A DNA stretch of 39,132 bases. Origin: Pseudomonadales bacterium (lineage in GTDB: Bacteria; Pseudomonadota; Gammaproteobacteria; Pseudomonadales; Azotimanducaceae). The notes beneath the pieces are model-generated. The model was given only the letters and a program-made list of their open reading frames with translations, was not told the DNA's origin and ran no database searches. Of the stretch, positions 1 to 39,132 are shown piece by piece (position 1 is the first letter of the stretch; every line of letters begins with the position of its first letter). A program made the position numbers and the translations under genes. Location of the stretch: NCBI GenBank assembly GCA_022827905.1, contig JAJEIQ010000035.1, forward strand, positions 1-39,132. The letters run 5' to 3'.

Positions 1-57
1 GTCCTCGAACACCGCCATCCTCCTGTCCTGGTTGACTTGAACAATGCCCATGACCAT
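1..57 (-). CDS. Partial transposase-like N-terminus running off the left edge
   Basis: The minus strand reads ATG at 57 (or 51) and stays open to base 1, giving about 19 residues that end in MAVFED. That opening recalls the start of ISNCY-type transposases (a short basic segment, then a helix-turn-helix), but the piece is too short to prove it. The support is positional: iterated short repeats of the kind found at insertion-sequence ends lie directly upstream (76-165). It could also be an unrelated short open frame. Confidence 0.35.
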   Translation of the reverse strand, partial: MVMGIVQVNQDRRMAVFED

Positions 58-75
58 CCCCAAACCGATGAAGTT

Positions 76-165
76 CGGGACAGTCTGAAACCGGACAGTT
101 CATGTGTTACAGGACCGGACAATTTATTTGTTCTCAACACGTTGAAACAAATCACGTTGAAACAA
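76..165. repeat. Iterated short repeats, probable insertion-sequence terminus
   Basis: Three copies of a CSGGACAR motif begin at 76, 91 and 115. They are followed by two exact 13-bp direct repeats, CACGTTGAAACAA, at 138-150 and 153-165. Stacked sub-terminal repeats of this kind are typical transposase-binding sites at the end of an insertion sequence, and they sit just upstream of the transposase-like start at 57. The exact outer boundary and target duplication cannot be seen. Confidence 0.45.
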
Positions 166-212
166 TCCACCGGCTGGGGTTCTGCTCGTGTGGCCTAGAA
201 ACGCCATGGTTC

Positions 213-235
213 GGAGCGAGGGCAAGATGCCCTCG
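213..235 (+). repeat. REP-like hairpin 1 (GGAG on the left)
   Basis: GGAG at 213-216 is followed by a perfect 8-bp stem, CGAGGGCA / TGCCCTCG (217-224 and 228-235), with the loop AGA. It lies downstream of pyrE. The same stem theme recurs at 7082, 11583, 19415 and 19454, always with GGAG or its complement CTCC directly outside one arm. It may also serve as a transcription stop for the pyrE operon, but no T-run follows. Confidence 0.75.
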
Positions 236-286
236 AGCCGACCTTCGTTCGAGGCCGCTTCTGAGGATCGGGCACCCGGCCTTCGG

Positions 287-943
287 CTAGCGGCAGTGAA
301 GCTCCTGGTGGCGGAGCAGGGCGTTCAGGTTTTCGCTTGGCGCGTCGGTGTCCTGGGCGCGGAAGTAGGCGATCACGTCGGGCAAGGCAGCGATGCTGAG
401 GACTGGGGCGCCTAGGCGGTCCTTGAGGCGTTCGACGGCGGTTTGGCCGTCGGCGACGATCTCCTGCCGGTCCAAGGCGACCACGAGGCCAGCCAGTTTG
501 GCGCCAGCGGCTTCGATCATCGCCGCGCCTTCCGCCTTGGTGGCGCCGTCGGTGACCACGTCGTCCACCATCAGGACGCGGCCCTTGAGCGGCGCACCGA
601 TGAGCTTGCCGCCTTCGCCGTGGGTCTTGGCCTCCTTGCGGTCGAAGGCCGCCCCCACCGAGCGGCCTCGCTCAGCCAACGCGATGGCGGTGGCCACGGC
701 AATCGAAATGCCCTTATAGGCGGGGCCGAACAGCACGTCGAATGCAAGGCCCGAGGCTTGGATGGCGTCGGCGTAGAAGCCGCCGAGTTCGGCCAGCTCC
801 GGGCCGCCGCTGACGTTTCCGAGATTGAAGAAGTAGGGGCTGCGCAACCCGGATTTCAACTCAAAATCGCCAAAGCGCAGCACGCCTTGGCGGATCATCG
901 AGGCGACGAAGTCGGCCTGGGTCGCGGCGTTGCCCACCCTCAA
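287..943 (-). CDS. pyrE: Orotate phosphoribosyltransferase
   Basis: PyrE joins orotate to PRPP to make OMP, the fifth step of de novo pyrimidine synthesis, in the cytoplasm. The 218-residue length fits the family (about 213). The PRPP-binding loop is clear as [14 protein letters not shown], and the [13 protein letters not shown] segment near the N-terminus is typical of the bacterial enzyme. The chosen start is a TTG at 943 whose bases overlap the TGA stop of rph (940-942), indicating translational coupling; an in-frame GTG at 937 is the alternative. It is the last gene of a nudix-rph-pyrE operon, the same rph-pyrE order known from Escherichia coli. Confidence 0.95.
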
Positions 944-1641
944 GCGGTCCTTTGCAGCGCGATGAGGTCCTCCGCGCCCTGCCGGGCCAGCCGGAGCATC
1001 TCGGAGAACTCGGCTTCGTCGAAGGGCGCTTTCTCCGCTGTTCCCTGAATCTCCACGAAACCGCCCGACGCCAGCATCACCACGTTCATGTCGGTGTCGG
1101 CTGAGGAATCCTCCGCATAGTCGAGGTCCAGCACCGGAACGCCCCGCCAGATGCCCACCGACACCGAGGCGGCGAACTCCCGGAACGCGGCTTCGGCGCC
1201 CACCTTGTTGAGTGCATCGCGCAGGGCCACCACCGCGCCGGTGATCGATGCGGTGCGGGTGCCGCCGTCGGCCTGGATCACATCACAGTCGAGGCGCACC
1301 GTGCGCTCGCCCAAGCGCTTCATGTTGACGCATGAGCGGACGGCGCGCCCGATCAGGCGCTGAATCTCCACCGTGCGGCCACCCTGTCCGCCGCGCACCG
1401 CCTCCCGGTCGCCCCGGCTGTGGGTGGCGCCGGGCAGCATGCCGTACTCGGCAGTGACCCAGCCGGTGCCCTTGCCGCGCAGGAAGCGCGGTACTTGGGA
1501 TTCGATGCAGGCCGTGCAGATCACCTGGGTGTCGCCGAACTCGACGAGCACGGAGCCTTGGGCGTGCCGGGTGAAGCCCCGGTTGATGCGCACCGGGCGC
1601 ATTTCGTCAAACGCCCGGCCACTGGGCCGCTCTACCGTCAT
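940..1641 (-). CDS. rph: Ribonuclease PH
   Basis: RNase PH is a phosphate-dependent 3-prime exoribonuclease that trims tRNA precursors and forms a hexameric ring. The 233-residue protein starts [17 protein letters not shown] and carries family landmarks: the [18 protein letters not shown] opening strand, the tRNA-binding stretch [14 protein letters not shown], and [17 protein letters not shown] near the C-terminus, containing the acidic metal and phosphate site. The frame stays open upstream into the nudix gene, but ATG 1641 matches the normal N-terminus. It sits 31 bp after the nudix stop and overlaps the pyrE start. Unlike the frameshifted rph of E. coli K-12, this copy looks intact. Confidence 0.95.
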
Positions 1642-1672
1642 GGGAATTCCTACTGCTGTGCGGTTGCCTAGT

Positions 1673-2245
1673 TTAGCCCAGCCGCAGCCCGCCTTGGCGC
1701 ATCGCCGTCCAGCGCAGTTCGTGGGCCAGCGCGGCGCTGGACTCAAATAGGAAGTTGGCCCTGACGAAGCGCCCGGCCAGCACATGGGGCAGCCACAGGC
1801 GGTCATCCTCCCACATTTCGTCGTAGGGGATGGCGTCCACTGCAAACCAGCGGGGGGCCGCTTCGATGGTCTCCGTGGGGACGCCATCGTAGTCCGATGC
1901 GACGAAGGCGTAGCCGTACCACTGTTGGTCCACGCGCTCGACAAACCGCAACTCGGCCATCAGGGCCGCATGAAGCACGGTCACGCCGATCTCTTCCCGG
2001 GTTTCCCGCACCGCGCAGGCCAATGGTGATTCGCCGGCCTCGATCTTGCCGCCCGGCGCGTTGATGCGATCCGCGCCAAGGCCGCGCTTCTTGCGGATCA
2101 GCAGCACCCGGCCACCATCGCGAATGAACATCAGGGTGCCGATGAACTGCGGCCGCCAACCGGCCAGCCGCTGGCTGAGTTCCGCCCGCAACGCGGCTCC
2201 GCCGCCGGCCTCCCGTCCCCGCTCTTCCGTTTCGCTCCTGCCCAT
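1673..2245 (-). CDS. Nudix hydrolase, MutT-like
   Basis: The 190-residue protein has a complete Nudix box, GX5EX7REUXEEXGU, starting at GKIEAGE and ending RETREEIGV. Nudix enzymes cleave nucleoside diphosphates linked to another moiety. The following [13 protein letters not shown] and [13 protein letters not shown] segments resemble the 8-oxo-dGTP/2-hydroxy-dATP diphosphatase (MTH1-like) branch, so a nucleotide-pool cleaning role is likely but not proven. ATG 2245 is chosen because the longer option (ATG 2320) would run into the start of the divergent macro-domain gene at 2313. It is the first gene of the rph-pyrE operon, which links it to RNA turnover and nucleotide supply. Confidence 0.85.
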
Positions 2246-2312
2246 GGGCAGCGCAGTGTCCCCGCTCAACTCCCACGTTGCAAACCGAAAGTGGAAGCTT
2301 AAAGTTGGCTGC

Positions 2313-2810
2313 GTGGACATCGAAATTCACATCGGCGACATCACCCAACTGGCGGTGGACGCCATCGTCAACGCCGCCAACGAGCGCCTGCTCGGCGGCG
2401 GCGGGGTGGATGGCGCCATTCACCGCGCTGCCGGACCGGATCTGCTTGAGGCATGCCGCGCCATCGGCGGCTGCCCCACCGGCCAAGCGGTGATTACCGA
2501 TGGCTACCGCCTGCCCGCCCGGCACGTCATCCACACCGTGGGGCCGATCTGGCACGACGGCGAACAGGGCGAAGCGGACTTGCTGCGCGCTTGCTACCAA
2601 AACAGCATGGCGCTGGCTGCGGAGCATGGGCTGGCGAGCCTCGCCTTTCCCGCCATCAGCACCGGGGTTTACGGCTACCCGCTGCAGCAGGCGACGGAAG
2701 TCGCGGTCTCCGAAGTGCGGGCGGCACCGGCTGGCCCCGTGCGCAAGGTGACTTTCGCCTGCTTCGACGCGGAAACCGCCTCGGTTTACCGGGCGGCCGT
2801 TTTCCGGTAG
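2313..2810 (+). CDS. Macro-domain protein (O-acetyl-ADP-ribose deacetylase type)
   Basis: A single macro domain fills all 165 residues. The ADP-ribose-binding motifs are complete: [22 protein letters not shown] near the N-terminus, the [15 protein letters not shown] loop, and [10 protein letters not shown] near residue 110. This pattern matches the YmdB/MacroD class, which removes the acetyl group from O-acetyl-ADP-ribose and can reverse protein mono-ADP-ribosylation. GTG 2313 is selected because the domain begins immediately there. The gene is divergent from the nudix gene and converges with the dUTPase gene, whose 3-prime end overlaps this one by 25 bp (2786-2810). No ADP-ribosyltransferase is seen nearby. 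Confidence 0.88.
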
Positions 2811-3418
2811 CGGGCTTCGAGCTTGGCGTAGAGGTCTTCCGCCGCCGTTGCCGGCTCGTCAACGCCCTCGAGCAGTTCCATGAGGTGCTCGTTGTCCTCG
2901 CGCCCCGCCCAAGCCTTGCGGTAGGTGCCGTCCTTGTAGCCGTGATCCTGCCGAAAGCCGTTCAACACATTCTTGCCCACGTAGAGGCGGAAAAGCTCAT
3001 CGAAGGACATCGGCAATGCGGCCATCGCATCGGCAAACCGTTCGACGGAAAAGCCCTTGGATTGCAGACAGGCAGTAGCCAGCGCCTCTACGGCCTGACG
3101 CAGCCCCTCTCCGCCAGCGCCTTCCGAGGGCGGCACGTCCAGCACCTCAGCAACCTCCGCATCCAGCTGGTCCGCACGCAGCAGTTCACTCAAGCCGAAG
3201 TGCCAGATGTCCACCAACTCAAGCTTCACCTGGGCCAGGTCCGGCGCCTGCTTCTTCCACCACTTCCAGCCAAAGTGGTCGAGCAGTTCGGCACATTCAA
3301 CCCAAACCGCACGATAGTACTCGTAGCGCTTAGTGCGCCAATCCGGGTGCACCTGCCGATTGTGGGCTTCCTGCATGCGGGCCATGGTGTCGAGCATGGC
3401 CTGTCGATCCGTCGGCAT
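2786..3418 (-). CDS. Dimeric dUTP diphosphatase (all-alpha NTP-PPase)
   Basis: The 210-residue protein belongs to the all-alpha dimeric dUTPase/MazG superfamily, not the trimeric Dut fold. The metal-binding pattern is visible as EXXE in [15 protein letters not shown] followed by EXXD in LELVDIWHF. The [20 protein letters not shown] segment near residue 160 supplies the later conserved K/N/FR/GY residues of the family. It would hydrolyse dUTP to dUMP and pyrophosphate, limiting uracil in DNA and feeding thymidylate synthesis. ATG 3418 lies 41 bp after the PLP-enzyme gene, so the two are probably cotranscribed. It ends inside the convergent macro-domain gene. Confidence 0.88.
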
Positions 3419-3459
3419 GTGAAGTCTTCCTGGGCGAATGAGCCGGAGCGGGCTATGGG

Positions 3460-4653
3460 TCAGGATAGTACCCGATCCAGGTCTTGGCACAGATCGTCCG
3501 CATCCTCCAGCCCCACGGACAGGCGGAAGACCCCGTCGCCGGCGAACGCCCGGTAGCCTGCTAGCTGTTCGCCTTGGAGATGGAAGGTTGATTCCATCAT
3601 GGCGTCGGTGTCGATCCAGTAGATGAGGCTGCGGTGATGGCCGAGCGACACCGCGTAGTGAATGATCTCCAGTTGCTTGGCCATCCGCGCCGCCAAGGCC
3701 GCCCCGTCGCCGCGAACCTGGAACGACAGGGTGCCCGAGCAGTTGGCCATCTGCCGATCGGCCAGCGCCCGCTGCGGGTGGGAGGCAAGCCCCGGATAGT
3801 TGACGCGCCCCACCGCCGGATGCTCTTCGAGGAAGGCCGCAACCTGCTTGGCACCTTCCGCGTGGGCGCGCATCCGGATCGGCAGCGTGGCCGCGCCGCG
3901 GGCAATCAGCCAAGCGTTGAACGGGCTGATCGCGCCGCCGAAGTGCACGAGCGGGCGGGTCCGCAACGGCTCGATGCGTTCCCGGCTGCCCAGCACCGCC
4001 CCGCCGAGGGCATCGCCGTGGCCGCCGATGTACTTGGTCAGCGAGTGCACCACGAAGTCGGCACCCAGCGCCAACGGCTGGGTGGCGATGGGGGTGGCGA
4101 AGGTCGAGTCCACCGCCAACGCAACCCCATGGGCTGCGGCAATGGCGGCCACCGCGGCGATGTCCGTCAGGCGCAGGATGGGGTTGGCCGGCGTCTCGAT
4201 CCAGAGCAAGCGGGTCTCGGGCCGCATCGCCGCCTCCACGGCGGCCAGGTCACTGGTGTCCACCGGGGTCGTCTCGATCCCGTAGTCCGGCAATGTGCTG
4301 CGCGCCAGCTCCGCGGTTCCGGCGTAGTTGACGTCGCTCATAACCAGATGGTCACCAGCCTTGAGGACAGCCAACAGCACCGCCGCCGTCGCGGCCATGC
4401 CGGAACCGAATGCCACGCAGTCCTCCGCGCCCTCGAGCGCCGCCAGCTTCTCCTCCAGCATCTTCACCGTGGGATTGCCCCAGCGCGTGTAGATGTAGGG
4501 CCGCTCGCCTTCGAACGCGTTGATGGAAAAGCCGGCGGGCTCGTCGAGGGCGAAGGTTGACGACATGACGAGGTTCGGCGCCGACGCACCGGTCACCGGA
4601 TCAGGGACCTCGCCCGCATGCACCGCCAAGGTGTTCGGTCCTCTTTCCTTCAT
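3460..4653 (-). CDS. Trans-sulfuration-family PLP enzyme (methionine gamma-lyase / cystathionine gamma-synthase type)
   Basis: This 397-residue Cys/Met-metabolism PLP enzyme has the expected landmarks: YTRWGNPTVKMLEEKLAALEG near residue 55, the GSGMAA phosphate-binding turn, DSTFATP, and the PLP lysine in HSLTKYIGGHGD near residue 205. Members act on homoserine esters, cystathionine or methionine by gamma-replacement or gamma-elimination, and sequence alone does not separate these reactions here. ATG 4653 begins MKERGPNTLAVHAGE, the usual family N-terminus; the frame stays open upstream to 4764, but that would collide with the promoter region of the divergent acyl-CoA dehydrogenase. dUTPase follows in the same transcript. 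Confidence 0.88.
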   Translation of the reverse strand: MKERGPNTLAVHAGEVPDPVTGASAPNLVMSSTFALDEPAGFSINAFEGERPYIYTRWGNPTVKMLEEKLAALEGAEDCVAFGSGMAATAAVLLAVLKAGDHLVMSDVNYAGTAELARSTLPDYGIETTPVDTSDLAAVEAAMRPETRLLWIETPANPILRLTDIAAVAAIAAAHGVALAVDSTFATPIATQPLALGADFVVHSLTKYIGGHGDALGGAVLGSRERIEPLRTRPLVHFGGAISPFNAWLIARGAATLPIRMRAHAEGAKQVAAFLEEHPAVGRVNYPGLASHPQRALADRQMANCSGTLSFQVRGDGAALAARMAKQLEIIHYAVSLGHHRSLIYWIDTDAMMESTFHLQGEQLAGYRAFAGDGVFRLSVGLEDADDLCQDLDRVLS

Positions 4654-4700
4654 GCCATTGGATCCTTGGGTGGGGCGGACCATCATAGTTGGATTTCGGC

Positions 4701-4731
4701 TTGAGGGCGGCCCGCCCGAATCTGCTAGCAT
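4701..4731 (+). promoter_or_regulatory. Candidate sigma-70 promoter with extended -10 for the acyl-CoA dehydrogenase pair
   Basis: TTGAGG (4701-4706) and TAGCAT (4726-4731) are separated by 19 bp. The long spacer is compensated by a TGC directly before the -10, the extended -10 motif. The site lies 35 bp upstream of ATG 4767 in the only gap between divergent genes here. Called by eye only. Confidence 0.35.
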
Positions 4732-4766
4732 GCGCACTTCGCCAATTGCCATCCGGAAAAACACCC

Positions 4767-5969
4767 ATGGACCTTTCCTACGGGGCCGAGTACGAGGCCT
4801 TTCGCGCCGAGGTGCGCGATTTCATCAGCGCGCACCGGGACCAAGCCCCCAAGGGGGAGGGCATGCGGTCCGAAAAAGTGCTTAAGTGGCAGAAGCTCTT
4901 GATCGAGCACGGCTATGCGGCGCGCACCATTCCCGAGGCCTACGGCGGCTTTGGGGCGGAGCCGGACGTGTTGACCTCGCGCATCATTGCCGAGGAGTTC
5001 GCCAATGCCCAGGTCAGCCCGGGGTTGGGCGGGCAGGGCATCTCCATGCTGGTGCCGACGCTGCTTGAGGTGGGCTCCGAAGAGCAGAGGCAAGCCTTCA
5101 TCCCGCCCACCATCCACGGCGAGATGGTGTGGTGCCAAGGCTATTCGGAGCCGGGTGCCGGCAGCGATTTGGCCAGCCTGCGCACAGCGGCGGTGCTCGA
5201 CGGCGACGAGTGGGTGGTCAACGGACAGAAAATCTGGACCAGCACCGCCCACTTGGCGGATTGGATCTTCTGCCTGGTGCGTACCGAGCCGGACGCCCCC
5301 AAGCATCAGGGCATCTCCTTTTTGCTGTTCCGCATGGACACCCCCGGCATCGAAATCCGGCCCCTGGTGGACATGACCGGGACGGCCAACTTCAACGAGG
5401 TCTTTTTCACCGACGTGCGGGTGCCCAAGCAGCAGATCGTCGGCGCCCGGGGCCAGGGCTGGCAGGTGGCCAATTCCATTCTCCGCCACGAGCGGGCCTC
5501 GCTGGGCGACCCCAACATCATGCTCTCCAGGCTCAACGCGCTCATCAAGCTGATGCAGAGCGAGACCATCGACGGGCGCCGGGTCATCGACCTGCCCGCC
5601 TACCGCGACCGGCTGATGCGGATTCAGGGACGGGTGATGGCCCTCGGCTTCAACGACATGCGCCTGCTCTCCGCCCGCATCAACCAAAAGGACGCCAGCC
5701 TCGCCGGCATGGTGGTCAAGCTGCAGGGCACGGAACTACGCCACGAGTTGGAGCAACTGGGCATCGACGCCATGGGTGAGTTAGGGCTTGCTTACGGCAA
5801 AAACCCCTATTTGCGCGACCACGGCAATTGGCAGACGCACTACATGTACTACTTGGGCCTGATCATCGGCGGCGGCACCTCGCAGATTCAGAAGAACATC
5901 ATCAGCGAACGGGGGTTGGGGCTGCCCCGGGAGCCCAAGGTCGCGGCCAAAGCCGCGGCAAGTGCGTAA
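4767..5969 (+). CDS. Acyl-CoA dehydrogenase, subunit/paralogue A
   Basis: The 400-residue protein has the full acyl-CoA dehydrogenase layout: N-terminal helical domain with YGGFGAEPD, central beta domain with WCQGYSEPGAGSDLASLRT (FAD and substrate contact) and GQKIWTSTAH, and a C-terminal helical domain ending GGGTSQIQKNIISERGLGLPR. It would oxidise an acyl-CoA to the 2-enoyl-CoA and pass electrons to ETF. Where medium-chain enzymes carry the catalytic glutamate (YEGTS), this protein reads GGGTS, so the base must lie elsewhere or in a partner. ATG 4767 is chosen by homology. The second dehydrogenase starts 11 bp downstream, which suggests a heteromeric pair like the mycobacterial ChsE/FadE complexes; that is inference. 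Confidence 0.92.
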   Translation: MDLSYGAEYEAFRAEVRDFISAHRDQAPKGEGMRSEKVLKWQKLLIEHGYAARTIPEAYGGFGAEPDVLTSRIIAEEFANAQVSPGLGGQGISMLVPTLLEVGSEEQRQAFIPPTIHGEMVWCQGYSEPGAGSDLASLRTAAVLDGDEWVVNGQKIWTSTAHLADWIFCLVRTEPDAPKHQGISFLLFRMDTPGIEIRPLVDMTGTANFNEVFFTDVRVPKQQIVGARGQGWQVANSILRHERASLGDPNIMLSRLNALIKLMQSETIDGRRVIDLPAYRDRLMRIQGRVMALGFNDMRLLSARINQKDASLAGMVVKLQGTELRHELEQLGIDAMGELGLAYGKNPYLRDHGNWQTHYMYYLGLIIGGGTSQIQKNIISERGLGLPREPKVAAKAAASA

Positions 5970-5980
5970 GGGGCGCCGTC

Positions 5981-7042
5981 ATGGATTTCGGACTGTCCGA
6001 AGAGCAAACCCTGTTTCAGGACACGCTCAACAGTTTCCTCACCGATCAAGTCGGTTTGGAACGGGTGCGGCGCATCGCCGGCGGGGAGGAATCCGCCAGC
6101 GCGGTGTGGGCCGAGCTGGCCGAACTCGGCGTCTCCGCGCTGCTGGTACCGGAGGAGCATGGCGGGGTGGGCCTTAAACCCCTCGATGCGGCCATCGCCG
6201 CCGAGTGCCTGGGCTACCACGCAACGCCGAGTCCCTTCCTCGGCTCCGCGGTGATGGGGCCGACGGCCCTGTTGCTGGCCGGTGGCCAAGGCGAACGCCT
6301 GGAACGCTTGGCCGCAGGTGAACTGCGCATCGGCATCGCCTTGGGCGAAGCCATCGCCGCCCGGGCCGAAGCAGGCGTTTCAGCCGCCGATGGCAAGCTT
6401 AACGGCAAGGCCCTCTACGTCTTGGACTACGGTGCCGACGAGTACTTGGTGGCCGATTCGGACCGGGGCCTCCACCTAGTGGCCGCTGGCGACCTGGAGC
6501 ATCAGCCCCTTTCCACCGTGGAAAAGACCCGCCCCACCGGCGAACTGGTTCTCAAGGACACGCCCGCCATCCACTTAAGCGCCGATCCCGACCATTTTCA
6601 GGCGGTGCTCGACGCCGGGCGCGTCATGCTGGCGGCGGACACCCTAGGTGCCGCGCAGAACATGCTCGACCAGGCCGTCGCCTACGCCCAGGAGCGCGAG
6701 CAGTTCAATCGCCCCATCGGCTCCTTCCAAGCCGTCAAGCACATGTGCGCGGAAATGGCCGCCCACCTGGAGCCCTGCCGAGCGATGGTCTGGTACGCCG
6801 GCCACGCCTTGAGCGAGGTGCCGGAGGAGGCCCACCTGACCGCCTGCCACGCCAAGGCCCATCTGGCGGAGGTGGGCACCTTCATCGCCCGCACGGCCAC
6901 CGAAGTGCACGGCGGCATGGGCTTCACCGACCTCTTGGGGCTGCACTACTGGTTCAAGCGCATCGGCTTCAACCGCCAAGCCCTCGGCGCGCCGGAACTG
7001 GTGCGCGAGGAAGCCGCCCGGGCACAGCAGTTGGCGGCCTAG
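5981..7042 (+). CDS. Acyl-CoA dehydrogenase, subunit/paralogue B
   Basis: The 353-residue protein begins MDFGLSEEQTLFQDTLNSFL, the normal start of the family. It keeps the N-terminal helical domain (LLVPEEHGGVGLKPLDAAIAAE) and a C-terminal domain with QFNRPIGSFQAVKH and EVHGGMGFTDLLGLHYWFKR. The middle beta domain is shortened and lacks the usual YSEPxAGSD-type signature; QGERLERLAAGELRIGIALGEA stands in its place. The last part lacks the YEGT catalytic region. Degenerate partners like this are known in two-gene acyl-CoA dehydrogenases, where each subunit supplies part of the site. It lies 11 bp after paralogue A, so the two are very likely translated together. Confidence 0.88.
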   Translation: MDFGLSEEQTLFQDTLNSFLTDQVGLERVRRIAGGEESASAVWAELAELGVSALLVPEEHGGVGLKPLDAAIAAECLGYHATPSPFLGSAVMGPTALLLAGGQGERLERLAAGELRIGIALGEAIAARAEAGVSAADGKLNGKALYVLDYGADEYLVADSDRGLHLVAAGDLEHQPLSTVEKTRPTGELVLKDTPAIHLSADPDHFQAVLDAGRVMLAADTLGAAQNMLDQAVAYAQEREQFNRPIGSFQAVKHMCAEMAAHLEPCRAMVWYAGHALSEVPEEAHLTACHAKAHLAEVGTFIARTATEVHGGMGFTDLLGLHYWFKRIGFNRQALGAPELVREEAARAQQLAA

Positions 7043-7081
7043 TTGCAACGATGGGTTCCATGGATCAGCTCCGAATCAAGG

Positions 7082-7104
7082 CGAGGGCAAGATGCCCTCG
7101 CTCC
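7082..7104 (-). repeat. REP-like hairpin 2 (CTCC on the right)
   Basis: The 8-bp stem CGAGGGCA / TGCCCTCG with loop AGA (7082-7100) is base-for-base the hairpin at 217-235, but here CTCC follows directly (7101-7104), so the GGAG side lies on the minus strand. It sits between the acyl-CoA dehydrogenase stop and the lon promoter and could insulate the two transcripts. Confidence 0.75.
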
Positions 7105-7118
7105 AAGAGGCGCACCCA

Positions 7119-7147
7119 CTTGAATCTGGCGCGTTTTGTCGCCATAT
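7119..7147 (+). promoter_or_regulatory. Heat-shock (sigma-32) promoter of lon
   Basis: CTTGAAT (7119-7125) and CGCCATAT (7140-7147) are separated by 14 bases. This closely matches the sigma-32 consensus CTTGAAA-N(11-16)-CCCCATNT, differing at one base in each box. It lies 31 bp upstream of the lon start. lon is a classic member of the sigma-32 regulon in E. coli, so sequence and context agree. Confidence 0.75.
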
Positions 7148-7178
7148 AGGTTCATTGCAACACCGTCGATGAGGCCCC

Positions 7179-9512
7179 ATGGCTGAAACCTATTCCGTGC
7201 TGCCGTTGAAGAACACGGTGGTCTTTCCGCAGATCGTCATTCCCCTGGCCGTGGGCCGCAAGCGCTCCCTCGCCGCGGTCAAGGCCGGGGTCGAGGCCGG
7301 GCGGCGCATCATCACCGCCGCCCAGAAGGAGGCGGGGATCGAGGATCCCTCCTGGGAGAACCTCTTCGAGATCGCCACCATCTCCACCATCAACCACATC
7401 GAGAAGCGGGACAAGGGCTCCCAGGTCATCGTGCAGGGCGCGGAAAGGGTGCGCCTGCGCCCAACCGCCCAACACGACGACTACTTGGAGGCGGAGTACG
7501 AACGCCTGCCATCGCTCAAGATGGAGGATGCCGGCGAGGATGCCGCCCATGTGGACGCGCTGCTCAGCGAGAACCTGGAACTGTCCAAGCGCATCGCCAA
7601 CCTCTACGGCGGCGACAACGGCGACCAGATGTTCCAGCAACTCATCGGCTCCATCAACGACCCGGTCACCCAGATGTACCGCATCGCCAACCTGGTCAGC
7701 ATTCCGCTGGAGCAGGAACAGGCCGTCCTTGAGTGCGACACCGTGCGGGCCTTGATGGAGAACGTCCACGAGATCCTGCGCCACGAGCTCAAGGTCACCG
7801 AACTGCGGCGGCAAATCTCCCAGCAGGCCCGGGAGGACATCGACAAGCAGCAGCGCGACCACCTGCTGCGCCAGCAGAAGCGTGCCATTGAAGAGGCGTT
7901 GGGCGAAGAGGACGACGAGGACGTCGCCGAACTGCGCAAGCAGATCGAGGAGGCGCACCTGCCGGACAACGTGCGCTCCGAAGTGGACCGGGAGCTGAAG
8001 CGCTTAGGGCGCATGTCCAATCACGCCGCGGATTACCAGATCGCCCGCTCCTACCTGGAGCTGGTGGCCGAACTGCCGTGGAGCGAAAGCACCGAGGATC
8101 AACTGGACCTCGACCACGCCCGCAAGGTGCTCGACGAGGACCACTACGGGCTGGAGGACGTCAAGGAGCGGATTCTCGAATCCCTCGCCGTCATGCAGCT
8201 CAATCCCGACGCCAAGGCCCCCATCCTCTGCTTCGTCGGCCCGCCGGGGGTCGGCAAGACCTCGCTCGGCCAATCCATCGCCCGGGCCATGGGCCGCAAG
8301 TTCGAGCGCATGAGCCTCGGCGGCCTGCACGACGAATCCGAGCTGCGCGGCCACCGCCGCACCTACGTCGGCGCCATGCCGGGGCGCATCCTGCAGGGCG
8401 TGCGCCGCGCCGGGGTCACCAACCCCATCCTCATGCTCGATGAAATCGACAAGCTCGGCCGGGACTTTCGCGGCGACCCGGCGGCGGCGTTGATGGAGAT
8501 TCTCGATCCGGCGCAGAACAAGGAGTTCCGCGACAACTACCTCAACCTGCCCTACGACCTGTCCAAGGTGCTGTTCCTCACCACCGCCAACACGCTGGAG
8601 GGCATCCCGCGGCCGCTGCTCGACCGCATCGAGGTGCTGGAGCTGTCCGGCTACAGCGACCAGGAGAAGCGGGCCATCGCCCGCGAGTACCTGATTCCGC
8701 GCCAGCAGGCCGACGCCGGCTTGAGCGAGGCGCAGCTCGACATCAGCGACGAGGCGCTCACCTACATGACCCGCCGCTACACCCGCGAGGCCGGGGTGCG
8801 GGAGTTGGAGCGGGTCATCGGGCGGCTGGCCCGCAAGCGGGCTCGGCAGGTGGTGACGGCCAAGGACGCCGAAGGCCAAATCGGCTTGGAGCAACTCGGC
8901 GAACTGCTCGGCCCGGAAAAATTCAAGTCCGACAAGAGCCGCGAGCAGATCGCACCCGGCGTGGCTGCCGGGCTGGCCTGGACCGAGACCGGCGGCGACG
9001 TGCTCTACGTCGAGGCGGCGCTGACCCAGAAAGACGAAAAGGTCACCCTCACCGGCCATTTGGGCCAAGTGATGCAGGAGTCCGCCAAGGCGGCCCGCAG
9101 CTACATCTGGTCCATCGCCGACACCTTGGGGCTGGAGCGCGCCACCATCGAGGACTGCGGCGTCCACATCCACGTGCCGGCCGGCGCCGTCCCCAAGGAC
9201 GGCCCCTCCGCCGGCGTGACCATGGCCACCGCCCTCTACTCCGCCTACAGCGGCAAGTGCGTGCGCAACAACCTGGCCATGACCGGCGAACTCACCCTTT
9301 CAGGATTGGTGCTGCCGGTCGGCGGCGTCAAGGAAAAGATTCTGGCCGCCCATCGCGCCGGCCTGCGCCACGTGGTCCTGCCCAAGGACAACGAAGCGGA
9401 CCTCATCAAGCTGCCTGAAAGCGTGCGCGACGACATGACCATCACCCTCGCGGAGCACCTGCCGGAAGTGTTCGACGCCGCCATTGGGGAGTCGGCGGCA
9501 CCGTCAGCCTAA
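7179..9512 (+). CDS. lon: ATP-dependent protease Lon
   Basis: Lon unfolds and degrades damaged and short-lived regulatory proteins in the cytoplasm. The 777-residue protein has all domains: N-terminal substrate-binding domain from VLPLKNTVVFPQIVIPL, a coiled-coil/helical linker (about 180-300), the AAA+ module with Walker A GPPGVGKTS near residue 354 and Walker B ILMLDEIDK, and the protease domain with catalytic Ser677 in PKDGPSAG and the partner lysine in GGVKEK (718-720). Its length is close to the usual 780-800. ATG 7179 is the normal start. A sigma-32-type promoter lies upstream. The genes clpX and hupB, frequent Lon neighbours, are absent here. Confidence 0.97.
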   Translation: MAETYSVLPLKNTVVFPQIVIPLAVGRKRSLAAVKAGVEAGRRIITAAQKEAGIEDPSWENLFEIATISTINHIEKRDKGSQVIVQGAERVRLRPTAQHDDYLEAEYERLPSLKMEDAGEDAAHVDALLSENLELSKRIANLYGGDNGDQMFQQLIGSINDPVTQMYRIANLVSIPLEQEQAVLECDTVRALMENVHEILRHELKVTELRRQISQQAREDIDKQQRDHLLRQQKRAIEEALGEEDDEDVAELRKQIEEAHLPDNVRSEVDRELKRLGRMSNHAADYQIARSYLELVAELPWSESTEDQLDLDHARKVLDEDHYGLEDVKERILESLAVMQLNPDAKAPILCFVGPPGVGKTSLGQSIARAMGRKFERMSLGGLHDESELRGHRRTYVGAMPGRILQGVRRAGVTNPILMLDEIDKLGRDFRGDPAAALMEILDPAQNKEFRDNYLNLPYDLSKVLFLTTANTLEGIPRPLLDRIEVLELSGYSDQEKRAIAREYLIPRQQADAGLSEAQLDISDEALTYMTRRYTREAGVRELERVIGRLARKRARQVVTAKDAEGQIGLEQLGELLGPEKFKSDKSREQIAPGVAAGLAWTETGGDVLYVEAALTQKDEKVTLTGHLGQVMQESAKAARSYIWSIADTLGLERATIEDCGVHIHVPAGAVPKDGPSAGVTMATALYSAYSGKCVRNNLAMTGELTLSGLVLPVGGVKEKILAAHRAGLRHVVLPKDNEADLIKLPESVRDDMTITLAEHLPEVFDAAIGESAAPSA

Positions 9513-9591
9513 GATTAGCAACGCGCCTTGTTCGCCAGCGCCTCTCTGCAATAGGATTGCAGGCATTGGCAGCCCGATACAGGAGAGGCCG

Positions 9592-10176
9592 ATGAGCGCA
9601 ACGGAAACGGATCGTTCAGTGGCGTCCCAAGTGAGCTTTACCGCCATGGCGGACGGCACCCGCGCGGACTACGAGCTGATCGCCGAGCACGACGCGCGCA
9701 ATGCGGACCGGACGGCTGAACGGATGATCGCCCTGCTCAAGTCCATGGACGGCCCGTCGCCGTATCCCATTTCCCGCCTGCAGCACGTCCTGCAATCGGC
9801 CACCCGGGCCGAGGCCGACGGCGCGGACGACGAAACAATCGCCGTCGCCCTGCTGCATGACATCGGCGATCAGATCTCCCCGCACAACCACTCCCAAGTG
9901 GCCGCCGCCATCCTCAAGCCCTACGTCAGCGAGCGCAACTGGTGGATCGTGCAGCATCACGGCCTGTTCCAAGGCTACTACTGGTTCGCCCACTACCAAC
10001 GCGACCCGAATGAGCGGGACCGTTACGCCGACCATCCCCACTATCCCGCCTGCGTGGACTTCTGCGAGCGCTGGGACCAGAACTGCTTTGACCCGAACTA
10101 CGCGACCAAGCCGCTGGCTCATTTCGAGCCGCTGGTCCACCAGCTTTTTGCCGCCGCCAAGACGGAATTCGTCTGA
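9592..10176 (+). CDS. HD-domain protein, possibly a PhnZ/MIOX-type oxygenase relative
   Basis: The 194-residue protein has one HD domain: LQHVLQSATRAEADGADDE, then the metal pair in ALLHDIGD near residue 87, and later histidines in VQHHGLFQGYYWFAHY. Most HD proteins are phosphohydrolases, but the LxHxLQxAxxAxxxGADxE lead-in resembles PhnZ and myo-inositol oxygenase relatives, whose di-iron HD sites perform oxidations. The actual reaction is unknown. ATG 9592 follows a good ribosome-binding site, AGGAG (9581-9585), and is preferred to longer in-frame options. The gene follows lon by 79 bp with its own start signals. No phosphonate genes are nearby. Confidence 0.75.
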   Translation: MSATETDRSVASQVSFTAMADGTRADYELIAEHDARNADRTAERMIALLKSMDGPSPYPISRLQHVLQSATRAEADGADDETIAVALLHDIGDQISPHNHSQVAAAILKPYVSERNWWIVQHHGLFQGYYWFAHYQRDPNERDRYADHPHYPACVDFCERWDQNCFDPNYATKPLAHFEPLVHQLFAAAKTEFV

Positions 10177-10371
10177 CGCCGGATTCTTGCGCCGGATGTT
10201 GACGGCGAGACTTGCAATGTGGATGCGTTGTTGTCACAGTCTGCTTCCGCCCGCGATTGAGGCGCGTTGGATCGTCAAAACAAGAGGTCGTCCGCCGCAA
10301 CGCGAAGACGGCCCCGTCAACGGGCGCAGGGGAAGGCGCCTCAGTTAAACGAGCTACGGGAGCGACTGCCG

Positions 10372-11574
10372 TTGGACATACTCGATTGGCTTGGCCATGG
10401 TCTCTGGAATCTCTCGATCTGGAGCATCGCCGCCTACGTCTTGGTCACCACGCACATCACCATCGTCACCGTAACGGTCTATCTGCACCGTCACGCCGCG
10501 CATCGGGCGCTGGACCTGCACCCGGCGCTGCAAAACGCCTTCCGCTTCTGGTCGTGGATCTCCACGGGCATGATCACCCGGGAATGGGTGGCGGTGCATC
10601 GCAAGCACCACGCCACCACCGAATCCGACGACGACCCGCACAGCCCGCAGAGGCAAGGGTTGGGGACGATTTTCTGGAAGGGCACGGAGGCCTACCGGGC
10701 AGCAACCGCTGACCGCGCCTCGATCGAGCGCTACGGCGCCGGCTGCCCGGACGACTGGATGGAGCGCAACCTGTACTCCCGATTTCCCACCACCGGCGTG
10801 CTCATTCTCGCCGCCATCGACGTCGCCCTGTTCGGATTCATCGGCCTGACGGTCTGGGCCGTGCAGATGCTCTGGATTCCGGTGCTCGCCGCCGGCGTGA
10901 TCAACGGCGTCGGCCACTTCTGGGGCTACCGCAACTACGAATCGCCGGACGCCAGCACCAACATGCTGCCTTGGGGCATCGTCATTGGCGGCGAGGAACT
11001 GCACAACAACCATCACGCCTACCCCAATTCCGCGAAGCTCTCGCAGAAGTGGTGGGAGTTCGACATCGGATGGTTTTGGATCCGCCTCTTCCAAGCCTTC
11101 GGGCTGGCCAAGCCGAAGAGCACCGGCCCCATCGTCAAGCAAGTGCCGGGCAAGACCACGCTGGACATCGATACCGCCTGGGCGGTGCTCAACGACCGCT
11201 TCCGGTTGATGGCCAAGTACAAGAAACAGGTGGTCAAGCCGCTCATCAAGCTGGAGTGCGCCAAGGCCGACCAAGCCACCGGAAAGCTGTTCCGGCGAGC
11301 GCGGGCGGCGCTGTGCCGGGAGCAAACCCGCGTAAGCGCCAGCGGCAAGCAGCGGATCGAGGCGGCCGTGGGCGCCAGCCAAACCCTCGCTGCGGCCCAC
11401 AACCTGCGCCTGCGCCTGCATGACATCTGGGCCAAGCGCGGCGGCAACGCCGACGACCTGCTGGCGGCGCTGCGTCACTGGTGCCTGGACGCCGAGGCCA
11501 CCGGCATCCAAGCGCTGCGCGATTACGTCAGCGAGCTGAAGTCCTACACCCTGCCGCGGCTAGCCACCGCCTAG
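10372..11574 (+). CDS. Membrane fatty-acid (acyl-CoA/acyl-lipid) desaturase
   Basis: The three histidine boxes of integral-membrane di-iron desaturases are present: HRHAAH (residues 39-44), HRKHH (76-80) and HNNHH near residue 213, between hydrophobic helices such as VLVTTHITIVTVTVYL and GVLILAAIDVALFGFIGL. It probably places a delta-9 type double bond in fatty acyl chains of the inner membrane. The C-terminal 130 residues are a lysine/arginine-rich helical tail seen in proteobacterial members. TTG 10372 is selected because GGGAG lies nine bases upstream and the protein then begins with the family-like DILDWLGHGLWNL; the frame is open to a TTG at 10267. Electrons must come from a ferredoxin, and one is encoded 58 bp beyond its stop on the other strand. 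Confidence 0.88.
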   Translation: MDILDWLGHGLWNLSIWSIAAYVLVTTHITIVTVTVYLHRHAAHRALDLHPALQNAFRFWSWISTGMITREWVAVHRKHHATTESDDDPHSPQRQGLGTIFWKGTEAYRAATADRASIERYGAGCPDDWMERNLYSRFPTTGVLILAAIDVALFGFIGLTVWAVQMLWIPVLAAGVINGVGHFWGYRNYESPDASTNMLPWGIVIGGEELHNNHHAYPNSAKLSQKWWEFDIGWFWIRLFQAFGLAKPKSTGPIVKQVPGKTTLDIDTAWAVLNDRFRLMAKYKKQVVKPLIKLECAKADQATGKLFRRARAALCREQTRVSASGKQRIEAAVGASQTLAAAHNLRLRLHDIWAKRGGNADDLLAALRHWCLDAEATGIQALRDYVSELKSYTLPRLATA

Positions 11575-11582
11575 AACCCAAT

Positions 11583-11605
11583 CGAGGGCGGGACGCCCTC
11601 GCTCC
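11583..11605 (-). repeat. REP-like hairpin 3 (CTCC on the right)
   Basis: An 8-bp stem, CGAGGGCG / CGCCCTCG with loop GGA (11583-11601), is followed directly by CTCC (11602-11605). It lies between the convergent desaturase and ferredoxin genes. Relative to copies 1 and 2, both arms carry a compensating change (A-T to G-C), so the pairing is conserved. Confidence 0.75.
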
Positions 11606-11632
11606 AAGGAGCCTCGCTCGCCAAAGCGCAGC

Positions 11633-11950
11633 CTACTCCTCCGGCGCGACGGTCAGCGAGAGGCCGTCGGGGACCTCCGTGATCTCTATCTGGCAGGTCA
11701 GTCGAGATCGTTGGGGGTCGTAGTGGTCTAGGCTCGACAACAGGTCCCGTTCGTCCTCGGAGACGCCGGGCAGTTGCGCAAACCCATCCGCAGCCACCCA
11801 GCAATGGCAGGTGGCGCAGGCGCACTGCCCGCCGCAGATGGCCTCGATGCCCATGTCCGCATCGCGCAGCGTCTCCATCAGGGTGCCGCCCGCATCGGCG
11901 TTCAGTTCATGCCGGGCCCCATCCCGGTCGGTCACGTCAAGCCTAGGCAT
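11633..11950 (-). CDS. 2Fe-2S ferredoxin, adrenodoxin/putidaredoxin type
   Basis: The 105-residue electron carrier has the cluster ligands Cys39, Cys45, Cys48 and Cys86 in the pattern CGGQCACATC...LTC, the spacing of putidaredoxin-like ferredoxins that serve oxygenases. Its ATG (11950) overlaps the end of the acyl-CoA synthetase gene by 8 bp, so the two are coupled. It could feed the convergent desaturase or an unlinked P450; no ferredoxin reductase gene is in the window. The GC content matches the core, unlike the second ferredoxin at 34192-34506. Confidence 0.9.
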   Translation of the reverse strand: MPRLDVTDRDGARHELNADAGGTLMETLRDADMGIEAICGGQCACATCHCWVAADGFAQLPGVSEDERDLLSSLDHYDPQRSRLTCQIEITEVPDGLSLTVAPEE

Positions 11951-13520
11951 GGGAAGACGACTCCGTGCCTTCCTTCAGCCGGAACTTCTGCACCTTGCCA
12001 GAGGCGTTGCGCGGCAATTCATCCAACCATGTGATCACTCGGGGCACCTTGTAGTTGGCCATGTGCCCGCGCGCCCAAGTGAGTAGCTCATCCACATCCG
12101 GGCGGGTTCCCGGCGCCGGCACGATGAAGGCATGGCCCACTTCGCCGAGCCGTTCGTGGGGCGCGCCCACCACCGCCACGTCGGCGACCGCCGGATGGTC
12201 GAGCAGGCGGTTTTCGATCTCCGCCGGATAGCAGTTGAAGCCGCCGCAGATGTACATGTCCTTCAGGCGGTCGGTGATCTTGAGGTAGCCGCGCTCATCC
12301 AGAACGCCGATGTCGCCGGTTTTGAGCCAACCGTCCGGCGTGATGGCGGCGGCAGTGGCGGCCGCATCGTCCAAGTAGCCCTGCATGACATTGAAGCCGC
12401 GCACCCAGACCTCACCGGCGGCGCCCGCCGGCAGCGCCCCGCCGTTGCCGCCGGCGATTCGGATCTCGACCCCGCGCATGGCCCGCCCGCAGGTGTTGGC
12501 GATGGTCTCCAAGTCGTCTCCCGACCGGCACATCGAGACCACTCCGGAGGACTCGGTCAAGCCATAGGCGGTGTAAACCTCCTCAAAGCCGAGCCGCTCC
12601 TTCATGTCCCGGACCAACTGCACCGGCACCGACGCTGCTCCGGTCACCGCACAGCGCAAGGAGCCCAAGTCCGCATCGGGCAGGCCGGGATCGGCCAACA
12701 GCGACTGAAACAGCGTCGGCGGACCGGGCAGCAGGGTGATGCGCCGCTGCTCGATGCGGCCCAGCAGCCGCGCCGCATCGAACTGGGCCTCGGGGTAGAT
12801 CGCCGCGCCGCGCAGCAACGCCGCCAGCCAGCCGGCCTTGTAGCCGAACGTGTGGAAAAACGGGTTCACCACCAAGTAGCGGTCTGCCGCGGTCAGACCC
12901 ACGGCTTCGGACCATTCCATGAACGTGGCGATGTTCTGCCCGTGGGTGGTCATGGCCCCCTTGGGCGCGCCGGTTGTGCCCGACGTGTACAACACGTCGG
13001 AAACATCGGTGGGGCGAACGGCCTCGATGCGGCGCTGAAGCTCGGCATCGGACACCCCATCGCCAAGCTGCGCGAAGGCCTCCAACGAGAGTTCGTCGCC
13101 GGAGCCGCTCAGACGCACCACCTGCCGCAGCCCGGGGCAGGGCTGCGCGGCCAGCAGCGCCGCATAGTCCACGCCCAGGAACTCGCCCATCGCAAAGGCT
13201 AAGCGCGCGCCGGAACGGCGCACGATGTCGCCCGCCTCCTCGCCCTTGAAACGGGTGTTGACGGGCACGAGCACACCGCCAACCTGCTGCCCGGCAAGCG
13301 CCGCGACCACCCACTCGGCGACGTTCGGCGCCCAGATGACGAAGCGTTCACCCGGTTCCAGCCCTAAGGCAATGACCGACTTCGACAGTCGATCGGCGCC
13401 CGCCTTCAGGACCGAAAAAGTGATCGCCGCCGTGCCGTCAACGATGGCGGCTTGGTCTGGGTATTGGTTCGCGGCATCCTGAAGAACCTCGGGCAAGGTT
13501 CGATGCGAGTTGTCCGGCAT
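11943..13520 (-). CDS. Fatty acyl-CoA synthetase (AMP-forming, FadD-like)
   Basis: The 525-residue member of the ANL superfamily has the P-loop DVLYTSGTTGAPKGA near residue 175, the GLTESSG adenine-binding turn, GWLKTGDIGVLDERGYLKITDRLKDMYICGG in the hinge, and the C-terminal catalytic lysine in NASGKVQKFRL. It activates a carboxylic acid with ATP and CoA. It resembles the FadD3/long-chain group used for fatty or steroid-derived acids; the exact substrate is not visible. ATG 13520 is preferred over an in-frame TTG at 13550. It is the first gene of a two-gene operon with the ferredoxin and is divergent from dnaB. Confidence 0.9.
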   Translation of the reverse strand: MPDNSHRTLPEVLQDAANQYPDQAAIVDGTAAITFSVLKAGADRLSKSVIALGLEPGERFVIWAPNVAEWVVAALAGQQVGGVLVPVNTRFKGEEAGDIVRRSGARLAFAMGEFLGVDYAALLAAQPCPGLRQVVRLSGSGDELSLEAFAQLGDGVSDAELQRRIEAVRPTDVSDVLYTSGTTGAPKGAMTTHGQNIATFMEWSEAVGLTAADRYLVVNPFFHTFGYKAGWLAALLRGAAIYPEAQFDAARLLGRIEQRRITLLPGPPTLFQSLLADPGLPDADLGSLRCAVTGAASVPVQLVRDMKERLGFEEVYTAYGLTESSGVVSMCRSGDDLETIANTCGRAMRGVEIRIAGGNGGALPAGAAGEVWVRGFNVMQGYLDDAAATAAAITPDGWLKTGDIGVLDERGYLKITDRLKDMYICGGFNCYPAEIENRLLDHPAVADVAVVGAPHERLGEVGHAFIVPAPGTRPDVDELLTWARGHMANYKVPRVITWLDELPRNASGKVQKFRLKEGTESSSHA

Positions 13521-13673
13521 GAGGAAAGGCTTGGCCCCGCTGACGCGCAAGCGAAAACGATAACACGGTTGCCAGGTGCAAATCGCTTGGTGTTGGCGGC
13601 AAGTTTTGCTTGCATTGCCCGCGAGAAAGATTGACGATTCCCTGTCCGCTCACCTCACTTTGCATTCGGTGCC

Positions 13674-15065
13674 GTGTCCGAGCCAGCGCCCACAAACGAA
13701 CCTGCGGACCCGCGCCCGCTGAAGGTGCCGCCGCACTCCATCGAGGCGGAGCAGTCGGTGCTCGGCAGCCTCATGCTGAAGCCCGATGCTTGGTTTGATG
13801 TCATCGACATCCTGGGCGTCAATGACTTCTACCGCTCCGAACACAAGATCGTCTTCGAAGCCATGGATGCCCTGTGGCGGGACAACAAGCCCATAGACGC
13901 CATCACCGTGTCCGACGCCCTGTCCTCCAAGGGCCAGCTCGACCGCATTGGCGGCGCCGCCTTCCTGGCCGAATTGGTCGAGACCACGCCCGGCACGGCC
14001 AACGCGCCCGCCTACGCGCGCATCGTGCGCGATCGGTCCACCTTGCGCCAACTCATACGCGCCGGCCAGCGCATCACCGAAGCCGGCTTCGAGCCCGGTG
14101 GGCGGGGCAGCGACGATCTCGTGGAGGAGGCGGAGCGGGAGGTCTTCGCCATCGCCGAGGGCCGCGTCGCCGACAGCGGGCCGCAGCCCATCACGCCCAT
14201 GCTGAACACCGCGGGTGACGAACTGCGCAGGCTCTATGAGAACAAAGGCCAGTTGCCCGGCTTGCCCAGCGGGTTCGAAGACCTCGACAAAATGACCACC
14301 GGCTTCAAGGATTCGGACCTGATCGTCATCGCCGGGCGGCCGTCGATGGGCAAGACGGCCTTCGCCATGAACATCGTTGAATACGCCGTGGTGCAGTGCA
14401 ACAAGCCGAGCGTCATGTTCAGCTTGGAGATGGCCGCCGAGCAGTTGGTGCTGCGCCTGCTGTCCTCCTTGGCGCACATCGACCAGAGCCGCATGCGCAT
14501 TGGCGAACTCAATGACCGCGACTGGGACAATTTCAGCCGTGAAGTGGCGCGTTTGAAGGACAAGCCGCTCTACATCGACGACACCCCGGCGCTTACGCCC
14601 GGCGAGCTACGCGCCCGGGTGCGCCGGGTATCGCGGGAGGCGGGCGGCATCGGCTTGATCGCCGTGGACTACCTGCAATTGATGAGAATCGCCGGGTCGC
14701 CGGAAAACCGCACCACCGAGATTTCCGAGATTTCCCGTTCCCTGAAGGCCTTGGCCAAGGAGATGCGCTGCCCTGTGCTGGCCCTGTCCCAGCTCAATCG
14801 GGACGTTGAGAAACGGCAGAACAAGCGGCCCATGATGGCCGATCTGCGGGACTCCGGGGCCATCGAGCAGGATGCCGACCTGATACTCTTCATCTACCGC
14901 GACGAAGTGTACAACGAGGACTCCCCGGACAAGGGCATCGCCGAGATCAACATCGGCAAGCAGCGTAACGGCGTCACCGGCACCGTGCGGCTCAGCTTCC
15001 TTGGCGAGCTGACCAAGTTTGAAAGCAAGGCGCCCGACCGCTACGACGACCTCGAACCGCCTTAG
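13674..15065 (+). CDS. dnaB: Replicative DNA helicase DnaB
   Basis: DnaB is the hexameric 5-prime to 3-prime helicase of the replication fork. The 463-residue protein has the N-terminal helical domain (HSIEAEQSVLGSLMLKPDAW), a linker, and the RecA-like domain with Walker A GRPSMGKTAF near residue 222, Walker B LIAVDYLQLM and the arginine-finger region LRDSGAIEQDADLILFIYRDE. No intein interrupts the P-loop. GTG 13674 begins MSEPAPTNEPADPRPLKVPP, a normal DnaB lead. In many gammaproteobacteria dnaB follows rpsF-rpsR-rplI; that block is absent here. radA follows 12 bp downstream. Confidence 0.97.
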   Translation: MSEPAPTNEPADPRPLKVPPHSIEAEQSVLGSLMLKPDAWFDVIDILGVNDFYRSEHKIVFEAMDALWRDNKPIDAITVSDALSSKGQLDRIGGAAFLAELVETTPGTANAPAYARIVRDRSTLRQLIRAGQRITEAGFEPGGRGSDDLVEEAEREVFAIAEGRVADSGPQPITPMLNTAGDELRRLYENKGQLPGLPSGFEDLDKMTTGFKDSDLIVIAGRPSMGKTAFAMNIVEYAVVQCNKPSVMFSLEMAAEQLVLRLLSSLAHIDQSRMRIGELNDRDWDNFSREVARLKDKPLYIDDTPALTPGELRARVRRVSREAGGIGLIAVDYLQLMRIAGSPENRTTEISEISRSLKALAKEMRCPVLALSQLNRDVEKRQNKRPMMADLRDSGAIEQDADLILFIYRDEVYNEDSPDKGIAEINIGKQRNGVTGTVRLSFLGELTKFESKAPDRYDDLEPP

Positions 15066-15077
15066 CCCCGGGTTTTC

Positions 15078-16439
15078 GTGGCCAAGTCGCAAACGGTTTA
15101 CGTCTGCTCCGCCTGCGGCGCGGAGCACGTGCAATGGCAGGGGCAGTGCAGCGCCTGCAACGAATGGAACAGCCTCTCCAAGCTGCGCATCGGCGCAGCG
15201 CCCGTACCCAAGCTGGGTTTCAGCGGCGCGGAGGCCCAGGTGCGCAAGCTCTCGGAGGTGGAGACGGAGGCCTCCGACCGGCTCCCCACCGGTTTCGGTG
15301 AGCTCGACCGGGTGCTCGGCGGCGGCCTGGTGCCGGGCTCCGTGGTATTGATCGGCGGCGACCCCGGCGCCGGCAAGAGCACCCTGCTGCTGCAGGTCTG
15401 CGCCGCCGTGGCCGAGCAATGCCCCGTGCTTTACGTCACCGGCGAGGAGTCCCTGCAGCAGTTGGCCCTGCGCTCTGAACGCCTCGGTCTGCCAGCCGGC
15501 AACCTGGAGGTGGCCGCGGAAACCCGGGCGGAAACCATCGCCGGGCTAATCGAGGAGCGAAAGCCCAGCCTCGTGGTGCTCGATTCCGTACAGGTCATGC
15601 AATTGGAGAGCATCGACAGCATGCCGGGCAGCGTCAGCCAAGTGCGCGAGACCGCCGCCTACTTCACCCGCCTGGCCAAGGGCACCGGCGCCGTCGTGGT
15701 GCTGGTCGGCCACATCACCAAGGAAGGCAACCTGGCCGGGCCCAAGGTGCTTGAGCACATGATCGACTGCTTCATGATGCTCGACAGCCCGGCCGGCAGC
15801 CGCTACCGCACGCTGAGGGGCTTAAAGAACCGCTTCGGGGCGGTCAACGAACTCGGCGTCTTCGCCATGACCGGCAAGGGCATGCGGGAGGTCGCCAATC
15901 CCTCGGCGATCTTCCTGCAGCGCGGCGAGGCGGAGTCCCCCGGCAGCGTCGCGACCGTGATCTGGGAAGGCACGCGGCCCATACTCGTCGAGTTGCAGGC
16001 GCTGGTGGATGACGTGCAGGGCGGCTATCCCCGGCGGGTGGCGGTGGGCTTGGACCAGCAGCGCCTCGCCATGCACCTAGCGGTGCTGCACCGCCACTGT
16101 GGCATCCAGCTCGCCGACCAGGACGTGTTCGCCAACGTGGTCGGCGGCGTGCGCATCGCCGAGACCGGCGCCGACTTGGCGGCGCTCTTGGCGGTGCTGT
16201 CGTCGCTGCGCAACCGCGCCTTGCCGAAGGAGTTGATCGTGTTTGGCGAACTCGGCCTGACCGGCGAAGTGCGGCCGGTGGCCAACGGTCAGGAGCGCCT
16301 GCGCGAAGCCCGCAAGCACGGCTTCAAGACGGCCATCGCCCCCCACGCCAACCGGCCCCGCGACCCGATCAAGGGCATGGCGGTACACGGCGTCAAAACC
16401 CTCGGCGCTGCCTTGGACGTGGTGGCCGGGCTGCCCTAG
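15078..16439 (+). CDS. radA: DNA repair protein RadA
   Basis: RadA is a hexameric branch-migration helicase of homologous recombination. The 453-residue protein has all three parts: an N-terminal four-cysteine zinc finger (CSACGAEHVQWQGQCSAC), the RecA-like ATPase with Walker A GGDPGAGKST near residue 93 and the RadA-specific KNRFG motif (LKNRFGAVNE), and a C-terminal Lon-protease-like domain (GDPI/GELGLTGEVRPV region). GTG 15078 lies 12 bp after dnaB, so both genes probably share a transcript. Nothing is missing. Confidence 0.96.
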   Translation: MAKSQTVYVCSACGAEHVQWQGQCSACNEWNSLSKLRIGAAPVPKLGFSGAEAQVRKLSEVETEASDRLPTGFGELDRVLGGGLVPGSVVLIGGDPGAGKSTLLLQVCAAVAEQCPVLYVTGEESLQQLALRSERLGLPAGNLEVAAETRAETIAGLIEERKPSLVVLDSVQVMQLESIDSMPGSVSQVRETAAYFTRLAKGTGAVVVLVGHITKEGNLAGPKVLEHMIDCFMMLDSPAGSRYRTLRGLKNRFGAVNELGVFAMTGKGMREVANPSAIFLQRGEAESPGSVATVIWEGTRPILVELQALVDDVQGGYPRRVAVGLDQQRLAMHLAVLHRHCGIQLADQDVFANVVGGVRIAETGADLAALLAVLSSLRNRALPKELIVFGELGLTGEVRPVANGQERLREARKHGFKTAIAPHANRPRDPIKGMAVHGVKTLGAALDVVAGLP

Positions 16440-16491
16440 GGCGAGGGTCCGCAACTGAGCGTGGTTCACCTTGAAGTTGAAGGGGGGATGC

Positions 16492-16518
16492 TTGCGCGGC
16501 AGGCAGTTGCTCTACAAT
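16492..16518 (+). promoter_or_regulatory. Candidate sigma-70 promoter of glyA
   Basis: TACAAT (16513-16518) is a five-of-six match to the -10 consensus. TTGCGC (16492-16497) is a weaker -35, 15 bp upstream. The pair lies 42 bp before the glyA ATG in the 121-bp gap after radA, the only place a new transcript could start here. Confidence 0.45.
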
Positions 16519-16560
16519 AGCCGTCTCTTCATCCTTCCGTGAGCCGTTGCGAGGCCGTCC

Positions 16561-17820
16561 ATGTTCAATTCCTGCACCTCCCTTCGGGCATTTGACCCGG
16601 AAATCGCCAATGCCATCGCTCTTGAGGACAGCCGCCAAGAGGAGCACATCGAGCTGATCGCCTCGGAAAACTACGCGAGCCCCCTGGTGCGGCAGGCGCA
16701 GGGCAGTTCGCTGACCAACAAGTACGCCGAGGGCTATCCGCACAAGCGCTACTACGGCGGCTGCGAGTACGTCGATCAGGCCGAGGTGCTGGCCATCGAA
16801 CGGGTCAAGGCGCTGTTCGGGGCGGACTACGCCAACGTGCAGCCGCACTCCGGATCCCAGGCCAACGCCGCCGTGTACCTGGCGCTGCTGGAGGCCGGCG
16901 ACACCGTGCTTGGCATGAGCCTCGACCACGGCGGGCACCTGACCCACGGCGCCAAGGTGAACTTCTCCGGGCGCCTCTACAACGCCGTGCAGTACGGGCT
17001 GAACGCGGACACCGGCGAGGTGGACTACGACGAGGTGGCCCGCCTAGCCCATGAGCATCGCCCAAAAATGATCGTGGCCGGATTCTCCGCCTATTCGCGG
17101 CGCATGGACTGGGCCCGCTTTCGCGCCATCGCCGACGAGGTGGGCGCCTATCTGCTGGTGGACATGGCCCACGTGGCCGGGCTCATCGCCGCCGACCTCT
17201 ATCCGAGCCCGGTGGCCATCGCTGACGTCACCACCTCCACCACCCACAAGACCCTGCGCGGCCCCCGGGGCGGGGTCATCCTGGCGCGGGCCAACCCGGA
17301 GGTGGAGAAGAAGCTGAACTCGGCGCTCTTCCCCGGCTCCCAGGGCGGCCCGCTGATGCACGTCATCGCCGCCAAGGCGGTGTGCTTCAAGGAGGCGCTG
17401 ACCCAGGAGTTCCGGGACTACCAAGCCCAGGTGCTGGCCAACGCCCGGGCTATGGCCGACGGGTTCATCGACCGCAACCACAAGGTCGTTTCCGGCGGCA
17501 CCGACAACCACCTGTTCCTGCTCGACCTGATCGAGACCGGCATCACCGGCAAGGCCGCCGACGCCGCCTTGGGCCGCGCCAACATCACGGTCAACAAGAA
17601 CGCCGTGCCCGGCGACCCACGCTCGCCCTTCGTCACCAGCGGCCTGCGCATCGGCACCCCGGCGGTCACCACCCGGGGCTTCAAGGAGGCCGAGTGCGCC
17701 GAACTGACCGGCTGGATGTGCGACGTCTTGAGCGACATCAAGGACGACGCCAAGATCGCCGCCGTGAAGGAAAAGGTGACGGCGCTTTGCCGGGCCTATC
17801 CGGTGTATGGTTCGCCCTAG
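16561..17820 (+). CDS. glyA: Serine hydroxymethyltransferase
   Basis: GlyA interconverts serine and glycine with transfer of a one-carbon unit to tetrahydrofolate, using PLP. The 419-residue protein matches the family length (417 in E. coli). Diagnostic segments are [10 protein letters not shown] near the N-terminus, [34 protein letters not shown], and the PLP-binding Lys230 in [17 protein letters not shown] 16561 is unambiguous. It is followed 20 bp later by nrdR and ribD, a common gammaproteobacterial glyA-nrdR-ribD order. Confidence 0.97.
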
Positions 17821-17840
17821 CTAGTTGCCATGGGCCAACC

Positions 17841-18299
17841 ATGCACTGCCCGTTCTGCGGAACCGACGACACCAAGGTAATCGACTCGCGGCTGGTCAGC
17901 GACGGCGAGGCCGTGCGGCGGCGGCGGGAGTGCCAGAACTGCGGCGAGCGCTGGACCACCTTCGAGACCGCCGAACTGCTCATGCCGAGGATCGTCAAGC
18001 GCGACGGCTCCCGGGAGCCCTTTGACGAGAGCAAGCTGCGACGCGGCCTGCAAACCGCCTTGGAGAAGCGGCCGGTCCCCGTGGAGGACGTGGAGGCGCT
18101 GATCAACCGCGTCAAGCACAACATACGGGTCACCGGCGAACGGGAGGTGGCGGCCGAACTGCTCGGCCAGGAGGTCATGGGCGAACTGCGCCAACTCGAC
18201 GCCGTGGCCTACGTCCGCTTCGCCTCCGTTTACCTCAACTTCGAGGACGTGAGCGAGTTCCAGTCGGAAATCCTGCGCCTCAAAGACAGTGCGCAATGA
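17841..18299 (+). CDS. nrdR: Transcriptional repressor NrdR
   Basis: NrdR represses ribonucleotide reductase genes in response to bound ATP/dATP. The 152-residue protein begins [17 protein letters not shown] with a zinc ribbon formed by Cys3, Cys6, Cys31 and Cys34, followed by the ATP-cone domain ([19 protein letters not shown]). Length and motifs are standard. ATG 17841 is chosen because the zinc ribbon must start at the N-terminus. Its stop overlaps the ribD start (ATGA at 18296-18299), so the two genes are translationally coupled. Confidence 0.96.
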
Positions 18300-19372
18300 T
18301 CTCCGCAGCCGATCAGGCCCACCTCGCCGAAGCGATTGAACTGGCAAAACGTGGCCTCTACACCACCACGCCCAACCCCCGGGTGGGCTGCGTCATCGCA
18401 CGCGGCGACCAGGTGCTCGGCCGCGGCTGGCATCAATGGGCCGGGAAGGACCACGCGGAGGTCCGCGCCCTCAAGGACGCTGGCGGCGATGCGGCGGGCG
18501 CCACCGCCTACGTCAGCCTGGAGCCCTGCTCGATCCACGGCCGCACCCCGCCCTGCGCCGATGCCCTGGCCGTCGCCGGGATCAAGCGGGTGGTGGTCGG
18601 CGCACTCGACCCGGACCCGCGGGTCAACGGCAACGGCGTGCGGCAGCTCAAGGCGGCCGGCATCGCTGTGGACTTGGCCAACGACGAAGGCGCGCAAGAC
18701 CTGAACCTTGGCCATCGGCAGCGCATGGCCCTGGGCCGCCCTTGGGTACGGGTGAAGATGGCCGCCTCCCTCGACGGCCGCACCGCCATGGCATCCGGCG
18801 AAAGTCAGTGGATCACCGGACCTGAGGCACGCAAGGACGTTCAGCATTGGCGGGCGCGGAGCTGCGCGGTAATCACCGGCATCGGCACCGTGCTGGCGGA
18901 TGACCCCAAGCTCAACGTGCGCGACGACCGCTTCGCCAGCGACGGCGCCCTGCGCCAGCCCCTGCGGGTGATCCTGGACAGCCGGCTGCGCAGCCCCGCC
19001 GTGGCGCAGATCTTCCAGCAGCCCGGAACCGCCTTGATCGCCCACGCCGGCACAGCAACCGCCGACCACTCCAAGGCGGAATGCCTCCCCTGCGGCACGG
19101 GACAGGTGGACTTGGCGCAATTGCTGGCCCGCTTGGCGGACCGCGAGTGCAACGAGGTGTTGGTCGAAGCCGGGCCGACCCTTGCCGGGGCCTTTCTCAA
19201 GGAAGGCCTTTGCGACGAGCTCATCCTCTATCTCGCCCCAAAGTTTCTCGGAGCCGAGGCCCGGCCGCTGCTGGACTTGCCTCTTGAGCGCTTGGAGCAA
19301 GCCCTAGCCGGCGAAGTCGTCGAGGTCGAACGCTTCGGCACCGATCTGCGCCTGCGCTTGACGGGGTTCTGA
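18296..19372 (+). CDS. ribD: Riboflavin biosynthesis deaminase/reductase RibD
   Basis: RibD carries out two successive steps of riboflavin synthesis on the pyrimidine intermediate made from GTP: deamination by the N-terminal domain and NADPH reduction by the C-terminal domain. The 358-residue protein has the deaminase zinc site (His53-Ala-Glu55, with Cys78 and Cys87 in [11 protein letters not shown]) and the reductase domain from [15 protein letters not shown] to [18 protein letters not shown]. Both activities look intact. Its start overlaps nrdR by 4 bp. The usual followers ribE, ribBA and ribH are absent; an inverted pair of REP-like hairpins and nusB come next. Confidence 0.95.
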
Positions 19373-19410
19373 CCGATGGCCAAGCAGTGTAGGCAAGCTG
19401 AAGGCTCTCC

Positions 19411-19492
19411 GGAGCGAGGGCGTCCCGCCCTCGATGGAATCCCTCGGCTCAATGCGAGGGCGCGCACCTTCGGTGCGTTATGCCCTCGCTCC
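19411..19492. repeat. Inverted pair of REP-like hairpins 4 and 5 (BIME-like)
   Basis: Hairpin 4 is GGAG (19411-19414) plus stem CGAGGGCG / CGCCCTCG with loop TCC (19415-19433). Hairpin 5 has the outer stem GCGAGGGC / GCCCTCGC (19454-19489) around an inner stem CGCACC / GGTGCG, and ends in CTCC (19489-19492). The two GGAG ends thus face outwards, which is the mosaic layout of paired REP elements. The pair fills the ribD-nusB gap. Confidence 0.75.
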
Positions 19493-19502
19493 GGCAAGTA
19501 AA

Positions 19503-19961
19503 ATGGCTGGTAGGCGAGGCGCGCCGGGCGTCAACGTGAGCCAGCGACGCAAAGCGCGCCGCGTCCTGGTGCAGGCGCTCTACCAATGGCAGATGAACCG
19601 CACCACCGCGAGGCTCCTGACTGCGGAGTACACCGGCAGCGGGGCGCTCGACAAGGCGGACCAGCCCTTCTTCGACGATATGCTCGCCAAGGTGCTGGCC
19701 AGCCCCAGCCAACTCGACGAACTCTACGACGACCTGCTTGACCGGGACCGGGAGCGCCTCGACGGCGTCGAACTCGCCATCCTGCGCTTGGGCACCTGCG
19801 AACTGCGCCACCGGCCCGACGTGCCCGCCCGGGTGGTGATCGACGAGTACATCGAACTCGCCAAGCTGTTCGGAGCCGAGGCGAGCCACAAGTACGTCAA
19901 CGGCGTGCTGGACAAGCTGGCCGGCCGGCTGCGGACCACCGAAATGGGATCGGAGGCTTGA
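19503..19961 (+). CDS. nusB: Transcription antitermination factor NusB
   Basis: NusB pairs with NusE (S10) on boxA RNA to support antitermination of rRNA operons. The 152-residue protein has the all-helical NusB fold signatures: RRKARRVLVQALYQWQ at the N-terminus and LRLGTCELRHRPDVPARVVIDEYIELAKLFG with the final KYVNGVLDKLA. ATG 19503 gives 11 extra residues compared with the GTG at 19536, which would give 141 residues, nearer the E. coli length (139); neither has a strong ribosome-binding site. The stop (TGA 19959-19961) overlaps the thiL ATG by one base. Confidence 0.93.
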   Translation: MAGRRGAPGVNVSQRRKARRVLVQALYQWQMNRTTARLLTAEYTGSGALDKADQPFFDDMLAKVLASPSQLDELYDDLLDRDRERLDGVELAILRLGTCELRHRPDVPARVVIDEYIELAKLFGAEASHKYVNGVLDKLAGRLRTTEMGSEA

Positions 19962-20854
19962 TGGATGAGTTCGCCCTCATCGAGCGCATCCGCGCGCAGT
20001 TGGGCGGCGATGCCCCGGAATGGCTGGTGCTCGGGCCAGGCGACGACGGGGCCGTGGTCCGGCCACCGGCAGGACAGGACATTGCCAGTTCCATCGACAG
20101 CTTTCTGGCGGATGTCCACTTTCCCGCCCGCGCCGACGCCGAGCTGATCGGCTACCGCTGCCTGATGGCGAGCCTCTCCGATCTGGCCGCCATGGCGGCG
20201 ACCCCGGCTTGGGCGCTGGTGGCGCTTAGCCTGCCGGAAGGGGATGCAGGCTGGGTGACGGCCCTGGCCCGGGGCATGGACGAGGCCGCAACCGCAGCCG
20301 GGGCACGGATCGCTGGCGGCAATCTCGCGGCCGGTCCGTTGACCATCACCGTCAGCGTGCAGGGCTGGGTGCCAGCTGGCGCCATGCTGGCGCGCTCCGG
20401 AGCGAAACCCGGCGACGCCATCTGTCTGAGCGGCCCCGTAGGTGGCGCGGCGGCGGCGTTGAAGCAAATCGACCTAGTCGCTTCCCGACCTGGCCACCTT
20501 GACGCGCTGGAGCGTTCCTATTGGCGACCCCAGCCGCCGTTTTCGCTGGCGTCGGAATTGCGCAGCCACGCCAGCGCCGGCATCGACCTCTCCGACGGAC
20601 TGCTGGCCGACCTTGGCCACGTGGCCGCCGCCAGCGGCGTCGCCCTGCACTTGGAGAGCGCCGCCATCCCCCTGGCCGAGGGCGCGGGCCTCGACGATGC
20701 GCTATCCGGCGGCGATGACTATGTCTTGGCCTTCACCACCGCGCACAAGCCCCTGATGGCGCGCCGTGCAGTCATCGGCGAAGTGGCCTCGGGCAGCGGT
20801 TTGCTTCTGGATGGCCAACGCGTCGATGAGCAGGGGTTTCGCCATTTCCGCTGA
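19961..20854 (+). CDS. thiL: Thiamine-monophosphate kinase
   Basis: ThiL phosphorylates thiamine monophosphate to the active cofactor thiamine diphosphate. The 297-residue protein has the AIRS-like fold motifs: GPGDDGAVV near residue 26, IDSFLADVHF, the GGNLAAGP loop, and GIDLSDGLLADLGH in the second half with GGDDYVL close to the C-terminus. It is slightly shorter than E. coli ThiL (325). The ATG shares one base with the nusB stop. The nusB-thiL-pgpA order is a standard gammaproteobacterial cluster. Confidence 0.94.
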   Translation: MDEFALIERIRAQLGGDAPEWLVLGPGDDGAVVRPPAGQDIASSIDSFLADVHFPARADAELIGYRCLMASLSDLAAMAATPAWALVALSLPEGDAGWVTALARGMDEAATAAGARIAGGNLAAGPLTITVSVQGWVPAGAMLARSGAKPGDAICLSGPVGGAAAALKQIDLVASRPGHLDALERSYWRPQPPFSLASELRSHASAGIDLSDGLLADLGHVAAASGVALHLESAAIPLAEGAGLDDALSGGDDYVLAFTTAHKPLMARRAVIGEVASGSGLLLDGQRVDEQGFRHFR

Positions 20855-21323
20855 GCTGAATTGGCACGCCTTGCGGCATCCGTCGGCGTTCATCGCCTGC
20901 GGATTCGGCGCCGGCATGCTCCCCCTGGTCCCCGGCACCTGGGGCTCAGCCCTAGGCGTCGCGTTGTGGCTACTGATCCCGCCGCAGCTAATCTGGCAAG
21001 TCGGCGCTTGCGTGACCGTCTTCCTAATCGGCTGGCTGGCCACGGCACAAGTGTGCCGACGCCACGCGGTCAATGACCCCTCCCAAGTGGTGGTGGACGA
21101 AATCGTCGGCGTTTGGATCACCTTGGCAGCACTGCCCCGGCAGGCCCTTTGGCTACTGGTCGGCTTCGTTCTCTTCCGCGTCTTCGATGTCCTCAAACCC
21201 TTTCCCATCGGAGCCTTGGAGCGGCGCTTCAAGGGCGGATTCGGCGTGATGATCGACGACTTGGCCGCCGGAACCGCCGCCGGGCTGGTCGGCTATGGCG
21301 CCTGGCGATTGCTGGCTAGCTGA
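20826..21323 (+). CDS. pgpA: Phosphatidylglycerophosphatase A
   Basis: PgpA removes the phosphate from phosphatidylglycerophosphate to make phosphatidylglycerol in the inner membrane. The 165-residue protein has the family signature GFGAGMLPLVPGTWGS near the N-terminus, the acidic VVVDEIVGVWI motif around residue 85, and the LFRVFDVLKPFPIGALERRFKGGFGVMIDDLAAG block, with several hydrophobic helices. ATG 20826 lies 29 bp inside the end of thiL, so the genes overlap and are coupled. It is the last gene of the core block; base composition drops immediately after it. Confidence 0.94.
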   Translation: MSRGFAISAELNWHALRHPSAFIACGFGAGMLPLVPGTWGSALGVALWLLIPPQLIWQVGACVTVFLIGWLATAQVCRRHAVNDPSQVVVDEIVGVWITLAALPRQALWLLVGFVLFRVFDVLKPFPIGALERRFKGGFGVMIDDLAAGTAAGLVGYGAWRLLAS

Positions 21324-21395
21324 ATACTGGAACCCGGAGTGCGTGGTTATTGCGCATTTGCATTCGTGAATGTAATCTCAGTCTACAAATAGTAG

Positions 21396-21423
21396 TTGAC
21401 ATTTGCATTGGCTTACGACAAAT
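21396..21423 (+). promoter_or_regulatory. Candidate promoter upstream of the receptor fragment
   Basis: A perfect -35, TTGACA (21396-21401), is followed 16 bp later by a weak -10, ACAAAT (21418-21423). It lies 32 bp before the ATG of the truncated receptor (21455) and could drive that fragment and the full receptor behind it. Confidence 0.35.
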
Positions 21424-21542
21424 TCATGGGGTTGAAATTTCCGGGGAGAGTGCAATGAAGAATTTCCAACGGTTGATGGCGGCGCTGGTTGTTTCGTGCG
21501 TTCAGTTGGCGGCTTATGCGGAAGAACGAGCCATTGAAAAAG

Positions 21543-21665
21543 TCGTGGTAACGGCAACCAAGCGCGAAACCACAGTGATGGAGGTGCCTGCGTCGGTGAC
21601 GGCGTTTACGGCCGAGCAGTTGGAGGAACGTGAAATCGAAAGTGTCCTCGACCTCAACGGCAACG
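21543..21665 (+). repeat. Direct repeat, copy 1 (receptor plug segment)
   Basis: This 123-bp segment matches 21944-22066 with three mismatches counted by eye, offset by 401 bp. It codes for the TonB-box and early plug region in both copies. Near identity at synonymous positions points to recent duplication or gene conversion. Confidence 0.9.
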
Positions 21666-21760
21666 CCGCCATCATGATCGAACAACCCCCTCCAATAGCC
21701 CCCGCCAATCACGCCAATCATGCGGAGGGGGCGAGTAGTTACCTTTTTACTAGGGATGGC

Positions 21761-21830
21761 GTGAATTGTTCCCAATTTGGCATGAATTGCTCTCGATTCA
21801 GGTGTGGTGAACTGCTCTTATGCGCCTTTG
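21761..21830. repeat. Iterated GTGAAYTG repeats, possible insertion-sequence end
   Basis: Three spaced copies of RTGAAYTGYTC begin at 21761 (GTGAATTGTTC), 21782 (ATGAATTGCTC) and about 21807 (GTGAACTGCTC). Regularly spaced imperfect repeats of about 20 bp are a feature of IS21-family termini. No transposase is attached, so this would be a solo remnant. It lies between the two receptor copies. Confidence 0.4.
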
Positions 21831-21849
21831 TTAGATGGAGAGAGTGAAT

Positions 21850-24051
21850 ATGAGAGTTCGACTACGTACGCTACCGTTGTTCGTGTGTTTTATATCTGGA
21901 TTTATCAACACGGCTACGGCATCTGAACCGGCAATAGAAGAGATCGTGGTAACGGCAACCAAGCGCGAAACCACGGTGATGGAGGTGCCTGCGTCGGTGA
22001 CGGCGTTTACGGCCGAGCAGTTGGAGGAACGTGAAATCGAAAGTGTCCTCGACCTGAACGTCAACGTGCCAAACATCAATTTGGGCATCTATTACGGTCA
22101 AGTGTTCATGACAATCCGCGGGGTTGGTTTTTCCCAGGGGCAAGGTACGGCCGACCCAGCGGTTGCCCAGCATGTGGATGGCATCTATCTGCCTCGCACG
22201 TCCTCCCTTCGCGGCGCTTACTACGACCTCGAGTCCATTGAGGTGCTCCGAGGTCCTCAGGGGACTTTGTATGGGCGAAATTCAACGGGTGGCAGCGTGA
22301 ACCTCGTTACGAACAAGCCGACTGAAGAATTTGAAGGTCGCATAGGCGTGCTGTACGGGGACTATGATCGCATCCAGGTCACCGGATTGGTTTCGGGCCC
22401 GATTGCGGAGAACGTGCTCGGTCGTGTGTCCGTTATCTATGACGACCGTGATCACTACACAGAAAATCTACTGCCGGGCTTTGACGACGTCGATCACGAG
22501 GAGATCAAGTCCATTCGCGGCGCGTTGCGCTTTTTGCCTAGCGACACACTCACGATTGACCTCAACGCGCAGTACGAGGAGCGCGAAGGGAGCATGTTGT
22601 TCGATTCCTACACCGAGCCGAGCGATCTTCTCTTTCCCAACCTGTTCACCAATGCGCTGTACTCGCTCGAACCCCACAAGACCTATTCGGATGTGAATAC
22701 GAGTGACGACCGAGAGGTCGTGATCGCTTCGCTGTCGATCGATTGGGCACTTAGCGAAAACGTAACGTTGATCGCAAAGACTGGCTATATCACTAGCGAA
22801 TTTTTCGCGGACACGGACAACGATGGGATTGCGGGGTTTGCGGTGACGGCCGTAACAGGGCATGACTCAGACACGTTCTCGCAAGAGCTGAATCTGCACG
22901 CTTCGTTGATGGACAACAAGCTCGACCTGCTGACCGGGCTGTACTTTTATCGGGATGACTTCGAGTGGTTTACCGAACTGCCGCTCAACTTCCTGGACAA
23001 CCTGCTCGGTTTGCCACCGCGTACCAGTTTCGTGTCTGCCCGTTACGACCAAGAGACGGAAGCCTACGGCGTTTTTGTTGACGCCACCTACCACCTTTCT
23101 GACGACTGGCGAATCTACGGCGGGGTCCGCTACAGCGAGGAGGAAAAGGATGGGGAGATGCAATCGGTGCAAGTTGTACCCGTCTGTGGCTTTGGATTGC
23201 CCGTGAGTGAACTCAAGAACGATTGGGACGACGTTTCTTATCGATTTGGTGTGCAGCATGACCTGTCTGAGCAGGCAAACATCTACGCACAGTATTCCAA
23301 GGGCTTTCGGTCGGGCGGCTTCGATACCAGCTCATGCAATGACGAATATGATCAGGAGAATGTAGACGCGTTTGAGGTTGGTTACAAAGCAACGTTTGCG
23401 GATGGTCGCGCGGCTTTGCGTTCGACTGCCTTTTACTACGACTATCAAGATTTACAGCTTTCTCAAATTGTGGGCCTTCAGTTGAATGTTGACAACGCCG
23501 CGAAATCCATAGTTTGGGGTGTCGAACTCGAGACACAGTTCCGCGTCTCCGATCGATTTCAGGTTGCGGTTAACTACGCGCATTTGGACGCCACTTACGA
23601 CGACTATGAGGACTGTGACGGGTTACTTTTCCCTGGCAATTGCTCAGCATTCGCGGTCGCGGGTGGGTTTGCAGTCTTTGAGGACGTGTCAGGAAACCCT
23701 CTAAATCGGGCCCCGGACAACTCCGTCGGAGTGACAGCGGATTACATCGTACCTCTAGGAAATGGGGGAGAGTTTGGGGTTACGGCACAGTGGACGTGGA
23801 CAGACGACATTCAGTACCGACCCTTTAACAACGAAGAAGATCAGCAAGATGCCTTTTCGATCGCGAACCTTTTTCTAACGTACACCCCGAGCGGTGACTC
23901 CAACCTGACGCTGCGTGGATTTGTGAAGAACTTAACCGACGAAGAGTACATTACCGGATTGGTCGCGACCACGTCGGTATCCGCCAATCTGCTCACCATG
24001 CCTTGGGCGCCACCACGCACATGGGGCTTGCAAGCGATTTGGGAGCTTTAG
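21850..24051 (+). CDS. TonB-dependent outer-membrane receptor
   Basis: The 733-residue outer-membrane transporter takes up a large or scarce substrate using TonB energy. It has a signal peptide (FVCFISGFINTATAS), the TonB box IEEIVVTATKRE, the plug domain with VPNINL, TIRGVG and IEVLRGPQGTLYGRNSTGGSVNLVTNKP, and a long beta-barrel ending in LRGFVKNLTDEEYITG and WAPPRTWGLQAIWEL. No siderophore-specific feature is visible; the style resembles receptors of marine bacteria that import polymers or hydrophobic compounds. ATG 21850 is chosen over ATG 21835 because GGAGAGAG sits just upstream of it. The second copy of the 123-bp repeat is 21944-22066. It heads a seven-gene co-directional run. Confidence 0.92.
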   Translation: MRVRLRTLPLFVCFISGFINTATASEPAIEEIVVTATKRETTVMEVPASVTAFTAEQLEEREIESVLDLNVNVPNINLGIYYGQVFMTIRGVGFSQGQGTADPAVAQHVDGIYLPRTSSLRGAYYDLESIEVLRGPQGTLYGRNSTGGSVNLVTNKPTEEFEGRIGVLYGDYDRIQVTGLVSGPIAENVLGRVSVIYDDRDHYTENLLPGFDDVDHEEIKSIRGALRFLPSDTLTIDLNAQYEEREGSMLFDSYTEPSDLLFPNLFTNALYSLEPHKTYSDVNTSDDREVVIASLSIDWALSENVTLIAKTGYITSEFFADTDNDGIAGFAVTAVTGHDSDTFSQELNLHASLMDNKLDLLTGLYFYRDDFEWFTELPLNFLDNLLGLPPRTSFVSARYDQETEAYGVFVDATYHLSDDWRIYGGVRYSEEEKDGEMQSVQVVPVCGFGLPVSELKNDWDDVSYRFGVQHDLSEQANIYAQYSKGFRSGGFDTSSCNDEYDQENVDAFEVGYKATFADGRAALRSTAFYYDYQDLQLSQIVGLQLNVDNAAKSIVWGVELETQFRVSDRFQVAVNYAHLDATYDDYEDCDGLLFPGNCSAFAVAGGFAVFEDVSGNPLNRAPDNSVGVTADYIVPLGNGGEFGVTAQWTWTDDIQYRPFNNEEDQQDAFSIANLFLTYTPSGDSNLTLRGFVKNLTDEEYITGLVATTSVSANLLTMPWAPPRTWGLQAIWEL
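21944..22066 (+). repeat. Direct repeat, copy 2 (within the intact receptor gene)
   Basis: This is the partner of 21543-21665 with three mismatches. It lies inside the intact receptor gene and covers the TonB box and early plug. Confidence 0.9.
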
Positions 24052-24084
24052 ATAGGCGCAACTTAACGTAGAGGAGAGCTAGAA

Positions 24085-24624
24085 GTGGTTAGAGGACCCA
24101 CACACCTGTCCCACATTGTTGGCGTTCTGCTTGCGATGGCTATTGGCATGACTGCAGCTGGGACGGCAAACGCTGACGGGATGACGACTGAAGAAACCAG
24201 AGCGATGATGACGGAGTTTCTGAAGTACCTACATTCCGGTAAAGAGGAGGACATTGTCAAGTTCAGCGAATTCTACGCGGATGACGTTGAGGCGCATTAC
24301 CACACAACAGGACCTTTGGGAAAGTACTTCTTCGGACGTGAAGCCTTTTTGAACTTCTACCTGAAGGGGGCTGAAGATGTCAATTTTGAGCACGGTCTAA
24401 AGGTTGATAGGTACTGGGTCGTCGTTGAGGACAATATAGCCGTGGTAAGGAACCGCACTCGGGGCCACAGATACGGCGCGCCTTTCGTTCAAGAATATGT
24501 ACACGTCTACTACTGGGAAGACGACAAGATTGTGCGTATGGAGGGCTTTAACAACGCCGAGGCCCAAAAATCAGCACAGGACATTGCCAAACGTAAGGCG
24601 GCCAACAAAGCAGCGATGAACTAA
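24085..24624 (+). CDS. Secreted SnoaL/NTF2-like protein
   Basis: The 179-residue protein begins with a signal-like helix (VGVLLAMAIGMTAAGTANADG), so it is probably periplasmic. The mature part has the cone-shaped NTF2/SnoaL fold pattern: MMTEFLKYLHSGKEEDIVKFSEFYADDVEAHYH, then GREAFLNFY, and beta-strands ending FVQEYVHVYYWEDDKIVRMEGFNN. Such proteins act as cyclases, isomerases, dehydratases or simple binding proteins. Export is unusual for the family. GTG 24085 follows GAGGAG. It lies 33 bp after the receptor and 36 bp before the P450, so it may bind or process the imported substrate; that is inference. Confidence 0.75.
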   Translation: MVRGPTHLSHIVGVLLAMAIGMTAAGTANADGMTTEETRAMMTEFLKYLHSGKEEDIVKFSEFYADDVEAHYHTTGPLGKYFFGREAFLNFYLKGAEDVNFEHGLKVDRYWVVVEDNIAVVRNRTRGHRYGAPFVQEYVHVYYWEDDKIVRMEGFNNAEAQKSAQDIAKRKAANKAAMN

Positions 24625-24660
24625 CCTAAAGCGATCTGCGAAGATTCACTGGAGGAAGAA

Positions 24661-25866
24661 GTGCAACTCGCAGATCTGGAAATGGCGGAGATCGAAATTC
24701 ATGATCCGGACTTCGTCAATGACCCCCATGCCATTTATTCAACGGCCAGGAAAAAGAACTGGGTAGCCAGATTCCCCATGGGCTATATCGTCCTTGATCA
24801 ACAGGCGATGAGAGACTTCCTGACAGACGACCGCTGTCGAACCCCGATCAAAGATATTTCCAACATGGTCGGAGTCGAGAAGGGCACACCGTTCCAACGC
24901 TTCTATGATCACTTTTTCCTAGCGCTGGATGGTGAAGCGCACAAACGCCTTCGCCGGATTTCGGCGCCTGCGTTTACCGCGAAGGAAGCTGCTAAGTATC
25001 GTCCGTTTATGAAGGAGACCATCAACAAGATCATTGATTCACTCGATGGGGCAGCAGAGTGCGATTTCACGAAAGTTGCAGCCCGATATCCGATCACTGT
25101 GATGTGCGACATCCTTGGTGTTTCAACCGATGACATTGAAAGGTTTGAAGAGTGGGTGATCGTGCTATCAGATGCATTCAGTCTGAATGATGAAACGGTT
25201 GCCAAATTGAATTGCGCACTGGCCCATTTGTTTGACTATGTCGATGAACTGGTTGATGCGCGGCGCAAACGTAATGAGACAAAGGATGACCTGCTGCAGA
25301 CGCTGGTTGATCTCGCAACTGATGGCGAGAGCTTATCCGACGAAGAACTGCGCGTGTTGCTGATTAACCTAATTTCCGCTGGCTACGACACGACAAAGAA
25401 TCAGTTGATTCTGATGATGAAGGTGCTGCTGGATCATCCCGAAGAGTGGAGCAAAGTGGCAGACGATCCGGGTCGGGTAAAGAAAGTGGTCGATGAGTCC
25501 TTGAGGTTTTACAACCCAATATCAGCGACGTTCCGTGTAACCGATGTTGACATCAAATACCGCGACACCTTGATTCCGAAAGACACCATGCTCATGCTGC
25601 CGCTCACCTACGCGGGCCGCGATGAGTCATTCTATGACTCCCCAGATGTGTTTAATCCAGACCGGGACAGGAACAGGATCATTACCTTTGGTCGGGGAAT
25701 CCATATCTGCATTGGCATGTTTATGGCGAGAGCCTTGCTTGAAGAAGCGCTGTCCGTCTTGGTTGAGAGAATAGAAAACCCCCAACTAGCTGGTGAACTC
25801 GTGTTTCGCCACTTTTCGGGAATGGTTGCAATGGAAGCGCTGCCTATCAGTTTTGAGCCCGCATAG
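24661..25866 (+). CDS. Cytochrome P450 (soluble bacterial class)
   Basis: The 401-residue haem monooxygenase has the I-helix oxygen-binding motif AGYDTTKN near residue 240, the K-helix ExxR (ESLR), and the haem loop FGRGIHICIG with the axial cysteine near residue 350. Size and motif order fit bacterial class I P450s, which need a ferredoxin and a reductase. It would hydroxylate a hydrophobic substrate. GTG 24661 is chosen because GGAGGAAG lies directly upstream. The likely redox partner is the putidaredoxin-type ferredoxin at 34192-34506; no reductase is in the window. Confidence 0.93.
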   Translation: MQLADLEMAEIEIHDPDFVNDPHAIYSTARKKNWVARFPMGYIVLDQQAMRDFLTDDRCRTPIKDISNMVGVEKGTPFQRFYDHFFLALDGEAHKRLRRISAPAFTAKEAAKYRPFMKETINKIIDSLDGAAECDFTKVAARYPITVMCDILGVSTDDIERFEEWVIVLSDAFSLNDETVAKLNCALAHLFDYVDELVDARRKRNETKDDLLQTLVDLATDGESLSDEELRVLLINLISAGYDTTKNQLILMMKVLLDHPEEWSKVADDPGRVKKVVDESLRFYNPISATFRVTDVDIKYRDTLIPKDTMLMLPLTYAGRDESFYDSPDVFNPDRDRNRIITFGRGIHICIGMFMARALLEEALSVLVERIENPQLAGELVFRHFSGMVAMEALPISFEPA

Positions 25867-26014
25867 GTTCAGTCGCGGCATATTGCAATCGCGTGAAAGG
25901 CGCCTCGCTTGACCTGGTTGATACTTTCTGAGCAGGAGAACTCTCCTGGTTAGCTCTCATAGTGCAGGTGTTGTTGCGCCTAGCCAATCCGAGTGGAAGT
26001 CAGGATGGAGACTT

Positions 26015-27226
26015 GTGTTGGCGGCCGCGTTCGGTCTCGCCGCGAGCTCCGTTCACTTCCACACCGTGGGTGCCATGATCGTCCCGCTTGAACAGGAGAT
26101 GGGATGGTCTAGGGCAGCGATCAGCACAAGTCTGCTCATTGCTAGCACTATGCTTGTCTTCGCGGCGCTTGCTGCGGGCATATTGGCTGATCGGGTGGGT
26201 GCTCGACGGGTTGGTATTGTGGGCATTTCCTTGTATGCGTTGTCGCTTGCAGGAATTGGAATGTCAGGCCCATCGATTACCAGTTGGTACGTTGCTTGGG
26301 GTGTTATGGCAGTTGCCAATGGCTTTGCGACAGGTGTCATTTGGACCATGGCGATTGTGAGTCGCTTTGAAAAACACCGCGGACTGGCACTTGCACTTAC
26401 GCTTAGCGGGACAGGACTTACCGTCGCCGGTGTTCCAGTATTCTCCCTATACTTCACTGAGTCGTGGGGTTGGCGAAGCGCGTATTTTGGATTGTGTGCT
26501 GTGATTCTAGTCTGTGTCGTTCCTCTGTTACTGGCCTATTTTAGGGATTCACATGACTTGGCGCGGCATTCCAACGCAAGCTCACTATCAGTCCCAATTG
26601 GTAGTGCTAAGCCAGGTCTTTCAGTACATACGGCAATACGCGGTCGTCATCTGTGGCAAATTGCGGTGAGCTTCTTCCTCCTCGGTGTTGGGATCGGGTC
26701 AATGATCGTGCACTTACAGCCTATGCTGATTGAGTCGGGGATGACTGCAACAACCGCGGCAGTCATCGCCTCCAGTATAGGTCCGGCGTTGGTCATCAGT
26801 CGCTTGCTGACTGGCGTACTACTTGATCGATTTAGCACGGTACTGATTGCGGGTTCGGTCGCGTTGTTTCCAGCAATTTGTTGCGTCACGGTGCTTAATT
26901 TTGATGGTTCGATCATGATGGCCACGACAGCGGCTTTGTTGATTGGGGCTGCGCTTGGTACCGAAGTCGACGTGATGGCGTTTGTGGTTTCACGCTACAT
27001 GGGTCCAAAGAACTACGGTGCGCTATTTGGGCTGGTAAGTGGCATTTTTGGCATTAGCGTAGGCTTTGCGCCCGTGCTTGCGGGAGCCGCGTACGACAAT
27101 CTAGGTTCATATTCGTCGATGCTCTGGGTAAACGTCTTTTGCTCGCTTCTAGCATCCATCATGCTATTTACGCTCGGCCGAGCGTGCGGCATGAGCGAAT
27201 ATCATGATAAATGCTATCAATGGTAG
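26015..27226 (+). CDS. MFS transporter (monocarboxylate/OFA-like)
   Basis: The 403-residue inner-membrane protein has about 12 hydrophobic helices in two halves, with the MFS loop motif GILADRVGARRVG between helices 2 and 3 and the matching GVLLDRFS in the second half. The style is that of the MCT/OFA group, which moves monocarboxylates and other small acids. GTG 26015 (GGAG four bases upstream) places helix 1 at the extreme N-terminus. The frame is open upstream, and a CTG at 25946 with AGGAG seven bases before it would add 23 residues including a conserved-looking GWR before helix 1. It may import the substrate or export a product of the flanking enzymes. Confidence 0.85.
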   Translation: MLAAAFGLAASSVHFHTVGAMIVPLEQEMGWSRAAISTSLLIASTMLVFAALAAGILADRVGARRVGIVGISLYALSLAGIGMSGPSITSWYVAWGVMAVANGFATGVIWTMAIVSRFEKHRGLALALTLSGTGLTVAGVPVFSLYFTESWGWRSAYFGLCAVILVCVVPLLLAYFRDSHDLARHSNASSLSVPIGSAKPGLSVHTAIRGRHLWQIAVSFFLLGVGIGSMIVHLQPMLIESGMTATTAAVIASSIGPALVISRLLTGVLLDRFSTVLIAGSVALFPAICCVTVLNFDGSIMMATTAALLIGAALGTEVDVMAFVVSRYMGPKNYGALFGLVSGIFGISVGFAPVLAGAAYDNLGSYSSMLWVNVFCSLLASIMLFTLGRACGMSEYHDKCYQW

Positions 27227-27347
27227 GTGGCAGAAATTGTGCATAATCTGGCGACATATGAGCTTGTAGGAAGCCTGAGGAACCACGAGACTCGACGATT
27301 TGTGGTCGAGGGACGAGTGCGCTCACATGACCTGATACCTAGATCTC

Positions 27348-28211
27348 ATGAGAACCAGGGCAACAGATAACTCAGCGGTTCCCCGTTATCCTGAACTACT
27401 CCAGATGAAAGACAGAGTTTTCGTCGTGATAGGAGCGGGTCAAGGAATTGGGCGACAGGCTGCACATGCACTCTCGCAGCATGGTGCGAATGTGATATGT
27501 GTTGGCCGTGGTCATGAAGCAACTCAACGCGTAGCCAAAGAAATCGGTGGGCTCGCTTTTGTGGGTGATGCCCAAAGACGTGGAGACGTGGAGCGCTTGT
27601 ATGAAGAGACGCGCCGTAATTTCGGGCGGCTCGACGGAATTCTGGATACGGTAGCCATAGGTATCGGCGGTTCGGTGCAGACTACGACCGACGAGGATTT
27701 TCAATGGCAGCATGACAATGTCTTGCGACATGCCTTTCTGGCGCTTCAGCTTGGTGCGCCCTTGATGCGTAGCTCTGGGGGCGGATCAGTTGTGTTCGTA
27801 GGTTCGTTAGCAGGTCTGAGAGTGGTCGGTGGTGGCGCGGCGATGGCCTACGGCACTTTCAAGGCCGCGTTAGAGCATTTCGCTCGAATTGCTGCCGCAG
27901 AACTCGGGCCCATGGGAATTCGAGTTAACACAGCGACGCTAGGTTTCATTCGAACGCCACGATATGAGGGGTTAGCCGATCAACAAATCGCGCGCGTCAG
28001 TTCGAAAATCCCGTTAAGGCGGGTCGGTGAATCGACTGAAGTAGCCAGCGCCATTTTGTTCTTGTTATCAGACATGGCGAGTCATATCACGGGGGCCTCG
28101 CTTGTCATCGACGGCGGTTTTTCGATTGCTTCTGATTATCCCACGTTCGAGCAAAACGAAGGCGAGTCGAGCGGGTGGGACAAGGCAGACTATCAAGTCT
28201 CTACAGAGTAG
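27348..28211 (+). CDS. Short-chain dehydrogenase/reductase
   Basis: The 287-residue classical SDR has the NAD(P) motif GAGQGIG (29-35) and the catalytic set Ser153, Tyr168 and Lys172 (YGTFK), and ends with the family-typical SHITGASLVIDGG. The usual NNAG segment after strand 4 is replaced by DTVAIGIGG. It would oxidise a secondary alcohol or reduce a ketone. ATG 27348 keeps an N-terminal RYPELL segment seen in related enzymes; ATG 27405 is the shorter option. It is 33 bp before the CoA-transferase, so the two are probably cotranscribed. Confidence 0.88.
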   Translation: MRTRATDNSAVPRYPELLQMKDRVFVVIGAGQGIGRQAAHALSQHGANVICVGRGHEATQRVAKEIGGLAFVGDAQRRGDVERLYEETRRNFGRLDGILDTVAIGIGGSVQTTTDEDFQWQHDNVLRHAFLALQLGAPLMRSSGGGSVVFVGSLAGLRVVGGGAAMAYGTFKAALEHFARIAAAELGPMGIRVNTATLGFIRTPRYEGLADQQIARVSSKIPLRRVGESTEVASAILFLLSDMASHITGASLVIDGGFSIASDYPTFEQNEGESSGWDKADYQVSTE

Positions 28212-28244
28212 AACGGCTCAAGACAAGGCTATGGAGCGAGTAAA

Positions 28245-29456
28245 GTGACAACAACAACTTCCGGTCCACTCGCAGACATTACAATCATTGATTGCGCAAT
28301 GGCGTTAGCAGGACCCTTTGGAACAGCATTACTTGCGGATATGGGTGCGAACATCATCAAAGTGGAACCACCGCACGGTGACAACTCGCGACCCGTACCG
28401 CCAATACCTCCAGACTATGCCAACGTTCGTGATGCTCACTCAGCGGGCATCGACTATGGGGGCTACTTTGCAAGCATTAACCGGAACAAGCGCAGCATTG
28501 TTCTGGATCTGAAACAAGCGTCCGACCGTGAGATCCTGATGCAGCTTTGCGAACGGGCAGATGCAGTTGTTGAGAACATGCGAGTCGGGGTGATGGACAA
28601 GCTCGGCGTGGGTTATGAAGCAATCGCAGCTCGCCACCCACAAATAGTCTACGGCGCAATTCGCGGCTTTGGCGATCCGCGCACAGGTGAGAGTCCTTAC
28701 TCAGAATGGCCAGCGTTTGACATTGTTGCGCAATCCATGAGTGGTCATGTGAGTATTACGGGGCCAGAAGAAGAGCTTGGTTATCCAAGCGGCGTCAGCA
28801 TTGGTGACATTTATCCGGGCACGCTGATGGCGCTCGGAGTCCTTGCAGCAATTCATGATGCGAGAGCGACTGGTGTGGGCCAGTTTGTTGACGTCGCAAT
28901 GTATGACGCGATGTTAGCGCTGACTGAAACATTGGTGGCCAACTATGGGTTTGAAAAGAAACAACTCACACCACGCGGTCGACATCACCCAAACCTAATG
29001 CCGTTTGGATTGTTTCCAACAACTGATGGGTTGATCGCCATAGCTGCGCCGGGAAATGAACATTGGGAGTTACTTTGCCGTGCGATGGATCGTCAAGATT
29101 TGATGACAGACGAACGCACCAAGAACACGTTTTTGCGACGGAAGAACCAAACCTATGTCGAGGCACAAATCAGTGCGTGGACCTCACGCTATAGCAAACA
29201 GGAAGTGGCTGCTTTGTTGGGTGGCGAAGTGCCTTGCGGACCCGTTAACACTGCTGAGGAAATTTTCAACGATCCCCATGTACGCGCTCGAGAAATGATT
29301 ACGGAGTTCCAACTTCCAGGTGACAACCCCAAAGTCAGCATAGTCGGCAGCCCGATCAAGTATACGAAAACACCTTCAGGATTTAGGCACCGCGCACCAA
29401 AACTTAATGAGCATGCAGAAGAGATACGTAACGAATTTGATATCTCACAACGCTAG
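28245..29456 (+). CDS. CaiB/BaiF-type (family III) CoA-transferase
   Basis: The 403-residue protein has the family III landmarks: ALAGPFGTALLADMGANIIKVEPP at the N-terminus, SINRNKRSIVLDLK, and the catalytic aspartate Asp188 in SGVSIGDIYPG, corresponding to Asp169 of formyl-CoA transferase. It moves CoA between carboxylic acids or attacks a CoA ester; relatives act on carnitine, bile acids and oxalate. The true substrate is not readable. GTG 28245 is the start. With the SDR and the alcohol dehydrogenase it forms the activation step of the proposed pathway. Confidence 0.92.
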   Translation: MTTTTSGPLADITIIDCAMALAGPFGTALLADMGANIIKVEPPHGDNSRPVPPIPPDYANVRDAHSAGIDYGGYFASINRNKRSIVLDLKQASDREILMQLCERADAVVENMRVGVMDKLGVGYEAIAARHPQIVYGAIRGFGDPRTGESPYSEWPAFDIVAQSMSGHVSITGPEEELGYPSGVSIGDIYPGTLMALGVLAAIHDARATGVGQFVDVAMYDAMLALTETLVANYGFEKKQLTPRGRHHPNLMPFGLFPTTDGLIAIAAPGNEHWELLCRAMDRQDLMTDERTKNTFLRRKNQTYVEAQISAWTSRYSKQEVAALLGGEVPCGPVNTAEEIFNDPHVRAREMITEFQLPGDNPKVSIVGSPIKYTKTPSGFRHRAPKLNEHAEEIRNEFDISQR

Positions 29457-29587
29457 TCCTCTGGTGCAACCTACATAGAGATCTGTTGCGCAAAGAGATG
29501 AGAGTTTACTCAGTGCAGATAGCATTATTTATGCAGACATCAATAGTCCTAATTTATGAACTTGTAGCCTGAGCCATAGGAGTTACT

Positions 29588-30661
29588 TTGAAAGCAGCTG
29601 TTTTTCGCGAAGCGCACGTGCCCATGGAAATTGAAGACATAACAGTCTCCAAACCAGGACCCAGAGATGTACTGGTTCGCACCAAGGCGGTTGGTATATG
29701 TCATTCTGACGCTCAGATTTATGAGGGCAACTTCCCAATGGATTTGCCGATGGTTTTGGGTCACGAGAGCGCGGGCGTTGTCGAGCAAGTTGGGTGTGAC
29801 GTGCGGCGAGTGAAACCTGGCGATCACGTGGTGACTTCCCCTTCGGTGTTTTGCGGTGCATGTGAAGTGTGTTTAACGGGTCACATGTCACTCTGCACAC
29901 CAGAAGTTGAAGACGAGGTAGAGTCTCGTTTGTCGAAAAATGGACAACCGATTTTTCAAATGGGCGGTCTGGGTTCATTCGCGGAACAGATGCTCGTGCA
30001 TGAACATGCGGTTGTTAAAATCCGAGATGATATGCCGTTGGATCGTGCTGCGTTAATCGGTTGTGCCGTTACTACGGGCGTTGGCGCAGTGATACATACC
30101 GCGAACGTCGAAGTCGGTACGACCGTTGCGGTAGTTGGGTGTGGCGGCGTTGGTTTGTCTTGTATTAACGGCGCGGCAATAGCGGGGGCTTCAAGAATAA
30201 TCGCCATTGATATCCAGGCGTCTAAGCTGGATCTGGCCAAACAATTCGGTGCGACACACGTCGTCAATGCGGGTAGCGGAGATGCGGTTGCAAGTGTCAT
30301 CGATCTGACGGACGGGGGTGTCCACTACGCGTTCGAGGCCATAGGTTTGAACACCACCGTTGAACAGGCTTTCCAGATGTTGAGAAAGGGAGGTACTGCA
30401 ACGGTTATCGGCGGCATTCCTCCTGGAGTCATGGTTTCAGTGCAAGGTTTCGAGTTCATGCAGGAGAAGAAGATACAAGGGTCCTTTATGGGCTCCAATC
30501 GATTCCCCGTTGATACGCCTCGGTATGTAGAGTTTTACCTGCAGGGGCGATTACATTTGGACGACCTAATAACCGACCGCATTTCCTTAAGTGAAGTAAA
30601 TGAGGGTATGGCTGCGTTGGATGGCGGACAAGCAGTTCGAAGTGTCATTATGTTTGACTGA
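29588..30661 (+). CDS. Zinc-dependent alcohol dehydrogenase (class III-like)
   Basis: The 357-residue medium-chain dehydrogenase has catalytic zinc ligands Cys38, His59 (GHE) and Cys159, the structural zinc cluster Cys89, Cys92, Cys95 and Cys103, and the NAD motif GCGGVG. It resembles bacterial class III/aryl-alcohol dehydrogenases that oxidise primary alcohols to aldehydes. The start is TTG 29588 with AGGAG just upstream, and the protein begins MKAAVFREAHVPMEIED as usual for the family. It follows the CoA-transferase after a 131-bp gap and converges with the second P450. Confidence 0.92.
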   Translation: MKAAVFREAHVPMEIEDITVSKPGPRDVLVRTKAVGICHSDAQIYEGNFPMDLPMVLGHESAGVVEQVGCDVRRVKPGDHVVTSPSVFCGACEVCLTGHMSLCTPEVEDEVESRLSKNGQPIFQMGGLGSFAEQMLVHEHAVVKIRDDMPLDRAALIGCAVTTGVGAVIHTANVEVGTTVAVVGCGGVGLSCINGAAIAGASRIIAIDIQASKLDLAKQFGATHVVNAGSGDAVASVIDLTDGGVHYAFEAIGLNTTVEQAFQMLRKGGTATVIGGIPPGVMVSVQGFEFMQEKKIQGSFMGSNRFPVDTPRYVEFYLQGRLHLDDLITDRISLSEVNEGMAALDGGQAVRSVIMFD

Positions 30662-30678
30662 TACAGCGGAGTACCGTG

Positions 30679-30710
30679 AATCCCGTTGTTGTCATTTCCT
30701 AAGCGGGATT
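30679..30710. terminator. Weak hairpin between convergent genes, candidate bidirectional terminator
   Basis: AATCCCG (30679-30685) pairs with CGGGATT (30704-30710) around an 18-base loop, in the gap between the convergent alcohol dehydrogenase and P450 genes. There is no long T-run, so termination is plausible only by position. Confidence 0.3.
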
Positions 30711-30809
30711 TCCTGACAGGCTCCAAAAGTATCGAACACCGCTGCGTGCCTCCGTCCTTCTTGAAGACTTAAGTTCTGGTTTGGGTCTGCCCAATGAGAT
30801 TGAGGACCC

Positions 30810-32192
30810 TCACCTTCGAGAACTCACCTGCATTGGCAAACCGTCTGTGGGTTTTACGGCCATGGATACCGCTTTCGGAGACATGCCCCCGCCCACCCGA
30901 TCCAGCAAGAAACGCTGTGAAATCAGAGTAAGCATCAACATGGCTTCCATGCGTCCAACGCGTTCTCCAATACATCGTCGTTCGCCATAGCCGAACGCAA
31001 GGAACGCACACTTATTCCTTTGAGCACGCCTTTCTTTTGTATGGTGGGCAGGATCAAACGTTTCCGGATCTGGCCAATCACGGGGATCGCGGTGAATCAC
31101 ATAGGGCACGATACCGATGCGCTCACCTTTGGAGACTAAGTAGCCACCAAGCTCGGTATCCTTCACAGCTTCTCGAGACAACGTTACACCGTTGGTGCGG
31201 AGGCGCAGTGCTTCATCAAATACCCCTTTGGTATACTCAAGTCGTTCTAGCTCTTGAAAGGTTGGGGCCCGTCCCTCTAACACCTGATCTATTTCCTCAA
31301 GCATCAGCTGACGTTTATCGGGATTATTTGAGAGGTAATTGAACGCCCAAGATACCGTCGCAGGTGTTGTGTCTTGGCCGCCCCAGAATAATGCTGCGAT
31401 ATCGTCCTGCAACTGTTTATCGGACATTTTCGAACCATCCGACATGGTCGCCGCAATCATTACATCTAACATGTCCTCTGGTTCGTCACGAAGATCCTGT
31501 CGACGCATCTGTACCATGTTGGCAATGTAAGAGTTGATTTTCTCAAGGGACTCGCGACCTTCGATAATTTCTGGATCGTCAAATTGTGATGTAACTTCCT
31601 CACCAAATAGGAATAGTTTCGCAATATACGGGTACGTTTTTTTGTAGGCCTCCAAAAGCATATCGACGTCAGATTCTTGGATACCACGGATGAACAACGT
31701 GTTCGTGAGCGCGCCCAAGACGCCTCTGCGCGCAAACTCATAAAAGCTAAACTGTTTACCAGACTCTGCCAACTCGGCGAGTTCCTCTACTTCATGCCGG
31801 ACGATCTCGAGAGTCTTTTCATAGTATCTAAGAAGCATCTTTGGCGTGAAGTTCGGCAATATTACGTCATGAATCTTCTGCCATCGCTCTCGATCGGAAA
31901 TAACAACAAAACTCTGTCCCAACAGAGGGCTGAGTTGATCTTCCTGCTCAGTTGACCGGACGAAGTTATGAAAGTCGAGTCTCAGAACTTTCTCAGCAAT
32001 TTCCGCGTCTGCAACTACGACCATCCCTTCTGGACCAATCGGCAAATGGCATACCGGCCCGTACGTCTTTACCATCTTCTCCAGTAATCCATAGGGATCC
32101 TGGCCATATTCAGCTTCGATCGATGCTTTTTCTGACTCAGGCGCAGCCGGTGGTCTTTCTAGCTGCGCCACAGAAACGTTTTCACTACTCAT
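30810..32192 (-). CDS. Cytochrome P450 (longer, E-class-like)
   Basis: The 460-residue P450 has the I-helix WGGQDTTPA, the ExxR motif EALR, the PERF-like region RDPRDWPDPETFDPAHH and the haem loop FGYGERRCIGE with the axial cysteine near residue 407. The longer size, FxxGxRxCxG loop and C-terminal KPTDGLPMQV resemble the E-class (CYP102/CYP4-like) branch, so it is not a recent duplicate of the P450 at 24661. No membrane anchor is seen. ATG 32192 is clear. It is the last gene of the minus-strand operon, 45 bp after the amidohydrolase. The substrate is unknown; two unrelated P450s in one cluster suggest two oxidation steps. Confidence 0.93.
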   Translation of the reverse strand: MSSENVSVAQLERPPAAPESEKASIEAEYGQDPYGLLEKMVKTYGPVCHLPIGPEGMVVVADAEIAEKVLRLDFHNFVRSTEQEDQLSPLLGQSFVVISDRERWQKIHDVILPNFTPKMLLRYYEKTLEIVRHEVEELAELAESGKQFSFYEFARRGVLGALTNTLFIRGIQESDVDMLLEAYKKTYPYIAKLFLFGEEVTSQFDDPEIIEGRESLEKINSYIANMVQMRRQDLRDEPEDMLDVMIAATMSDGSKMSDKQLQDDIAALFWGGQDTTPATVSWAFNYLSNNPDKRQLMLEEIDQVLEGRAPTFQELERLEYTKGVFDEALRLRTNGVTLSREAVKDTELGGYLVSKGERIGIVPYVIHRDPRDWPDPETFDPAHHTKERRAQRNKCAFLAFGYGERRCIGERVGRMEAMLMLTLISQRFLLDRVGGGMSPKAVSMAVKPTDGLPMQVSSRR

Positions 32193-32237
32193 GGTTATTC
32201 CGCAGTTTGGTTCGGTATTCTCGCGTTTTTTTCAGTG

Positions 32238-34013
32238 CTAACTGGAACCCGCAGATCCACTTTGACCTAGACTTTCCGGATCAATACTCGTCGTGGAAAT
32301 GAGTCGGCCAGGGTGTTTATTGGTCAACTCACCGTGATCACAAATAACTTCACCGTTGACCAACACGTAACTCATGCCTTCTGCAGGCAGAACACGCCGC
32401 CAGTCCTCGTTCGGTAAATCGTTTCGAACTTCATAAGTTGTTGCGTGCGTTAGTTTGTCGTAGTCATAGACAATGATGTCTGCGGCATAATCTTCCAAAA
32501 GCGCACCACGTTTGTGTAAACGTGCCGCGCGCGCAGGTCGCCAGCTCAGCGCGCTATGTACTTCTTCTAATGTCATTCGCCCTTCTTCACGAACAAGCAG
32601 ATTGATTAGATCGGTGGAATAGTTGCCAAACTGAAACATCTTGACGTGCGCACCGCCGTCTGAGGTACCAGGAATCACACGTCGATGCCGCGCGAGCGTT
32701 TCTATTTTGTTCGGATCTCGAGAAGTTGCTTCGTTCAATCTAAAGTCAACTTGCATTTCCGTTGCGAGCAAAATGTCAAAAAAGACATCCAACTCCGGTT
32801 TGTCTAGTGCCTTCGCGATGTCTCCGACCCTTTGACCTTCAAACGGCGTATATTCCTCACTGCCGTGGGCGTTGCCTACAACCATCGCCGGAAATCCACC
32901 ACCCGCAGTAACATTGTGTTCTGGTTGATACGCTTCATGTGCCCGTTGACGGTACTCCGGGTCGCTGATGAGGGTGGTCAACTCCTCAACCGAGCTGCAC
33001 TGGTGTATTTCACTTAGCACTGGCACACTGTTAAAGATGGTTGCGTCCTCGATTTTTAACTCAACCCAGCCCCGCACCGTGACCGCTTGCAGATAAACCT
33101 CGAGACCCTCTTTTTCAAGCTCTTCAGACCATGCAATGCTCTCTTGCCAACGATCTGCTATAGCGAGAACTTCTGGACTGCTGTCTGGGGGAGCATCGAA
33201 GGCGGTGATCGCATTGTATAGAATCGGACGTCGAGAAATTTCCGCCAGCTTTTGACCAACTTCCCGATTGCAAACTTGCCGACCTTCTACTAGAACCTGG
33301 ATGATTCCTTCCTGTCGATCTCTAAGCACTTGAGCCAAGTTATAGGCCTCTTCAGGATCCATGATATCCGTCGGCACTGGTGTTCCATCATGATCGACAT
33401 GACCATTCCCACTTCCCAGCAACGAAAAAGCAAAACCAGATGCGCCCGCATCCAATGCTTCGTTCATGAGCTCACGCATGCGTGCGCGTTCTGCCTCATT
33501 TGCGGGCCTGGTCTTAACGTCGGCCCCCATCACATAAACCAACAATGGGTTCATGGGAAGGTAGGCACCCACATTGACCCCCTTTGGTAGCTGCTTTAGA
33601 TGGGCCATCCATTCTGGGAACGTTTCCCAGTCCCATGTCAACGCAGTCTTTTGTACAGTGAACGGCACTTGCTCTGTATTTTCCATCATCGACATGTATC
33701 GGTCTTGCTGGTCTGGGTGGCAGGGCGAGTAACCGAACCCACAGTTGCCGGTTAGAACTGTGGTGGTTCCGTGCCAGCAAGAAGATGTGCAATAAGGATC
33801 CCAGTGAAGTTGGGCGTCGTAGTGGGTATGTAAGTCGATGACGCCTGGAGCAACAATCTGACCCCTCGCGTCTATCGTGTTCGTGGCCAAAGTGCCAGAA
33901 AGATCACCGATCGCACGAATAACGCCCTTCGAAACGCCGATATCAGTTCGTTGGCGTGAGGCCCCCGTACCATCAACTACCATTCCACCACTGATTATTA
34001 GATCAAATTTCAT
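32238..34013 (-). CDS. N-acyl-D-amino-acid deacylase-like amidohydrolase
   Basis: The 591-residue member of the D-aminoacylase branch of the amidohydrolase superfamily has the metal motif HTH (His62, His64) in GVIDLHTHYDAQLHWDP, the family-specific cysteine in GNCGFG (Cys91), a later histidine region, and GTSDGGAHV with the catalytic aspartate near the C-terminal third. The family removes the acyl group from N-acyl-D-amino acids, but many members act on other amides. There is no signal peptide, so it is cytoplasmic. It lies between the ferredoxin and P450 genes, which suggests that the pathway substrate or an intermediate carries an amide bond. A closely similar protein begins at 38761. Confidence 0.9.
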   Translation of the reverse strand: MKFDLIISGGMVVDGTGASRQRTDIGVSKGVIRAIGDLSGTLATNTIDARGQIVAPGVIDLHTHYDAQLHWDPYCTSSCWHGTTTVLTGNCGFGYSPCHPDQQDRYMSMMENTEQVPFTVQKTALTWDWETFPEWMAHLKQLPKGVNVGAYLPMNPLLVYVMGADVKTRPANEAERARMRELMNEALDAGASGFAFSLLGSGNGHVDHDGTPVPTDIMDPEEAYNLAQVLRDRQEGIIQVLVEGRQVCNREVGQKLAEISRRPILYNAITAFDAPPDSSPEVLAIADRWQESIAWSEELEKEGLEVYLQAVTVRGWVELKIEDATIFNSVPVLSEIHQCSSVEELTTLISDPEYRQRAHEAYQPEHNVTAGGGFPAMVVGNAHGSEEYTPFEGQRVGDIAKALDKPELDVFFDILLATEMQVDFRLNEATSRDPNKIETLARHRRVIPGTSDGGAHVKMFQFGNYSTDLINLLVREEGRMTLEEVHSALSWRPARAARLHKRGALLEDYAADIIVYDYDKLTHATTYEVRNDLPNEDWRRVLPAEGMSYVLVNGEVICDHGELTNKHPGRLISTTSIDPESLGQSGSAGSS

Positions 34014-34191
34014 GTCTCTTTCTCCGACAGTAATGTCAATCCATCATTGACCAAGGTGATCCACCATTTGATTGATGGAAGTGTTACCACTCGCAAATAA
34101 ATCACGAGCGTGGAATCCAGTCGACAGCAATTGTGGACAAAGCTTGGTCGATTTCTGCCATTGTTCGAGTACGTTCCACTGCAGGTGTGTT

Positions 34192-34506
34192 TTAGGGTTC
34201 AACTACCGTAACGACTAATCCATTGAGCGCGTCCGTAAGTTTGATCTGGCAACCCAGCCGACTGTTTTGCGCAACCGAATTCGTAAATTCCAACATCTCA
34301 CTTTCCGTATCACCAGCCGGACCAGTTTTTTCTAACCAATCCTCGTGTACATACACATGGCACGTTGCACAGGAACATGATCCTCCGCACTCCGCAGCAA
34401 TGCCTGGTATCAGATTGGCGACAGCACCTTCCATCACACTCGAACCTTCAGGTACATCACAAGTCACTTCAGTCCCGTCATGAAGCACATATTTTACGGT
34501 CGTCAC
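34192..34506 (-). CDS. 2Fe-2S ferredoxin, putidaredoxin type
   Basis: The 104-residue ferredoxin has cluster ligands Cys40, Cys46, Cys49 and Cys86 (CGGSCSCATC...LGC), the spacing of ferredoxins that reduce class I P450s. GTG 34506 is preceded by GGAGAGGAA and overlaps the TGA of a short upstream open frame (GTGA). With two P450s in the same cluster its role is very likely electron transfer to one or both. A ferredoxin reductase must be supplied from elsewhere. It is separated from the amidohydrolase by 178 bp in which no convincing gene is seen. Confidence 0.92.
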   Translation of the reverse strand: MTTVKYVLHDGTEVTCDVPEGSSVMEGAVANLIPGIAAECGGSCSCATCHVYVHEDWLEKTGPAGDTESEMLEFTNSVAQNSRLGCQIKLTDALNGLVVTVVEP

Positions 34507-34649
34507 TTCCTCTCCAATTCTTCAAATGCGGGTTCTGTCGCCGCGCTCGTATCATCACCAACCCTCATTTCAAACTGCCGCATATCAAAACAACGCACGA
34601 TATGAGGATCGAGAGCAATTCCTGCCAACGTGGGAACAATTTTCGCCAC
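34503..34649 (-). CDS. Possible small coupled ORF between the AraC gene and the ferredoxin
   Basis: From GTG 34649 the minus strand codes for 48 residues, beginning with VAKIVPTLAGIALDPHIVRC and ending in PAFEELERK. The frame is open for 66 codons, all the way back to the AraC stop (TAG 34704-34706), with which it is in phase. Its TGA overlaps the ferredoxin GTG in a GTGA arrangement typical of coupled genes. The composition looks protein-like but I do not recognise it. It could be a small protein, a remnant, or a chance open frame. Confidence 0.35.
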   Translation of the reverse strand: MAKIVPTLAGIALDPHIVRCFDMRQFEMRVGDDTSAATEPAFEELERK

Positions 34650-34703
34650 CGCGAGTAAACGCTCAACAAAGACCGAGGGTACTGGAAGGGTTACGGCGCA
34701 CCC

Positions 34704-35681
34704 CTAGCCGGCGAGATTGCTCTCCTGTTTTCTCCAGCGTCTTTGTGCGCGGTACAAGCTTCCGATATCGGCGTATCCAAGCTCCTCGCAAATCACTTTT
34801 TTGGGCGTTCCGATGCGGACCAAAGACCGGAGTTTGTTGGATCTCACCTCGTCCGCAATGCCTCTGAACGTCTGTCCCTCCTCCACCAATCTTCGATGGA
34901 GAGTTCGAGCACTCATACCGATCCTTCCTGCCACTTCTTCTAAGGTGCCAATCTTTTCCACCAATGACTCCCTCACAGATTGCGCTATGGGGTAATCATC
35001 AACGTCCGCTCCACGCTCCATAAAAAAGTCTAAGCAAGAGGCGAACACCCTTTCATTCGCCTTGGTCATTGGTGCGTCCAAAACCTCGTGGCTAAGCTCA
35101 ATGAAACCCACCTCACAGCCAAAGGCAATCTGCGTACCTAGAACTTCGCGCAACTCCTCTAGGTTTTGTTTGGGTCTCCTATGCCGCAGGCCAATTTTGA
35201 AACCACGAGTGCCGATCCCAGAAATTCTTCGAAGGGTGGCTACCGACGTACAGATCCCGAAATCGACTAAGTATCGATCCAAGTGCGGGTCCACGTCTTG
35301 CCTAGAAAATTCCATCACAAGGCCGTTACCCGTATGCTGCAAAGCCACCGCCAAACGACAGGGAGTCATTCCAGATTTTCGACCGAGACAGCCAAACTTG
35401 ATGGCTTCATCAATCGTGCTCGCCGTGGCCAAACCAAGCCCATAGATCCCATAGTCAACAAGATCGAAGTTTTTGGCGAACGTTAAGATCGGTTGAAAAG
35501 GATTTTCGAGGCAGTCCAACGCTTCGGTAAGCATTGATTCTTCTGTACCGCAGTGTACCAAAGAGCTTTTGTCGTAATCACACAGCCCTGCTGACTGTCG
35601 GCATAGCTCGATTTCCCGCTGCAAAAGGGCTGGATCGCCCGAACGTCGAACGTCGCGAAAGTAGTCAATCATTATCCCCAT
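34704..35681 (-). CDS. AraC-family transcriptional regulator
   Basis: The 325-residue regulator has an N-terminal ligand-binding domain of the arabinose-binding-like type found in OruR/ArgR-type AraC proteins (about residues 20-190) and a C-terminal AraC DNA-binding domain (about 235-320) with LEEVAGRIGMSARTLHRRLVEEGQTF and the second, degenerate helix-turn-helix ending SLYRAQRRW. ATG 35681 is preferred over ATG-less upstream frame because GGGGAGAG lies directly before it. It heads the minus-strand run that includes the ferredoxin, amidohydrolase and P450, and is the obvious candidate for substrate-dependent control of the cluster. Confidence 0.9.
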   Translation of the reverse strand: MGIMIDYFRDVRRSGDPALLQREIELCRQSAGLCDYDKSSLVHCGTEESMLTEALDCLENPFQPILTFAKNFDLVDYGIYGLGLATASTIDEAIKFGCLGRKSGMTPCRLAVALQHTGNGLVMEFSRQDVDPHLDRYLVDFGICTSVATLRRISGIGTRGFKIGLRHRRPKQNLEELREVLGTQIAFGCEVGFIELSHEVLDAPMTKANERVFASCLDFFMERGADVDDYPIAQSVRESLVEKIGTLEEVAGRIGMSARTLHRRLVEEGQTFRGIADEVRSNKLRSLVRIGTPKKVICEELGYADIGSLYRAQRRWRKQESNLAG

Positions 35682-35869
35682 TTCGCTCTCCCCTTTTCTT
35701 TGACGCTTTCCTAGTCTCCACTTTCCTTGCGATGTTATAGGCATAGACTTCTCTGGCCTTATGCACAGAAATTAGCTGCTTGATACTCGCAATATGGACA
35801 TAATTCTACGCCTGATCCTATGATGCTGATTTTTCTTCAAGCGTCAAGCTCAACTAGTTTCGAGGGAGT

Positions 35870-36240
35870 TGCGCTGTGGCGTTTTTCCCCGGTCTTCCGT
35901 CCTTAAAGCACGCGGGAGGGACGCCCGTTACGCAGGTTTGGGGCCTGATCGTCGGCTTTTTGGCCTGCGGAAACCCTTTCGGGCCGTCTTCAGGGCGCCG
36001 ATTCGGCCGGGCATCGGGGAGTCGGCGGCGTCAGGCCGCCGCGGGCAGCCCGTGGTCCACCAGCGAGCGCATCCGCTCCGGCCGGCCCGCCGCCACCGAG
36101 CCCAGCGCCCGCGCCTTCATCCGAACCCGCCCGCGCACGAAGTGGCGCTCGAACCCGAAGTCGTTGTCCAGCCGCCCGTTGATCCGCTCCAGGGCGCTGC
36201 GCCGGCTGTACCCCCGCTTCCAGGACGGACAGGTCAAAAC
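35870..36240 (-). mobile_element. Insertion-sequence remnant in a GC-rich patch
   Basis: A stretch of about 370 bp is much richer in GC than the flanking sequence and starts and stops sharply. On the minus strand it codes for the C-terminal part of a transposase (36031-36237). The 3-prime flank of that gene (35870-36030) has no gene. The other IS end and 5-prime half are gone; the patch meets the Lrp gene within a few bases of its stop codon. No terminal inverted repeat could be matched. Confidence 0.65.
36031..36237 (-). pseudogene. Truncated DDE transposase (C-terminal fragment)
   Basis: The last about 68 residues read TCPSWKRGYSRRSALERING then RLDNDFGFERHFVRGRVRMKARA. The Y-x2-R-x3-E-R-x-N/F-x-R-L pattern is the C-terminal signature of IS4/IS5/IS1182-type DDE transposases, where the glutamate is the third catalytic acid. 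An in-frame stop lies just before it, and the first two catalytic aspartates are missing, so it is inactive. The family cannot be fixed from this piece. Confidence 0.7.
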
Positions 36241-36247
36241 ATGTTGT

Positions 36248-36712
36248 CTAGTCTTCCATTATGTGAGTGAGTTCGAGAACGTGTTTATGGATACCGCGAA
36301 TCACGTGAATCGTGCCCGTTATCACACCCTCAAGCTCTATGATCTTCGACTCGTACAGTGTGAACAAGTCATCTAGGCTTTCGTCGGTCATAATGAAGAG
36401 GATATCGGATGCGCCAGAAACCAACGCGACGTATCCAATCTGGTCGATTTCCTTTAGGGCGTCGATCACTCGTTTTATCGCTGCTGTTTCCACCACCAGG
36501 CGAACATCAACGATTGCTGTCTGATTGACTTTGGCGGGGTTGACGAGTGCACTGACTCGCATGGACTTTGCTGACGTCAGTTTCCTTAGTCGGTGACGGA
36601 TCGCACCTTCAGTGACTTTGAGTTCGTCTGCCACCACGCGATTGCTGACCCTAGCGTCTGGTTTCAAAATCTGGAACAACTGTTCTTCGAAGTCATCGAG
36701 CGGTTCTTTCAT
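36248..36712 (-). CDS. Lrp/AsnC-family regulator, second of a tandem pair
   Basis: The 154-residue protein has an N-terminal helix-turn-helix (RVSNRVVADELKVTEGAIRHRLRKL, about residues 21-45) and a C-terminal RAM ligand-binding/oligomerisation domain with the GASDILFIM strand. It overlaps the upstream Lrp-type gene by 4 bp (ATGA), so the two are coupled. Such proteins sense amino acids or related metabolites and act as dimers to octamers. The transposase remnant abuts its 3-prime end, but the length is normal. Confidence 0.87.
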   Translation of the reverse strand: MKEPLDDFEEQLFQILKPDARVSNRVVADELKVTEGAIRHRLRKLTSAKSMRVSALVNPAKVNQTAIVDVRLVVETAAIKRVIDALKEIDQIGYVALVSGASDILFIMTDESLDDLFTLYESKIIELEGVITGTIHVIRGIHKHVLELTHIMED

Positions 36713-37170
36713 AAGTCTATGCTCGCGTAGTGCAGGTTGTATTTCTCTATGTTGAGCACGGTAAGTGTTTCGGTTCGCTCAATGCCTGCTATCGCCGTAA
36801 CCTTGTTCTGCATGAACTCGACGAAGTGCTTTTGGTTGCGCGTTGCTGTTCTAATAATGACTTCAGGCCGACCGGCTGTGATAAGGCAGTTGGTTACCTC
36901 ATCTAAGCCGGCTAGTGCTTGGGCTACGTCTTCTTTGCGACCGTGTGCCACATATACATCGACATGGGCGGGAAAGTGCGCACCTGCCGCTTCAAAGTCC
37001 TTTTGAACGGTGATTCGAAGAATGTCATTTTCTATGAGGAAATTCACTCTGCGCGCGACAAATTGTTGAGAAACGTCGAAGTCCTCCCCCAGCGAGCGAT
37101 AAGAACGCCGCGGTTCCTCGATCAACGCCTCTATGATTTTCAAATCAAGTTCTGCGAGTTCTTCAGCCAC
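36709..37170 (-). CDS. Lrp/AsnC-family regulator, first of a tandem pair
   Basis: The 153-residue protein has a helix-turn-helix (RSYRSLGEDFDVSQQFVARRVNFL, about residues 22-45) and a RAM domain with CLITAGRPEVIIRTATRN. It differs clearly from the downstream Lrp protein, so the pair is not a recent duplication. Two overlapping Lrp genes suggest a hetero-oligomeric regulator, as known for NirD/L-type Lrp-like proteins; that is inference. GTG 37170 is the start. It lies 78 bp after the secreted amidohydrolase on the same strand and may be cotranscribed with it. Confidence 0.85.
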   Translation of the reverse strand: MAEELAELDLKIIEALIEEPRRSYRSLGEDFDVSQQFVARRVNFLIENDILRITVQKDFEAAGAHFPAHVDVYVAHGRKEDVAQALAGLDEVTNCLITAGRPEVIIRTATRNQKHFVEFMQNKVTAIAGIERTETLTVLNIEKYNLHYASIDL

Positions 37171-37248
37171 AATGATGATCCCCGAATGTCATTCGAATTC
37201 TATATCAATCGTGTGACCAAGAACCAGCGGAAGCGTACAGCCGGCCGC

Positions 37249-38625
37249 TCAGTTCGACTTGCTTGACACCAGAGACGGGCGATCCACCAGTTTTCCGTCA
37301 AGAAAAACATGCATGATGTTTCTTGTATCCCTAATGTTCTCCGCAGGATTACCCGCAACGATCAGCAGGTCCGCCTCCAGTCCCTCTGATATGGAGCCGG
37401 TTGTATCATCGATTTCTAGAATACGGGCGTTGTTGTAGGTAGCAGCTTGTATCGCGTTAACTGGCGCGATGTCGGCTTCGTTCCACAGCTCCATTTCATA
37501 GTGCAACAGCCAGCCAGGCGGCCTTAGCGCCCAATGTCCGGTGGTGTCCGTGCCCATGCCCACCAGTATCCCGGCTTCAAAAAGGCGTCTTGTGTTTTCG
37601 GCACCTATTTCAAGCCACTTGTCGGCATTCTCGTTATATCGTTCTCCATACTGCCGTACGAAGGTGTTCTTTACGCCACTTATGAATGTGTGAAGGCTGC
37701 TGCTGGCACTACGGATGTCCTCCTCCTCATAGAATGGCGCAACTAGCGGCGCCGTGATTAGATACTCGACTTCATCCGCCAGCGGATAGCGCTCTGTGGA
37801 TCCCATGAACTCAAAAACGTTCAAGGTAGAGAGAAACCATATGCCCCTTTGTTTTGCATCCTCGATTTCTTCCTGGCTGGCAGGAAAGTGCCAAGGTTGA
37901 TGCGCATACCCATCTATACCGGTACGGTTCACCGCTACCGTTCCAATTGCCCGGCTGGCATCCATGATGACGCGCATTCCTCGTTTATGAGCCTCATCGA
38001 CAAAAAACTCCAAGCGGCGAAGAGACAACTGCATATAGGCTTTGACCATCTTTATGCCGGCAGCCTGATGCCTGTCCAGCGCGGACACAACATCCTGATT
38101 ACTCTTTAGGGAAAGTATCATCCCTGTGGAATCGACTTCATCGGGCAGTTTCCCTCCCTCGGATGCGCCATCTTGAAGGTATCCAGAAAAGGAGACTGCC
38201 GGAAACGGTTCGTCGCTATTGGCCAAGATCTCCTTGGCCTCCATCTCAAACTCAAGCACCCCGCCCACGGTGTTGACAGAGGTGATGCCGCTGTACAAAT
38301 GCTCTTTCAAACCCCTGCGCCAGTCGGCATCCCTGCTAAAGAAAATGTGGGAATGCGCGTCAATCAGGCCAGGCATCAGGGTCAGGCCTTGGCCGTCTAT
38401 GCGCTTCACTTCCGCTGCCGTCTCGAACTCCCCGTGGCCCGCCACTTTGGCAATTTTTCCCTTTGCCACCAAAACGTCCTGAGCTTCTAGCGGGGCATTT
38501 CCTTTACCGTCGATTATCCGGATGTTTTCAATCAACATATCACCAGTAGATGAGGCTTCCCCTGTTGCGAAAGCGATCGACATGCTGGAAAAAAACACAA
38601 TAGCCGTCATTGAGTTAATGCTCAT
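37249..38625 (-). CDS. Secreted amidohydrolase (imidazolonepropionase/prolidase-like)
   Basis: The 458-residue protein starts with a signal-like segment (MTAIVFFSSMSIAFATG), so it is probably periplasmic or a lipid-anchored/secreted enzyme. The amidohydrolase fold is clear: IDAHSH with His91 and His93, lysine Lys195 in IKMVKAYM that would be carboxylated, His242 in DGYAHQPWH, and Asp360 in VGMGTDTTG, followed by AATYNNARILEIDDTTGSISEGLEADLLI. Where the first of the two later metal histidines is expected (VxVHA), it reads VIMDA with Asp222. The site may be mononuclear or altered. It faces the D-aminoacylase-like gene at 38761 across a 135-bp divergent region. Confidence 0.88.
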   Translation of the reverse strand: MSINSMTAIVFFSSMSIAFATGEASSTGDMLIENIRIIDGKGNAPLEAQDVLVAKGKIAKVAGHGEFETAAEVKRIDGQGLTLMPGLIDAHSHIFFSRDADWRRGLKEHLYSGITSVNTVGGVLEFEMEAKEILANSDEPFPAVSFSGYLQDGASEGGKLPDEVDSTGMILSLKSNQDVVSALDRHQAAGIKMVKAYMQLSLRRLEFFVDEAHKRGMRVIMDASRAIGTVAVNRTGIDGYAHQPWHFPASQEEIEDAKQRGIWFLSTLNVFEFMGSTERYPLADEVEYLITAPLVAPFYEEEDIRSASSSLHTFISGVKNTFVRQYGERYNENADKWLEIGAENTRRLFEAGILVGMGTDTTGHWALRPPGWLLHYEMELWNEADIAPVNAIQAATYNNARILEIDDTTGSISEGLEADLLIVAGNPAENIRDTRNIMHVFLDGKLVDRPSLVSSKSN

Positions 38626-38677
38626 CTCGAATGCACTCCCCTCGAACCAATCGCAATTTATCCAGTGTAATTTCTAC

Positions 38678-38722
38678 GCGTTGTTTATTTCAACGCATTT
38701 TTATGGTATTCCTGCGTACCAT
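38678..38722. promoter_or_regulatory. Two dyads in the divergent amidohydrolase region, candidate operators
   Basis: GCGTTG (38678-38683) pairs with CAACGC (38691-38696) around TTTATTT. Directly beyond it ATGGTA (38703-38708) pairs with TACCAT (38717-38722) around eight bases. Both lie in the 135-bp gap between divergent amidohydrolase genes, a natural place for a shared operator. The first dyad followed by ATTTTTA could instead be a weak terminator. Confidence 0.4.
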
Positions 38723-38760
38723 CCAGTACTATTCAACTCAAATTCTGAGGAAGCAACCGC

Positions 38761-39132
38761 ATGCCCCGCTATGACCTGGTGCTCAAATCCGGAACCGTCG
38801 TCGACGGGACCCAGTTCCCCCGGTACGTCGCCGACATCGCAATCTCGAACGGCCGCATCGAGAAGATCGGACCTCTCGGCGATCACACCGCGACCCGCGA
38901 GATCGACGCGGAGGGCCGCATCGTCGCCCCGGGCGTGATCGATCCCCACACCCACTACGACGCCCCGATCCACTGGGACCCCCACTGCACCAGCTCCAGC
39001 TGGCACGGCTGCACCACCGTCGCCGTCGGCAACTGCGGCTTCGGCTTCTCGCCCTGCCTGCCGGACCACCGCGAGCGCTACATGCTGATGATGGAGAACA
39101 CCGAGCAGGTGCCCTACGCGGCGATGAAGCAG
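38761..39132 (+). CDS. N-acyl-D-amino-acid deacylase-like amidohydrolase, 5-prime part
   Basis: The first 124 residues of a D-aminoacylase-type protein are present and run off the right edge. Motifs match the protein at 32238-34013 closely: HTH (His63, His65) in GVIDPHTHYDAPIHWDPHC and GNCGFGFSPC. ATG 38761 begins MPRYDLVLKSGTVVDGT, a normal N-terminus. Its base composition is GC-rich like the core, unlike the amidohydrolase beside it and unlike its paralogue in the P450 operon. Confidence 0.88.
   Translation, partial: MPRYDLVLKSGTVVDGTQFPRYVADIAISNGRIEKIGPLGDHTATREIDAEGRIVAPGVIDPHTHYDAPIHWDPHCTSSSWHGCTTVAVGNCGFGFSPCLPDHRERYMLMMENTEQVPYAAMKQ

Follow-up and report, generated by a model that had tools for sequence, protein, structure and literature searches.

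The locus described here raises the question of whether two converging runs of genes for uptake, oxidation and CoA activation serve one pathway, and for what kind of compound. The window, which is the whole stretch of DNA that was analysed (39,132 nucleotides of a Pseudomonadales bacterium), is the entire contig C49. Because the same private DNA switch is found on each of them, the two converging halves are probably parts of a single pathway that acts on an oily natural compound and was assembled from parts that are separate in other bacteria.

Gene content and limits of the island

All gene families named in the initial annotation are present at the places given there, pass the Pfam cut-offs and have the strands and coordinates confirmed (Table 1). 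The genes of the run from the TonB-dependent receptor to the zinc alcohol dehydrogenase (Zn-ADH) are separated by 33-148 bp, and this run converges with that of the ferredoxin, amidohydrolase and P450b. Both P450s keep the heme-Cys, I-helix and ExxR motifs, and these motifs and a 2Fe-2S ferredoxin, the components expected of a class I P450 system, are both present; no ferredoxin reductase was found by Pfam among the 22 island reading frames scanned. The genome is rich in P450 (46 matched stretches, some of which are pieces of one gene), so the closeness of two P450s is less telling. The nearest curated model of the CoA-transferase is succinyl-CoA:mesaconate CoA-transferase (NF041294), at 409.6 bits against a cut-off of 700 bits, and the Zn-ADH scores below the cut-offs of the class III and NDMA-dependent models, its nearest types. 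The third amidohydrolase shares 62% identity over 124 amino acids with the one that starts at 32238.

Table 1. Features of the island in the window.
Feature	Positions	Strand	Basis or remark
105-bp element 1	21341..21445	+	also on C60 and L094
Remnant (5') of older TonB-receptor gene	21350..21834	+	match to sister contig L094; runs into 142-nt copy of present TonB start
Operator copy 1, a pair of AATTGYTCYC half-sites at 21-bp spacing	21763..21794	+	before TonB gene
TonB-dependent outer-membrane receptor	21835..24051	+	PF00593, PF07715
SnoaL-like protein, signal-peptide-like start (by eye)	24085..24624	+	PF12680 (SnoaL_2)
Cytochrome P450a	24661..25866	+	PF00067
10.4-kb block absent from L094	25881..36249		spans MFS to AraC
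MFS carrier	26015..27226	+	PF07690
SDR (short-chain dehydrogenase)	27348..28211	+	Pfam; YxxxK and GxxxGxG present
Class III CoA-transferase (CaiB)	28245..29456	+	PF02515
Zinc alcohol dehydrogenase (Zn-ADH)	29588..30661	+	Pfam; nearest class III / NDMA-dependent types
Cytochrome P450b	30810..32192	-	Pfam
Amidohydrolase, D-aminoacylase fold, barrel strands 5 and 6 lacking His	32238..34013	-	Pfam and structure model
Putidaredoxin-type 2Fe-2S ferredoxin (Fer2; CGGSCSCATC)	34192..34506	-	Pfam
Operator copy 2	34611..34642	-	before ferredoxin gene
AraC-family regulator, PF12625 N-terminal domain	34704..35744	-	Pfam
Open fragment like end of DDE transposase, 72 codons	36034..36249	-	edge of 10.4-kb block; weak match
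AsnC/Lrp-type regulator 1	36248..36712	-	Pfam; 99% identical in L094
AsnC/Lrp-type regulator 2	36709..37170	-	Pfam; 97% identical in L094
Second amidohydrolase (Amidohydro_1)	37249..38625	-	Pfam; 92% identical in L094
Third amidohydrolase, start only, truncated by contig end	38761..39132	+	sequence comparison

The GC content is 66.3% in positions 1-21349 and 50-54% in the later parts of the window, and the low-GC stretch extends to the right end. GC3 is 0.80-0.91 in three housekeeping genes, whereas in 14 island genes it is 0.43-0.63. The island sits beside pgpA. Another contig, C60, starts with 109 bases that it shares with C49 and carries the remainder of such an amidohydrolase gene; these shared bases and the gene order of L094 indicate that the island probably continues from C49 into C60. 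Against this, the shared bases belong to a gene duplicated in L094, and positions 1-9000 of C60 have a GC content of 52-61%, above that of the island part of the window. The 105-bp element has one other copy in the assembly, with 82% identity, at C60 9143-9039 before an acyl-CoA dehydrogenase pair, and it also precedes the intact TonB gene of L094. The island would thus cover the window from 21341 to the contig end and probably C60 up to about position 9143; should the two contigs adjoin, its length would be about 27 kb.

A private operator in a patchwork island

A 32-bp operator, built of direct-repeat half-sites 21 bp apart in the style of AraC, heads each convergent run in one copy, and the copies agree in 36 of 41 core bases. 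It has two exact matches in the window and none in 100 shuffles; in the assembly, two sites match perfectly, none has 1-2 mismatches and one has 3, and the reversed-pattern control gives one. An AraC gene adjoins these direct-repeat operators with half-sites about two helix turns apart, as in an AraC-type regulon, and its product presumably binds both. The joint function of the two runs, as first proposed, is thus supported by a common operator that has no other copy in the assembly within 2 mismatches, and by the recurrence of ferredoxin, amidohydrolase, P450b and TonB receptor in a Caulobacter-labelled MAG. The single pathway inferred in the initial annotation is partly supported: this private operator on both runs speaks for it, whereas the set, a patchwork in a low-GC island, does not look like a conserved unit.

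The patchwork is seen in the comparison with L094, which is 92-98% identical to the window where shared: window 20025-21606 is 92% identical to L094 1-1582, and SnoaL and P450a are 90% and 96% identical. At the site of the 10.4-kb block, L094 has only 10 bases between the two matching stretches, and beside its SnoaL and P450a it carries a different TonB receptor, without block and without operator. The older TonB remnant in the window is what remains of this receptor gene, and it runs into a 142-nt duplicate of the beginning of the present TonB gene, seen as a direct repeat (21524-21665 and 21925-22066, 93% identity). The fragment at the block edge matches the DDE transposase model PF13751 weakly (E 0.0089, 16.7 bits, under the 25.1-bit cut-off). 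The comparison shows step-wise assembly of the island, by a swap of the receptor and by gain or loss of the block. Such a patchwork origin, the possible transposase remnant and the gene swap would also suit a chance neighbourhood of acquired degradation genes without a common job, which is highly improbable in view of the two private shared elements and of the module found in another class, according to its record label.

Since L094 keeps SnoaL and P450a beside another receptor without block or operator, these two proteins may serve another pathway. There could be two adjoining pathways, an older core for one compound (TonB, SnoaL, P450a, the AsnC pair, amidohydrolases, ApbA-like and luciferase-like enzymes, and acyl-CoA dehydrogenases) and the 10.4-kb AraC block for another, the TonB gene and its promoter alone having been swapped. 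This arrangement, which we consider possible but rather unlikely, fits the presence of the core in L094, the relatives of P450a and SnoaL in genome G663 without the block, and the ferredoxin, amidohydrolase and P450b of the Caulobacter-labelled MAG, where neither SnoaL nor P450a has a close relative. Against it, the operator precedes both TonB-SnoaL-P450a-MFS-SDR-CaiB-ADH and ferredoxin-amidohydrolase-P450b, and because it heads the first of these runs too, with its short gaps, SnoaL and P450a are probably transcribed together with the block genes. We lean, by a little, towards a horizontally acquired patchwork island in which AraC and two operators unite the convergent runs as a single inducible regulon that serves one hydrophobic compound.

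Recurrence of the genes and the altered amidohydrolase

The Caulobacter-labelled MAG carries, side by side, relatives of the ferredoxin (50%), amidohydrolase (48%), P450b (50%) and TonB receptor (32%). The nearest relatives of P450b found (47-50%) are in two Caulobacter-labelled MAGs; the three P450b relatives found in nine genomes each lie within 4 kb of an amidohydrolase relative, and in two genomes of the same genus another P450, located near such a relative, carries a fused ferredoxin. Searches with P450b in overlapping genome sets recovered only its own genome among 194 of the order and 206 of the family (up to eight candidates scored per genome), and three matches at 1e-45 among 369 of the class, its own genome and two at 29% (up to four candidates per genome). 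Identity in plasmids is at most 29% among the matches listed (15 of 69 records). A scan of genome contigs with P450b as single protein gave no match and missed the Caulobacter copies, which surfaced through the amidohydrolase neighbourhoods and overturned the view of P450b as an orphan.

The whole gene set was not found in any other genome examined, and in the literature search none of the titles and abstract openings listed describes it. G663, from a survey of 37 genomes hand-picked from earlier matches and not a random sample, has a P450a relative (86%) and a SnoaL relative (88%) as lone genes on two contigs, and 14 loci of CaiB relatives (60-73%) have no relative above 40% of other cluster proteins. 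These results weaken the set as a conserved whole. Genes found apart with different neighbours, which the initial annotation named as grounds for rejecting its proposal, speak against common descent of the set, but not against joint function here. At 79 amidohydrolase loci, a tblastn check of co-occurrence found P450 in at least 12, TonB in at least 10, CaiB-like in at least 13, SnoaL in at least two and ferredoxin in at least one, counts that are lower bounds without a background rate, as many contigs are short and the P450c query, being out of frame, contained a stop. Amidohydrolase relatives are also found on plasmids of Novosphingobium EMRT-2 (40%; P450, TonB receptors and CoA-transferase within 14 kb) and Sphingobium TomTYG65 (37%; P450, aryl-alcohol dehydrogenase, SDR and TonB receptor within 14 kb), a likeness in the kinds of genes near the amidohydrolase.

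The amidohydrolase model (mean pLDDT 88.5) has a barrel and a small beta domain, which is the D-aminoacylase fold, shared with 1m7j and 3gip (D-aminoacylase and N-acyl-D-glutamate deacylase; Foldseek E 1e-33 to 1e-32, 21-22% identity, TM 0.64-0.65 by query length). Metal residues are kept as in D-aminoacylase, with H62 and H64 in 46/46, C91 in 47/47 and D452 in 45/45 covering sequences. The two metal-binding His of D-aminoacylase on strands 5 and 6, which we take to be H220 and H250, face Gln239, Tyr266 and Asn267 in the window enzyme by sequence. Among relatives (51 aligned sequences minus 4 duplicate or partial rows), position 239 is Q in 39/46 and H in 2/46, and position 266 is H in 31/46, so the loss of the strand-5 His is general and that of strand 6 is not. 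The name "D-aminoacylase-like" is thus right for the fold and not for the metal site. Cleavage of N-acyl amides is doubtful, judging from the sequence, because barrel strands 5 and 6 lack a histidine, and N-acyl amides were set aside as the leading substrate guess on account of the altered metal site. The subfamily is common, since 586 of the 596 pattern-matching stretches listed encode a relative (at least 586 in all), and its plasmid members are annotated as "amidohydrolase" or "D-aminoacylase".

It is a tentative and on balance unlikely idea that ferredoxin, P450b (for which no characterised family member was found) and this altered-site enzyme of D-aminoacylase fold are a mobile three-gene unit of oxidation and cleavage in Alpha- and Gammaproteobacteria, accompanied by a TonB receptor, in which the enzyme, perhaps like much of its subfamily, cleaves a P450-made intermediate instead of deacylating amino acids. 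If so, the intermediate would derive from a polycyclic natural product and be cleaved at a lactone, a hemiketal or a C-C bond.

Proposed pathway and its comparators

In the proposed regulon, the TonB receptor, with the secreted SnoaL-like partner, would bring the compound, perhaps terpenoid- or steroid-like, across the outer membrane, and the MFS protein would carry it or an intermediate across the inner membrane. P450a and P450b would hydroxylate it with electrons from the single ferredoxin, the reductase being encoded elsewhere. The Zn-ADH and SDR would oxidize the alcohols, CaiB would attach CoA, with succinyl-CoA as a possible donor, the enzyme of amidohydrolase fold would open or cleave a product of P450b, and the C60 pair would dehydrogenate the acyl-CoA. 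We infer the order of the steps and the amidohydrolase reaction. MFS carriers can also export, and P450s serve secondary metabolism, so that P450s, an MFS exporter and the CoA-transferase might modify a metabolite for detoxification or biosynthesis and not for growth; this is quite improbable, as TonB uptake, the CoA-transferase and the acyl-CoA dehydrogenase pair that shares the element indicate breakdown, and no synthase family was found by Pfam among the 22 island frames scanned.

The initial annotation placed beta-oxidation, perhaps, at an acyl-CoA dehydrogenase pair within the window (4767-7042). This pair exists (4689-5969 and 5828-7042), but it lies in the 66% GC part without either shared element and was ruled out as a partner on these grounds. 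The C60 pair appears the likelier partner because the 105-bp element is common to it and the TonB remnant. The large C60 dehydrogenase has steroid-type heteromeric enzymes as nearest solved relatives; 4x28 (Tcur3483/Tcur3481) is the best of them, as it is for window 4689-5969, and the window pair is of the same structural type as the C60 dehydrogenases. The small C60 subunit, however, scores higher against other dehydrogenases, and the C60 pair is outside the window cluster. The best-scoring models of both C60 dehydrogenases are pimeloyl-CoA dehydrogenase, below cut-off, and a dicarboxylic acid substrate would fit as well.

The camphor (cam) regulon of Pseudomonas putida, like the island, has a P450, a putidaredoxin-type ferredoxin and an alcohol dehydrogenase under one regulator; unlike it, cam has a single P450, accompanied by a dedicated reductase gene, and a TetR-type regulator, and is not known to include TonB, CoA-transferase or amidohydrolase. 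The edc cluster of Novosphingobium tardaugens, for 17beta-estradiol, shares with the island P450, TonB-dependent receptor, acyl-CoA dehydrogenase and two operons, which are divergent in edc, and deletion of its TonB receptor slows growth on the steroid (PMC7793797). According to that paper, genes for a ferredoxin and a reductase are missing from edc, whereas the island has a ferredoxin, and the edc extradiol dioxygenase, indolepyruvate ferredoxin oxidoreductase and MaoC hydratases are absent from the 22 island frames scanned; amidohydrolase, SnoaL, AraC and CoA-transferase are mentioned 0 times in the main text (PMC7793797).

With the analysis, what was a list of gene families takes the form of a regulon that can be tested, with two operators, one AraC protein and two promoters. 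It also flags the annotation of a common amidohydrolase subfamily, in which the strand-5 metal His is mostly missing.

Island borders and gene content

The window is the complete contig C49, one of 81 that make up a 4.44-Mb genome. Its GC content falls from 66.3% in positions 1-21349 to 50-54% in the segments beyond. GC3 is 0.80-0.91 in three housekeeping genes versus 0.43-0.63 in 14 genes of this low-GC island. A REP-like palindrome (GAGGGC, a short spacer and GCCCTC) is present at four positions of the high-GC part, and none was found in 21350-39132 with up to four mismatches allowed. The gene list of the initial annotation was borne out by Pfam families, position by position, and the genes form two convergent runs. 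The ferredoxin carries the motif CGGSCSCATC, and both P450 proteins (P450a in the plus run, P450b in the minus run) keep the heme, I-helix and ExxR motifs. The P450 model matched 46 stretches in the genome, several of which are pieces of one gene.

The island probably continues on a second contig, C60, whose first 109 bases are identical to the final 109 of the window. The gene cut at the window end encodes an amidohydrolase, which is duplicated in tandem in a sister contig, L094; such a duplication can explain the contig break. On one strand, C60 encodes first most of an amidohydrolase of this third type, then an ApbA-like protein, a luciferase-like enzyme and SnoaL_4. The opposite strand follows with a DUF1330 protein, another whose SGL match stays below threshold, and a pair of acyl-CoA dehydrogenases. 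Over its first 9 kb, C60 has a GC content of 52-61%; this rises to 63-70% at 9-13 kb and drops back to 55-57% at 13-15 kb.

Coordinates of the features discussed in the text
Feature	Sequence	Position	Remark
Plus run	window	21835-30661	
Minus run	window	30810-35744	
Amidohydrolase	window	32238-34013	
Element 1	window	21341-21445	105 bp
TonB remnant	window	21350-21834	
Element 2, copy 1	window	21763-21794	before TonB
Element 2, copy 2	window	34642-34611	before ferredoxin
REP-like palindrome	window	216, 7081, 11582, 19411	
REP-like palindrome	C60	9228	first on contig
REP-like palindrome	L044	9228, 10778, 10822, 10895	
First L094 match	window	20025-21606	92.4%
Second L094 match	window	24071-25880	93.8%
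Third L094 match	window	36250-39132	93.7%
Fourth L094 match	C60	1-3098	98.3%
Block missing from L094	window	25881-36249	MFS to AraC
Tandem amidohydrolases	L094	7957-9699, 9932-11734	
P450a relative	G663	C15:10918-12111	lone gene
SnoaL relative	G663	C46:12563-13099	lone gene
Ferredoxin-P450 fusion	L036	11466-13037	
Ferredoxin-P450 fusion	L038	1773-3344	
HyuA/HyuB region	L041	2-12230	
HyuA/HyuB region	L109	1-6715	

Regulatory elements and history of the island

Element 2 is an operator, RAATTGYTCYCNNNTTGGCANGAATTGYTCYC, with two exact matches in the window, and in shuffled sequence 0 of 100 matched. A search of the genome assembly with free spacer gave these two sites and one at three mismatches, and the reversed-pattern control gave one. 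The element was absent from L177, L092, L094, L044 and L041 at up to five mismatches, and L036 has one site with five mismatches. Its half-sites are spaced 21 bp, which is usual for AraC proteins, and the AraC gene lies immediately before copy 2. Element 1 recurs once in the assembly (82% identity), in front of the C60 acyl-CoA dehydrogenase pair, and also precedes the intact TonB gene of L094. Because element 1 is shared with this pair, C60 is the best place to look for the dehydrogenase step; the initial annotation had suggested the window pair at 4767-7042 as a possibility. Since the two elements are unlike, a role of AraC at element 2 would leave element 1 to a different regulator, for which we infer the AsnC pair as a candidate.

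L094 (JAJDZT010000155.1) is labelled as a Silicimonas sp. MAG, which we guess to be misbinning, given 92% identity between its thiL-pgpA part and the window. It matches the window and C60 in four collinear stretches, with only 10 bases between the second and third and 22 between the P450a stop codon and that of AsnC gene 1; the block at 25881-36249 is therefore missing from L094. The TonB receptor of L094 differs from that of the window (36% identity), the first 257 bases of its gene match 21350-21606 of the remnant, and a 142-nt direct repeat (93%) is common to the remnant and the present receptor gene. At the right edge of the block, a 72-codon fragment resembles a transposase end in a weak match. 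Most simply, the receptor would have been swapped through recombination in the 142-nt repeat and the 10.4-kb block inserted in the window lineage; alternatively, the block may have been lost in L094.

Relatives of the modules

Relatives of P450b (47-50%) are found in two of nine genomes, both labelled Caulobacter, as three copies, each less than 4 kb from an amidohydrolase relative. The order in L177 is P450b-like (45%), ferredoxin (50%, opposite strand), amidohydrolase (48%), P450b (50%) and TonB (32%), and these similar sequence identities suggest that ferredoxin, amidohydrolase and P450b moved together. In L092, kinase-like genes separate P450 and amidohydrolase, and the locus showed no ferredoxin match. 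Kinases of the APH/ecdysteroid-kinase type and an acyl-CoA dehydrogenase occur in both Caulobacter-labelled neighbourhoods, with DUF7064/7065 in L092 and AMP-ligases in L093.

Of 200 family genomes, 37, own counted, hold amidohydrolase relatives (cut-off 1e-80), whose varying neighbours include HyuA/HyuB, TonB, AsnC genes or a ferredoxin-P450 fusion. The fusion (523 aa, N-terminal 2Fe-2S ferredoxin) lies near an amidohydrolase relative of about 50% in L036 and L038, and L036 has HyuA/HyuB on its other side. Hydantoinase/oxoprolinase-like HyuA and HyuB adjoin the amidohydrolase relative and an ApbA-like gene in L041, which also holds TonB and SnoaL, and in L109; as a guess, these neighbourhoods are possibly an ATP-driven ring-opening variant.

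P450a, SnoaL and CaiB were searched in 37 hand-picked genomes at cut-offs of 1e-70, 1e-20 and 1e-100, respectively. P450a relatives occur in two besides the own genome, G663 (86-87%) and G671 (38-47%), as do SnoaL relatives (88% and 48%). Those of G663 lie on separate contigs in other surroundings, reflecting either single-gene transfer or chimeric contigs; translations read by eye resemble histidine-synthesis and oxidase genes. CaiB relatives were found in 24 of the 37, own counted, and 14 loci examined had only distant matches to other cluster proteins; in L079 the relative is flanked by matches to mesaconyl-CoA hydratase on one side and by an HpcH/HpaI lyase gene on the other.

Metal site of the amidohydrolase and proposed pathway

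In its predicted model (mean pLDDT 88.5), the amidohydrolase has the fold of D-aminoacylase. HxH (62, 64), C91, D452 and H456 are kept in all sequences covering them (47 aligned, query counted). D-aminoacylases also bind metal by two further histidines, one each on strands 5 and 6, whereas the window protein appears to lack both: strands 237-241 and 264-270 (model numbering) have no histidine, with Q239, Y266 and N267. Of 46 sequences, 39 have Q and two have H at position 239, and 31 have H at 266; N267 is conserved in 38. By these residue counts in the alignment, replacement of the strand-5 residue is nearly universal in the set, whereas a strand-6 histidine, absent from the window protein, may survive in most relatives.

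In the proposed pathway, a compound would enter via the TonB receptor and be hydroxylated by the P450s, supplied by one ferredoxin; dehydrogenase steps and CoA transfer would follow, with the amidohydrolase performing a cleavage step and the C60 pair the acyl-CoA dehydrogenation. Structures 6wy9/6wy8 and 4x28 are the closest to the large C60 subunit, and general acyl-CoA dehydrogenases to the small one, for which 6wy8_A and 4x28_D rank lower; the best curated model for both is pimeloyl-CoA dehydrogenase, below cut-off. The first subunit of the window pair is also nearest to 4x28, so dehydrogenase type alone is indecisive between the pairs. 4x28 and Tcur3483/3481 are steroid enzymes. Plant carotene hydroxylases and CYP3A enzymes, which accept large greasy substrates, are among the best solved relatives of P450b. 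These structural relatives of the dehydrogenases and P450b are hints that favour, and do not prove, a terpenoid- or steroid-like substrate.

Among described systems with such a TonB receptor, the edc estrogen cluster (PMC7793797) comes nearest, and none of its ring-cleaving genes was found among the island frames scanned. The literature searched gave no description of the ferredoxin-amidohydrolase-P450b module or of the sister-locus history. The finding as a whole is read as a probable inducible P450-TonB-CoA catabolic regulon.
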